DNA of 52,753 bases from Myxococcota bacterium (GTDB taxonomy: Bacteria; Myxococcota; XYA12-FULL-58-9; JASMKV01). Of this stretch, positions 1-52,753 are shown piece after piece. How positions within the stretch are numbered: the first letter of the stretch is position 1; each line of letters opens with the position of its first letter. A program made the position numbers and the translations under genes. The stretch is from assembly GCA_030749035.1 (NCBI GenBank), contig JASMKV010000329.1, forward strand, positions 1 through 52,753, written 5' to 3'. The notes under the pieces are model-generated. The model was not told the origin of the DNA and did no database searches. It worked only from the letters and a program-made list of their open reading frames with translations.

Positions 1-611
1 AAGGAAAAGCTATAGGCTGGTTTCAGGGACGTATGGAATTTGGACCCAGGGCTCTTGGGGGGCGCTCTATTTTGGCCGACCCTCGCTCTACGCGCATGCA
101 AAAAACACTCAATTTAAAAGTTAAATATCGAGAATCGTTTAGACCCTTTGCCCCGTCTGTTTTATACGAACACGTGAATGAATGGTTTGAGCTGAAAGGC
201 CCAAGTCCCTATATGCTTTTGGTTGCCGATGTTCACGAAAGCCGCCAAGTCAAAATGAATGCTGAAGAGGAAAAGCTCTTTGGCATCGAGAAATTAAACG
301 TTCCCCGATCTAGCGTCCCCGCAATCACGCACGTCGATTATTCTGCAAGAATTCAAACGGTCCACAGCGAAACAAATCCACTTTACCATAAGCTCATCAG
401 TGCCTTTAAAAAACACACCGGTTGCCCCATGCTGGTCAATACCAGTTTCAATATACGAGGAGAACCTATCGTCTGTACCCCCGAAGATGCATTTCATTGT
501 TTTATGGGTACAGAACTCGACCTCTTAGTCTGTGGAAACTGCGTGCTTGTCAAAGAAAATCAGACCGATAAAGCCAAAACCGACTACCGTGAACTCTTTG
601 ACTTGGACTAA
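1..611 (+). CDS. Carbamoyltransferase, C-terminal part (truncated by window edge)
   Basis: Only the last ~202 codons are present; the first complete codon is at position 3 and the frame is open to the window edge, so the ATG at 33 is not the true start. The reading begins GKAIGWFQGRMEFGPRALGG, the signature of the C-terminal domain of the NodU/CmcH O-carbamoyltransferase family. These enzymes use carbamoyl phosphate to carbamoylate a hydroxyl group of a sugar, antibiotic or other metabolite; the substrate cannot be told from this domain. The later motif NTSFNIRGEPIVCTP is also typical of the family. The stop is followed one base later by the ATG of the nucleotidyltransferase gene, so the two are probably co-transcribed. 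The Kae1-like N-terminal domain must lie upstream. Confidence 0.9.
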   Translation, partial: GKAIGWFQGRMEFGPRALGGRSILADPRSTRMQKTLNLKVKYRESFRPFAPSVLYEHVNEWFELKGPSPYMLLVADVHESRQVKMNAEEEKLFGIEKLNVPRSSVPAITHVDYSARIQTVHSETNPLYHKLISAFKKHTGCPMLVNTSFNIRGEPIVCTPEDAFHCFMGTELDLLVCGNCVLVKENQTDKAKTDYRELFDLD

Positions 612-612
612 T

Positions 613-1752
613 ATGATGAGAGAGAGCAATAGCCAGGAAATCCCTAATAAAAAAGTTCCGCATCTCCTTTTCAAGGAGATGTTACGCTTATCCGTGCAAA
701 CATGTGTCGAACAAAGTCATCAGACCATAGATGCACGAATGGTGGCCAAGCTTGAGCGACTGCTCAATACAAATCACACGGAACTCACACCACTCATTCC
801 ACTCATTTATAAAAAGATAAAAGGTCAGGAGCAGAATACGCCACTTTCTGAAAAACTCATTGCAAAAATGAAATATATTGCCCACCAAGCCATCGCCGTC
901 GACATGGAGAATCAGCAAGTCTTGTCTAATGTTTTCAATGAGTTCGCAAAAAACGACATTAAGGTCATACTCCTAAAATCCGCCGCCTTTTCTGGAACCA
1001 TATACAGTTCTGCTGCACCCCGGATTGGTGTCGACCTGGACATTTTGATACAACAACAAGACATCCAAAAAGCATTTGCAGTTATATCCCAAATTGCATC
1101 TCCCAAAGAAGTTCCTACACAAAGAGCCCACTCGCATCACACAAGCTTTGAACATTCCTTTATATTAAAGCCTCAAGAAAATACGGAAGTCATCATTGAA
1201 CTTCACACTGGTTTTTTTCATCAAGGTTTATTTAGCGAAATACCACATGCGTTTTGGCATCAAAGTGTTCCGCACCCTGCATATACACACGACAACGTAC
1301 GCATGCTATGTCCCGAACATAATCTTATTCATCTCGCCATCCACGCATTTGGCAACCTGTCCTATACACATCATAATGTTTTAGATGCCCATGAGTTGAT
1401 TAGCCAAAACGAAATTAACTGGCCCTTGCTCTATGAATGCGCTTCAACGATGCGCTCTCGTAAAGCTCTCTATGCATTGCTTACACACAGCATCTCCCTC
1501 TTTGGAACGAGCGTTTCAATGGCCCCTGAAACACCGCTTAAACTCAAGGGAAGAAATACCGTGTCCATTAAAATCGCAAGCGGTCTTCCTGACAAGCTCA
1601 ATCTGCCATTTAAGGGCCTTTCATATCGTCTGATGCAACTCCTTATTTGGCCAATTATGTGTGACCGCACAGTAGACTTTCTGCTCTTTCAGAAAGACTA
1701 TTTTAACAAGAGAAAACAAGACTTATGGCAATGCAAATCATCAAAAGAGTGA
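613..1752 (+). CDS. Uncharacterised nucleotidyltransferase family protein (NTP_transf_5-like)
   Basis: A 379-residue protein. I start it at ATG 613 (ATG 616 is equally possible) because the open frame further upstream lies inside the carbamoyltransferase gene. Near residues 120-150 it has VILLKSAAF followed by RIGVDLDILI, resembling the 'LKG...R...DiDlLv' core of the NTP_transf_5 family (nucleotidyltransferase fold, DxD metal site). That family is often found in peptide-modification and exopolysaccharide loci, but its reaction is mostly unknown. A carbamoyltransferase directly upstream suggests a shared small-molecule or glycan modification pathway (inference). The last 12 bases overlap the 3' end of the convergent PilZ gene. 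There is no signal peptide. Confidence 0.65.
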   Translation: MMRESNSQEIPNKKVPHLLFKEMLRLSVQTCVEQSHQTIDARMVAKLERLLNTNHTELTPLIPLIYKKIKGQEQNTPLSEKLIAKMKYIAHQAIAVDMENQQVLSNVFNEFAKNDIKVILLKSAAFSGTIYSSAAPRIGVDLDILIQQQDIQKAFAVISQIASPKEVPTQRAHSHHTSFEHSFILKPQENTEVIIELHTGFFHQGLFSEIPHAFWHQSVPHPAYTHDNVRMLCPEHNLIHLAIHAFGNLSYTHHNVLDAHELISQNEINWPLLYECASTMRSRKALYALLTHSISLFGTSVSMAPETPLKLKGRNTVSIKIASGLPDKLNLPFKGLSYRLMQLLIWPIMCDRTVDFLLFQKDYFNKRKQDLWQCKSSKE

Positions 1753-2136
1753 TTTAAACCCGGCACCATCATAAAATACGGATCTTTTGTCGTCCTGTCT
1801 CAGCATCGCTCGAACATATTCTGCGAGAGAGCATCGATCTCGGTATTTAACATTGGCAAGGTGTCCGCCTATAAAGGTCTCTTCATTCTCTCCTGTATTT
1901 CGTCGTTCTGACTCAAGGGCTAAGGAAAAACTTTTATCTGAAAGGCTAAAGGATAGCGTCAATACTGATTTTCCCTCAGGCGCTTGTTCAGCAGACAAGT
2001 AAACCCCAAAACCAGATAAGCTGATATTCCCCTGAAAAACAGAATACTGTTGCCCCGAATCATCCTCCAAGAGACTGCCTTCGGGAAGCGGCACACGTGG
2101 ACAAACACGCTGGTTCTGGCGAAGGTCCTCTTCCAT
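1741..2136 (-). CDS. PilZ domain protein
   Basis: A 131-residue single-domain protein. It shows the PilZ c-di-GMP-binding signature: an RVCPR motif (R-x3-R) near residues 10-14, followed about 25 residues later by NISLSGFGV, the (D/N)xSxxG box. PilZ domains bind cyclic di-GMP and change activity or partner binding; this one has no attached output domain, so it would act as a small adaptor. The gene is divergent from the HAD nucleotidase gene (77 bases between starts), and its 3' end overlaps the convergent nucleotidyltransferase gene by 12 bases. Ligand binding is likely because both motifs are present, but it is untested. Confidence 0.8.
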   Translation of the reverse strand: MEEDLRQNQRVCPRVPLPEGSLLEDDSGQQYSVFQGNISLSGFGVYLSAEQAPEGKSVLTLSFSLSDKSFSLALESERRNTGENEETFIGGHLANVKYRDRCSLAEYVRAMLRQDDKRSVFYDGAGFKSLF

Positions 2137-2213
2137 ATCCTATCATAACCCCCTTGCACTTTTTTTTACAAGCTGTTCTTATTGTTGTTATAAGTGAAGG
2201 AATTAAAAAGAAA

Positions 2214-3656
2214 ATGCTTGCCAATCCTGAATCACCTAGCCTGCCAAATCGGCCCAATCAAGTTTTCGTCTCTCGTAACTTAAGACTCGATCAAATCTCG
2301 ATCATTGGATTTGACATGGATTATACGCTGGCCAGATATCACCGAAAACATCTTGAAACACTTGCCCATCGTATTACTTTGGATAAACTTCTCAAAAGAG
2401 GTTATCCTGACGCCATCAAAAGCATCAAGTATGATCCCGATTTTGTCATCAGAGGATTGACCGTCGACAAACAACTGGGCAACATTCTTAAGCTCGACCG
2501 ACATTCTCATGTCGGGCATGTCTTTCACGGCAGACGTAAACTCACGAACGAAGAACGTCGCAAAGTTTATCGCAGTGAAAAAATTCATTTTGAACCACCT
2601 CGCTTTGCAACGGTCGACACACTCTTTTCACTACCTGAGATGTGTCTTTATGCAGATTTGGTTGATTTTTTTGAGCAATATGACGGCCCAAAAATAGACA
2701 ACTGGCAACTTTTTGTCGACACACGTGAATGTATTGACGAGGCACATAAAGATAATTCTTTAAAATCCATCGTGACTGCAGATCTTCCCCATTATGTCGA
2801 AAAAGAACCCATGCTGGCCAAAACTCTGCATAAGCTGCGCTCATCAGGCAAAAAACTATTCTTGCTGACCAACTCTTATTATAAATACACTGACAAGCTC
2901 ATGTCTTACCTTTTAAACGATGAGTTAAGCGAGTATCCTGCATGGCAGGCCTATTTTGATGTTGTCATTGTCGGCGCATCGAAGCCTGGGTTTTTCACAA
3001 AAAATGAACCCTTTGCCAAGCTTGATGAGGATGGGACAATTATCGAGCGGCCAATCAAGAAATTTGAACGCAGTGGCCTTTATCAAGGCGGCAACAGGAA
3101 ATCCTTTGAAAAATTCGTGCGCTATAGTGGCGAAGAGATTCTCTATGTCGGTGACCATATCTATGGTGATATTTTGCGCTCCAAAAAGGCTTCTTTGTGG
3201 CGCACTGCATTGGTCGTCGAAGAACTCGAAGACGAAATCACAATAATTTCTGAAAACACCGATTTGATTTCAAAAATCAATCTTCTCGAGAAAGAACGAC
3301 GCGAACTTGATGCCCTGGCAAATTTACAACGACAAGAATTATCAAGCATGGAAAAAGCAGAGGAAAAAACTCAAGAAACATCGGTTTACAGTCGACTAAA
3401 AAAGGATCGCGACCGCATAAAAAGACAACTCCGACAAGTGTCCAAGCGCATTAATACTTTGGAGACACAGCTGGAACAACAATTCAATAAAAATTGGGGT
3501 CTGGTCTTTAAGGAGGGGCAAGAGACAAGTCGCTTTGGCAAACAAGTTAACGATTATGCATGTCTTTATACCAGTAGAGTAACTAACTTTTTTGGCTATT
3601 CTAATTATCAATATTTCAGAGGGGCGCCAGAGCTGCTTCCCCACGAGCAAACGTAA
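2214..3656 (+). CDS. HAD-IG family 5'-nucleotidase
   Basis: A 480-residue cytosolic HAD-superfamily hydrolase. Motif I, GFDMDYTLA, lies at residues 32-40 with nucleophile Asp34 and general acid Asp36. Motif II is LLTNSYYKYT and motif III is GDHIYGDI. This matches the HAD-IG (cytosolic purine 5'-nucleotidase-like) family that dephosphorylates nucleoside monophosphates. I chose ATG 2214 because the open frame from 2097 would overlap the PilZ gene on the other strand and family homology begins just after 2214. Residues about 360-450 are charged and heptad-like (predicted coiled coil), a common family feature that may mediate oligomerisation. The substrate is not certain. Confidence 0.85.
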   Translation: MLANPESPSLPNRPNQVFVSRNLRLDQISIIGFDMDYTLARYHRKHLETLAHRITLDKLLKRGYPDAIKSIKYDPDFVIRGLTVDKQLGNILKLDRHSHVGHVFHGRRKLTNEERRKVYRSEKIHFEPPRFATVDTLFSLPEMCLYADLVDFFEQYDGPKIDNWQLFVDTRECIDEAHKDNSLKSIVTADLPHYVEKEPMLAKTLHKLRSSGKKLFLLTNSYYKYTDKLMSYLLNDELSEYPAWQAYFDVVIVGASKPGFFTKNEPFAKLDEDGTIIERPIKKFERSGLYQGGNRKSFEKFVRYSGEEILYVGDHIYGDILRSKKASLWRTALVVEELEDEITIISENTDLISKINLLEKERRELDALANLQRQELSSMEKAEEKTQETSVYSRLKKDRDRIKRQLRQVSKRINTLETQLEQQFNKNWGLVFKEGQETSRFGKQVNDYACLYTSRVTNFFGYSNYQYFRGAPELLPHEQT

Positions 3657-3678
3657 AAGACATCGCAAGTGACACGGC

Positions 3679-5223
3679 CTAAACGCCCCGTATGTTTTCT
3701 ATCTCAACCATACGCAGATATTTCGCTCGCCGCATCCAGTTTTGTTGATCTGGGAAATCCGCTACTGGTTGCGGGTCCCCTGTTTTTAGACCAAAAGAGC
3801 GCATGCCTTGTGCTAAATCGGCAATACTGTCATCCAGGGTTTCACCTGAACGATGCGAAACAATACATTCGAGACCATGCTCCTGCGCATGATTCATAAC
3901 CTCAATCGTACCGAGCATATTACCATTTTGATTAACCTTAATCAAAATAGCGGAGGCCGATTTTTCATTCACACCACGCCTGAGCCGTGTCATCTGTGTC
4001 ACAAAAAGGTCATCACCGATACTCAAGATTTCTCTTTTAGAAAGTTCTGCACTTAAAGCGGGCCACGAAGCCCAATCGTTCTCACCTAAGCCATCTTCAA
4101 TAGAAACAATTTTTCCCGGATAATCATCCGCCAGAGACACATAATAGTCTATCATGCTCTGAGCGGAAACTTGCTTACCTTGAAATGCGTACTTACCGGA
4201 GTCCACATCGTAAAAAGAGCTTGCAGCCACATCCAAGGCGAGCTGCACATCTTGACCTGGAATAAAACCCGCATCCTCGATCGCCTGCATGACATACTTA
4301 ATCGCGCGACGACTTTCCCCTAAACCTTTGACCGAAAAACCTGCTTCGTCAGCTCTCATGATATCATCGGGGGAAAAATCTTTATATAAGAGGTTTTTGA
4401 GCGCCTGGTCGATGGCGTCACCCATTTCTAATGCCTCTTGATAAGAAGATGCCGAACGTGGGACAATCATCACCTCTTGAATATCAATGCGATCTCGACC
4501 AAGTGCTTCACCATCACGCAAAGCGTGCAAGCCACCATTGAATATATTCATAAAAAATCGAACTGGACGCTTAGATTGTGAGGTCGAACAATGCTTAGAA
4601 ATATACGCACACAATTCCTGGCCTTGTAGCTTGGCTGCCATTCGCCACAGTGCCCTGGAGACAGGTACAGTCGCGTTGGCACCCAAATCGACATAATTTG
4701 GACCAGCCATTTTGGCTATCGCTTGCTCCAGCTGAATCAAATTTTGATGCACTGACAAATCGACATCAAGATCTCTGATGAGCGGTAAAATTTTGTTCTC
4801 AATATTGGCCAAAGCAACACTGGACTCGACTGTATTCGCCTCATCCTCACCTGTTGATGCACCCGCAGGTACATCACCAAACACTTTGAACTCCCCCAGC
4901 TTTAAAAATACAGATACGGTATCTCGCCCACGCGAATCTTGAGCCAGCGTTGCCTCTAATTGTATCGCCGAACTCATCGATTGCACCTGCGTTTTATTGG
5001 CTTCGCCAATTCGAAAATTGAGCAAATTACCTTTTTGTTTAATACCTGCATGAAAATCAGGTGCGCGTTTTTCTAAACCCGCACCTAACGAACCACCACG
5101 TACAACTTGGTCGTCACTGAAAGCATCGGTACGACGACGTTTTTTACGTGTCTTCTTATACGATTTGTTTTGAAAATCAGGAGAATCTGGACTTTCACCA
5201 TCCCCATAGGTCGGTCCCCCCAT
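3679..5223 (-). CDS. eno: Enolase (phosphopyruvate hydratase), divergent, with basic N-terminal extension
   Basis: Enolase interconverts 2-phosphoglycerate and phosphoenolpyruvate in glycolysis and gluconeogenesis. The conserved part begins at Met83 (ATG at 4977) and from there is 432 residues, the usual length. Catalytic and Mg-binding positions are kept: Glu in IDIQEVMI, Glu in ADEAGF, Asp in LALDVAAS, Glu in SIEDG, Asp in GDDLF, Lys in ILIKVNQ, VSHRSGET, and Lys in LKTG. Several usually invariant neighbours are changed: PAGASTG for PSGASTG, ADEAGF for GDEGGF, SIEDG for SIEDP, and the SLSRSDR segment is replaced. The first 82 residues are extra, hydrophilic and include KKTRKKRRR. ATG 5223 follows the in-frame stop of the lipoprotein gene after one codon (TAG-AGG-ATG). 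The ATG at 4977 has a better ribosome-binding site, so the start is uncertain. Confidence 0.9.
   Translation of the reverse strand: MGGPTYGDGESPDSPDFQNKSYKKTRKKRRRTDAFSDDQVVRGGSLGAGLEKRAPDFHAGIKQKGNLLNFRIGEANKTQVQSMSSAIQLEATLAQDSRGRDTVSVFLKLGEFKVFGDVPAGASTGEDEANTVESSVALANIENKILPLIRDLDVDLSVHQNLIQLEQAIAKMAGPNYVDLGANATVPVSRALWRMAAKLQGQELCAYISKHCSTSQSKRPVRFFMNIFNGGLHALRDGEALGRDRIDIQEVMIVPRSASSYQEALEMGDAIDQALKNLLYKDFSPDDIMRADEAGFSVKGLGESRRAIKYVMQAIEDAGFIPGQDVQLALDVAASSFYDVDSGKYAFQGKQVSAQSMIDYYVSLADDYPGKIVSIEDGLGENDWASWPALSAELSKREILSIGDDLFVTQMTRLRRGVNEKSASAILIKVNQNGNMLGTIEVMNHAQEHGLECIVSHRSGETLDDSIADLAQGMRSFGLKTGDPQPVADFPDQQNWMRRAKYLRMVEIENIRGV
4984..4989 (-). promoter_or_regulatory. Ribosome-binding site supporting an internal enolase start
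   Basis: On the minus strand CAGGTG lies six bases before the ATG at 4977, a good Shine-Dalgarno position. That start would give a 432-residue enolase of normal length. By contrast the upstream ATG at 5223 has its AGAGG directly against the start codon. This favours 4977 as a real, possibly alternative, start. Confidence 0.55.
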
Positions 5224-5226
5224 CCT

Positions 5227-7152
5227 CTACTCTACTTCTTCTTGTTCCGAATTTTCGGTTTCGGGAGCGGGTGCAGGGACTCCTGACTCTAAAGACTCAT
5301 CCTCAAGCGCCTGCATTTCTTCTGCGCTTAAATCTTCTTCGCTCGTTTCTTCTTCCGATGTTTTTTCAGCCTCTTGGTTGTCTGTATTTTCCAACGCAGC
5401 CTCATCGTTCTGGCGGCTGAATGAATCCAATGTCACCAAAGCCGAATCACCACGATCCTCCTTCGCGCTGTCTGCGATCGGGGCTCGCCCCGACTTAGGC
5501 ACGCCTCGCTGAGGAATGCGGGACTTTGTAGAAGACTTTTCGGCTTTACGTGCAAGGACCTCGCGTCCCATAGCATCTTGCATATACGCGAGGATCTTCA
5601 TTAAAGTTTGACCATATCGGTTTCGAAAAAAAGTTTTGAGTTCATCATCGTCTCCAGCACCCCAAAGTAAAAGCTTTAAATAAAGTTCTTCGGCTTGTGG
5701 CAGCTGCCCTTCATTGACCCGCATTTGAGCTTGCTTTTTGACATCAGAAACCCAAGTGGCAATCGATTCATCTAAGGCCAGTGATATCTTTTTTGTCAAC
5801 GCTTCAGTCGCTTCTTGCATCAACTCCTCTAAAGGCCTTACCTCAACAGTGTCTTCAGGTAAAAGAAGCCCTTGCTTTTCTGCTCGAGGGTGCCCACTAT
5901 CTTTAGATTCACGCACCACATCAAAGGGCTCCTGACTCTTGATGGCCCCTGCTATTTTTAACTGACCTCGAAAAGCGACCTGGCGCGTGATGGTTGTTTC
6001 TTCGTATTTTAAGACCTTGTCATCGGGAAGCTCTTCTTTAATCGGTCGCCGTTTTTCAATCTTCCTTATTTTTTCAACTTTTCGCTTCTTTGTGACCGGG
6101 ATGCGCTCCTCTATTTTTTCAACCCACTCTCTGCAGCCTCTAGGTTGCCCTGGTCGAGGTGCACAATCACGTCGTTTTTCATTGCGAACCCTGACTTCCT
6201 CAACGGTATACTCTTCAATTTCCGTGTAAGGCTCTTCAACATAATAGATCTCTTCGGTCTTAATATTGACCCCTGGCAGTGGCTTTGCCGCTTCAACAAC
6301 ATCTTTATCATCAACAATTTTAGCCTCAGCAATGTCCACGAGGACTTGCAATTGCTTTGTGCCACTCTCACAATTTTGCCGTAACCCCGCAACTGATTTC
6401 TTAATATTGCCGTTCAACACAGAAACAAGATCACCTGATTTACCCTTTTTGACCTTAATTTGAATTAAGGGCTCAGAAAAACAAGACGGAGAAGTAAATC
6501 GTTTCCAGCTGCTTTGCACACGACTCGGCTTGACTTGCCCCCCTAAGCGCTTAGCTAAAGCAAGCTGTACAGAAGCTGTTCCATTCATGCCGCGCTGACG
6601 AAATTCTTTGGCCAAACGCAAATAGTGTCGAACAGCCTTCGCCTGCACTTCATCGGCCCAAGCCTCACGTGAACTTATACCTGGAGAGGCATCAACAATG
6701 CGTTGACTTAAGCCCACAGCGCGCAGGTAATGTCCCATTTTCATCCATTCACCAACTTTTTCTTCGGCCAACTGTGCTGATTTGGTGATAAGACGGTCAA
6801 TTTTTCTCACCAAATCAACGTCCTCAAGATCGAGCGGCATCCGGCGAGCTTGAAGGCCATATTTTAAAGCCGTCGGGTAATATCCCTCGGAAAGCTTGTT
6901 CTGAGCCTGGTTAATTTTTTCCAGTACTGCGGCTCGGCGTGTACGACGCACTCTGCTCCAGGCCAATTTATCATCGGGAAATTCGCGCAGAGCCTGCTCA
7001 TAGGACTCAATCGCCTTGGTATAATCTTTCTGCTTAAAGAAAATGTCGCCTTTAGCGATATGTTGACTTCCCGCACAGGCCGTCAATACCATGGTCAACA
7101 CCAAGCAAAAGCCCAACACCGTGAACGGCGATTTTTTTATCATTTCGGCCAC
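5227..7152 (-). CDS. TPR-containing lipoprotein of unknown function
   Basis: A 641-residue predicted lipoprotein: the N-terminus has a hydrophobic segment ending in LTAC (lipobox, Cys26), so it is probably anchored to a membrane and faces the periplasm. A TPR-like unit (GDIFFKQKDYTKAIESYEQA) follows at about residues 35-55, and a second helical repeat lies at about residues 475-510. The middle is charged, with KKRKVEKIRKIEKRR-type sequence, and the last ~100 residues are Glu- and Ser-rich and probably disordered. The start is GTG 7152 (AGGTAGGG upstream) or ATG 7143. It precedes enolase in the same frame with only TAG-AGG between them. I do not recognise a named family; an assembly or scaffold role is only a guess from the TPRs. 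Confidence 0.7.
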   Translation of the reverse strand: MAEMIKKSPFTVLGFCLVLTMVLTACAGSQHIAKGDIFFKQKDYTKAIESYEQALREFPDDKLAWSRVRRTRRAAVLEKINQAQNKLSEGYYPTALKYGLQARRMPLDLEDVDLVRKIDRLITKSAQLAEEKVGEWMKMGHYLRAVGLSQRIVDASPGISSREAWADEVQAKAVRHYLRLAKEFRQRGMNGTASVQLALAKRLGGQVKPSRVQSSWKRFTSPSCFSEPLIQIKVKKGKSGDLVSVLNGNIKKSVAGLRQNCESGTKQLQVLVDIAEAKIVDDKDVVEAAKPLPGVNIKTEEIYYVEEPYTEIEEYTVEEVRVRNEKRRDCAPRPGQPRGCREWVEKIEERIPVTKKRKVEKIRKIEKRRPIKEELPDDKVLKYEETTITRQVAFRGQLKIAGAIKSQEPFDVVRESKDSGHPRAEKQGLLLPEDTVEVRPLEELMQEATEALTKKISLALDESIATWVSDVKKQAQMRVNEGQLPQAEELYLKLLLWGAGDDDELKTFFRNRYGQTLMKILAYMQDAMGREVLARKAEKSSTKSRIPQRGVPKSGRAPIADSAKEDRGDSALVTLDSFSRQNDEAALENTDNQEAEKTSEEETSEEDLSAEEMQALEDESLESGVPAPAPETENSEQEEVE

Positions 7153-7228
7153 AACAAAACCCTACCTTGCGCCGTGTGATAGCCAGCAAAAACCGATATG
7201 TCAACAATATCAGAGGGAAAGCAACGGG

Positions 7229-8176
7229 TTAGAGAGGATTCGCCTCCAGCCAGCGCTCCGCATCGATCGCCGCCTTACAACCGCTCCCCGCAGCCGTAAC
7301 TGCCTGACGATAAACGGAATCTTGCACATCTCCACAAGCAAAAAGGCCATCGATATTCGTATAGGTGGAACTCGCTTGGGTCACAATATAGCCCTTTTCA
7401 TCCAGATCGACTTGGCCGCTAAAAACGGCAGTATTAGGCGTATGCCCAATGGCAACAAAGACCCCTGCCACATCCTTTTGACTCACATCACCCGTTTCGA
7501 GCATTTTAATCTTTACAGATTCAACCTGCTCGTCACCACATATCTCTTCAATCACTGCCGGTACGATAAATTCGATCTTTTCATGCGCACGGGCGCGCTC
7601 AAGCATAATTTTCGATGCTCTAAACACATCGCGGCGATGTACAAGCCAAACTTTTGCAGCAAAACGGGTCAGAAAAAGGGCTTCCTCCATAGCTGAATCC
7701 CCACCGCCAACCACAATAAGCTCCTGATTGCGAAACATGGGTAAAGCACCATCGCAAGTCGCACAAGCTGAAACTCCACGATTCATAAACGCCTTTTCAC
7801 TTTCAAGACCAATATAACGTGCCGAGGCCCCTGTCGCGACGATGACCGCTTTGGAGAAGTACTCTTTCCCCCCCGAGATAACCTTGAATGGCCGAGTGCT
7901 CAAATCCACTTCATCAACATCCTGTGTCAATATACGGGTTTCAAACCGCAGCGATTGGTTACGAAAATGGTCCATCATCTCAGGACCGGTCACACCTTGA
8001 GGAAACCCTGGATAGTTCTCAACTTCGGTCGTAATCATCAATTGGCCTCCGGGGACCCCACCTGCACAAAAGCCTTCAAACATGAGCGGCTTCAAATTAG
8101 CCCGGGCAGAGTAAATTGCTGCTGTATGCCCGGCAGGGCCTGAACCAATGATAATAATATTTTCGACTTCCGACAT
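7229..8176 (-). CDS. trxB: Thioredoxin-disulfide reductase
   Basis: A 315-residue flavoprotein that reduces thioredoxin with NADPH in the cytosol. It has the FAD-binding GSGPAGHTAA motif at residues 11-20, the redox-active CATC pair at Cys138/Cys141, the NADP motif GGGDSAMEEA, and the C-terminal FAD motif GLFACGDVQD. Length is normal for the bacterial low-Mr enzyme. The frame stays open up to 8296, but homology begins at Met 8176, which has GGAG eight bases upstream, so I start there. It is divergent from murI and followed, after 76 bases, by the TPR lipoprotein gene. Confidence 0.96.
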   Translation of the reverse strand: MSEVENIIIIGSGPAGHTAAIYSARANLKPLMFEGFCAGGVPGGQLMITTEVENYPGFPQGVTGPEMMDHFRNQSLRFETRILTQDVDEVDLSTRPFKVISGGKEYFSKAVIVATGASARYIGLESEKAFMNRGVSACATCDGALPMFRNQELIVVGGGDSAMEEALFLTRFAAKVWLVHRRDVFRASKIMLERARAHEKIEFIVPAVIEEICGDEQVESVKIKMLETGDVSQKDVAGVFVAIGHTPNTAVFSGQVDLDEKGYIVTQASSTYTNIDGLFACGDVQDSVYRQAVTAAGSGCKAAIDAERWLEANPL

Positions 8177-8386
8177 CCTTGTTTCTCCATTGAAGATGAT
8201 TAAAACATGCCTCGTAGCGCAACCATGTTCCACCACAAGACCGGCCCGAATAAAAGTAAAAAACACCAAGGGAACTCCATTTCCCCCGCATTGCACAAAA
8301 GGATCTTGATATCGACGCCATGATAAGTGGCAGGTTCTACCAATACGTACTGGAGTATCACCACCACTATCGTATAAGGTGAACTC

Positions 8387-9196
8387 GTGTTTGATGATCG
8401 TCCCATTGGTATTTTTGATTCAGGACTCGGCGGACTTACTGTGGCGGCTGCGCTCAACCGCCAGCTTCCCGACGAATCGCTCTGTTATTTGGGCGATACC
8501 GCACGCGTCCCCTACGGCAATAAATCAGCCCATGTCGTCAAAAGCTATACCCACCACTGTGCGCGCTTTCTTCAGAACAAAGATGTCAAATTGATTGTTG
8601 TCGCCTGCAACACCGCCAGTGCCTATGGGCTCGAGCATTTACGTCAAACCTTTAATGTCCCTGTTGTCGGTGTTGTCCATGCGGGTGCTGAGCTCGCGAT
8701 ACAAACTTCTTCGACAAAAAAAATTGGTGTCATTGGTACCCGAGCCACTGTTCAAAGTCAGCGCTACGCGGAAATCCTTCGCGAATTAGACCAGACAAGT
8801 CAGTGCAAAGCCATCGCTTGCCCGCTTTTGGTACCCTTAGCCGAGGAGGGCATGGTTGACCATCCGATGACTGAGGCACTCTTGCGGGAGTATTTAAATG
8901 ATTTTTCAGATTACCCCATGGATACCCTTATCTTAGGATGCACCCATTATCCTCTTTTTGAAAAAACCATCACCAAGCTTGTCGGTAAAGATGTCCAAGT
9001 CATCAACAGCGCTCCGGCTGTCGCGCAAAGCGTCATGGCAAATCTCTCCGAGCGCCATCTTATGTGCCCAGACAAGAGTGGTCAAAAACACGAATTCTAT
9101 GTCACCGATTCAGCCGAGGAGTTTGCGCGTGTTGGCGAACGCTTCTGGGGCCAACCGCTCGAAAACATCACGCATGTGGACTTACAAATAAGTTAA
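8387..9196 (+). CDS. murI: Glutamate racemase
   Basis: A 269-residue cofactor-independent racemase making D-glutamate for peptidoglycan. It starts at GTG 8387 with AAGGTGA upstream. The family N-terminus IGIFDSGLGGLTV is present, and the two catalytic cysteines are in ACNTAS (Cys74) and LGCTHYP (Cys185). Length is normal. It is divergent from trxB across 210 bases that hold no other supported gene, and it converges on metH with only 12 bases between stop codons. Confidence 0.95.
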   Translation: MFDDRPIGIFDSGLGGLTVAAALNRQLPDESLCYLGDTARVPYGNKSAHVVKSYTHHCARFLQNKDVKLIVVACNTASAYGLEHLRQTFNVPVVGVVHAGAELAIQTSSTKKIGVIGTRATVQSQRYAEILRELDQTSQCKAIACPLLVPLAEEGMVDHPMTEALLREYLNDFSDYPMDTLILGCTHYPLFEKTITKLVGKDVQVINSAPAVAQSVMANLSERHLMCPDKSGQKHEFYVTDSAEEFARVGERFWGQPLENITHVDLQIS

Positions 9197-9208
9197 CCGG
9201 CATTCATC

Positions 9209-12200
9209 CTAGCTGGGCTCATACGCCAACTGCGGCTCCAACCAGCGTTCAACCTCTTCGATGCGCATTTTTCGCGCTTTCGCATAGGCTTCGACTTGAT
9301 CCAACGCAATAGGGCCAACGTTAAAATAGCGTGATTTTGGATGATTAAGATAAAATCCACTGACCGAGGCTGCTGGCCACATGGATGCATGCTCCGTAAG
9401 TCGAACATCAATCTTTTTTTCTGCTCCAAGAAGGTCAAAAAGCGTAAACTTCAAAGTATGATCTGGGCATGCTGGATAACCTGGTGCGGGACGAATACCC
9501 CGATAATCTTCGGCGATTAATTGCGCATGGTCTAAATTTTCATCGGCACCAAACCCACAATCGAGGCGTGCTTGTTTATGCGCATATTCAGCAAAAGCTT
9601 CTGCCAATCGGTCGGCCAACACTTTCGCCATAATCGCAGAAAAATCATCGTGTTTCTTTTCATGATGTGCCACAAAATCATCGAGTCCATGCCCTGTCGA
9701 AACGACAAAAGCGCCTAAATAATCTCTATACCCCGAATCTTTGGGGGCCACAAAATCAGCCAAAGAATAAAAGTGTTCGGAGCGACCAAACTTTTTCTGC
9801 TGACGCAGGCAATAAAATTGGTGACTCGATACAGAACGCTCCTCATTCGTGTACACGACAATTTCTTGTTCTGACGACGCTGCGGGAAAAAAACCATAAA
9901 CACCTCGAGGCTCCAAAACATCCTGCCTGATGATTGTCTCCAGTGCCTCCTGCCCCTGCGCATAAAGCTCCTTAGCCACTTTGCCCACATCTTCTTTTGA
10001 AAAAATCTTTGGATAAATGCCCTTGAGGCCCCAAGCATGAAAAAATGGCGTCCAGTCAATATATTCTCGCAATACGGTAAGATCCACTTTTTCAAATTGG
10101 CGCACACCCAAAACTTCCGGCTTGGCAAGCTCTTGCTCTTGCCAAGGCAAGTCAAATGCATTGGCGCACGCGAAATCATATGTCACCAACTCTTCAGAAC
10201 GCCGATTTGCAAATGTCTCACGCAAACGCTCTTGATCGTTCTCGACTTCCGCGATGAAGCTCCCCCGCATCTTTGTATTCTCTAAATTTGAAAGCACACC
10301 TGCTGCCTTAGATGCATCTTGCACATACACTGTGGTATGTGCATACGCTGGTGCAATCTTAACCGCCGTATGCTTCGCACTTGTCGTCGCTCCACCAATC
10401 AATAAAGGGACCTCAAAATTTAAACGCTGCATCTCTTTAGCCACATGAACCATTTCACCCAATGATGGCGTAATCAGGCCACTCAAGCCGATAACTTTCA
10501 CATTTTCATCACGCGCTGTCTTGAGTATTTGCTCACAAGGCACCATCACGCCCAAGTCAATAATTTCGTAGCCGTTACAGGATAAAACAACCTTCACAAT
10601 ATTTTTTCCGATGTCGTGCACATCGCCTTTGACTGTCGCTAAAAGGATTTTTGTCACAGCCTGAGTTGAATCTTTATCATCCTCCATAAAGGGCTCAAGA
10701 TAAGCCACAGCGCGCTTCATCACACGTGCACTTTTAACCACCTGGGGTAAAAACATTTTTCCTGCGCCAAAGAGGTCGCCGACAACATTCATTCCTGCCA
10801 TCAATGGTCCTTCAATGATATGCAAGGGCTTCTCATATTCTTGTCGCAGCTCTTCGACATCATCAACAATATAGTCATCAATGCCATGAACCAAGGCATG
10901 CTCTACCCTCTTCGTCACATCTTCCTGGCGCCATTCTTCCGTATTTGTCTCGTCAGTCTCACTGGCTACAACCGTTTGCGCTAAATCGACAAGACGTTCT
11001 GTCGCATCGGGCCGTCGGTCAAAAATAACATCTTCAATATGCTCCTTTAAAGTCGAATCAATATCATCATAAAGGGCAAGATGGCCGGCGTTGACAATCG
11101 CCAAGTCCAACCCGGCCTGGCAAGCGTAGAATAAAAACACTGAATTCATGGCTTTACGTACTTCTTCATTACCTCGAAATGAAAAAGAAAGATTAGACAC
11201 ACCACCAATAATTTTTGCTTCAGGAAAACGCTGACTTAATTCTGCGCATGCATCAATAAAATATTTGCCATAAGCATTATGCTCTTCGATGCCAGTCGCC
11301 ACAGTCAACACATTAGGATCAAAGAGAATATCGCGACTCAAATATCCGGCTTGACAAATCAAAAGGTCATGCGCACGACTCAAAATAGAAACTTTTTCAT
11401 CGCTCGATGTGGCCTGTCCTTTCTCATCGAATGCCATCACAACAACAGCCGCACCATAGCTTTTAATAAGGCGTGCACGGCGCAAAAATTCCTCTTCACC
11501 ATCTTTCAAACTAATAGAATTAACAATACCTTTACCCTGCAAACACTTTAAGCCCTGCTCCAGGACGTTAAAATCACTCGAATCCAACATGATGGGCAAA
11601 CGGGAAATCTCTGGCTCCATCGCCACAAGATTTAAAAAGCGACGCATGGCCTGCACTGAATCGACGAGACCTTCATCCATATTAATGTCAAGAATGTTTG
11701 CACCACCACGCACCTGCTCCAACGCCACACTTAAAGCTTCTTGATAATTTTCTGTACGAATCAGTCGGGCAAATTTTCGTGATCCCGTCACATTGGTGCG
11801 TTCACCGACAACAATCAGGTTGGCCTCGGGGCTTATCGTCAGGCTTTCCAAACCGCTATAGACACTTGCTGTCTTGGGCTGGACAATGTCGCGTGGGGAA
11901 ATTGACTTCACCGCACCTGCAATCGCTTCTATATGCGCAGGCGTTGTACCACAGCAGCCCCCAACAAGATTCAAATGCCCACATTGCGCAAAGTCTTTCA
12001 AGACGCTTGCCATCTGTTCTGGTGTTTCATCGTATTCACCAAAAGCATTAGGTAATCCCGCATTAGGCACACAACCCGTTGCAATTGGTGCATTCTGAGC
12101 CAATACCTCAAGATAAGGTCGCATGGCCTCAGGGCCTAAAGCGCAATTAAGGCCCACACCCAACAATGGATAAGGACTCACCGACGTCCAAAACGCCTCC

Positions 12201-12883
12201 ATGGTTTGCCCCGATAAAGTCCGACCACTCGCATCCGTAATCGTGACCGACAACATCACAGGGACCTGCTCTTGTGAATTTCTCTGTACTTCTTCTATCG
12301 CTGCTAAGGCCGCCTTCGCGTTAAGTGTGTCAAAAATGGTTTCCACGAGAAGAATATCGACACCACCATCAATTAACCCTTTAACTTGATCAGTGTATGC
12401 GCTTTTGAGCGCATCGAAAGTTAAAGCCCGGTATTCAGGCTCCTCAACCTTGGGTGACATCGATAGTGTTATATTGGTGGGTCCAATAGAACCCGCAACC
12501 CAGCAATGCCCCTTACCAAGCTCTTTGGCCACTTCATCAGTCGCTTCTCTGGCCACCTTTGCTGCCGCAACATTGATATCATAAGCCGCATCCACCAAAT
12601 GGTAATCCCCAAGAGAAACACCATTGGCATTAAATGTATTCGTCTCAATGATATCGGCGCCTGCTCTTAAATAAGCTTGATGAATTTCTTTAAGAGCCTC
12701 AGGCTGTGTCATCGACAAGAGGTCATGACAACCCGCCACCGCCTGGGGGTGATCTGTGAAATGCTCGCCCCGATACTCTTCTTCACTAAAATTCTTTGCC
12801 TGAAGCATTGTGCCCATAGCACCATCAAGAACGAGGATACGATCAGCCAAAGCTTCCTTGAGTGCTATGTAACGGGAAATCAT
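9209..12883 (-). CDS. metH: Cobalamin-dependent methionine synthase
   Basis: A 1224-residue enzyme transferring the methyl group of 5-methyltetrahydrofolate to homocysteine through methylcobalamin. All four modules are present: an N-terminal homocysteine domain with zinc ligands Cys247, Cys310 and Cys311 (the same numbers as E. coli MetH), a pterin-binding domain (about 350-620, with [13 protein letters not shown]), a B12 domain with the DVHDIGKN motif carrying the cobalt-ligand His, and a C-terminal S-adenosylmethionine activation domain (about 900-1224). Full length implies reactivation by SAM and a reductant. The 72 bases upstream show no clear riboswitch, and the gene could be read through from the preceding glt-like operon. 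With mtnP further on, it indicates a working methionine cycle. Confidence 0.97.
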
Positions 12884-12955
12884 CGGTATGTTTTTCTATA
12901 GGCCAAGAGCTCAAAACTAAAGTCTATGCCCATGCCGAACGCAAAGAGAGCAAGC

Positions 12956-13687
12956 CTAGAAAGTGTAGCGCAAAGTAAAGGCTGCTCCAAGTGCTGGGAT
13001 ATTGGGGCCAATGACATAATAACCCGTCAATGACATACCGGCGGTAAAGTCCGTCAGCAAAGTCAAATATTTCAGATCTAATCCACCTGAAACATGTGGC
13101 GCCATCGCCGGAAGATCCGCATTTTGATCTGCCGGATCGGTTAATGCTGGGTTCATCGAGGTCAATCCGCCACCCACCTTGGGCTCCAAGGCGAAACGTT
13201 GACCGGGCCGCAGGGCTGCAACCAATTGCACGCCAATATTAAAGAGACCATAGTTTTGCTTGCCTGTTGCATAAATAGGCTGATTGTTCTCTGAAATCGC
13301 ATTTCCAGAAGCGTACCCCGTCGACATACTACCTTGCACACTAATATAGTCGTTCAAATCAACCCCTGCATTTAAGCCCAAGTAAGGCTGCACATTAGAC
13401 ATCCCACTGGCACCTGCAAAGGTCAGAAACACACCCATATCTGTGGAGAGATAATAACCGCGTTGCAATTCAAAGACGGCCAAGCGATCCTCCTCACCAA
13501 TCTCTGGTAATTCTTCATCGCCTTGAGCCTCACCTGTATCGCCATCAAGCTCTGCTTCATAATCATCAAGTCCCTCTAAGAGGTCTTCGTCTTCGGCCGC
13601 TTCCTCTGCCCATGAGACCGCCGGTACCGCAAAAGTAACCAAACACGTCACACTAAACAGAACAAATAGATTCTTCAACCACAACAT
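12956..13687 (-). CDS. Outer-membrane beta-barrel protein, GltH/NfsH position
   Basis: A 243-residue protein with a signal peptide (cleavage probably after VSWA). The mature N-terminus is a strongly acidic stretch of about 45 residues including EDLLEGLDDYE. It is followed by alternating amphipathic strands rich in Gly, Tyr and Phe, and the protein ends in RYTF, an aromatic C-terminus expected of an outer-membrane barrel. The start at 13687 lies five bases after the upstream stop, with AGGGGG as ribosome-binding site; the open frame begins earlier at 13717. It is last in the eight-gene operon, where M. xanthus has GltH/NfsH, an outer-membrane component of the gliding or spore-coat machine. Assignment rests on position and barrel character, not on a unique motif. 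Confidence 0.7.
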   Translation of the reverse strand: MLWLKNLFVLFSVTCLVTFAVPAVSWAEEAAEDEDLLEGLDDYEAELDGDTGEAQGDEELPEIGEEDRLAVFELQRGYYLSTDMGVFLTFAGASGMSNVQPYLGLNAGVDLNDYISVQGSMSTGYASGNAISENNQPIYATGKQNYGLFNIGVQLVAALRPGQRFALEPKVGGGLTSMNPALTDPADQNADLPAMAPHVSGGLDLKYLTLLTDFTAGMSLTGYYVIGPNIPALGAAFTLRYTF

Positions 13688-13692
13688 TAATC

Positions 13693-15249
13693 TTAGCCCC
13701 CTGATTTGAATATCCACGGATAGGTCACATCAACCGTGCCCCCACCTGAGCATGGTGGGAATTTAAGTCTCTTGATCACTTTAAGAATACAATTCTCAAC
13801 ATTTGCATCCCCCATTGTGGATTCACCAATTTTCGATGAGATGACGGAGCCAGTAGGGCCAATAACGAATTGACAAGCAATCTTACCTTCAAGGTTTGGA
13901 TTTCTTGGCAATTCTTTTTCGTAACAATAACGTATTTGATTGTTTACGCGCCCAATAACCCGTCCAACAACAGCTCTGGATAAGCAACCTTTGGTGATTG
14001 TTCGCCCAGGAATGACAGCATATTTACCTTTACCACGACCACCCAAATCGATGTCGCCCATGCCACCGGTACCACGTCCAGTACCGCTGCCCAAGCCACC
14101 AATACCTAAACTGTTACCACCGCCACCTGGACCTGTACCACGTGAGCCCAGACCACCGGCACCACCGGCATCGCCCATCGCCGTACCACGTAAACCACCG
14201 AGGGCATTATTGATGCCTGTCCCTAAGCCACCTGGACCAAAAATATTGGAGGCTGCACCGCCTTCACCACCCTTAAGGGCGGCAAAAATTCCTGAATCCA
14301 TAGCGATCTTACGATCCTTTTCACGTTTGTTTGGATCAACCTTGGGTGCTCCGGCAGTACTCGCCAATGCATCTTGTTTATTCTCTTCAGGCTTACCAAA
14401 CTTACCCTCATCGTCCTTATGCTTAGCGCCACCTTTAGAACCGGAAAGTTCAAACTTTTTCTTCGGTTCTGGTGCTTTTTCTGGCTCCTTCAATATCAAT
14501 TTTGCAAATCGGTTCGGATTCTTGAACAAGTCCTCTTCCAAATCGCTGGGATCGATTGGTGTTAAAAGCAATGCCAAAAGGACAAACAAATGCCCGACAA
14601 AGGAAAGGCTTAAAACTTTTGTAAAATATAAATCAAGCGTCTTCATCAACGCGGCACGAGGAAAACGTGCTGGCGCAACATATTGTAAGACAAAGGTAAG
14701 TTGATCTATCTGGATAGCCACACGGTCGTTAAGCCCAACCCTATAGCTGAATTCTTTGTAGATCTTGCCATCAAGGCCTTCCTTCTGCTCACTCGTGACT
14801 TGTTTCGCGTCAACCAGCGCATCACCGGTGGTGATTTCGCCATCCTCGGCACGCACTTCCATGCTCATGGCATCAGACCACTTGACCACAAAGCTATCAT
14901 CCCTGACGTCAAGCAGAGAAAAATGCTCTAACGGCAAGCTCTCTGCCGCAATACGGAAATCATTCTTCTTGCCATCACCGACAGTAATGATTCGAGGCTC
15001 AATATAATGCCCCACGCTCATGACCGCCTCATGCCACAAAAGCACGACTTCGAGGGCCTTTTTATCGGCACTTGGTCTATCTTCGTCAGGCAAATGGTCC
15101 TTAAATATAAAGGTCGGTATGCCCGAAGCATCACGCTCCAAATCAGGCAAATCCATCTTTATGGGGCCATGCGACTCAACGCCCCCGTCATCACCCGATC
15201 GACGTGCAAAATCCTTTGCTTCCGATGTATTTTTCTTTTCCTCACTCAT
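13693..15249 (-). CDS. gltG: GltG/NfsG-like inner-membrane protein: FHA-like, TM, TonB-like C-terminus
   Basis: A 518-residue protein, started at ATG 15249 because AAGGA lies seven bases before it (the frame opens at 15270). Residues about 65-190 look like an FHA-type beta sandwich on the cytoplasmic side. One transmembrane helix lies at about 212-231. A long Gly-rich, flexible periplasmic segment (about 300-410) follows, and the final ~100 residues are a TonB-like fold with IRYCYEKELPRNPNLEGKI and IGPTGSV, the hallmark of the AgmX/PglI C-terminal family. In M. xanthus GltG (PglI) connects the inner-membrane motor to periplasmic and outer-membrane parts. Two paired cysteines in the C-domain may form a disulfide. 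The phosphopeptide-binding residues of a true FHA domain are not evident to me. Confidence 0.85.
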   Translation of the reverse strand: MSEEKKNTSEAKDFARRSGDDGGVESHGPIKMDLPDLERDASGIPTFIFKDHLPDEDRPSADKKALEVVLLWHEAVMSVGHYIEPRIITVGDGKKNDFRIAAESLPLEHFSLLDVRDDSFVVKWSDAMSMEVRAEDGEITTGDALVDAKQVTSEQKEGLDGKIYKEFSYRVGLNDRVAIQIDQLTFVLQYVAPARFPRAALMKTLDLYFTKVLSLSFVGHLFVLLALLLTPIDPSDLEEDLFKNPNRFAKLILKEPEKAPEPKKKFELSGSKGGAKHKDDEGKFGKPEENKQDALASTAGAPKVDPNKREKDRKIAMDSGIFAALKGGEGGAASNIFGPGGLGTGINNALGGLRGTAMGDAGGAGGLGSRGTGPGGGGNSLGIGGLGSGTGRGTGGMGDIDLGGRGKGKYAVIPGRTITKGCLSRAVVGRVIGRVNNQIRYCYEKELPRNPNLEGKIACQFVIGPTGSVISSKIGESTMGDANVENCILKVIKRLKFPPCSGGGTVDVTYPWIFKSGG

Positions 15250-15293
15250 CTTTTTATCCTTCAAATGCAATCATTAGGCTATGCGGTTCTTGT

Positions 15294-15539
15294 TTAGAGA
15301 TGATCCGGAGTGGACAAAAGCTCCGGCACAAAATTCTCTCGTAACTTAATCAAAGAAGAAAAACGACTTACCTTGCGGTTCACGATGTAGGAGCCTTCCG
15401 GCTTGGTCAACTCCCCCTCAATCAAAGCTTCGGAAAAATCAATCACCGTGCGTTTTTTGTACTTCACATCATCACCGGCCAAGCCGACAGCACCATACAA
15501 AAACAAGCTTAAAAAGGCCAAATATTTTAATGCTTTCAT
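15294..15539 (-). CDS. Small secreted protein, GltF/NfsF position
   Basis: An 81-residue protein (from ATG 15539, where AAGGAG is five bases upstream; GTG 15545 and ATG 15542 are alternatives). It has an N-terminal signal peptide ending near GLAG, then a short conserved-looking core, VIDFSEALIEGELTKPEG followed by SLIKLRENF. I recall similar short proteins in myxobacterial gliding loci. The order in the operon (between lipoprotein E and TonB-like G) matches GltF/NfsF of M. xanthus. Its molecular role is unknown; a periplasmic linker or assembly factor is plausible. Confidence 0.65.
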   Translation of the reverse strand: MKALKYLAFLSLFLYGAVGLAGDDVKYKKRTVIDFSEALIEGELTKPEGSYIVNRKVSRFSSLIKLRENFVPELLSTPDHL

Positions 15540-15552
15540 CATCACTCCTTCT

Positions 15553-16830
15553 TTAACTCCAACGCGTTTCAGTGTTCAACAATAATATCGAGCTTGCAGC
15601 ATCATCGGGCTTTACCGTTTCAACATTGCCCTCGGACGGCCCCGCATCAAGAGCTTGGCCCTCGTTTTCGCCACCCTCTTGCGGCGCACCTTCATCCTGA
15701 GGCAATTCGACGGGCCCTGCTTCCTCTTCAGCCTGCATCGCCCTTATCGCATCAATTAAACCATGGACGTGATGATCTTTCGCCAGGTTTTGCTTGGACT
15801 TCTGATAGGCCTCAAAATTTTCCAAGGCGCACTTATTGTCTCTTAACTGCGCCATACAGATGTTGCCCATCGCAAAGAGGAGTTCTTTCTCTGCAGGACA
15901 CAGCGCATAAGCTCTACCAAACTGCGCCAGTGCGTCCTTGCCTTTCTGCATACCTTCCAAAGCATAGCCAAGTGCACTGCTCGTATCACAAGTAAGAACA
16001 CCGGACTTAATGGCCTTATCGTAACTTGCCGCCGCACGCCCATAATCACGCCAGCGTAAAGCAATGGCGCCTATATTCGCATGCGCGACCGCATTATCGG
16101 GTGCAAGCTTTAAGCCCTGTTCAAACTCAAAAAGGGCACGTTGCTCATTGCCTCGTCTGGCCTGCATAAGACCTAAGTTGACAAAAATGGATGCATCCTT
16201 CTCATTAAGCTTTAACGCGTTACGCAAAAATGTCTCAGCCAAAGTCAACTTGCCCATGTCCGCATAAGTCAAACCAATGGACTTTGTCGCTTCGGCATTC
16301 GTCTGGTCCTTCATCAGAACTTTCCGCGCCGTATTGATGGCTTCGATAAATTTCTTATCTAAGCGCAAAATGACTGCATAAGTATTAAGCACATCGATAT
16401 CATCAGGATGCGCTTTTAACACTGGATGCAAAACTTTTGACGCATCCCCCACGCGCCCCAAAGCCACATAAACCCGCGCCAAATTTAATGCTGAAGCAAT
16501 ATTTTCTGGTTGAGCCTTTGCCGCAGCCTCAAACAACGCTGCTGCCTCTTTCATCTCGCCATGTCTCTCCAAAGAAATGGCATGGTTCACTTTGGCTGAA
16601 ATAAGTCCTGCATCAAGGGCATACGATTTTGCAAAATATTTTGCCGCCAACGGCCAATTTGCCTCGCGCCCCGCTTTTAAGCCTTCTACAAATTTACCTT
16701 CCGCAGGAGTCTTTGCCTCCGGCAGTGGTTCAAATTTATTCTGTGTTCCGGCACACCCCCACAACATGAGAGCCAAAAACAAGCTGGCCAGTTGACCACT
16801 TTGTCGAACGATGATGTTGCTCTTTTTCAT
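15553..16830 (-). CDS. TPR lipoprotein, GltE/NfsE (AglT)-like
   Basis: A 425-residue lipoprotein with a signal peptide ending in LWGC (Cys26). At least seven consecutive TPR units span about residues 45-350 (for example AVILRLDKKFIEAINTARKV and GLMQARRGNEQRALFEFEQG), and an acidic, Gly- and Glu-rich tail of ~60 residues follows. Its ATG overlaps the stop codon of the large TPR gene as TAATG, with GGAG eight bases upstream, a sign of translational coupling. Domain type, lipidation and place in the operon match GltE (AglT)/NfsE, the lipoprotein that ties the M. xanthus periplasmic complex to the outer membrane. Confidence 0.75.
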   Translation of the reverse strand: MKKSNIIVRQSGQLASLFLALMLWGCAGTQNKFEPLPEAKTPAEGKFVEGLKAGREANWPLAAKYFAKSYALDAGLISAKVNHAISLERHGEMKEAAALFEAAAKAQPENIASALNLARVYVALGRVGDASKVLHPVLKAHPDDIDVLNTYAVILRLDKKFIEAINTARKVLMKDQTNAEATKSIGLTYADMGKLTLAETFLRNALKLNEKDASIFVNLGLMQARRGNEQRALFEFEQGLKLAPDNAVAHANIGAIALRWRDYGRAAASYDKAIKSGVLTCDTSSALGYALEGMQKGKDALAQFGRAYALCPAEKELLFAMGNICMAQLRDNKCALENFEAYQKSKQNLAKDHHVHGLIDAIRAMQAEEEAGPVELPQDEGAPQEGGENEGQALDAGPSEGNVETVKPDDAASSILLLNTETRWS

Positions 16831-19800
16831 TATCGCATCTCCACCAATTCCGGTGAGGCAAAAAGCGACTCATCGGCTATAAGTTCATATTTATGAATCG
16901 CGGGAAAGCGCCCCGGCTCATACACCGCCAAAGCCTCCTGCGTTTTCTGCAACCAATCGTTATAAAGCCCCAGGTCGTATGCCTTCGTCAGCGCATTATC
17001 ATAGGCTTCGATGGCTTTTTCTTCCAAAGGAAAGCCTTTTTCCTGCAATGCAGCTTGGTAAATAATACATTGGTCTTCAGTCAAGCGTGACGGACAAGGC
17101 GCTTCAAACAATTCGTTGGCCAAGTTCTGATAGACCCGCCCAATACGGTAAAGTGATGCGATACCATAATCACCCTGACCCAACTGTAAGACCTGAGTGT
17201 AATGACCTTGCAACTCCTCAACTTTTTTCAGTTTTTCCACAAGATTCTTTGTGATCTGCTTTTCACTGCCCGTCAAAGTAAGCGCCATATAAGTCTCATA
17301 CTCAGCCTGCAAAAGCTCAAATGATGCATGCCCAACCGCATCTAAAGCACAGGCATCGGTCTTCTTATCATCAGGGAGCGCCTTATAAACCTTCACCAGA
17401 TTTGTCCAAGTGCCTGAATCCGCACGCTGCAGCTGCACCTTCGCCTCCGCAATCTTATATTCCGCACACATAAAACGCCCTGGATCGGACTTTTTGACTT
17501 TGGCCTTATAAATCTCGTAATGCTTAATCACCACGCTATAGTTTTTTTGCTTCTCGTGAATCAAACCAATACGCCAAACGATGTCTAAGACATCCTTTTT
17601 ACTCGGGAACTCACGCACGTAGGCATCAAAATCCAAAATCGCTTCAGTGTACTGCCCGAGACCTTCACGGAAAAGCCCCGCATTGAAAAGTGCATCTGCT
17701 TTTTTAGGGCCTTTCTTGAACTGCTTGGCATAAGCCTCATAATACTTCGCCGCACGCTCAAATTCCGCCAAGCGTTCATAAAAAGAAGCCGCCAAAAACA
17801 AAGTCTTCTCACGCAAGAGATCTGGCTCTGGCAAAGATGTGCCTTCTTTTTTGGTTTTCTTAATCTCGGCTGCGCTGATTTTGAAAGACGAGTACTCATT
17901 CAAAAGCTTTTCACTGGTGTCGATAGCTCTTTGCAGCAACCCTGCCTTGTCGTAATTGATCAGCGCATTAAACAAGCCGACCATCGCATATTTACTCTTA
18001 GGAAACTCAGTGGAAAAACCGTTATAATAGTTTGCAATTTCCTTAGGAGAAGCTTTAGGCTCGAACACGAAATGGATTTCATTAAATGAAGCCCCTTCGA
18101 CCAACTCGTCAACCTTTTTCTTGAAAGCCTTATTGGCAATTAAAATCTTGTGGTCCCTAAATTTACGAGACCATTGATTCAACTGCGACCAGTCCTCACG
18201 CACATTAAACGACTGCAAAATGGACTCTGCGCCCAAGCGCGCCAACTTATCATTTGGCCAGCGGTCAATGACCTCGCCAAAACGCTCAGCGGCTTTTTCA
18301 AATTGATTGTGGATGTAGTAGAGCCGTGCACTCTTAAACTTCACCTTAACCACTTCGGCATCCTTCGGTGCAACCTCGACAAAACGGTCATAGGCTTCAG
18401 CCAAACGCAATTCATTGGCGTCTAAAGTCTTTTCGGCGTAACTTTCGCCTTTTTTGAGAACCTTTAATTTCTCAAGCTCTTTGAGCGCACCTTTCGAGCG
18501 CCCTTTCTTCGATTCTCTAATCTTTTTACCAAGTGTTTCTTTGACACCACTGACAACTTTTTCCAAAGCCAAAACGGCAGTATAAGCTGAAGGAGTCGCA
18601 AACTCTCCTTTCTTATTCGCATTGATGACTGCGGTGTACTGAATCGCCGCTTCATCAAATTGCTTTAACTCAAAAAGAATTTCCGAATAGAAGAATCGGA
18701 ATTTATAACTGTTCACCGTTTCTCTAAACTTATCGAGATACTCCTTATAAATATCCCGAGCTAACTTATACGTTGCAACATCTTTTGTGCGCTGCGCATC
18801 ACGATGCTGTTCGGTCACCAAAGAAGCCAATTCCTGCTCAACAACCTCAAAGGCCGACTCCAAAATCCGCGCATTTCCAGAATTTTTCTGCGCCCAAATA
18901 CCGTTTGGCGAATAGAGGTCAATAAGACGTCGCACTTCACGACGCACATCTTCGGTCCTGCCGAGACGGGCATATGCGGCCATAATGGATGTCTGATTCT
19001 GAGGCGCTTCCCCCGCATAGGGCGCTTTATTATTCAATCTTTGAAATGTTTGAATCTCAAGAGCCGACTTACCTTCACGATTATAAAGTCCAGCTAAACG
19101 ATGCAGATATTTATAAGCACGCTTATCACCGACTTCTTCCTCATAAAAAGTAAATGCCTCTTCAACCGCATCTAAATGCGAATAAGTACGCACCATATCT
19201 GAAAGAGATTCACTCATCAGTTGGATACGATCACGCTTACCTAATTTACTCTTACCCTTCGCAGGACTTTGCTTCTTCGCATACGCTATGACTTGTCTAA
19301 ATTTTTCAAGAGCCTTCCCGTATTCCTGCAGGTTGTAATCACACCACGCCAGTTTATAGAGCGCAAACGAATAGATACGTGCTTTTTTGGTCTTAGCTGC
19401 TTTTTTATAAGCTTTAATCGCATTACTTAACTTATTCGCGTTAAAGAAATGCTCCCCCAGCTGCAACCATGCATCCGGCACATACACAGAGCGGGGAAAT
19501 TGCTTAATCAATTTCCAATAATATCTCACACCCTTCTTCTTTTGTCCCGCTTCATAATGGGCTGTACCCAGTGTATAGAGGACTTCGTCTTTTCTCGGAT
19601 ATGTACGATATTTTTTAAGGATCTTACCATAAAGCTTTAATGCTTCGCGACGATACAAACCGCTTTGCTTAAGCTCTGGCATGTCTTCAAACTTTGGCTG
19701 ACGGCCTTTCGAACCACGTTTATGCCATGCATCCAACGCCTCGTCCCATTCCTGCATGCCACGTAAATGCAGAAATTTACTTTTTGCCCAATACATTTCA

Positions 19801-20081
19801 GCCAATCGAAAAATTAACTCCGCTTTTTGCCCACCTTCAGGAATGGTGCCCATGAGTTTTTTTAGCTTGGCGATAGCTTCGTCACGCTTTCTGTCCGCCC
19901 TGACACTCATATCCACACCATCGCTCGAGCTAAGGTCAAATTGTGCCGGTGCCGAACGTTCTTCACGTGCATTTGCTCCCGGTTCCCCGCCACCCTTCGT
20001 CATCTTGGAGGCCTGCGCATACAAAGGCAGACTTAAGAGCATCGAAGTCAGGATTGCTTTACATGTCAATTGATTTACCAT
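16830..20081 (-). CDS. Large periplasmic TPR protein, GltD/NfsD (AgmU)-like
   Basis: A 1083-residue protein with an N-terminal signal peptide (cleavage probably after LYAQA) and no later membrane segment, so periplasmic. Almost the whole length is helical repeat: TPR units are clear at about residues 90-330 (for example DEVLYTLGTAHYEAGQKKKG) and 735-900 (for example ADALFNAGLFREGLGQYTEA), with more divergent repeats between. AAGGACAAG precedes the ATG. Size, secretion signal and operon position match GltD/AgmU and NfsD, the periplasmic scaffold that decorates the helical tracks in M. xanthus. It is followed by the lipoprotein gene through a one-base stop/start overlap. Confidence 0.75.
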   Translation of the reverse strand: MVNQLTCKAILTSMLLSLPLYAQASKMTKGGGEPGANAREERSAPAQFDLSSSDGVDMSVRADRKRDEAIAKLKKLMGTIPEGGQKAELIFRLAEMYWAKSKFLHLRGMQEWDEALDAWHKRGSKGRQPKFEDMPELKQSGLYRREALKLYGKILKKYRTYPRKDEVLYTLGTAHYEAGQKKKGVRYYWKLIKQFPRSVYVPDAWLQLGEHFFNANKLSNAIKAYKKAAKTKKARIYSFALYKLAWCDYNLQEYGKALEKFRQVIAYAKKQSPAKGKSKLGKRDRIQLMSESLSDMVRTYSHLDAVEEAFTFYEEEVGDKRAYKYLHRLAGLYNREGKSALEIQTFQRLNNKAPYAGEAPQNQTSIMAAYARLGRTEDVRREVRRLIDLYSPNGIWAQKNSGNARILESAFEVVEQELASLVTEQHRDAQRTKDVATYKLARDIYKEYLDKFRETVNSYKFRFFYSEILFELKQFDEAAIQYTAVINANKKGEFATPSAYTAVLALEKVVSGVKETLGKKIRESKKGRSKGALKELEKLKVLKKGESYAEKTLDANELRLAEAYDRFVEVAPKDAEVVKVKFKSARLYYIHNQFEKAAERFGEVIDRWPNDKLARLGAESILQSFNVREDWSQLNQWSRKFRDHKILIANKAFKKKVDELVEGASFNEIHFVFEPKASPKEIANYYNGFSTEFPKSKYAMVGLFNALINYDKAGLLQRAIDTSEKLLNEYSSFKISAAEIKKTKKEGTSLPEPDLLREKTLFLAASFYERLAEFERAAKYYEAYAKQFKKGPKKADALFNAGLFREGLGQYTEAILDFDAYVREFPSKKDVLDIVWRIGLIHEKQKNYSVVIKHYEIYKAKVKKSDPGRFMCAEYKIAEAKVQLQRADSGTWTNLVKVYKALPDDKKTDACALDAVGHASFELLQAEYETYMALTLTGSEKQITKNLVEKLKKVEELQGHYTQVLQLGQGDYGIASLYRIGRVYQNLANELFEAPCPSRLTEDQCIIYQAALQEKGFPLEEKAIEAYDNALTKAYDLGLYNDWLQKTQEALAVYEPGRFPAIHKYELIADESLFASPELVEMR

Positions 20082-20110
20082 CTTGTCCTTTTCCTAACTT
20101 AAGAGAGCAC

Positions 20111-21595
20111 CTAGAAGCATTCGCTACGTACTGCGTGCTCAATATAACCGATCTCATCTTTCCAGTATTCCCGCCGAAAACCCCAATGCTGCCATTGGTC
20201 GTTGGGAATCGCTGGACGGGGCAAACGAGCTCGTCTTCCTTTAAGAATTTCTTTTCCTTGTTCGAGCCACTTTCTCTCAGCGTCTGTGACCTCAAAATCG
20301 AGAATATTGATTTGATTTTGAAAATGCTGCAACATCACCTCTCGGTTACGAAGCTGCATACGGGCCCAGTTTCCTACCGCCGGTTCAAGCTGTTCTTGCT
20401 GCGAGATCAACACGGCTGTTAAATCATCCTGCAGTCGCGTAGAGCGCCAGGTGGCCATATTGGCAACGGCCTTTTTCTCCCACTCAATATGGGTCAAAAG
20501 ATAGTGGAAATCCTTGAAACGTTTTGTGTGACGCACTGAACGCGAGAGCTCTATAGAATAATTCGGATTGGAATCAGCGATCACGTGCCGATAATATTCC
20601 GCTGGAGCTCGAGATTCCTCCAAGTAGACACGAAGATCTGAAAGCATCGGATCATAATTTTCTTTGAAATAATCGACAGCCAGCCGCACACGATCCCATT
20701 GACATAAAACGAAGTATGTCGTCCCTTGCACAACATAAGCCTCAGGCATGTGACGCTTAGAGAAATAAGGCGCGGTTGCACTTTGCAGCTCGCCTAAGGT
20801 CTTGCCATATTCTTCCAAGCGGAAATAGGCCCATGCATTCTCATACATCGCGGTAAACCAAGACTCGCTAAAACGTGGCACCTCTTTAAAGCCCTCAGCC
20901 GCTTCACGATATTGTCCCAAGCCATATTTAACACGAGCCGCCGCCAGCTTAGACATGTCGCTGATGTATTTATGGTCCTCATCACTGGTGTCGTGATACA
21001 TCTGAGAGATTGCCCCAAAATGCTGCAATGCCTTCTCTGGCTGACCACGACGAATACTTAAAATCCCCAACAAATAACGGGCGCGCGGATAATAACGACT
21101 GTCATCAGCAACATACTCTAAAAATGCCTGGGCATCCTGATTCTTGCGCTGTCGAAAGGACAATTCCCCAACCATATAGTTGATTTGTGCAATCGAAGCA
21201 GAATCCAGCTGACCAAACGCATCTGGATTTAACCCATCGTTGATAAGATTTGGCACAATAAGGTGATCATGCAATTTGCGCTGAATATCCAACAAACCTT
21301 CGATGGCGTTAAAGTAATAACGGTTTCGAGGACCAATCTTAAATAGGTCAGAATAGTAAAAAAGCGCAGGAAGATAGAGTTCAAGTTTACGTAAACCTTC
21401 TGCCAAATAAATCTGTGCCTGATCGCGGTTATCCGGGTTGGCATCATTTAAGAGCACATCATAAAGTGCAAACACGGCTTGTTCGTATTTGTGGTCTTTA
21501 TAAAGTGAGAGCCCTTCATCCAAAGACTGGGCGTGTAACGCCACAGGGGATAAAATCAGCCAGAAAACAAGTAAATTCTTTTTCCAAAGTGTCAT
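20111..21595 (-). CDS. Periplasmic TPR protein, GltC/NfsC-like
   Basis: A 494-residue protein. I start at ATG 21595 (TAGGTG six bases upstream) rather than GTG 21604. A signal peptide ends near ALHAQ. TPR-like repeats run from about residue 23 to 330 (SLDEGLSLYKDHKYEQAVFA at the beginning). The last third is not clearly repetitive and contains RRARLPRPAIP before an aromatic, charged C-terminus. It lies between outer-membrane protein B and large TPR protein D, as does GltC/NfsC, which in M. xanthus is a periplasmic TPR partner of the A and B barrels. Assignment is by position, secretion and fold. Confidence 0.7.
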   Translation of the reverse strand: MTLWKKNLLVFWLILSPVALHAQSLDEGLSLYKDHKYEQAVFALYDVLLNDANPDNRDQAQIYLAEGLRKLELYLPALFYYSDLFKIGPRNRYYFNAIEGLLDIQRKLHDHLIVPNLINDGLNPDAFGQLDSASIAQINYMVGELSFRQRKNQDAQAFLEYVADDSRYYPRARYLLGILSIRRGQPEKALQHFGAISQMYHDTSDEDHKYISDMSKLAAARVKYGLGQYREAAEGFKEVPRFSESWFTAMYENAWAYFRLEEYGKTLGELQSATAPYFSKRHMPEAYVVQGTTYFVLCQWDRVRLAVDYFKENYDPMLSDLRVYLEESRAPAEYYRHVIADSNPNYSIELSRSVRHTKRFKDFHYLLTHIEWEKKAVANMATWRSTRLQDDLTAVLISQQEQLEPAVGNWARMQLRNREVMLQHFQNQINILDFEVTDAERKWLEQGKEILKGRRARLPRPAIPNDQWQHWGFRREYWKDEIGYIEHAVRSECF

Positions 21596-21604
21596 CAGTT
21601 GCAC

Positions 21605-22477
21605 CTACAGTAAAAAGCTCACGCCAATGAGGATCATTAATCGGTTTTGAATATCGGTATAAGTCCATCCAGCTTCCGTCGCGAGATCTGGATAAGCCAC
21701 ATCCCGTACTTCCACCCGATAGCCAAGAAAATCACTAAAGAACACACGCATACCGCCACCTAAGTGACCGGCAATTTTAAAACGATCGCTGCCACCTTCA
21801 GGGCTTCGCAAGCCTCGCCCAATGCCAACATCCTCGCCACAGCCATCTTGACTGGGCACACATGTTTCAAGCGTACTGGTTAAACCAAAGCCTGCTGAAA
21901 GATAGACATCATAATCCATCACCCAGTCGTAAAAGACCATTTTGCCGTAAAGTGCGGAGAACTGGGCACTCAAGGCACCAAAATAATTCATTTGCTTGAG
22001 GTCAACAACTTCAGGTGTCAATGACTCATACTCATACACATCGTAAACAAGCCCCGCATAATAGGCACCGAAAAGAAAAGGTATCGTCGTTGTAAAATCC
22101 AAAGCCAGATTTTCACGCATATGATAGGTTGCGGAAAACCCCAGACCATAGTGACCCACAAACTTATTGTTCAAAGAAAACACGCCCAAAGGTGCAAACT
22201 CAAAAGCGCTCTTCTTAGAAAAAGCGCGACGCTGAATCAAATAAATCGACTGGTCTTTGGTGCCGCGTAAAACTGGATCAACATGTGTCCCAGGAATCGA
22301 TATCGGCTCCTCTTCGACCTCTGCCTCCATCTCTTCTGCTGATTCATCATCGGCTTCGGCTTCCGCTTCGGGATCATCCTCAAGCAGGTCCTCGAGTTCT
22401 GACAATTCATCCGCCAGAGCAAGTTGTGGCTGCCCCAAAAAGAAAAGGCCAATACAAAAAGCAATAAACAATCGCAT
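21605..22477 (-). CDS. Outer-membrane beta-barrel protein, GltB/NfsB-like
   Basis: A 290-residue protein. ATG 22477 has AAGGA upstream and lies 11 bases after the previous stop; it gives a clean signal peptide ending LALA. The mature protein opens with a ~35-residue acidic run (SELEDLLEDDPEAEAEAD). A barrel-like domain follows, with alternating strands, the motif GYRVEVRDVAY near the end, and a C-terminal IGVSFLL. The 'xVRDxxY' strand is typical of the myxobacterial outer-membrane barrel family that includes CglE-like and Glt barrels. Its position next to a second barrel and a TPR gene matches GltB/NfsB. Confidence 0.75.
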   Translation of the reverse strand: MRLFIAFCIGLFFLGQPQLALADELSELEDLLEDDPEAEAEADDESAEEMEAEVEEEPISIPGTHVDPVLRGTKDQSIYLIQRRAFSKKSAFEFAPLGVFSLNNKFVGHYGLGFSATYHMRENLALDFTTTIPFLFGAYYAGLVYDVYEYESLTPEVVDLKQMNYFGALSAQFSALYGKMVFYDWVMDYDVYLSAGFGLTSTLETCVPSQDGCGEDVGIGRGLRSPEGGSDRFKIAGHLGGGMRVFFSDFLGYRVEVRDVAYPDLATEAGWTYTDIQNRLMILIGVSFLL

Positions 22478-22488
22478 GCTAAATCCTT

Positions 22489-23274
22489 CTAAAAGAGCAA
22501 AAAGCTCAGGCCAAACTGACCAAACCAATGATGAGACGCATAGGAATCCTCGACCCCATCTTTGTCAAAATCAAACTTGTCGAAAAAGACCAAATCCCGA
22601 AACTCTGCACGCAGAGCTAAACGTTCAAGAAAAAAGAAACGAATACCGGCCCCAACCAGGCCATTGACTTTCATGCCATCTAAAAAGCCGCCCGCCCCAA
22701 AGCCTTGCGCTGAGAGCGTATAATCTGCTGCGGAGACGGGGTTAGACGCCTCGATATTGCGTGTGCCATTCACACCCAACCCGGCAAGGTAATAAATCTG
22801 CATACTCGCATCGAGCTCAGAAACCATATTGATTTTGCCGTAGAAAGGCGACCACTCAAAAATCGCATCGATCATACCTGTCATTTGCGCATAATCGGGC
22901 AAGTCAGGATTGATGTCGCAACCGCCCACCTCTGTACACTTGGTAATTTTATTTCCAATCACACCGGCAGGATCGGTGACAATATTGGTCAGCTGACCAT
23001 TGAGCATCCCGACACTCAATGCGGCCCCCATGGTGTCACTAAAGTGATACGTGAAATCCAGAACACCGCCCAGATGTTTCGTGTATTTGTCGATCATCGA
23101 TGTCGCGAAAAGCAAAGAAACCTCGCCGCGTCCTAACGTGGGATAACCGGAATCTTCAATCGCAGGCGCACCTGCAAAATCGCTGTCACCAAAAGGGTCA
23201 TTGGAATATTCAGGACCCGCTGCAAAAGCCGAACCTGCCAACAAAGTCCAAAGCAGAACTATTGTTATACGCAC
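22489..23274 (-). CDS. Outer-membrane beta-barrel protein, GltA/NfsA-like (first gene of operon)
   Basis: A 261-residue protein beginning at GTG 23274 with AAGGAG six bases upstream. The signal peptide ends at GSAFA. The rest is a predicted outer-membrane barrel with the AEFRDLVFFD strand near the C-terminus and a terminal SFLLF. The RDL(V/A) strand is shared with the next gene's product (VRDVAY), so A and B are probably paralogues. It is the first gene of the eight-gene run, facing a 339-base divergent intergenic region that should hold the operon promoter. The matching M. xanthus proteins are GltA and NfsA. Confidence 0.75.
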   Translation of the reverse strand: MRITIVLLWTLLAGSAFAAGPEYSNDPFGDSDFAGAPAIEDSGYPTLGRGEVSLLFATSMIDKYTKHLGGVLDFTYHFSDTMGAALSVGMLNGQLTNIVTDPAGVIGNKITKCTEVGGCDINPDLPDYAQMTGMIDAIFEWSPFYGKINMVSELDASMQIYYLAGLGVNGTRNIEASNPVSAADYTLSAQGFGAGGFLDGMKVNGLVGAGIRFFFLERLALRAEFRDLVFFDKFDFDKDGVEDSYASHHWFGQFGLSFLLF

Positions 23275-23613
23275 ACCGCACTCCTTCTAAGAAGCATGTT
23301 AGTTGGCCATGTTCAGAAGACGCCCAGACGAAATAGACACGCTGCGCCATATCAAGCACACGTACTCGCACTGAGATCAAAAGACTTTGGCCACGTCAAG
23401 GCGGCGTTTCTTAGCAAAACTTGAGCGAATCTGCAACGCTATAACACCCGCTATCCACCTAAAATGCATGCAAAAATTACCCACCGAACGGCATAATAAG
23501 ATCAAAATCACAAAAAACTTGCCTGAATCCGCTAAAATGAGGCAAAAGGCCCCCTAAGAAACGCTATAAGTACCATTCGATCGCGCTTCCCCTTAAGGAA
23601 AAGGAGTCCCAAA
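23275..23613. promoter_or_regulatory. Divergent intergenic region upstream of the glt/nfs-like operon
   Basis: 339 bases with no supported gene, between the operon's first gene (minus) and the gene at 23614 (plus). It must contain promoters for both directions. I see the ten-base word AACGCTATAA twice in the same orientation (23435-23444 and 23560-23569), and an inverted repeat TTGCCT/AGGCAA with a 15-base loop at about 23520-23542. The strand reading toward 23614 ends with AAGGAG before its GTG. I could not identify a convincing -35/-10 pair or a sigma-54 site. Confidence 0.5.
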
Positions 23614-24069
23614 GTGCCCTTAGTTGATCTGTTTTCAGAGCCTGAACGCTTCAAGGCACTCCTCAAAGATTCTGCCAAGCTGCTGGAAAATCAGGTCGCC
23701 AATAAAAAAGGACTCGCCGGTATGGCCATCAAAACCAGCTTTGGGGTCGTCAAACAAATGAAGCCGGGCTTTATTGAAGAAGTCTTAACCCATCTTTTAC
23801 CGAAGTTTCTGGAAAAACTTGAACCTTTTTACGCGCATTTTCAAAAAGAAGAATGGGAAAATTTTGCAACCTTCCTGCGCTCTAAGACCGAAGAAGTTGC
23901 CAATGCGCTCTTGAGTGTCACCGATCAAAGAGCCGCACAGACAGAACTGACCTCGCTGAAAAAAACCTACGAAAAATTGCGACCTGCCGCCCAGCGCCAT
24001 GTACAAGATGCCATCCCCGCTTTAGCGGAACTACTTGATAAGTACATCAAAACCGATCATAAAGGCTAA
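23614..24069 (+). CDS. Conserved hypothetical helical protein (DUF6918-like)
   Basis: A 151-residue, all-helical soluble protein with no signal peptide. It starts at GTG 23614 with AAGGAG eight bases upstream. Phrases such as NKKGLAGMAIKTSFGVVKQMKPG, split over two helices, and VADALL-like segments (here VANALLSVTDQRAA) recall the DUF6918 family, small proteins of unknown function best known in actinobacteria. That recall is from memory and needs a profile search. It is followed three bases later by the membrane protein gene and is probably in the same transcript. Confidence 0.65.
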   Translation: MPLVDLFSEPERFKALLKDSAKLLENQVANKKGLAGMAIKTSFGVVKQMKPGFIEEVLTHLLPKFLEKLEPFYAHFQKEEWENFATFLRSKTEEVANALLSVTDQRAAQTELTSLKKTYEKLRPAAQRHVQDAIPALAELLDKYIKTDHKG

Positions 24070-24072
24070 ATC

Positions 24073-24615
24073 ATGACAGAAGAGCCCAAAATCCCGCAAC
24101 GCTTCGAGGTCAAACTGGCCAGCATCGACCCAATCTTACCCAAATGCTGCACCGCCTGTTTGAGCGAAGACATCTCCGAAGAGCGACGTCACGCTTTTCG
24201 CCGCGCCGACGGTACCGTCGAACGGGTTTCGGTAGTGTACTGGCCCTATTGCCAAAAATGTCATCAAGGTTTGGCCAAACTTGATCGGGCCCAAAGCCTC
24301 CTCACCTTGATTGGATTTATTCAAATGTGCTTGGTCATCTACGCCATTGGCGCGTCGATGGATTACTACGATTTTTGGATGCCCGTAAGTGGCCTCTTTG
24401 CCTTGTTTTTCTGGGTGTTTTTTCACTTTGGTAAGAAAGCACGAAGCCTATGGCGTTTCGAATGGGCGCGCATCGAAGATGTCTACAAGGGCGGTTTTGG
24501 CGCCAACTACAGCTTTCGCTCTCGTGAATTTGCCCAGAAGTTTGCCGATACTAATCGAAAAAACGACGACGGGACGGCCGAAAACACCACACCAGAAGCC
24601 CCAGCAGCAGATTAA
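24073..24615 (+). CDS. Zinc-ribbon membrane protein, unknown function
   Basis: A 180-residue protein. Two cysteine pairs, KCCTAC (about residue 26) and YCQKC (about 59), form a probable zinc ribbon. Two hydrophobic helices follow, at about 76-97 and 102-118, and then a cytosolic C-terminus with a charged, Ala/Pro-rich tail. It starts three bases after the stop of the preceding gene. The last 65 bases overlap, in antisense, the 3' end of the metalloprotease gene, so both tails are encoded by the same DNA. No family recognised. Confidence 0.7.
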   Translation: MTEEPKIPQRFEVKLASIDPILPKCCTACLSEDISEERRHAFRRADGTVERVSVVYWPYCQKCHQGLAKLDRAQSLLTLIGFIQMCLVIYAIGASMDYYDFWMPVSGLFALFFWVFFHFGKKARSLWRFEWARIEDVYKGGFGANYSFRSREFAQKFADTNRKNDDGTAENTTPEAPAAD

Positions 24616-26644
24616 AGAACATATGGCTTGGCGGCTCTTCTGAACTCAGCGCACAAGCACAACCGCCAGATTCGGGTACTGTCGGCTCTACAGGCGGCAG
24701 CACTGGACCATCCTTTCGCCAACATTGACCTTCACCAGAAAGAATCAGGCACTCAAATTCATCGTTCACCCCATCCCCATCCAGATCTTCATCTGGACAA
24801 CCTTCCTTCGTCACCACATTACAGCCGCTCGTGCATGCTGCCTGCCCGCCATAACGTAAACAATCCCCCGAAGCACAATCCGCATTCACATTGCAGGCTT
24901 GACCAACTTCAGCCGCCAAAACATCCATGGGCGGCTCACATAAACTAAACGCATTACAACCATCGTTATACGTGTTGCACGATTGTCCTGAACGACAGTC
25001 GGCAACAGAATCGCACAATGCAAAGCATTTTGAATTTGTGACCTGATCAAGATAAAAACACCCCGCATCGCCAGAACAAATGCTTTTTTCACTGGTCACA
25101 CAAGATTCATTTTCCGTGCGGATATCAAAACAACCACCATGGGGCATCGCACTCGAATCCGCATTACAATTGCCCGATTCGGTAATGCCAAAACAGCAGG
25201 TCTGTTCTGGGTTTTCACAGGGTTTATCAAAAGCATTACAGTATTCGACGCAATTGCCCTCCTGCCCATTCGAGGGGTTATTATAATCGTAACAGCGCAA
25301 ACGAAACAAAAAGCAAACCAAGCCGCCACCACAAATACCGTAAGCATCATCATCGGTGGAACCCGGATTATACCCAATATAACACAAGTCATTTTTGACA
25401 CCCAAATTGCTATTCGCATTCACCGTACCGCATAGACTCATGTCGCCGGGCCAACACACCGCGGAGTTGTCATCGGTGCCGAGGCAGCCAAAGCCCGTTG
25501 GACAATTACTGCCTAAGTCATCCGAATTGACACAAGATTGCGTGCAAATAGAATTGCCACTATCATCATGCACGCAAAGGCCATTAAAACATTCAGTCCC
25601 ATCGCCACAGGGCGCACAAAGGTCGGAAGGAAACCCTTCGTCATCGACAATATCGACAACCGCATCACCAGTGGCATTAAGGCCTGGCTTACAAAATGCA
25701 TCCTCGCCACAAACCGCCGCATCATTACAACACACAAAACCAGCACCACAGTCATCGGTCGTCGTGCATTCGGCGGCACACCAACCATAACCGGCTTCGG
25801 CTGCGGCACCGACCACGCAAACGTGATCGCCTGGACATGTATGCGTACCCGTCGTACACCGTTCTCCCGTAAAACGGTCATAAGAGCCGTCAACCCGCGG
25901 CGGGTAAATCGTGCAAATGGCGGTTTCTTCATGCACACTCAAGTCGCTAAGCTGCGACGTCGATGAGCCTTCGGGAAACATCACCGCATCGGTACACTGC
26001 ACATGATCAAAACCAAAAAAGTGCCCGGCTTCATGCAAAGCCACCGCGTGGATATCGTAACAATCGTTCGCGCCTGCGGTGCAGCCTGAGTTCTCTGCAC
26101 GCCATTGGTAATCAATGCCATTGAATTCCATATCACCGGTCACCACAAACCCTGAATCGCTAAAATGCAGATTGGTGGTCAGCCCCACTGTACCACTGTC
26201 CAAACCGGTTGGTCTCTCCGCTTCATCTTTGACCCAGTAAATAATATTCTTCATCTCATCGATGGGCGTAATCAGCTCACCATCATCATTATAGCTTTCA
26301 CCACGATCTCTGTCTGGGTAATCCACATTATCAACATTATAACCATCATCCATCTGAATGTTGGGCGTCACACCACTGCCGGTACAATCGACCATCAACC
26401 ATTTGCTGAACGCATCATTGACGGCGCCAATCGCAGTCGCTGCCGTAATGTCCGACTGTTCCGGACCATCTTCCTGATAGCGAATAATGATTTTATTTTC
26501 ACTGGCGGGGGGAACAATGGCCCAATGATCTCCGCGCGGATAGTAAGTCGCACTGGAGCCACACTCCAACGCACTGGCATCAACCTGCGCCAAAGCCATA
26601 CTGGTCGGTAACAAAACGCAAAGCAGCGCCAGAAACCTTACCAT
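24551..26644 (-). CDS. Secreted matrixin-type metalloprotease with Cys-rich region and MYXO-CTERM-like tail
   Basis: A 697-residue secreted protein. A signal peptide (ending near MALAQ) precedes a metzincin domain with HEAGHFFGFDH at residues 204-214 (three zinc-binding His and catalytic Glu) and a downstream Met-turn (DAVMFP, Met222), as in matrixins. Residues ~260-650 are extremely Cys-rich, with repeated C-x-C spacing and 'CxSGxC' phrases, probably disulfide-stabilised modules. The C-terminus reads GGCACALSS, then a hydrophobic stretch and RPSRRR, the pattern of a MYXO-CTERM surface-sorting signal. I start at ATG 26644, which overlaps the upstream stop by seven bases and has GAGGTG upstream. 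The substrate is unknown. Confidence 0.85.
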   Translation of the reverse strand: MVRFLALLCVLLPTSMALAQVDASALECGSSATYYPRGDHWAIVPPASENKIIIRYQEDGPEQSDITAATAIGAVNDAFSKWLMVDCTGSGVTPNIQMDDGYNVDNVDYPDRDRGESYNDDGELITPIDEMKNIIYWVKDEAERPTGLDSGTVGLTTNLHFSDSGFVVTGDMEFNGIDYQWRAENSGCTAGANDCYDIHAVALHEAGHFFGFDHVQCTDAVMFPEGSSTSQLSDLSVHEETAICTIYPPRVDGSYDRFTGERCTTGTHTCPGDHVCVVGAAAEAGYGWCAAECTTTDDCGAGFVCCNDAAVCGEDAFCKPGLNATGDAVVDIVDDEGFPSDLCAPCGDGTECFNGLCVHDDSGNSICTQSCVNSDDLGSNCPTGFGCLGTDDNSAVCWPGDMSLCGTVNANSNLGVKNDLCYIGYNPGSTDDDAYGICGGGLVCFLFRLRCYDYNNPSNGQEGNCVEYCNAFDKPCENPEQTCCFGITESGNCNADSSAMPHGGCFDIRTENESCVTSEKSICSGDAGCFYLDQVTNSKCFALCDSVADCRSGQSCNTYNDGCNAFSLCEPPMDVLAAEVGQACNVNADCASGDCLRYGGQAACTSGCNVVTKEGCPDEDLDGDGVNDEFECLILSGEGQCWRKDGPVLPPVEPTVPESGGCACALSSEEPPSHMFFNLLLGLLVWCFRPSRRRFFD

Positions 26645-27219
26645 CCTTGCACCTCGCTCGACCACGGCAACACCGGTTGACCAGTCAGAATCTCGATGCG
26701 TTTAACGTATTCCTTTAAGGGCTCAGGCGTTTGTAAGAGATTGATTTTCCCGCTGGTCTGACTTGTGCGCGTCAAATAGAGCCCGTCCATCTGCCGAAAA
26801 ACAAAAGCCTCACCTTTTTCATTGAGCCGCACGCGCAAGAGTCCATAGGACAAACCCAGCGGCCAAAAGACATCACCGTGACGCTCAAGATAGCCTAAAA
26901 CAATATCTCCAACGGCCAATCTCGGCGCCCCTGAGGTCACCGCTTTGAGCCCATTGGGCAGCTCACCACCGGGTACTTCAAGCGTGACAAAACGGGTCGC
27001 TTCTGCGCCTAATAAATGCTGATTGATTTGCAAAACCGCCCTGGTGACAATTTCCTTGCCACCCTTGACCCCCACGGCTGTATGCACCACGCTTCCCATC
27101 ACAATCACATCAGAGCGCGACACCAGATCTTGTTCACTCAACGCCACAACGCTGGAGGCGTGCGCAACGGTTGGGATAGCAAGAAGCACAAAAACGCTTA
27201 ACCACTTAAACAACGTCAA
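26638..27219 (-). CDS. Secreted hypothetical protein, partner gene of the metalloprotease
   Basis: A 193-residue protein with a signal peptide (cleavage probably after VAHA) and a mainly beta-strand mature part, including DLVSRSDVIVMGSVV and a glycine-rich central region. CAGGAG is seven bases before the ATG. Its stop overlaps the start of the metalloprotease gene, so the two should be translated together. No catalytic motif is evident. The tight coupling suggests an inhibitor, chaperone or cell-surface partner of the protease, but this is inference from gene order only. Confidence 0.65.
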   Translation of the reverse strand: MTLFKWLSVFVLLAIPTVAHASSVVALSEQDLVSRSDVIVMGSVVHTAVGVKGGKEIVTRAVLQINQHLLGAEATRFVTLEVPGGELPNGLKAVTSGAPRLAVGDIVLGYLERHGDVFWPLGLSYGLLRVRLNEKGEAFVFRQMDGLYLTRTSQTSGKINLLQTPEPLKEYVKRIEILTGQPVLPWSSEVQGW

Positions 27220-27369
27220 TCTCCTGAAGTTCTCTTGAAGTATTCAAGATCTTGTCAATGACTGCAAGGTTTACATGCATTTAGACGATTTAAAATATGT
27301 TTTAAAAACATCCCCTTAACGTGGCACACCATCGAGACCTTGATGCACAACACGAACTTAAAAGGGGTT

Positions 27370-29136
27370 TCAAGGCTGAGCTTCGATGTCTTCTGCCGGC
27401 CCAGGATCGCTTGTTGAATCTTCTGCCTCTGACACCTCGTCTACGCCAGAAGATTTCTCTGCCACGTCTGGCTGCTCTGAAGAAGCCCCCGTGTCCAGAG
27501 GCTCTTCTGGGGTCACATCGGGCTCGAGAGGCGTCTCCGTGACAACCTCACCGGCCGCATTGACCACAGGGATCCCTTGTATGGTGCGATTATGTTCGCG
27601 TATCTGTTCAACCGCATGCTCTTCCATTTCTCCAGGACCGCTGATCTCAATATTTTGCACTTTTTCAGTTTCTTTATCGGTTGCTGAAACCTGCACGATA
27701 CCGTCTGTATCAACCTCAAAAACAACTTCTATTTTCACCGTTCCTGCCGGTAAAGACTTTAAGTCGGGGAGTAAAAATTCGCCCAATGATTCAAATTCAT
27801 CAAAACTCAAATCAGAAGACTGCGCGATTTGAAACTTTAAGGACTCTTGATTGTCACGGGTCGTTGTAAATATTTTTCGTGAACGCGCCGGTACGGTTGT
27901 ATCTTTTTCAATCACCGTTTCAAACTTATTTCCCGTCACAACAAGCCCCAAGTGCTGGGGTGTCACATCAAGTAACAGCGTATCGAGTTCACCTTCTTTA
28001 AGCATGTAGCCTTGTACTGCTGCACCGCAGGCAACGGCCTCATCAGGATGCACTGCCTTGGATGGTGGCACGCCAAAAAAATCCTCTACCGCCGCTTGAA
28101 TCGTCAGCATTCGACTCATACCACCAATAAGAATAACCTGATCGATAGAGTCACCTTGTATATCTGCTGCATCCAGGGCTTTTTGACATATTTCGATGGT
28201 TTTATGCACCAAATCCTCAACCAACTCTGAAAGCTTTTCCCTATTCAAACGTAAGTCGACATTAATAAATGTTCCGTCCTCTTTTTTCGCCAAATAGGGC
28301 AAAGACAGATTCGACTCACTCTTTCCGGTCAACTCAACTTTCATCTTCTCTGCGGCTTGTTTAATGCGCGGCTTTAAATCCCTTTGAGCACGTAAATCAA
28401 CGCCATGTGTTTTTTCTATTTCTTCAAAAATCCAGTCGACAATGCGATGGTCAAAATCATCCCCACCTAGGTTTGCATCACCGGCTGTTGCCAGCACCTC
28501 AAAAACACCATCAGAGATATCCAAAAGAGAAATATCAAAAGTCCCGCCACCAATATCGTAGATGGCAACCCTTTGACCAAGTTTCTTACCAAAGCCATAA
28601 GCTAAAGCCGCCGCGGTTGGTTCATTGATAATGCGCACGACGGTTAAGCCGGCGATTTTTGCCGCATCACGGGTCGCCTGCCGCTGTCTATCGTTAAAAT
28701 GCGCCGGTACCGTCACAACCGCATATTCAACATCTTCGCCCAAGGCCTCTTCAGCCAAACTTTTGAGTTCCTCCAAAAGCATGGCACTTATTTGAACGAC
28801 CGGAACTTTTTTGCCTCCGAAATCAATTTCGACCGCATTGCTATCACTTGCACTCACATTAAAAGCGACTTTATCGGCAAATTCCTGTGTGTCTCTTGAA
28901 TTCCATCTCCGACCGATCAAGCGCTTAAATGAATAAAAGGTATTTTCTGGATTCGTGATGGCCTGCTCATGCGCCGCTGATCCTGCGATGCATTTACCTT
29001 CAGCGGTCAACGCCACCACGGATGGCACGGTGCGTTTATCGCCAGCACCAGAAAGTACACGTGGCCCCTCTTTATCAACTAAGGCCACACAAGAGTTGGT
29101 GGTGCCAAGATCAATTCCTATAATATGCGTCAACAT
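27370..29136 (-). CDS. DnaK-like Hsp70 paralogue lacking the C-terminal lid
   Basis: A 588-residue Hsp70. The nucleotide-binding domain has [13 protein letters not shown], the [12 protein letters not shown] phosphate-2 motif, and [11 protein letters not shown] substrate-binding beta domain follows up to about residue 500. The usual helical lid is missing; instead the last ~80 residues are acidic and Pro/Ser-rich, ending EDIEAQP, and look disordered. That makes it a specialised paralogue rather than the housekeeping DnaK. It follows, 30 bases downstream, a J-domain protein gene, so the two probably act as a client-specific chaperone pair. M. xanthus has a DnaK-like protein (SglK) needed for surface motility, a possible parallel but not shown here. 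Confidence 0.9.
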
Positions 29137-29166
29137 CGCTTATCTCGTATCCTTTAACCCTGCGTC

Positions 29167-30435
29167 CTAGCGTATTTCTTTGGCTAAGCGTTTAATCATT
29201 TTTTTGATATTGGCATCCTCTTTATCGATACTTTGCGCCATTTCTGCATGCACCAATGCGCCCGCATAATCTTGACGGGCTTCGAGAACACTCGCCGCAA
29301 CAAGGCGAGATTTCTTCGACCTTGGCGCCGCTTTGACCGCGCGATTTGCATAAAACCACGCTGCATCATAATCATCGGTCTTAAAATACTCCTCGGCCGC
29401 ACGAACGGCAAAACGCTCAGTATTTTGCACCAAATCAGAGGCTTGCGCATATTCTCTCGCAGCCTGGCCAGGGTTACCCGCCGATGAATCGAGATCTGCT
29501 GTTTCTGCTATACCTATCGCTTTTTGTTCAACTGCTTTGTCTTGTGTTTCTTTAAACTGATGTCGATATTCACCATTATGTGGCGCAAAAGTGCTCGCTA
29601 ATTTAAAACTCGCTGCGGCCGAATATAAATCGCCAGCACGCAATTGCTCCATCCCCATTTCATGCAAATCTTTGGCTTTTTTCAAGTTGCCTTCGGCCGG
29701 TACACGGGAACGCCGCTTGTCTTTAATCAATCGACGCCGCTCTTCAAGCCGCTCTTGTCTTTCATCCTTTTTTTTGCGTTGCGCCTCGATCAATTCCAAG
29801 CGGGCGCGACGCTCTGGATCCATCTCAATTTCACTCTCAGCGTCATCCTCATCCTCAACTTCATCCATCACCACCTGATCAAGTCCACTTTCTTCAATAA
29901 TCTTTTTGGCGTAAACCTTGCGCTGGTCATCTTCGGCAAGAAAATCGTGCGCCTCCTTCATCGCACGAAAAATGATCTCCATACGCTTACGAAAATCACC
30001 AAGCTTTCGACCAAAATACATGTCGGGATGAAAACGCTTTGAACCTGCCAGGAAAGCCTTGCGAAGATCCGCACCGCGCACAGAAGGAGCAAGATCCAGA
30101 ATCTCAAAATAATTTCCTTCAGCAATGACTTTTTCCTGGGCAATAATCATATTTTGTTCATCAGGCGTGAGATCGCATTTGGCATCAGACTTCGCCACAG
30201 GCGCAACATCCTCAAAGCCGATGACGCCATTCTGCTCGAGTAGAGCGAGCTTTGTGCGCAATTCTTCCTGCGAAAGCTTCATTAACACAGCAAGTTTTTC
30301 GCAATCGTTTTCACCATCGATATGGGCAAGGATGCTGAGCACCTCTTCGTCAAGATTTAAGGCTGGAACATCAACCTCTTTAAGCAGCTTGGGCTTCTGC
30401 TTTAATCGCTCCTCAACAAGTGCACCCATCTCCAA
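29167..30435 (-). CDS. J-domain protein with C-terminal TPRs
   Basis: A 422-residue protein. The J-domain is at about residues 108-170 with the essential HPD tripeptide at 136-138 (KRFHPDMYF), which stimulates Hsp70 ATPase. An N-terminal ~80-residue helical domain precedes it. A very basic, charged helix (RRARLELIEAQRKKKDERQE) and TPR-like repeats (about 270-420) follow. There is no Gly/Phe or zinc-finger region, so it is not a canonical DnaJ. The frame opens at TTG 30435; ATG 30429 is an alternative, and neither has a good Shine-Dalgarno. It is the middle gene of three on this strand and should partner the DnaK paralogue downstream. Confidence 0.85.
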   Translation of the reverse strand: MEMGALVEERLKQKPKLLKEVDVPALNLDEEVLSILAHIDGENDCEKLAVLMKLSQEELRTKLALLEQNGVIGFEDVAPVAKSDAKCDLTPDEQNMIIAQEKVIAEGNYFEILDLAPSVRGADLRKAFLAGSKRFHPDMYFGRKLGDFRKRMEIIFRAMKEAHDFLAEDDQRKVYAKKIIEESGLDQVVMDEVEDEDDAESEIEMDPERRARLELIEAQRKKKDERQERLEERRRLIKDKRRSRVPAEGNLKKAKDLHEMGMEQLRAGDLYSAAASFKLASTFAPHNGEYRHQFKETQDKAVEQKAIGIAETADLDSSAGNPGQAAREYAQASDLVQNTERFAVRAAEEYFKTDDYDAAWFYANRAVKAAPRSKKSRLVAASVLEARQDYAGALVHAEMAQSIDKEDANIKKMIKRLAKEIR

Positions 30436-30509
30436 ACTATTGAGGATTTACGCCGAAGTTGCAAGAGCTGATTGTGCCAAGCACACAAGTTCGAGAGAAC
30501 GGCCTGAGC

Positions 30510-31841
30510 TTATTGCTGGTATTTCGCAATCACTTTTTTAACCTCTGGCGTATCAGCGTGCTCAGGCTCAAGCTCAACAAAGCGCTGATAAAAAGAAACC
30601 GCCTGCGTAATATTTCCAGCACGCATATAGGCAATACCCAGTGACCGAAAAGCCAAGCCAAAATGTGGATTCTCCGCAATCGCCAACTCTAAAGATTTGA
30701 TCGACTCTTCAACCCGGTTTTCATTCAAAAATTGATTGCCGGCCAAATAATGGCTGCGCGCTTCCTTTTCATCAACAGGCGAGATGACCTTTGGCTTTTC
30801 AGATGGCTTTTCAGACACACTCTTTTGCGCGTGTGTTTTGTCACCGGCTTCTGCAGCAGATGTACCGACTTTCTCTGGCGTATCTTCCCCTTGATGCTCT
30901 ACCCCTTTGGGTTCATCTTTCTGTACCGTTTCGGGGGCTTCAATCCTGGCTGATGTCTGACTTGGCTCGTTTGGGCTAAAAAAAGTCACCATGCCAAAAC
31001 CTGCAAGGGCCAAGACCCCCAGCGCAACAAGTGGCTTGCGATTTTGCTTCGGACGGATATGAACCGACCGTATTGCGGTTGGCGAAACAGGCTTGGGCGT
31101 TGGGGCCTGAGAAGACTCAACCTTAAACGATGGCCGAGCACGTCCAAACACAACATCGTCCTGGGAAACCTTGGACCACTTATTAGGACCACCGGCAGCC
31201 GCTTTTGCGCCTGCACCGGAGAGATGATCGCTGGCCACAGCCTTTTGCTCGCGAAAACGCTCCTTGGCTTCATTTAAGATATCCCTACCCTCCACGTCCT
31301 CACTTGCTGCCGGAGGAGGCGCAAACGCTAAGTGTGCATCCTCAACAAGAGGTTCGCCCCCAGCATCTGACTCGCTGTTCTCGAGAACCTCCGAAGCCTC
31401 AACATCTGAATCCGCCGGCACAGAAGACTCGACCACGCCATAAGGCATCTCCGATTCGGACTCGACAGAGGGCTCAGGCTCCACAGAGGGCTCAGGTTCG
31501 ACAGAGGGCTCAGGCTCCACAGGGGCCTCGGCAGCGTCCTCGTCCACACTCGCCGGCGCAGATTCTAGCGATGTGGGTGCGTCTAAAACATCATCTGGAG
31601 CGTCTTCGTCTTTTGAAATTTCAGCATTCAGGGCAGATGCCGGAACCAATTCGCTGCCATCGTCAGCCTGGGCATCTGCGTCTTCGGTCTCCACCATATC
31701 GGGCGCCGGCATCACCAAACCATCGGGCGCAACACGAGTGAGACCCTGGCACGCCTTGCATTCGACAAGATTCACATCATCAAGCAGCTGAGCCGAACGT
31801 ACAAAGATGGGCTGAGTGCAATATGGGCACGGAACAAGCAT
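30510..31841 (-). CDS. Zinc-ribbon, transmembrane, TPR protein with acidic repeat linker
   Basis: A 443-residue protein. Two CxxC pairs at the N-terminus (PCPYC and ECKAC) form a probable MJ0042-like zinc ribbon in the cytosol. A long acidic, Pro/Ser/Glu-rich linker follows, with a SVEPEP repeat encoded by 18-base units, then one transmembrane helix at about residues 270-290 (LGVLALAGFGMVTFF), a charged spacer, and C-terminal TPRs (AIAENPHFGLAFRSLGIAY). Topology therefore resembles GltJ: cytosolic zinc ribbon, linker, single membrane pass, periplasmic module. It is first in the run with the J-protein and DnaK paralogue. It may be an inner-membrane adaptor of the same envelope machine, but that is inference. 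Confidence 0.75.
   Translation of the reverse strand: MLVPCPYCTQPIFVRSAQLLDDVNLVECKACQGLTRVAPDGLVMPAPDMVETEDADAQADDGSELVPASALNAEISKDEDAPDDVLDAPTSLESAPASVDEDAAEAPVEPEPSVEPEPSVEPEPSVESESEMPYGVVESSVPADSDVEASEVLENSESDAGGEPLVEDAHLAFAPPPAASEDVEGRDILNEAKERFREQKAVASDHLSGAGAKAAAGGPNKWSKVSQDDVVFGRARPSFKVESSQAPTPKPVSPTAIRSVHIRPKQNRKPLVALGVLALAGFGMVTFFSPNEPSQTSARIEAPETVQKDEPKGVEHQGEDTPEKVGTSAAEAGDKTHAQKSVSEKPSEKPKVISPVDEKEARSHYLAGNQFLNENRVEESIKSLELAIAENPHFGLAFRSLGIAYMRAGNITQAVSFYQRFVELEPEHADTPEVKKVIAKYQQ
31461..31526 (-). repeat. 18-bp tandem repeat encoding SVEPEP
   Basis: About 3.6 copies of an 18-base unit (ctcgacagagggctcagg on the plus strand, with one- to two-base variants) lie inside the zinc-ribbon/TPR gene and encode a SVEPEP repeat in its acidic linker. 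The near-identity of the units suggests recent expansion, and copy number may vary between strains. Confidence 0.85.
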
Positions 31842-31999
31842 GATTTACAACTTCCGACAAACCCTACCATCAGCCTCCTAGTCAGGCAAAATAGCTGCAA
31901 ATTTTGGAAAATATTTCTTCAAATCATAGCCTTCATCGGTGTAATGCGCTATAGCCGGCCTACGCTGGTCGCGATTCATCAGGAAGGTCATATAACGGG

Positions 32000-33358
32000 A
32001 TGCCTATGAGTAATAAAAGTTATATCGGAGCCATACAACATATTCTGCTCTTCTCTGGGTGCATCCTTTTGTGCTCTCCTTTAAATGCTGCTGAGATTAC
32101 AGATGTCCCCGATGCTGCCGATTTCGTTCAAATTGGTAAGCAACGCGTCATGGACCCTTTTGATATTTACGTGCACACCACCTTTAAGCTGGAAAACTCC
32201 TCCGGAATCATCAGCCGCGAATCCACATTGGAAGAAAATTGCTCGGTCGCCAATCCACGCGCCTGCACCCCTAAAGACGAACTCAAATGGACACGCTCTT
32301 CCCAAATTCTGAATGTCGGCGTCGAAACAGGCTTATATCGCGATCTGGCCTTGGTTTTGGATTTTGATGTCACCCTCGGCAATACCCTGGAGTTCGATTA
32401 TGCCACAGGTGTCGATGCCAGCTCGAGCTCTATCGATAATGGAGACGCCAATACTGCTCTTTTTAGCCACGACTACCTCGCCTATCACAAAGGCATCAAG
32501 GGACTTAACCTGGGTCTTCGCTATGGTCCACTGAACGATGAAAGAGACCCCTCTAAGCCCATGTGGGTCCTTTCTTTTATTTGGAAAACTCCTTTTCTCT
32601 CAACAACTTACGATCCTGTTGACGAAGCGAGTAAGGCCAATCCCGGCCCCGTAGGCGACGGCATACACCGCTTAACTTTTGGTACCGCGTTTTCCAAACG
32701 TCTTGGCTATTTCGGCGACATGCTCCTGGAACAAAAAAATCTTTATCGCCGAGGCTATCTCGAGCCCTACGTGGCCATGAATTATGCCCTACCGATTGCC
32801 GATGATTCCAAAGCACTCACACCGAATAAACCCTCGACGAGCGACGAGTTTCGCCGTTCCCCCTCCCATGAAATCAATCTCAAAGGTGGCCTCGAAGTCA
32901 TCGCCAGTGAAGACATACGCTACGGGCGCAAAATCTCATTCGACTTTGGCGTCGACACAACCTACTACACCGAAGGCAGAAACTTATCGGTCATGAGTAA
33001 CCCCCTTAAGGAACTGACCTATACGGAACAATTTTTGCGCATCGCTGGCGTGATTGGGGCAAACTTGCAACTCGCCCCCTATTTTCGACTCAAAACAGGG
33101 CTGCATTTCGGCGCACAGACGCCCTTCTTTGTCACCTATGAGGATGTGGGCATCGATGGCGCCAACGGCACTCCCGATGGCCAAGTTCTGCCCAATGATC
33201 CCAACGATAAATTGAATCCCTATTTTTGCATGAATGATGAAACGGATATCTGCTACGAAAAAAATCTTGCTGCATCCTACGACCAAGTCGGTTTTCGTTT
33301 TCGCAATACTTCGACAAATTTTTTCCGCTGGTTCATTTCTTTACTTTTAACATTTTAA
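32000..33358 (+). CDS. Outer-membrane protein, probable beta-barrel, unknown function
   Basis: A 452-residue protein with a signal peptide (ending near LNAAE; ATG 32006 is an alternative start). The mature part has alternating strand-like stretches and ends in ISLLLTF, consistent with a beta-barrel of about 14-16 strands. Two Cys-containing loops (ENCSVANPRACTP and YFCMNDETDICYE) may form surface disulfides. It is not clearly of the CglE/Glt barrel family. It is divergent from the zinc-ribbon/TPR gene and followed, 12 bases later, by mtnP, so the two are likely co-transcribed, although no functional link is obvious. Confidence 0.7.
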   Translation: MPMSNKSYIGAIQHILLFSGCILLCSPLNAAEITDVPDAADFVQIGKQRVMDPFDIYVHTTFKLENSSGIISRESTLEENCSVANPRACTPKDELKWTRSSQILNVGVETGLYRDLALVLDFDVTLGNTLEFDYATGVDASSSSIDNGDANTALFSHDYLAYHKGIKGLNLGLRYGPLNDERDPSKPMWVLSFIWKTPFLSTTYDPVDEASKANPGPVGDGIHRLTFGTAFSKRLGYFGDMLLEQKNLYRRGYLEPYVAMNYALPIADDSKALTPNKPSTSDEFRRSPSHEINLKGGLEVIASEDIRYGRKISFDFGVDTTYYTEGRNLSVMSNPLKELTYTEQFLRIAGVIGANLQLAPYFRLKTGLHFGAQTPFFVTYEDVGIDGANGTPDGQVLPNDPNDKLNPYFCMNDETDICYEKNLAASYDQVGFRFRNTSTNFFRWFISLLLTF

Positions 33359-33370
33359 AGGAAACGTCCA

Positions 33371-34204
33371 ATGATTGGTGTTATCGGCGGCAGTGGTATC
33401 TACAATCTTGACAATTTTAACATCACCTCCACGCAAGAGGTGAGCACGCCTTTTGGCGCCCCATCAGATAAAGTGATGCTTGGCGAGCTCAATGGCGCTG
33501 AGATTGCCTTTATCCCACGCCACGGCAGTGGGCACCGACTCCTTCCACATGAGGTACCTTATCAAGCGAATGTTTTTGCGCTCAAAAAACTCGGCGCGCG
33601 CGCGCTCATTTCGGTATCGGCTGTCGGCTCAATGCGTCAGGAAATCCACCCTGGCGATATCCTTATCCCAGACCAATTCATCGATCGCACCATGGGCAGG
33701 GCCTCTACTTTTTTTGGTGATGGTCTGGTTGGACATGTTTCTGTCTCCGATCCTGTCTCACCAGAACTTGCGCAGCATTTTACTCAAATGATTGAAGAAG
33801 AAAATATCAAATGTCATAAAAGCGGCACTTACGTCTGCATACAAGGTCCTGCATTCTCAACACGAGGCGAGTCTGAACTTTATCGCACTTGGAATGTTGA
33901 TGTGATTGGCATGACGGCCTGTCCCGAATTTAAACTCGCTCGCGAAGCCCAACTTCACTACATGACATTGGCGCTGGTCACAGATTACGACTGCTGGCAC
34001 AGTGAAGAAGAGGATGTCAGCGCAGAGAGCGTCATTCAAACGCTTAATAAGAATTCTGCAAATGTAAAACGTATCCTGAGCAAAAGCCTGCCCGCTTTAA
34101 GCCAGCGCCTTACGCCACTCAACGCACTTGAACACGCACTGATGAGCGATCCTGCATTGCTCTCAAAAGAGCAACAAGATCTACTCGACATTTTAAAACA
34201 ATAG
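33371..34204 (+). CDS. mtnP: S-methyl-5'-thioadenosine phosphorylase
   Basis: A 277-residue purine nucleoside phosphorylase-family enzyme that cleaves methylthioadenosine with phosphate, feeding methionine and adenine salvage. The N-terminus IGVIGGSGIY, the phosphate-site IPRHGSGHRLLPHEV and the VTDYDCW segment near residue 205 match MtnP rather than PNP. AAGGAAA precedes the ATG. It follows the outer-membrane gene by 12 bases and converges on gltJ with 9 bases between. Confidence 0.93.
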   Translation: MIGVIGGSGIYNLDNFNITSTQEVSTPFGAPSDKVMLGELNGAEIAFIPRHGSGHRLLPHEVPYQANVFALKKLGARALISVSAVGSMRQEIHPGDILIPDQFIDRTMGRASTFFGDGLVGHVSVSDPVSPELAQHFTQMIEEENIKCHKSGTYVCIQGPAFSTRGESELYRTWNVDVIGMTACPEFKLAREAQLHYMTLALVTDYDCWHSEEEDVSAESVIQTLNKNSANVKRILSKSLPALSQRLTPLNALEHALMSDPALLSKEQQDLLDILKQ

Positions 34205-34213
34205 AATCCTAAA

Positions 34214-36049
34214 CTAAGGAACAACGATAGGGCCCAGTGAAAAATTGCTCACGGGCGATGGGTTTTTGGCCGGTGGAAACTGCCAAAGCAGCATGCGATC
34301 ACTCACGCAGGCTGGTATATTACTCACCAGAATTTTATCCGGACCCTTAATTTTCGCCTCAGAGACACGGCCATTGACACCGATCAACCAATCCATGGTA
34401 AGTCGATAACTTCCGCCTTCAATTTGCTGACGCCCATAAGATTTATTAAAGCATATCTGAACATCACCCTGGTAATCTTTCACCGTAGAGATAATTTGAT
34501 CTAAAGTAAGCGCGTTTTGCGACGCTTCAATTTTCTCTACAATAGGCTCCAAAGCCAGGGCCTTCTGACTGGCTTGCTCTTTCTTCACTGATTTGATGGG
34601 CTTAATCGGTTTCGCATTATGCAATTGCCTTAAGACTTCATCGACACGCTTATTGACCGCCATATCCATATCCGTGGCAGAAGGTCGACTCACCAAGACA
34701 AAAATAAGGGCGCTCGACAAAAGAATAATCGCGCCAAATAAGATAACAGTGAGGCGTTGCGGTGGCTCTACTGAGCGGGGAATTGATTTTTTAGGTACAA
34801 CCCAACCCTGACTCAAATCTTCGGCGGAAGCATCCGAGCTCGCTTCTGTCCGCTTAAGCTCTTCTTGGCTCGGCTCTAAGCCAGCAACTTCGACACTGGG
34901 CCCACTCTCGATATCTGGCTCCTCGGAAAAATCTCCGGCAGGGGCCTGCGCTTCCTCAGCCTGATGCACGCCGTGAATTTCTTCCTGCACCAAATCACTT
35001 AAATCACTCCCAATCGCCGTCACCTGAGTGTCGCCATAAGTCTCTGGCACAGCCAAATCAACACCATCGATAGGGCTATCGAAAGTCAATTCATCAACGT
35101 CGTTCTCTGCAGCCCCGCCCATGGCTTGCTGCCTTAAGTCCGCCAAATTAAGCGAAGCGGCTCTATCAGGAGCGTCTGTCGCGCCCGCCTCTAAACCTAA
35201 ATATGCTGCCAAAACAGGCACTTCAGCCACCGGCACCCAGTCAGCCATACCCGCTGACCACACCAAGCTCTCTTCATCAATTTCCTGCGCCAACCAACGC
35301 GCCTGTAAGGTTGGTCCCAACATAGGGCCGATCTGCTCCCCATCAATGGCCACATACCACTGACGTGTCTCGAGCTCCACATCCATCGGCAACGTCGTAG
35401 CTTGCTCGGCTGTCTTCTCAGCAAATTCATCGTCATCGTCTGAGGCATCATCAAAATCCTCTGAACTTTCCTGATCCTCTTGTCCACCTAAAGACGCCAA
35501 CGCCAGCGCTTCAATATTTCCTCCGGTGTCCAAAGCCCCCACGGGCATTTGCAGCGTCTCTTGACCCACAAAATTACCTTGGGACTCCTGCGCACGCATC
35601 TGCATGCTTTCAAAATCTGCCGTGGTGAAAGCTTCGGTCGGAGGGTCAAAATGACTTACAACCGTATGTTCCGCATTATCGTCCGCAACGTGGGCACTCA
35701 CGACAGCCTGGTGCTCGGCAACTTGTTGCATCTCCAAGCCCCCGTCACCTGCAACCGCTTCGCTTTCCTCATTGCCGGTACGCATTTTAATGTCGTTGAT
35801 GTCTTCGGAACTAAAAGTGCGGGTATCAAGATCCTGAAAATCACTGCTTTCCATCACCAGAGTCGCTTCATGTTGTCCAAAAGCGATCTCCGCTTCTGCA
35901 GGCGAAATGTTCTCTTGTGCAGAGGTATCAGATAAATGCACCGTAATGATGTTCCCACATTTTTTGCAATTAACGCGAATACCCAAAGAACCGATTTTCG
36001 AATCTTCTACCCGGTATTCGGCGCTGCAATTCCCACAAGAAAAATCCAT
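34214..36049 (-). CDS. gltJ: GltJ (AgmX)-like protein: zinc ribbon, GYF, TM, TonB-like C-terminus
   Basis: A 611-residue protein from ATG 36049, where the zinc-ribbon homology begins (the open frame extends to 36091). Domains in order: MJ0042-type zinc ribbon with Cys5/Cys8 and Cys28/Cys31; a long acidic linker containing an imperfect repeat (61-90 and 127-152); a GYF-type domain at about 228-285 (RQWYVAIDGEQIGPM); a further linker; one transmembrane helix at 433-453; and a C-terminal TonB-like domain (about 515-611, with VQICFNKSYGRQQ). This is the architecture of M. xanthus GltJ (AgmX), whose cytosolic zinc ribbon and GYF domains respond to MglA and whose periplasmic end contacts the Glt complex. 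It follows the giant TPR gene by 50 bases, as gltJ follows gltI. Confidence 0.85.
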   Translation of the reverse strand: MDFSCGNCSAEYRVEDSKIGSLGIRVNCKKCGNIITVHLSDTSAQENISPAEAEIAFGQHEATLVMESSDFQDLDTRTFSSEDINDIKMRTGNEESEAVAGDGGLEMQQVAEHQAVVSAHVADDNAEHTVVSHFDPPTEAFTTADFESMQMRAQESQGNFVGQETLQMPVGALDTGGNIEALALASLGGQEDQESSEDFDDASDDDDEFAEKTAEQATTLPMDVELETRQWYVAIDGEQIGPMLGPTLQARWLAQEIDEESLVWSAGMADWVPVAEVPVLAAYLGLEAGATDAPDRAASLNLADLRQQAMGGAAENDVDELTFDSPIDGVDLAVPETYGDTQVTAIGSDLSDLVQEEIHGVHQAEEAQAPAGDFSEEPDIESGPSVEVAGLEPSQEELKRTEASSDASAEDLSQGWVVPKKSIPRSVEPPQRLTVILFGAIILLSSALIFVLVSRPSATDMDMAVNKRVDEVLRQLHNAKPIKPIKSVKKEQASQKALALEPIVEKIEASQNALTLDQIISTVKDYQGDVQICFNKSYGRQQIEGGSYRLTMDWLIGVNGRVSEAKIKGPDKILVSNIPACVSDRMLLWQFPPAKNPSPVSNFSLGPIVVP

Positions 36050-36099
36050 GATGTTATTTCTTACAAAAGATGGGCCGCACGGCAAGATCAAAGAGCAGC

Positions 36100-39000
36100 T
36101 TATGCAACCGACGTTTCTCTACCCATATCCTTGACTTCGAGTCCAAGACTCTTGCGTAGGCGCAGATACTCTTTAGATGCTGCAAATTTAATAAGCGCAT
36201 CAACAAATTGTTTTGAAGGAAAAGCTGGACCTTCTGGAAGACCAACCTGAATACCACGGGCCGCCGTTGCCAAATCTCCACCCAAGACAAAACCTGAGCG
36301 AACCAGAGTATGTTCAACTCCGGCACAATATTGGCCCATACCACCGCCATCTCTGACACTGCGGTACGCCTCTAATGCACATGGCTGCAATTGCTGTAAT
36401 ATTTTCGTTGGCAATGACCTAAAAATACGTTGCCAATTCTCAACATCTTCGGGATCAGCATCAATTTCCACTTGCGGGTTATATACGGCACAAAGCCCAA
36501 AAAGAATGTGGCGCAACTCATCAACCCCGTAAACACTAGGTAAAAAGAGCTCTGGACGAGCACCAGCCAAAACACGACCAATCTGAAAGCGCACAGCAGG
36601 CTCATCTGCCTGTCGCAGGAGCTCATTATGCTCACCCACAACCAAGGCCGGAGGCTGTGATTGACAAAGTCTCAATGTTTCCATGGAGCCACGCTTCTCG
36701 TACAAGCCCACCGAAGGCAGATTAAAAACGTAACGCGCATAGGTGATTAGCTCAGCAACCGGTGACGAATCTCGCTCAAGATCGATCTGTTCACGCGACT
36801 TAAGCCCTAAACGCTTGGCCGGCACGGTTAAAGAATCCGGTGCCAAACGGCAAAGCGTGGCAAAAAGAGTACCGACAGGGTTTTCAACATCTGGATGCAG
36901 AAGAATCTTCCATTCAGTTTCACGCATCGACTCTTGTGGACGCTCAGGCAATGCTGTGAGTAAACGCTCGAAACGCTGCCGCTGCGGCTCGTCGAGACCT
37001 TCAGAAAAACCGATGATCTCACTCAAGACAAACACCGCATCCCAGTCTTCACTCTTTTCATATAAATCTAAGAGTTGACGGATAATCCCCAAAGGCTTCT
37101 CTTGCTTGAGCAACACCGCATGCAATCGACCGATGGCTTTGTCGCGCGTGTCCGGATTTTGTGCGTATAACTCGGTTAACATCGCATAATCGTCAGGCCG
37201 GCCTGGCTCGAGACTCTCAATGACCTCGTAAGCCATCACCCCATTTTCAGGTTGTTCCAAATAGTGGTGATACAATTCGGCCAATTTACGCCATAATTCG
37301 ACACGCCGGCCCACAGATAAGTCTTTCGAACGTACAATCATAATACGATAATTGTACTCGAGCGCTTCCCAATCTTTTTGCTCGCGAAGAATACGTTCAA
37401 CCGCAGTGAACGCCTTATCGTTGGCAGGAATATGCTCAAGCGATTGATTGTATTTCTGCACCGCCAAACGAGGATTGCGTAAAACTGTTTCGTAGAGATA
37501 TCCCAGTCGGTAATTGAGCTCGGCTAAATTTTCTTGTCCTGAAGCGACTTGAATAGCCTGGTCGAAAACTTCTGCTGCGCGTAATGTGTCACCGCTTTCA
37601 ATATAGAGCTGAGCAATATGCTGCAGATGCTCCAACGAAGGGTTCTTCATATGGCGTATTGGTAAAAGAATATTGATGGCTCGACCAATATCTCGCAATT
37701 TAAAACGGGCAAGATCTGCCATCTCTAATAAAACCTCAACGCGTGTATTTTCCGGCAATGCATCTGCCAAGCGGCTTAAACGCTCGAGGGCCGTCTCATA
37801 ATTCTCAAGATTCTTATCAAGATCAGACAAACAACGCAGTGAATGTGTATGCCGGGGATCAATCGTTAAAGCTTTTTCAAACTGACTGTATGCGCGATCC
37901 GACTGTTGTTGCTTCAAGCATAAATCACCAAGCTGCCAATAAATGTCCACCGCTTCGGCATCCGTAAGACTGTCACGGTGGTAGCGCAAAATGGCTTGAA
38001 ACACTTTCTCGGCTTCTGCCCATAAGCCTGCTGCGAGCAATGCCTGCGAAAGCCCCTCACCAGATGGCAAATACGTACTGTCGGCATCAAAAGAGCGGCG
38101 ATAGTAATCGAGTGCTTCGTCGGCGCGGTTCAGATGCTCGTAGATCGTACCTAAACGGTAGCATTTTTGACAAAAAAGCTGGCGTTGTTTGCCCGCATCG
38201 AGGCCCGTGATGACCTTTCGATATAGCTCTTCTGCATCTTCCCATCGCTGTGAGCGGTAATAAATATCCGCCAAAGCATCGACCGAACGCAAGTGATGCT
38301 CGTCCAAACCTAAGGCTTGTTGATAGTAGCGCACGGAAAGTGCTTCATCATCTCGTACATCTTGATAATAGCGCCCAGCTTCATAAAAAAGTTCAACTTT
38401 GTCGTCACTGGGCTGCGCTGTTTCAAGCTCAGTCAAAAGATAAGTGCCATACACATCCCATTGTTCAGAAGAACGGGCGACTTCGCGTAATGCCTTAAGC
38501 GCCTGTGGACAATGTGGGTCAATCGCCAACGCTTTAGAATAAGCCTGTCGTGCGGACTCCCTGTCCATGACAACATCATTTTGAATCTCACCAATACGAA
38601 CCCATAACGGCACTGCTTTGGGGTTTTCCTTCAAAATCGCTGCTTCAAGCTCAAGCATTTCAATGGCTTTTCGCCATTCCCCTGTACGCTCAAAAAGCTC
38701 ACCCAGGCCATGCAAAGCAATCACATTGGTGCTGTCGAGTTCGCGTACGCGACTGTAGTATTTCTTTGCTGCAAGATAATCAGAAAGTTCTTCTTCAACA
38801 ATGGATGCCGCACGCAAATAGATTTCAATGGCTTTATCGCTGTCACCAATGAGCTCCACATGATGCTCCAGGACTTCGACCAAACGCTGCCATGCCCCCA
38901 TATCCGCAAGCAGACCTTCGAGCTTTTCAATAATAGATAAATGTTTCGCATCAAAAGTAAGCGCTCTCTCATAGCACTCAACGGCCTCACCGATGCTGTC

Positions 39001-42000
39001 TAAACGGTACGCAAAGACTTCCGCCATTTGCTCTAAAAGCGAAACTTTAACATCACTCTCTTCACCATGCTTTAATCGCAACTCTAAAATCTCAAGCAAC
39101 TCACCCCAGCGACTCGTCTGATTATAGAGACGTTCAAGGGCATCAAGAGCGTCAACATGGACGGGGTCAATTTCCAAAATCCCACGATACCAATCAAGAG
39201 CTGTACCGCGATCTTCAAGCTGATCTTCACACAACCGCCCTAAGTGCAGGCGCAACTCCGCCGCATATTTAGGATCCGTTGTTAATTCTAATTGACGCAC
39301 ATAGGTTCGGCTCACATCGTGCCAGCGCGCCGCCTTCGTGTAGATATTGACCATCGAGTCATAAGCTTGCTTCTCATGTCTATCGAGTTCAACAATGCGC
39401 GTCAGCGCTTTAATCGATTCATCAACGTGGTTTAAATTTTGATGCCAGATATTTGAAATCTCAAAAAGGGTTTCTTTGCGCTTGTGGTCATCATCCAAAT
39501 GCATCAGGCGCGCCTCAAGAACTGAGATCTGTTTATCAAAGCGTTCCGTTTGACCATAAAGGTCAATCAAATGGTCCATCGCCTCCATATTGCGCACATC
39601 AATATCAAGTATCCTGCGCAGAATGACTTCCGCAGATGTTCTGTCGAGCAAATGTGTCAGATAACAATGCACCATCCGCCAATACAAACTCAGGCGAAAT
39701 TCAGGATCGGGCAACATTTCAACTTCGTCACGTAACACGTGAACATATTCCTCATGTCCACCAGTTTCATCGGCCAAGCGTTCAAGAATTTCCAGGGCAT
39801 CTGTGTCCACCGGATTATCCCGAACAACCCGTCCTGCTGCCAGAAAAGCCAACTCTTTTTCACCAAGCTCCTGGTCGTAAATATCACGAATAGAGGTTAA
39901 TAACGCACTTCTTGCTGTCACATTGGCATAAGGCATAAAACTCTCATGCAGCGAAAGAAGTTTGCGCCACTCATGCTTTGAGCGATAAATGCCAACAAGG
40001 GCCTCATAAGCGTCAGGGTTTGCAGGCTCGGTCTGCAAAATACATTCATACGCGCTTAAAGCCTTAGCGCCATCATCGAGTTCTTCACGGTACAAGCGCG
40101 CCGCATCTAAAAGAGAGCCCACTTTTTCACCAGTTTCAGTCTCTTCATCGGCGACGGCCTCAAGCGTTTCTGCCATATCCCTAAACGACTTCAACTTACG
40201 AAAATGCACAACCAGTTCTTTACGCTGGGAATTGAGTAAATGTGGATTCTCTCGTAATTCCTGAGCCAAAGCCAAAGCATCATCACGACGGCGCAGATGC
40301 TCAAAGAATACGGTCAAAAGGTCAAAACGCATCAGGTTTTGGTCTGCATCATTTAAGATCGGCAGCATACGATAAGCCGTATCTACAAACGGCTCCCACA
40401 TACGTCGTGTACGATAAATCTCAAGAACCGCATTGAGTGCGCGAACATTGCCTGGCTCGGTTTCTAAAACCTCCAACCATGAACGAAGAGCTTCTTCTGA
40501 GCGACCAAGTTTGTCACCAAGAATTTCACCTAAGCGTGAACGCACTTCTTGTGTGCCACCCTCAACATCGTCACCACTTTCGAGCTGACCTTTGTAATGC
40601 TGGGCTAAGTCTTCCCAACGCTCTTCAGCTCTAAGGAGGATTTCCAATGCCTCTCGACAATCTTTTCTGGTTGGCTCCAAAGCAAGCACATTGAGCCAAT
40701 GCTCTATGGCCATACGGTTGTTTGAAAGCTCTTCGGAAAAAAGTCGGGCCAATTCACAATGGATGCGCACCTGATCTTCGGGCCCGGTAAAGACCTCACG
40801 TTGCATATCCAGATTGTCTCTAAGCGATTCCCAATCGGCAACCTCGGTATAAAACTCCTCCATCGCACGAAGCGCTACAGGATTACGCTCATCAACATCC
40901 AAAATACGCTGGTAACAAGCAATGGCACTAACCCTGTCACCCAAATGCTCTGCCTGCATGTGACCTAAACGTAAAAGCAGTTCAACACGCTTGTCCGCAT
41001 CCCGCTCGTTTTCAATCCTTCGGTCAAGGAACTCCGCTAAGCTCGCCCATTTTTGATTCGACTCCAGAATACTGTCAATGGCATCAAGGGCAGCAACATT
41101 ATCTGGCGCATAACGTAAAACCTGGTGATAATATCCAAGAGCCCGCTCTGCTTCACCAAGATGCTCATTTGTCAAAGCACCCAAGCGCTCATAAAGAGAT
41201 TGACGTAAACGTAAATCACCAAGCTCCTCGATGTCCGTATCAATAATCTCAATCAGTTCTTCCCACAAATCGTATTCTTCAGCGAGAATCTCCATGCGGT
41301 CCAAGAGCGTTAGTTCGGCACGGTTTTCACTATAAGCACGCGTTAAGCATAAAAAGGCCATATCCCCGACCCGCAACTCTTGCGCGTAAGTATCGGCCAG
41401 CGCCAAATAAATCGCATGGCGTTTGTGCCCATCGGAGGTCAGGTTAAGCTTTGAATCGAGAAGCTTCACATACTTTCTCCACGCTCCCTTGGCGCGATAA
41501 ACCTCTTCAAGCACCCCAATCGCCTCAACACTTCCGGTTGCTGCGCGCTTTTCTAAATAATGCAGTGTTTGTGTATGCTCTGGATTCTCACTCAAAATCG
41601 CATCGAAAAGGTCAGTGGCCGCCGGCAGATCATCAAGCTCTTCTTCTAAAAGACAGGCCTTGCGAAACATTAAATCCAGTCGACGCATCACAATATCGCG
41701 TCCTCGACGTTCCGTTAAGCGGCGTATCTCACCTTCGAAAAAGTCCGCCAAGGTTTCCCAATCACCCAACTCCTTGAGTAAACGCTCTACCTCGCCAAAC
41801 ACAATGGGATCATCAGGCGTCAACCCCAATAATGCACGCAGAGTGTCAACGGCCTCAGAATACTGATGCAGTTCCATCGTTTGCAGTTCTGCAATCTCAT
41901 TGAGGTACTGTCGCTTGCGCTGCTGGCTCGACGCTAAAGAAAACCGATGCTTCAAAACATCAATTAAATCAATAAAAGATTCACCGTCACGAAAGATGCC

Positions 42001-43587
42001 TTCTAACCCACCGAGCGCTTTTTCATCCCGCGGGTCCAATTCAAGAATGGCGCGATACACACGTACTGCAGCGGCAGTATCTGCAAGCTTATCGTAATAG
42101 ATGGTCGCTGAGCGCCGGAGAAACTGTAATGCCAGCTGGGGATTCGCCCCCGTTGCCTCCTCGACATAAGCATCCGCCAATGATCGCAAGTCGCCACTAT
42201 CGCTGGCGAGCTTTTCGATCCACATACGTACACCCATATCTGCAGGATCTTCACGTAGCGAAATACGCGCCATTTCAAATGCGCGGTCCTTACGGTCTAA
42301 ACGCTTTTCAAAAATATCACCGATGCGACGCAAAAGACCTTTACGTTGATCAAGCTCATTCGTGCTTTGTAGGCGTTGTTTCAAGACCCAAGCCAATTGT
42401 TCCCAATCCTGATTGACTGTATAAATGGGCTCTAAGATTTGTGCGACATCGCTTTTATGCTCAAGCTGCTCAATGAGCCCCTCAAGTCCTTCAATCGCCT
42501 CTGAGTGATTACGCTTCTTGAGTAAAACTGCACGATAATCCTCTAAAGCTTCTCCGACACGCCCCAAAGCGACTAAAGCCTCCGCGCGTTTAACTTGATC
42601 CTCAAATCGCGCAGGATTGTTTGGCCCTAATTCAATCAGTTTGCCAAGAACATTCACCAAGCCGGCTGAAGGACCTTCCTCATGTAAATGGGTTGCCAAT
42701 TCACGCAGTGATGCCAAATCATCCGACGGCGTCGGCAAATGCTGTCGTGCGTATGTTAACGCGCTTCCCTCTGGGCTCTCCGCAGAAAGCTTCTCCTTCT
42801 GGGCAGCGGCTTCTTCATCCATATTTGCAGCAATAAGAGGAGCGCCGCCTTTGTTTTTGAGTTCTTCGCTGGCGAGATTACCCAATTCAGACTCACCATC
42901 CACTGCTGCATCCTCAAGCATACTCTCTGAGGTTTCCGACACTGCCACATCAGCATCTTGTTCAGGGGCTGTCGTAAGCGCTGCATCTTCTTTTGTTTCG
43001 ATCTCTTCTCTCGCTTCTTCTGTCGAAGTCAGGTCCCCTGCTGAAGGTTCAAGAGCCTCTTGCTCTGAAGCCGCCACTGCATCTTCCAAAGACTTAAGCC
43101 AGGAAGGAACCCCTACAACATCATCGGAAGGAGGTTGCTCAGAATCTGTCAATTGCTCTTGCAAACGGTCAATGGCACGACTCGCCCGCTTATCCTCTGG
43201 TGCCAGAGAAAGGATAAATTGGTAGGTCTGAACTGCTGCAAAAGGGTGATTCTTAATGCCATCGTAAAGCATCGCTAAAGTATGCAGTGCCTGAATTCGC
43301 TCCTGCCTATTTTCAATGCGATTAACCCCGTTTTCAAGGACACCAATAAGACGTGAAAACTGTTCCGTGCGCGCAGCCAATTCCTCGAGCTGCTCACAAA
43401 GTTCACCGGTCGGTTGCAACTCGAAGAGTTCACTCAAGACGGTCAATGCTTCTTGCGGTTTCTCTAAGGGTCCAGCGTAAAGTTGCCCCAGCTCGGCCAA
43501 CACACCGGCCCGATCATGCCCCTGCAAAAGAGGTAATTCCTCTCGCAACTGATTCGCTCGTGAATAAATATTCTCTTCGACACTCAT
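36100..43587 (-). CDS. Giant cytoplasmic TPR protein, GltI (AgmK)-like
   Basis: A 2495-residue protein with no signal peptide or membrane helix, so cytosolic. N-terminal TPRs at residues 1-150 are followed by a disordered acidic linker (about 150-280). Then comes a continuous run of TPR-type repeats (about 290-2200), many beginning with Trp-Glu (VLE/ALD...DWESL), with dozens of units, and a non-repetitive C-terminal domain of ~270 residues. In M. xanthus, GltI (AgmK) is a very large cytosolic TPR protein encoded next to gltJ and links the machine to MglA/AglZ. The adjacent GltJ-like gene supports the match. TPR sequence is low in specificity, so family membership is inferred from context and size. 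Confidence 0.75.
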   Translation of the reverse strand: MSVEENIYSRANQLREELPLLQGHDRAGVLAELGQLYAGPLEKPQEALTVLSELFELQPTGELCEQLEELAARTEQFSRLIGVLENGVNRIENRQERIQALHTLAMLYDGIKNHPFAAVQTYQFILSLAPEDKRASRAIDRLQEQLTDSEQPPSDDVVGVPSWLKSLEDAVAASEQEALEPSAGDLTSTEEAREEIETKEDAALTTAPEQDADVAVSETSESMLEDAAVDGESELGNLASEELKNKGGAPLIAANMDEEAAAQKEKLSAESPEGSALTYARQHLPTPSDDLASLRELATHLHEEGPSAGLVNVLGKLIELGPNNPARFEDQVKRAEALVALGRVGEALEDYRAVLLKKRNHSEAIEGLEGLIEQLEHKSDVAQILEPIYTVNQDWEQLAWVLKQRLQSTNELDQRKGLLRRIGDIFEKRLDRKDRAFEMARISLREDPADMGVRMWIEKLASDSGDLRSLADAYVEEATGANPQLALQFLRRSATIYYDKLADTAAAVRVYRAILELDPRDEKALGGLEGIFRDGESFIDLIDVLKHRFSLASSQQRKRQYLNEIAELQTMELHQYSEAVDTLRALLGLTPDDPIVFGEVERLLKELGDWETLADFFEGEIRRLTERRGRDIVMRRLDLMFRKACLLEEELDDLPAATDLFDAILSENPEHTQTLHYLEKRAATGSVEAIGVLEEVYRAKGAWRKYVKLLDSKLNLTSDGHKRHAIYLALADTYAQELRVGDMAFLCLTRAYSENRAELTLLDRMEILAEEYDLWEELIEIIDTDIEELGDLRLRQSLYERLGALTNEHLGEAERALGYYHQVLRYAPDNVAALDAIDSILESNQKWASLAEFLDRRIENERDADKRVELLLRLGHMQAEHLGDRVSAIACYQRILDVDERNPVALRAMEEFYTEVADWESLRDNLDMQREVFTGPEDQVRIHCELARLFSEELSNNRMAIEHWLNVLALEPTRKDCREALEILLRAEERWEDLAQHYKGQLESGDDVEGGTQEVRSRLGEILGDKLGRSEEALRSWLEVLETEPGNVRALNAVLEIYRTRRMWEPFVDTAYRMLPILNDADQNLMRFDLLTVFFEHLRRRDDALALAQELRENPHLLNSQRKELVVHFRKLKSFRDMAETLEAVADEETETGEKVGSLLDAARLYREELDDGAKALSAYECILQTEPANPDAYEALVGIYRSKHEWRKLLSLHESFMPYANVTARSALLTSIRDIYDQELGEKELAFLAAGRVVRDNPVDTDALEILERLADETGGHEEYVHVLRDEVEMLPDPEFRLSLYWRMVHCYLTHLLDRTSAEVILRRILDIDVRNMEAMDHLIDLYGQTERFDKQISVLEARLMHLDDDHKRKETLFEISNIWHQNLNHVDESIKALTRIVELDRHEKQAYDSMVNIYTKAARWHDVSRTYVRQLELTTDPKYAAELRLHLGRLCEDQLEDRGTALDWYRGILEIDPVHVDALDALERLYNQTSRWGELLEILELRLKHGEESDVKVSLLEQMAEVFAYRLDSIGEAVECYERALTFDAKHLSIIEKLEGLLADMGAWQRLVEVLEHHVELIGDSDKAIEIYLRAASIVEEELSDYLAAKKYYSRVRELDSTNVIALHGLGELFERTGEWRKAIEMLELEAAILKENPKAVPLWVRIGEIQNDVVMDRESARQAYSKALAIDPHCPQALKALREVARSSEQWDVYGTYLLTELETAQPSDDKVELFYEAGRYYQDVRDDEALSVRYYQQALGLDEHHLRSVDALADIYYRSQRWEDAEELYRKVITGLDAGKQRQLFCQKCYRLGTIYEHLNRADEALDYYRRSFDADSTYLPSGEGLSQALLAAGLWAEAEKVFQAILRYHRDSLTDAEAVDIYWQLGDLCLKQQQSDRAYSQFEKALTIDPRHTHSLRCLSDLDKNLENYETALERLSRLADALPENTRVEVLLEMADLARFKLRDIGRAINILLPIRHMKNPSLEHLQHIAQLYIESGDTLRAAEVFDQAIQVASGQENLAELNYRLGYLYETVLRNPRLAVQKYNQSLEHIPANDKAFTAVERILREQKDWEALEYNYRIMIVRSKDLSVGRRVELWRKLAELYHHYLEQPENGVMAYEVIESLEPGRPDDYAMLTELYAQNPDTRDKAIGRLHAVLLKQEKPLGIIRQLLDLYEKSEDWDAVFVLSEIIGFSEGLDEPQRQRFERLLTALPERPQESMRETEWKILLHPDVENPVGTLFATLCRLAPDSLTVPAKRLGLKSREQIDLERDSSPVAELITYARYVFNLPSVGLYEKRGSMETLRLCQSQPPALVVGEHNELLRQADEPAVRFQIGRVLAGARPELFLPSVYGVDELRHILFGLCAVYNPQVEIDADPEDVENWQRIFRSLPTKILQQLQPCALEAYRSVRDGGGMGQYCAGVEHTLVRSGFVLGGDLATAARGIQVGLPEGPAFPSKQFVDALIKFAASKEYLRLRKSLGLEVKDMGRETSVA

Positions 43588-43824
43588 GCCTTAAATCGTA
43601 TCCCCGTGCTGAGAAAAGACGCAGCTCACGCCTCAAGCTCAGCCTAAACCGCTTTATTAAAGCAGCCATATAGGCCTGTCCAGCGAGAAATTTCAATCCT
43701 TTAAACGCTTATGGTGCAATCTATATCGTAAAATCAGCTCAAAGAAGACTCGAACCCACTAATTGCCCCGTGCATATGTTTAAATATAGACAAATTAAGG
43801 GAAAAAAGGTTAAACCAAGAACAT
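43588..43824. promoter_or_regulatory. Divergent intergenic region between gltI-like and DUF192 genes
   Basis: 237 bases without a supported gene. It should hold promoters for the giant TPR gene (minus) and the DUF192 gene (plus). The plus side is AT-rich close to 43825 (tgtttaaatatagacaaatta). I found no clear -35/-10 pair and no RNA gene. Confidence 0.4.
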
Positions 43825-44298
43825 ATGCAACCCTTTGGCGGAAAAATACGCGTCTTATGCATGCTCCTTGGCAGCTTCATCAGCACTGCCTGCGGCTTCA
43901 ATTCGACGCAGAAAAACAGTGTTTTATCAGCGCCTTACGTCAATCTCGTGGGCAGCCAGCAGGTTCATAAAATAGAGGTCGAAATTGCCGACAGCATCAC
44001 CAGCAGAGCACGTGGCCTCATGCATCGCAAAGAGCTCGGCGAAAACCACGGCATGCTTTTCATCTTTTCGAGTTCTTCGAAACGCTCATTTTGGATGAAA
44101 AACACCTATATACCACTCGATATGATCTTTATTGATGAACACCAAACGATCGTGGGCATTGTCGAAAATGCCACCCCGGAAACAACGACTGCGCGTACGG
44201 TAGATGCATCCTCACGCTATGTGTTGGAGGTCAATGGCGGCTTCTGTCAGAAGCATCAAGTCCCAGTCGGCAGCAAAGTCGACTTCCATTTGCACTGA
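43825..44298 (+). CDS. DUF192 lipoprotein
   Basis: A 157-residue predicted lipoprotein (lipobox STAC, Cys23). The DUF192 domain fills residues ~45-157, with RARGLMHRKELGENHGMLFIF, SFWMKNTYIPLDMIFID and the end VGSKVDF. DUF192 proteins are small beta-rich secreted or periplasmic proteins of unknown function. It lies 15 bases before the membrane peptidase gene. A Shine-Dalgarno is not obvious, and start choice between Met1 and Met13 is not certain. Confidence 0.85.
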   Translation: MQPFGGKIRVLCMLLGSFISTACGFNSTQKNSVLSAPYVNLVGSQQVHKIEVEIADSITSRARGLMHRKELGENHGMLFIFSSSSKRSFWMKNTYIPLDMIFIDEHQTIVGIVENATPETTTARTVDASSRYVLEVNGGFCQKHQVPVGSKVDFHLH

Positions 44299-44313
44299 TG
44301 AGAACACAGGCTC

Positions 44314-46560
44314 TTGAATACGCTCTTCAAAAAATACCCCGCTTTTCTGCTCAGCACGACATTACACACAACCTTTGCCTGCGTGTTGTGTTTTGTTCCC
44401 CTCTTTGATCTGCTGGCCTTTGAATTTTGCTTTGCGATTTCATGTCTCGCCGCCCTGAGCGGACCACTCATTGGCTACTGGCAAATCGACGACAAAAAAA
44501 GTCCCCCAAACGCCAGCATGCTCCGTTCGGTTTTTCTCCAAGCACTCACCCACACACTTCCTGCATTGGTGGTGATCCTACTTAATGCATTACGAATACC
44601 TAATTGTAATTTCACACAGGGCCTCATGTTTTTTGTTTGTTTGCCCATCGCATCAAGTGTGTATGGGGCAGCATTAGGCTTGTTGTTCAGTCTGTGGACC
44701 CATCACCTTAGGAAAAAATTTCGAATTGCTCTGTTTTTCCTCTTGCTCGCCGTGCCGCTTCTGAACATTCTTTGGGGACTCTATACACAACCCGCCATTT
44801 TTGTTTTCGACCACTTATGGGGCTACTTCCCCGGTAGTCTTTACGATGAAGGGCGCAGAGTCGATGGTCGCTTAATCGCTTTTCGTGGCTTTACCCTCTT
44901 ACGCTTAGTCGCCCTTTGGATTGGCATCCACTTCACACTCAAATGGAAAGCTGGGCAAACAAAAATAGTCACCGCATTGGTTGGCTTGATAATACTCAGC
45001 CTGAGCGTTATCACTTTGGAATATTCTCAGCGCAAAAGTCTTGGTTTTTATAGTGATCGACATTGGATTGAAGAAAACCTCTCTGAGCGCGCCGATATTC
45101 CCGGATTAACGATACACATGCCTCCCAGTATCAACGAGGAACAAAAACAAGCGCTCATTGCAGAACATCAACATCATTTAGCCAGCATCAAAGACAAACT
45201 GGGGCTCAAAAACCCTCAAAAAATAAATTCCTATGTGTATCTCAACCGCCAACAAAAAGAAACGTTGATGGGGGGAGCAGCAACCATGATTGCAAAACCA
45301 TGGCTTAATGAAATTCATATTCACCATATTACTGTGCCGCATCCAATCCTCGCTCACGAATTAGTGCATGCCCTGGCAAGTAACTTTGGCTCAAAGCTGC
45401 TCGGGGTGAGTGCAAGATTTGAAATATTTGTCAATATGGGTCTCGTTGAAGGATTGGCGGAAGCCTTAAGTACTGTTCGTGGCCCCCTTGATTTACATCA
45501 AGCCGCCAAGGCACTTATAGAAAGTGGCAAAGCCCCCAAACTCGAAAACATTCTAGCCTCACCATTTTTTTGGACCCAGTCCGCCCGGCGCGCCTATAGC
45601 TTAACCGGCTCATTCTTACGTTTTCTGCTGGAAAAATACGGAACCGATGCAATACGAAGACTTTATGCGAATGCTGATTTTATAGGTGTCTACGACAAAG
45701 ACCTCAAAACACTTCTCAAAGAATGGGAGGAGTTTATAGCGAAAATCAAGCTTCAGCCTCATGAAAAACCCATGGCCAAAGCACACTTCAAACGCAAAAG
45801 CATATTCAAGCGTCCCTGCGCCCACGAGATATCGTACCTCAAAGAACAAGCGCAAAAATGCACCCCGACCAAAGCCATCCCATATTATGAAAAGATATCG
45901 GCTTTGCTTGGGCATGCCACCACGGCCCAATATGAGCTCGCATTGGCCTTTAATCGGGCTGATGCACGTGAAAAATTTGAACAATTATCGCACGAATTAC
46001 TAAGCACCAATCAAGTTAAAAAACATGAGCGCCACCGTCTTCTTGAACGCATGGCCGTCAATCTATGGACCGATGGGCGCCTACAAGAAGCTCAAGGTCA
46101 TTTCCAAAAACTTCTTCAGGAGCACTTGAGTATAAACTCTGATCGCCTGCAATGGGTCCGTATTTGGGCGCTCAACAAAGAAGCCACAACCCATCAGAAT
46201 ATTTTAGCGTACCTGGAACAAGAAATGTCTGCCGCCGAAGCGACCCTTTTCCTGCAAGAGTCGCTAGACAAGGAGCCTGAGGATAAAACGTGGGCCTATC
46301 TTCTGGGACGACACCTCTTTAATCATCGTGCTTATACGCGTGCCCTCAGCCACTTAGAACAAAGCGCTCCCCACCCATTCAAGTTGATTGAAGGTGAGCG
46401 TATACGCCTACTCGCCGAGACTCATCGACGACTCAAAAACCAAAACGCTGCTCTGGAGAACTATCTTCTATACGCCAAGATTGCACCTTTAAGTGGTGAG
46501 CAGGCACGCGCAGCAGAATGGGTCAATCGACTCCAGCAAAATGTTCAAAACCGAGAATGA
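44314..46560 (+). CDS. Membrane-anchored HExxH peptidase-like protein with TPRs
   Basis: A 748-residue protein starting at TTG 44314. The N-terminal third has about six hydrophobic helices (up to residue ~240). Next is a soluble domain with HELVH at residues 348-352 and a second Glu in GLVEGLAEAL (379 or 383), a gluzincin zinc site. The C-terminal ~230 residues are TPR-like (for example HLFNHRAYTRALSHLEQ). I read it as an integral-membrane metalloprotease with a protein-interaction tail; topology and activity are predicted only. It follows the DUF192 gene by 15 bases and converges on rapA. Confidence 0.7.
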   Translation: MNTLFKKYPAFLLSTTLHTTFACVLCFVPLFDLLAFEFCFAISCLAALSGPLIGYWQIDDKKSPPNASMLRSVFLQALTHTLPALVVILLNALRIPNCNFTQGLMFFVCLPIASSVYGAALGLLFSLWTHHLRKKFRIALFFLLLAVPLLNILWGLYTQPAIFVFDHLWGYFPGSLYDEGRRVDGRLIAFRGFTLLRLVALWIGIHFTLKWKAGQTKIVTALVGLIILSLSVITLEYSQRKSLGFYSDRHWIEENLSERADIPGLTIHMPPSINEEQKQALIAEHQHHLASIKDKLGLKNPQKINSYVYLNRQQKETLMGGAATMIAKPWLNEIHIHHITVPHPILAHELVHALASNFGSKLLGVSARFEIFVNMGLVEGLAEALSTVRGPLDLHQAAKALIESGKAPKLENILASPFFWTQSARRAYSLTGSFLRFLLEKYGTDAIRRLYANADFIGVYDKDLKTLLKEWEEFIAKIKLQPHEKPMAKAHFKRKSIFKRPCAHEISYLKEQAQKCTPTKAIPYYEKISALLGHATTAQYELALAFNRADAREKFEQLSHELLSTNQVKKHERHRLLERMAVNLWTDGRLQEAQGHFQKLLQEHLSINSDRLQWVRIWALNKEATTHQNILAYLEQEMSAAEATLFLQESLDKEPEDKTWAYLLGRHLFNHRAYTRALSHLEQSAPHPFKLIEGERIRLLAETHRRLKNQNAALENYLLYAKIAPLSGEQARAAEWVNRLQQNVQNRE

Positions 46561-46571
46561 AAGCTGATGGC

Positions 46572-49500
46572 TTAAGCGCTCACCTCACTGGCCTTTAAAA
46601 GGCGCAGCGCCAACACCGCCTGCAAACGCGGTGTCATATCACCTAAGCGTCCGCGCAACCCATCAAAATAGGAGAGCAACATTTCGCGCTCTTCTTTTTG
46701 AGCAACCATAAGGTTCTCTTTGTCTGCAGAAGAAACTCTCGCTAAAGCTCTCTTCTGCTTTCGTCCCATGACCCGTAAGCGCTGTTCGTAAACATCTTCT
46801 ATCTTTTTACCCGCCTCTACACACAAGGCCGTTAAATCTTCATCAATAAGAGTTTGCGCAGCCTTATAGTTGGCATCAACCAAGCCACGCCAGCGCCCAA
46901 TCATACCACGCAAAGGGGCCGCATCCATTTTTTCCAAAGGACGCTCCACATCGTCCAGGATGCCTTCAAAGACAACCTGGCGCTTCCCACTTTCATCAAG
47001 GGCTATCGTAAAATCCTTCCCCGAAAAATAAGTGCCCAATTCCGGCGCGTCATCAGGTGCATCTAAACCGAAACGCCAAACAAACACGGCACCATCTTGT
47101 TTCCAACCGCGTAAAAGTGCCAACGATGCGCTTGCATCACTTTCCTGCTGGGCCCATTCAAAAGCCTGCTCCACCAGGGGGTGCCCAAAAGCAAAAAACT
47201 CAACATCTTCGTGATCAAGCGCGTAGGTCCTGTCATAAGTACCTACAACGACACTTTCATCATCAGAGCGACCACTCGAACTCGGTGCACCTTCAATACT
47301 GACCAATTCTGCGCTTTGCTCGCTCACTTCAAAACGACTGTGTTCGATAAAGTTTGATACAAAATTCTCGGTTTGTGCCTCAATATCCTCAGGTATACTT
47401 TCTAAGAATTCTTGTACGCGTTCCTGATTGAAGCTTGCATGGTCTAAAATAACATCAACGCCGCTGGCAATCCGTTCTCGTGAATCTTGTACTAATTTTT
47501 CTGTCTTGATAAAAAGTTTTTTCCATGCATCGGAGCCTCCACCTTCAAGAATCAGATCTGCCAATTCATCACTCACATACTCAAGAGCGTGATCGATTCC
47601 ACCCACCGTACGATCAAGTACACCGATAGACTGCTGCATGATTTTGAGAATGGCTGCTTCATAACCACTCTTGAAATAAGGCACCAAAACATTCACATCA
47701 TGACGTTGACCAACACGGTCAACACGCCCAATGCGTTGCTCTACCGTGGCCGGGCGCCAAGGCATATCGTAGAGCACAATATTGTGACAGAACTGAAAGT
47801 TACGCCCCTCACCGCCTGCTTCAGTCGAAAGCATGACCTTCGGGCCGCCGGCTTCACGAAACCATGCAACTTGCCGGTCCTGATCGCGCGGCGCCAAAGC
47901 CCGATGAAAAACCGCTACATCCTCTGCGTACAGATTGTCGAGTGAATCCTTCAACGCCTGTACTGCGACAGGCCGTTCAACAAAAACCAATAACTTCTCA
48001 TCTTCCCCAAGCGCTCTGATTTGCTCAAGCAGCCAGCGCAGACGCATATCCACTGTAGGCAAACCCTTCTCATCAACAGGACCATGAATGACCGCGTCAA
48101 CATAGGGCTCAATCTCATTGGCCAATTCGCGTGAAATGGGGCGCACAACATCCATCAATGCGCGTGGCGTCGCCCATAACGCGCGAAAGGACTCTCCCAG
48201 CAATTGGTTTTTATTTTCCATGCTGGTGAAGGTACGTAGAAGGTCTAAAATAACACCTTCACCAATATCCATCAGGTTTTCTTGTTGCTCACTGGGGGCA
48301 AGCGGAAAAAGCTGTGGGCGACGTTCAGGCAATCCGCCAACCGGTCCTCGTCTATTTCGGACCACAAAATCCGCTAAACCGTGTCTCTCCCGTAAAGCGC
48401 CTATAATGTCTGGCAGAATTGCAGCGCGTTTCTTATCGCCCGTTTTTAGTTTCGCAAAACGCTTAAAAGCTTCTTGATCATCCACATCGTCAGCAAAAAT
48501 TTGCTTTGCTTGTTTAAGCACATCCTTATCGAACTCTTCTTTGTTTTCCACCGCCAGAGCTAAAGCTTTGCCTACTTCTCTCACAAGCCCTGCACGTTCT
48601 GTCGCTTCTGCAAAAACTTCCGGTGCGTCAAAACGTTCGCTGTCGAGCAAACGTAAAAGTGCGTGATATTCTGCTGGGTCGAGAGCCATCGGGGTTGCGG
48701 TCAAAAGCAGCAAATGCTTGGTTTTCTCCGCCAAGCCTTCGACAATTTGGTAGCCTCTGTTACCGCCCTCTGCCTCGTTCCAGCGCAAATGGTGCGCCTC
48801 GTCCACAATCACCAAATCCCAATCTGCGAGTAAGGCATTTTGCGCTAAATACACATCGGACTTAAGACTATCTATGGAGACCACGAGATGTTGATGTGCC
48901 TCAAAAGGATTTATTTCACTGTATTCCCGCTCAATATCACTAAGCCGATCTTCATCCAGAAGCACCGGCAAGTCATGAACTTTTCGATAAATTTCACCAA
49001 GCCATTGAATGCAGAGCGAGTTGGGCGCCAAAATCAAAACACGGTTGGCCCGGCGCTCCGCCCGCAAACCAGCAAAGATAAGGGCTGCTTCAACTGTTTT
49101 GCCCAGACCGACTTCGTCGGCCAACAAAAGTCTGACGGGATCATTGGCGACAGCACGTGTCGCCACATCGAGCTGATGGGGTAACCATTGGGCGCGTGCC
49201 CCCAAAATTGCGCTGTGCCCTGGCCTTTGCGCAAACTTGGCTAAGCGCAGTCCTTGAGTGCGCGCTCGTAAAATTTCAGGATGCACCAAATCCAATGATG
49301 CAAGCCGCTCCTTAGCGCCAACAGCACGAATATCGGGTATCAATTCATTCTCTGCACACACCCGCCCGTCATCCAGCTCATAAGTGAGCAAACCGGATTC
49401 GTTGAGTTCATTTGCCGTTTTAATTAAAACTTCATTGCCGTCTTTATCACGCACTTTCTCGCCGGAATTCATCTTGTAACGCATCAAGACCTGTTCACGA

Positions 49501-49655
49501 CCGCTCGCTGCATAAATCCGCTCTTCAGCCAAACGCAAAAACCGTACGCGTACTCTGCGCCCTTCAATATGTGTCACCACCCCAACCCCCAGGGAAGGAT
49601 CGGCCGGTGACCATACTAATTGTCCGGTGGTTTGTTTATTTTGCTGCATCTGCAT
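46572..49655 (-). CDS. rapA: RapA-like SNF2-family RNA polymerase recycling ATPase
   Basis: A 1027-residue SNF2 helicase-like ATPase. The N-terminal Tudor/KOW-like domain has the G-x-G-x-V strand (GVGVVTHIEGRRVRVRF, about 23-39). Walker A is DEVGLGKT at about 180-187, and the DEAHH box at 285-289. Helicase motifs of the second lobe include MLSTEAGGEGRNFQFC and RIGRVDRVGQRHDV. RapA frees RNA polymerase stalled after termination, and the layout matches it (E. coli RapA has 968 residues). It is divergent from the cNMP-binding-fold gene across 170 bases. Confidence 0.9.
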   Translation of the reverse strand: MQMQQNKQTTGQLVWSPADPSLGVGVVTHIEGRRVRVRFLRLAEERIYAASGREQVLMRYKMNSGEKVRDKDGNEVLIKTANELNESGLLTYELDDGRVCAENELIPDIRAVGAKERLASLDLVHPEILRARTQGLRLAKFAQRPGHSAILGARAQWLPHQLDVATRAVANDPVRLLLADEVGLGKTVEAALIFAGLRAERRANRVLILAPNSLCIQWLGEIYRKVHDLPVLLDEDRLSDIEREYSEINPFEAHQHLVVSIDSLKSDVYLAQNALLADWDLVIVDEAHHLRWNEAEGGNRGYQIVEGLAEKTKHLLLLTATPMALDPAEYHALLRLLDSERFDAPEVFAEATERAGLVREVGKALALAVENKEEFDKDVLKQAKQIFADDVDDQEAFKRFAKLKTGDKKRAAILPDIIGALRERHGLADFVVRNRRGPVGGLPERRPQLFPLAPSEQQENLMDIGEGVILDLLRTFTSMENKNQLLGESFRALWATPRALMDVVRPISRELANEIEPYVDAVIHGPVDEKGLPTVDMRLRWLLEQIRALGEDEKLLVFVERPVAVQALKDSLDNLYAEDVAVFHRALAPRDQDRQVAWFREAGGPKVMLSTEAGGEGRNFQFCHNIVLYDMPWRPATVEQRIGRVDRVGQRHDVNVLVPYFKSGYEAAILKIMQQSIGVLDRTVGGIDHALEYVSDELADLILEGGGSDAWKKLFIKTEKLVQDSRERIASGVDVILDHASFNQERVQEFLESIPEDIEAQTENFVSNFIEHSRFEVSEQSAELVSIEGAPSSSGRSDDESVVVGTYDRTYALDHEDVEFFAFGHPLVEQAFEWAQQESDASASLALLRGWKQDGAVFVWRFGLDAPDDAPELGTYFSGKDFTIALDESGKRQVVFEGILDDVERPLEKMDAAPLRGMIGRWRGLVDANYKAAQTLIDEDLTALCVEAGKKIEDVYEQRLRVMGRKQKRALARVSSADKENLMVAQKEEREMLLSYFDGLRGRLGDMTPRLQAVLALRLLKASEVSA

Positions 49656-49825
49656 GAATGTCTGCTCTTCTTAGCCTATTTGGGACATTTAAAACCGGCG
49701 AACATTGCCAAATGTAATCCAGAAGTGCAAGCAAACCTCCCCTTGCAACGCATTATTTTTCGCTTTTCTTGTGATTATCTTTTGAACTCTGGTCTCTGGA
49801 GGAGTAAGATCGGCTGGAGAACACT

Positions 49826-50383
49826 ATGCCACACGTTGATTTACTTGATTTACCTTATTTTGAAGGACTCTCCTTGGATGATTTGGTCACTTTGGTTGAT
49901 CTTCTCGAGCCAAGACAGTTTTCACCCGGAACCATTATTCTTGCAGAGCGCAGCATAGAACCAGGCCCGCTTTATATCGCCACAGCCGGCTCGGTAAGAA
50001 TAACCAAAAAGAATCCTAAAGGTTTGGACATTCCGCTGGCAGAGCTCAAAAGCCCTACACTCTTTGGCGAGATTGAGCTTTTTTGCGAAATGCCACCAGT
50101 GGCAACCGTCACTGCAACCACTGAAGTTGCCGCCTTTGTTCTGGATCGACGAACCTTTGACAAATTGCTTGGCGACAAACATCCAGCACTGCTGCGCTTT
50201 ACATACAACATGGCGAAAGTGGCCTGTCATCGTCTGGCCATTTGTGATGATATTATGGCCAGAAGCCTCGGGCACGAAGATCTCATTGCTTTGCGACGGC
50301 AAATATTTTCCAGTATGGCCCCTAAAGATAAATGGGCACAAACCACCGGCATGTTTAAATTACCTAATTTCACAAAACCGTAA
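49826..50383 (+). CDS. Cyclic nucleotide-binding-fold protein lacking the phosphate-binding Arg
   Basis: A 185-residue protein. Residues ~20-125 form a cNMP-binding beta barrel with LYIATAGSVRI and the phosphate-cassette LFGEIELFCEMPPVATVTA. In cAMP/cGMP-binding proteins the cassette has Arg before the Ala-Thr-Val (for example PRAATV); here it is Val, so canonical cyclic-nucleotide binding is doubtful. There is no winged-helix DNA-binding domain, so it is not a Crp-type regulator, and the last ~60 residues are helical. GGAG is eight bases before the ATG. Possible role: a signal-sensing or scaffold protein with degenerate ligand binding. Confidence 0.8.
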   Translation: MPHVDLLDLPYFEGLSLDDLVTLVDLLEPRQFSPGTIILAERSIEPGPLYIATAGSVRITKKNPKGLDIPLAELKSPTLFGEIELFCEMPPVATVTATTEVAAFVLDRRTFDKLLGDKHPALLRFTYNMAKVACHRLAICDDIMARSLGHEDLIALRRQIFSSMAPKDKWAQTTGMFKLPNFTKP

Positions 50384-50391
50384 TTTAAACT

Positions 50392-51444
50392 CTAAGCCGA
50401 GAGTCGTTCAACAATCGCATCACCCATTTGCGAAGTTCCCGTATGGCCTCCCAGGTCTTCGCTCAAATGACCAGCATGAAGTGTTTGCATGACTGCATTT
50501 TCAATCGCCCGGGACGCTTCTCGATGTTCAAGATGCTCAAGCAACATTCCCATGGTAAGAATGGCGGCCAAAGGATTGGCTTTATCCATACCGGCAATAT
50601 CCGGTGCTGAACCGTGTACCGGCTCAAAGAGACAAAGCCCATCCGGGTTTATATTCGCACTTGCGGCCATCCCCATACCGCCCTGCAGCTCAGCGGCCAA
50701 GTCAGTCACGATATCGCCAAAAAGATTGTTCGTCACAATCACCTCAAATTGCTCCGGCGATCTGAGCAAGGCCATTGCCAAAGCATCCACGTAAAAATGA
50801 TTTGCCTCAATCGTTGGATAATCCTGCGCCACCTCTTTAAAGACCCGCTGCCACAAATCGTGCGCATAACGCATCGCATTTGATTTGTCGCTCATGGTCA
50901 CACGCCCAAGATTATTCTTTTGTGCGTATGCAAATGCTGCCCTAATGATTCGTTCTACCCCTTTACGAGTATTGATATCTTCATTAATGGCGATTTCGTC
51001 TGCTGTGCCTTTTTTAAAATTTCCCCCAACACCAACATAAATGCCCTCGGTGTTTTCACGAAACACTTTAAAATCAATCGCATCATGCGTTTTCGCTTTG
51101 AGCGGGCAAAACTGATCTGCCAAACATTTAACCGGTCTAAAGTTAATATAGAGATCTAGCTCGAAACGTAAGGCAAGTAAGATTTCCCGACCGTGTTGCA
51201 TATCCGGAACTCTGGGGTCGCCTAAAGCGCCCAAATAAATGGCGGCGAAGTCATTACGAAAGCGCTCTATCTCCCCTTTGGGCAAAGTCGTTCCATCCCG
51301 AAGATATCTCTCGGCCCCATAATCCAGCTCTTCAACCTCTAAATCTAAATCAAAACGGTCTCTTACCGTATCGAGTGCACGAAGAGCCTGGGCTGTTACT
51401 TCTGTCCCAATGCCATCACCAGCAATCACCGCAATTCGCTGCAT
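50392..51444 (-). CDS. leuB: 3-isopropylmalate dehydrogenase (LeuB), isocitrate/isopropylmalate dehydrogenase family
   Basis: A 350-residue enzyme, started at Met 51444 (AAGGA eight bases upstream). It catalyses oxidative decarboxylation of 3-isopropylmalate in leucine synthesis. It has the AGDGIGTEV start, the substrate loop RFELDLYINFRPVK, FRENTEGIYVGVG, TNNLFGDIVTDL with metal-binding Asp residues, and EPVHGSAPDIAG. The FRPVK loop looks more like the LeuB type found in actinobacteria than the enterobacterial one; tartrate or homoisocitrate dehydrogenase of the same fold is a possible alternative. No other leu gene is nearby. Confidence 0.85.
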   Translation of the reverse strand: MQRIAVIAGDGIGTEVTAQALRALDTVRDRFDLDLEVEELDYGAERYLRDGTTLPKGEIERFRNDFAAIYLGALGDPRVPDMQHGREILLALRFELDLYINFRPVKCLADQFCPLKAKTHDAIDFKVFRENTEGIYVGVGGNFKKGTADEIAINEDINTRKGVERIIRAAFAYAQKNNLGRVTMSDKSNAMRYAHDLWQRVFKEVAQDYPTIEANHFYVDALAMALLRSPEQFEVIVTNNLFGDIVTDLAAELQGGMGMAASANINPDGLCLFEPVHGSAPDIAGMDKANPLAAILTMGMLLEHLEHREASRAIENAVMQTLHAGHLSEDLGGHTGTSQMGDAIVERLSA

Positions 51445-51569
51445 GAAGTCTATCCTTCCCATTCCAAACTCTTAGACAGCCTGGTCGTCTTTGCTGGTAA
51501 GGTCATTTATAATAAAAAGTTAACACTAAAATATCGACCTTTGGCCCAACCTCGCTTATATAGACTGCT

Positions 51570-52058
51570 ATGAAATCAAAATTACCACAAGTCATAAAAA
51601 TTATTGTTTTTCTCTCTTTTGGACTTTGTGCATGCAGCCCAGGGCTCATTGCCGGCACAAAAATTCATAATACAGATGACAACAACGACATCTACAATAT
51701 TGTCACCACTGTTCTCAAAGCACTCGAAGAGCAAGATTCTGAAACCATTCTTGGGTTTGTGTCGTCACGCTATTTCGAAAACATGGGTACACCCAATCCC
51801 GATGATGACTATGGTTATCACGAGCTTAAAGAGACCATACTCCCTGCAAGCATCAAAGCCACCAAGGAATTTTACCTGAGCTTTGAGATTCATGATATTG
51901 TGGCCAGCCAAAACCAGGCTTATGCGGATATTCGATACCGTTCACGTGCACGCATCGAAACCCCTTCGGGCGCATCGATGTGGGATAGCCACAAAGAATT
52001 TAATCGTATCGAATTCATTAAAACAGACAACCGCTGGGAAATTTCAGCGGGCTTATAA
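51570..52058 (+). CDS. Small lipoprotein, unknown function (SnoaL/DUF4440-like fold possible)
   Basis: A 162-residue predicted lipoprotein (LCAC before Ser, about residue 22). The rest has one long helix-turn pattern around IYNIVTTVLKALEEQD, then beta strands ending RIEFIKTDNRWEISAGL. That pattern (helix followed by a curved sheet ending in a 'W-ki' strand) is like SnoaL/NTF2-type domains, but this is only a fold guess. It is followed by the zinc-ribbon gene after 14 bases. Confidence 0.65.
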   Translation: MKSKLPQVIKIIVFLSFGLCACSPGLIAGTKIHNTDDNNDIYNIVTTVLKALEEQDSETILGFVSSRYFENMGTPNPDDDYGYHELKETILPASIKATKEFYLSFEIHDIVASQNQAYADIRYRSRARIETPSGASMWDSHKEFNRIEFIKTDNRWEISAGL

Positions 52059-52072
52059 AGGGTATATGCGAC

Positions 52073-52468
52073 ATGGGTACATTAAACGCAGGCCAGGAAA
52101 TAGATGACCAATGCACGAAATGCAAATTGCTTCTGGCACATACGATTGTGGCGATGGATGGCGAATCGGTCATTAAGGTTGAATGCAACACGTGTCACAG
52201 CGTACACAAATACCGCGGTAAAAAAGCGAAAACCAGCCGAGCAAAATCCACAAAGAAAACCGCCATCAAAGTTGCCCCATTCGAACAACTTATTGCCGGA
52301 AAAGATTTAAGTCGCGCCACACGCTATAAAATATCAACGGCCTTGGCACAGGATGAAATTATCGATCATGCTAAATTTGGCCTTGGCATTGTGACCCATG
52401 TCATGGGTGATAATAAAGTCGAAGTTGAATTTTCAGAAGGGTCTCGTGTTCTTGTCCACAAGCGCTGA
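52073..52468 (+). CDS. Zinc-ribbon protein with C-terminal Tudor/KOW-like strand motif
   Basis: A 131-residue basic protein. Cys pairs CTKC (14-17) and CNTC (38-41) make a zinc ribbon. Residues ~46-65 are Lys-rich (KYRGKKAKTSRAKSTKKTA). The C-terminus has FGLGIVTHVMGDNKVEVEF, which resembles the RapA N-terminal strand (GVGVVTHIEGRRVRVRF) in the same window. Both the zinc ribbon and the basic tract suggest nucleic-acid or RNA-polymerase contact, but no family was recognised. It begins at ATG 52073 with a distant AAAGGG upstream. Confidence 0.7.
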   Translation: MGTLNAGQEIDDQCTKCKLLLAHTIVAMDGESVIKVECNTCHSVHKYRGKKAKTSRAKSTKKTAIKVAPFEQLIAGKDLSRATRYKISTALAQDEIIDHAKFGLGIVTHVMGDNKVEVEFSEGSRVLVHKR

Positions 52469-52714
52469 GAAACACACATCGTCTTACCTAGGCATACATA
52501 TTTGATGCCCACCTCGAACGCCGCACGCATGCCGCTTTGCCTCCACAGGCTTCTGTTATTACAAGACTTTATTCGATAGCGATCGCTTGACCATCGCGCG
52601 TTTAAGCGAAAAACCATTTCACAATGAATATCAGCCTTGGCCGGGACGTCTTTTGCTCCATAGGCCCACACCTTAGAGAACCAGAGTTCTTTTTAAAGAC
52701 GAAAGGAAATACTC
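52469..52714. other. Intergenic stretch, no supported gene
   Basis: 246 bases between the zinc-ribbon gene and the partial gene at the window end. It contains a small hairpin GGCAT-ATGCC (about 52491-52509), the palindrome GCGATCGC, and no open frame with coding character. The length and hairpins would fit a leader or small RNA, but nothing matches a structure I recognise. Confidence 0.4.
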
Positions 52715-52753
52715 ATGGGATCAACCGCATCTATGCAGACCAAATCTGAGCGG
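52715..52753 (+). CDS. 5' end of an unidentified gene (cut by window edge)
   Basis: ATG 52715 is preceded by AAAGGAAA at the right distance (about eight bases), and the frame is open for the 13 codons available (MGSTASMQTKSER). Too short to identify. Confidence 0.55.
   Translation, partial: MGSTASMQTKSER

What the first reader, a model, noticed from the sequence alone, without database searches (positions are those of the whole stretch)
12956..23274. Contiguous eight-gene operon with the gltA-H/nfsA-H order of M. xanthus
Eight minus-strand genes with gaps of at most 44 bases: OM barrel, OM barrel, periplasmic TPR, large periplasmic TPR, TPR lipoprotein, ~80-residue secreted protein, FHA-like/TM/TonB-like protein, OM barrel. 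This order and fold series equals nfsA-H (one operon) and, split over two clusters, gltA-H of M. xanthus. In those systems the complex carries a motile envelope apparatus or moves spore-coat polysaccharide. Its presence in an apparently low-GC, non-myxobacterial-looking genome points to an ancestral or repurposed form.
Basis: partly seen in the sequence, partly recalled or inferred. Interest (0 to 1): 0.85.

Follow-up and report, generated by a model that had tools for sequence, protein, structure and literature searches.

The report
Nfs envelope-machine operon in uncultured myxobacterium
This is a complete eight-gene set for a cell-envelope transport machine known from Myxococcus spore formation; it belongs to the spore-coat (Nfs) branch rather than the gliding (Glt) branch, both branches turn out to be old and shared across the phylum, and this genome has lost the gliding set but kept two of its partner genes.

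Summary
In detail: eight co-directional genes with gaps of at most 44 bp match GltA-H/NfsA-H in order and family. The interpretation needs three corrections. (1) The genome belongs to Myxococcota (about 47% GC, an uncultured order); it is not a foreign lineage. (2) A tree of 47 loci (proteins C+D+G, 2089 columns) places the operon inside the Nfs clade (100/100), not the Glt clade (100/100). Both clades run through the phylum, so the Glt/Nfs split is old; published text calls it a recent terminal-branch duplication. The same operon sits in a conserved neighbourhood in sister families, so it is inherited, not transferred. (3) This genome has lost Glt A-H. In four relatives the block RapA-p44-DUF192 flanks Glt A-H; in the window it abuts GltI directly. 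GltI and GltJ are kept but evolve fast, MglA is kept, and MglB and the AglRQS-orthologous motor were not found. NfsG here also lacks the N-terminal FHA domain that M. xanthus-type NfsG has. Most likely it is an Nfs-type, proton-motive-force-driven surface-transport complex doing a job other than Glt gliding. The cargo and the motor pairing are inferred.

The parts
22489..23274 (-). NfsA-type outer-membrane beta-barrel protein (GTG start)
   Evidence: TIGR04565 OMP_myx_plus 79.4 bits; 43-54% identity to order-mates
21605..22477 (-). NfsB-type outer-membrane beta-barrel protein (start at first ATG; the longest ORF reaches 22528)
   Evidence: TIGR04565 81.1 bits; start by signal peptide
20111..21604 (-). 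NfsC-type periplasmic TPR protein
   Evidence: NF033756 GltC 185.8 bits; Nfs clade in trees
16830..20081 (-). NfsD-type large periplasmic TPR protein, 1083 aa
   Evidence: 532 bits to G049 NfsD versus 376 to G049 GltD
15553..16830 (-). NfsE-type TPR lipoprotein (lipobox LWGC)
   Evidence: NF033758 GltE 99.5 bits
15294..15545 (-). NfsF-type small secreted protein, 83 aa
   Evidence: NF033764 CglF 57.7 bits
13693..15270 (-). NfsG-type transducer: degenerate FHA-like domain, TM helix, Gly-rich linker, TonB-like tail; lacks the N-terminal canonical FHA domain
   Evidence: NF033760 residues 201-649, NF033768 tail 101.5 bits; PF00498 absent here, present in G049 NfsG and G006 GltG; model
12956..13717 (-). 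NfsH-type outer-membrane protein (CglE family; first ATG at 13687)
   Evidence: NF033755 135.5 bits over cut-off 70
36100..43587 (-). GltI orthologue, TPR protein, 2495 aa (relatives about 3560 aa)
   Evidence: 2017 bits to G006 GltI, 585 to G049 GltI
34214..36091 (-). GltJ orthologue: zinc ribbon, GYF, TM, TonB-like tail; fast-evolving
   Evidence: matches PDB 7ZOK and 7Z3C (AgmX); alignment
43588..43824 (.). Empty site: where Glt A-H lies in same-order relatives
   Evidence: RapA-p44-DUF192 flank Glt A-H in G002, G004, G005, G006
43825..49655 (.). DUF192-like, p44 and RapA block, the ancestral flank of Glt A-H
27370..31841 (-). DnaK-like, DnaJ-domain and zinc-ribbon/TPR genes, conserved neighbours of I/J in the order
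23614..24069 (+). DUF6918 gene, conserved neighbour of nfsA in the order

Best explanation
12956-23274 is a vertically inherited orthologue of M. xanthus nfsA-H. Inferred mechanism: an inner-membrane proton channel of the ExbB/ExbD (AglRQS-like) type, encoded elsewhere, pulls on the TM helix and TonB-like tail of G. Force passes through the periplasmic TPR proteins C, D and lipoprotein E, with F, to the outer-membrane proteins A, B and H, so that the complex travels in the envelope and drags a surface polymer or adhesin. In this genome it is the only A-H set, because the Glt gliding set was deleted. It therefore most likely carries out surface-polymer transport in a job other than MglA/MglB-controlled Glt gliding. 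Shown: orthology, operon structure, loss of Glt A-H from its locus, presence of motor-type genes and MglA, no MglB found. Inferred: motor pairing, movement, cargo.
For: Families; Nfs-clade placement at 100/100 and rejection of a Glt placement; syntenic A-H plus conserved neighbours in sister families; RQS-type motor sets at C494 and C370; TonB-like tail and TM in G; AglRQS powers Nfs through AglR-NfsG in M. xanthus (PMC3858216).
Against: No expression or function data. The motor clade that holds the presumed AglRQS of G049 was not found in this genome, so pairing is uncertain. NfsG lacks the canonical FHA domain. The Exo (MASC) polymer locus was not identified; only one polysaccharide-export protein was found.
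Confidence: 0.65

Rival explanations
1. The operon is the Glt gliding complex itself, in an ancestral one-operon form.
For: Same gene order; GltI and GltJ orthologues lie 11 kb away; MglA present.
Against: Tree places it in Nfs; grouping with Glt rejected, delta lnL 753; relatives carry both a Glt and this operon; MglB absent.
Confidence: 0.04
2. Hybrid: after loss of Glt A-H, the Nfs complex took over GltI, GltJ and MglA and drives gliding.
For: GltI absent in the other Glt-less genomes tested (G003, G043, G051, G052) but kept intact here; GltJ zinc ribbon and GYF kept; MglA well conserved; Nfs genes evolve at a normal rate.
Against: I and J evolve fast and I has lost about 1000 aa, which fits relaxed constraint too; MglB absent; MglA may serve type IV pili, whose ATPases are present.
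Confidence: 0.18
3. Spore-coat or cyst-coat assembly exactly as in M. xanthus.
For: Orthology to nfsA-H, required for spore-coat assembly in M. xanthus (PMC3858216).
Against: Present in very diverse lineages and in small 2.7-4 Mb genomes; sporulation in this order is unknown; no Exo locus identified.
Confidence: 0.15
4. Static or lipid/protein-transport envelope scaffold without movement.
For: Function of core complexes outside Myxococcus is untested; PMC3858216 itself suggests protein or lipid cargo.
Against: G has the TonB-like energy-transducing layout, and motor-type genes are present.
Confidence: 0.12

Closest known systems
Nfs complex of M. xanthus (nfsA-H)
   Same: Orthologous by tree; same eight genes, same order, one operon
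   Different: NfsG lacks the N-terminal FHA domain; genome lacks Glt A-H; GltI/J lie nearby; lineage not known to sporulate
Glt gliding complex of M. xanthus (gltA-K)
   Same: Paralogous A-H; GltI and GltJ orthologues present in the window
   Different: A-H belongs to the other paralogue; Glt A-H deleted here; no MglB found
Core complex D-E-F-R-Q-S-G (C494 in this genome, 2.32 Mb locus in G049)
   Same: Shares D, E, F and G homologues and brings its own motor genes
   Different: Separate clade; the D-to-G stretch carries the motor genes and no A, B or H was found in it

Membership tests
Nfs (nfsA-H) | Proteins group with M. xanthus-type Nfs rather than Glt | tested here: met
   C+D+G tree, Nfs clade 100/100; Glt placement rejected
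Nfs (nfsA-H) | All eight genes A-H in one co-directional cluster | tested here: met
Nfs (nfsA-H) | No I, J or K within the cluster | tested here: inconclusive
   None within A-H, but GltI and GltJ are 11 kb away; K not searched
Nfs (nfsA-H) | Powered by AglRQS | tested here: inconclusive
   Two RQS sets exist, neither in the clade of the presumed G049 AglRQS
Nfs (nfsA-H) | Needed for spore-coat (Exo polymer) assembly | not testable with these tools
   uncultured MAG
Glt gliding machinery | A-H proteins fall in the Glt clade | tested here: not met
   no GltC- or GltG-clade protein in the genome
Glt gliding machinery | GltI and GltJ present | tested here: met
Glt gliding machinery | MglA/MglB polarity module | tested here: not met
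   MglA present, MglB not found
Glt gliding machinery | GltK and adhesin CglB | not tested
   genome searches exhausted

The most novel reading that the evidence does not exclude
A natural swap: in a lineage that deleted its Glt A-H gliding module, the ancient Nfs paralogue recruited the orphaned GltI/GltJ and MglA and now forms a single hybrid motility or transport machine without MglB.
Probability: 0.18. Interest if true: 0.7.

Novelty: new member of a known kind. Interest (0 to 1): 0.42.

Why it matters
The literature describes Glt and Nfs as products of a recent duplication in one terminal branch (PMC3858216). Here both paralogues run through many family-level lineages of Myxococcota, so the Nfs machine predates its known use in Myxococcus spores and its original job is open. 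Natural Nfs-only genomes (this one, G003) and a Glt-only genome (G005) offer ready comparisons for asking what each module does.

Tried and rejected
Glt identity was rejected by tree and constrained tests. Horizontal transfer into a foreign genome was rejected: same phylum, order-mates with the same neighbours. Missing Glt as an assembly gap alone is unlikely: the flanking block abuts GltI on the same contig, though a copy moved to an unassembled region cannot be excluded. The structure model of NfsA is too poor to use (pLDDT 45); its best but non-significant Foldseek hits are small barrels. In one search the G002 GltJ row was read in a wrong frame and is ignored; one search gives the usable values. 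Literature searches for a phylum-wide Glt/Nfs study found none in the held library.

Full report
Observation. The eight ORFs exist as described, co-directional on the minus strand at 12956-23274, with spacings of -1 to 44 bp. NCBIfam names H as CglE and A and B as OMP_myx_plus above cut-off; G, C, E and F match GltG, GltC, GltE and CglF below cut-off but specifically. D has only TPR matches there, but matches D proteins at the same position in many loci.

Where it is. The window is contig C329 of a 527-contig, 97.7%-complete genome of 3.97 Mb. It shares a phylum with G049, a 9.0-Mb genome whose GltJ domain is nearly identical to the PDB chain of M. xanthus AgmX and whose gene layout matches the published one: gltA-C and gltD-J apart, nfsA-H together (PMC3858216). 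I therefore use G049 as a stand-in for M. xanthus; its name is not given by the tool. Named relatives with the same operon are Myxococcota and Deltaproteobacteria MAGs, and one labelled Bdellovibrionales. So the low GC is real but the lineage is myxobacterial in the broad sense.

Which paralogue. Single trees of C, D and G and a concatenated tree (47 loci, 2089 columns) give two clades; in the concatenated tree each has support 100/100. One holds GltC/D/G of G049, the other NfsC/D/G of G049. The window lies in the second, next to its order-mates. Forcing it into Glt costs 753 log-likelihood units; making the two G049 systems sisters costs 1266 (few AU replicates). Many families (for example those of G002, G004, G006, G008, G011, G012, G013, G019, G024, G027, G050 and G049) carry both systems. 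The split is thus older than these families' divergence, whereas PMC3858216 speaks of a recent duplication in a terminal branch. The tree lacks a firm outgroup, but the conclusion does not depend on the root.

Loss of Glt here. Searches with GltC and GltG models find no Glt-clade protein in this genome. In four order-mates the p44-DUF192 pair (with RapA beyond it in G002, where the fetched stretch reaches that far) lies beside GltA; in G006 the operon then runs on into GltI and GltJ, followed by MTAP, OMP32, TPR4, DnaJ and DnaK. The window has the same series without Glt A-H: DUF192 is 237 bp from GltI. This is a direct sign of deletion rather than a mere assembly gap. G003 also lacks Glt but lacks GltI too. 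GltI was found in every Glt-bearing genome tested and missed in the Glt-less G003, G043, G051 and G052; this genome is the exception (one search used a strict threshold).

State of the leftovers. GltJ keeps the zinc ribbon and GYF domains that match AgmX structures. GltI is intact but about 1000 residues shorter. Both evolve faster here: GltI is 40-42% identical to four relatives that share 56-66% with each other, while Nfs C, D and G and some flanking genes show no such excess; the DnaK-like gene and DUF6918 are also faster. MglA is highly similar to M. xanthus MglA; MglB (Roadblock) was not found here or in G003 but was in G006 and G049. Bdellovibrio also keeps MglA without MglB (PMC3983030). 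Pilus-type ATPases are present.

Motor. The genome has an ExbB-ExbD-ExbD set inside a third core complex (C494) and another on C370. A tree places neither with the set at 8.16 Mb of G049 that I take for AglRQS. That set is also missing from the hit lists of some Glt-bearing relatives, so motor-complex pairing looks loose.

Protein G. The N-terminal FHA domain (PF00498) found in G049 NfsG and G006 GltG is absent from the window protein and two order-mates. The remaining soluble domain models as a FHA-like beta sandwich (weak Foldseek matches), followed by a TM helix and a TonB-like tail.

Mechanism. From M. xanthus work, AglRQS uses the proton-motive force, contacts NfsG or GltG, and drives the complex with its bound polysaccharide (PMC3858216). 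I infer the same layout here. Cargo, motor and biological role are unproven.

Novelty. The operon is a new member of a known kind. The unexpected parts are the age of the Nfs branch and the Nfs-only genome with orphaned GltI/GltJ.

Noticed in passing
G000:C494 (L036:907-9887): A third core complex D-E-F-ExbB-ExbD-ExbD-G with its own motor genes; its relatives in G006 (C277) and G049 (2.32 Mb) sit next to mglBA.
   Followed up: partly
G000:C262 (L151:8860-10127): recR is followed directly by mglA; no mglB between them, and none was found elsewhere in the genome.
   Followed up: yes
27370-31841: DnaK-like, DnaJ-domain and zinc-ribbon/TPR genes form a conserved block beside GltI/J in the order; the DnaK-like gene also evolves fast in this genome.
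   Followed up: partly
24551-26665: Secreted M10 metalloprotease weakly like the MXAN_2677/2678 family, with a C-terminal Cys, TM, Arg-rich tail like a myxosortase signal; conserved neighbour of nfsA.
   Followed up: no
5227-7152: TPR lipoprotein weakly similar to outer-membrane-exchange TraC, next to an enolase; the pair is also near GltI/J in G006.
   Followed up: no
L150 / G003: Record titled 'Bdellovibrionales bacterium' falls in the same order as this Myxococcota genome by the tool's kinship and by synteny; the public label may be wrong.
   Followed up: no
G005: Only a Glt operon and no Nfs operon found: the reverse of this genome.
   Followed up: no
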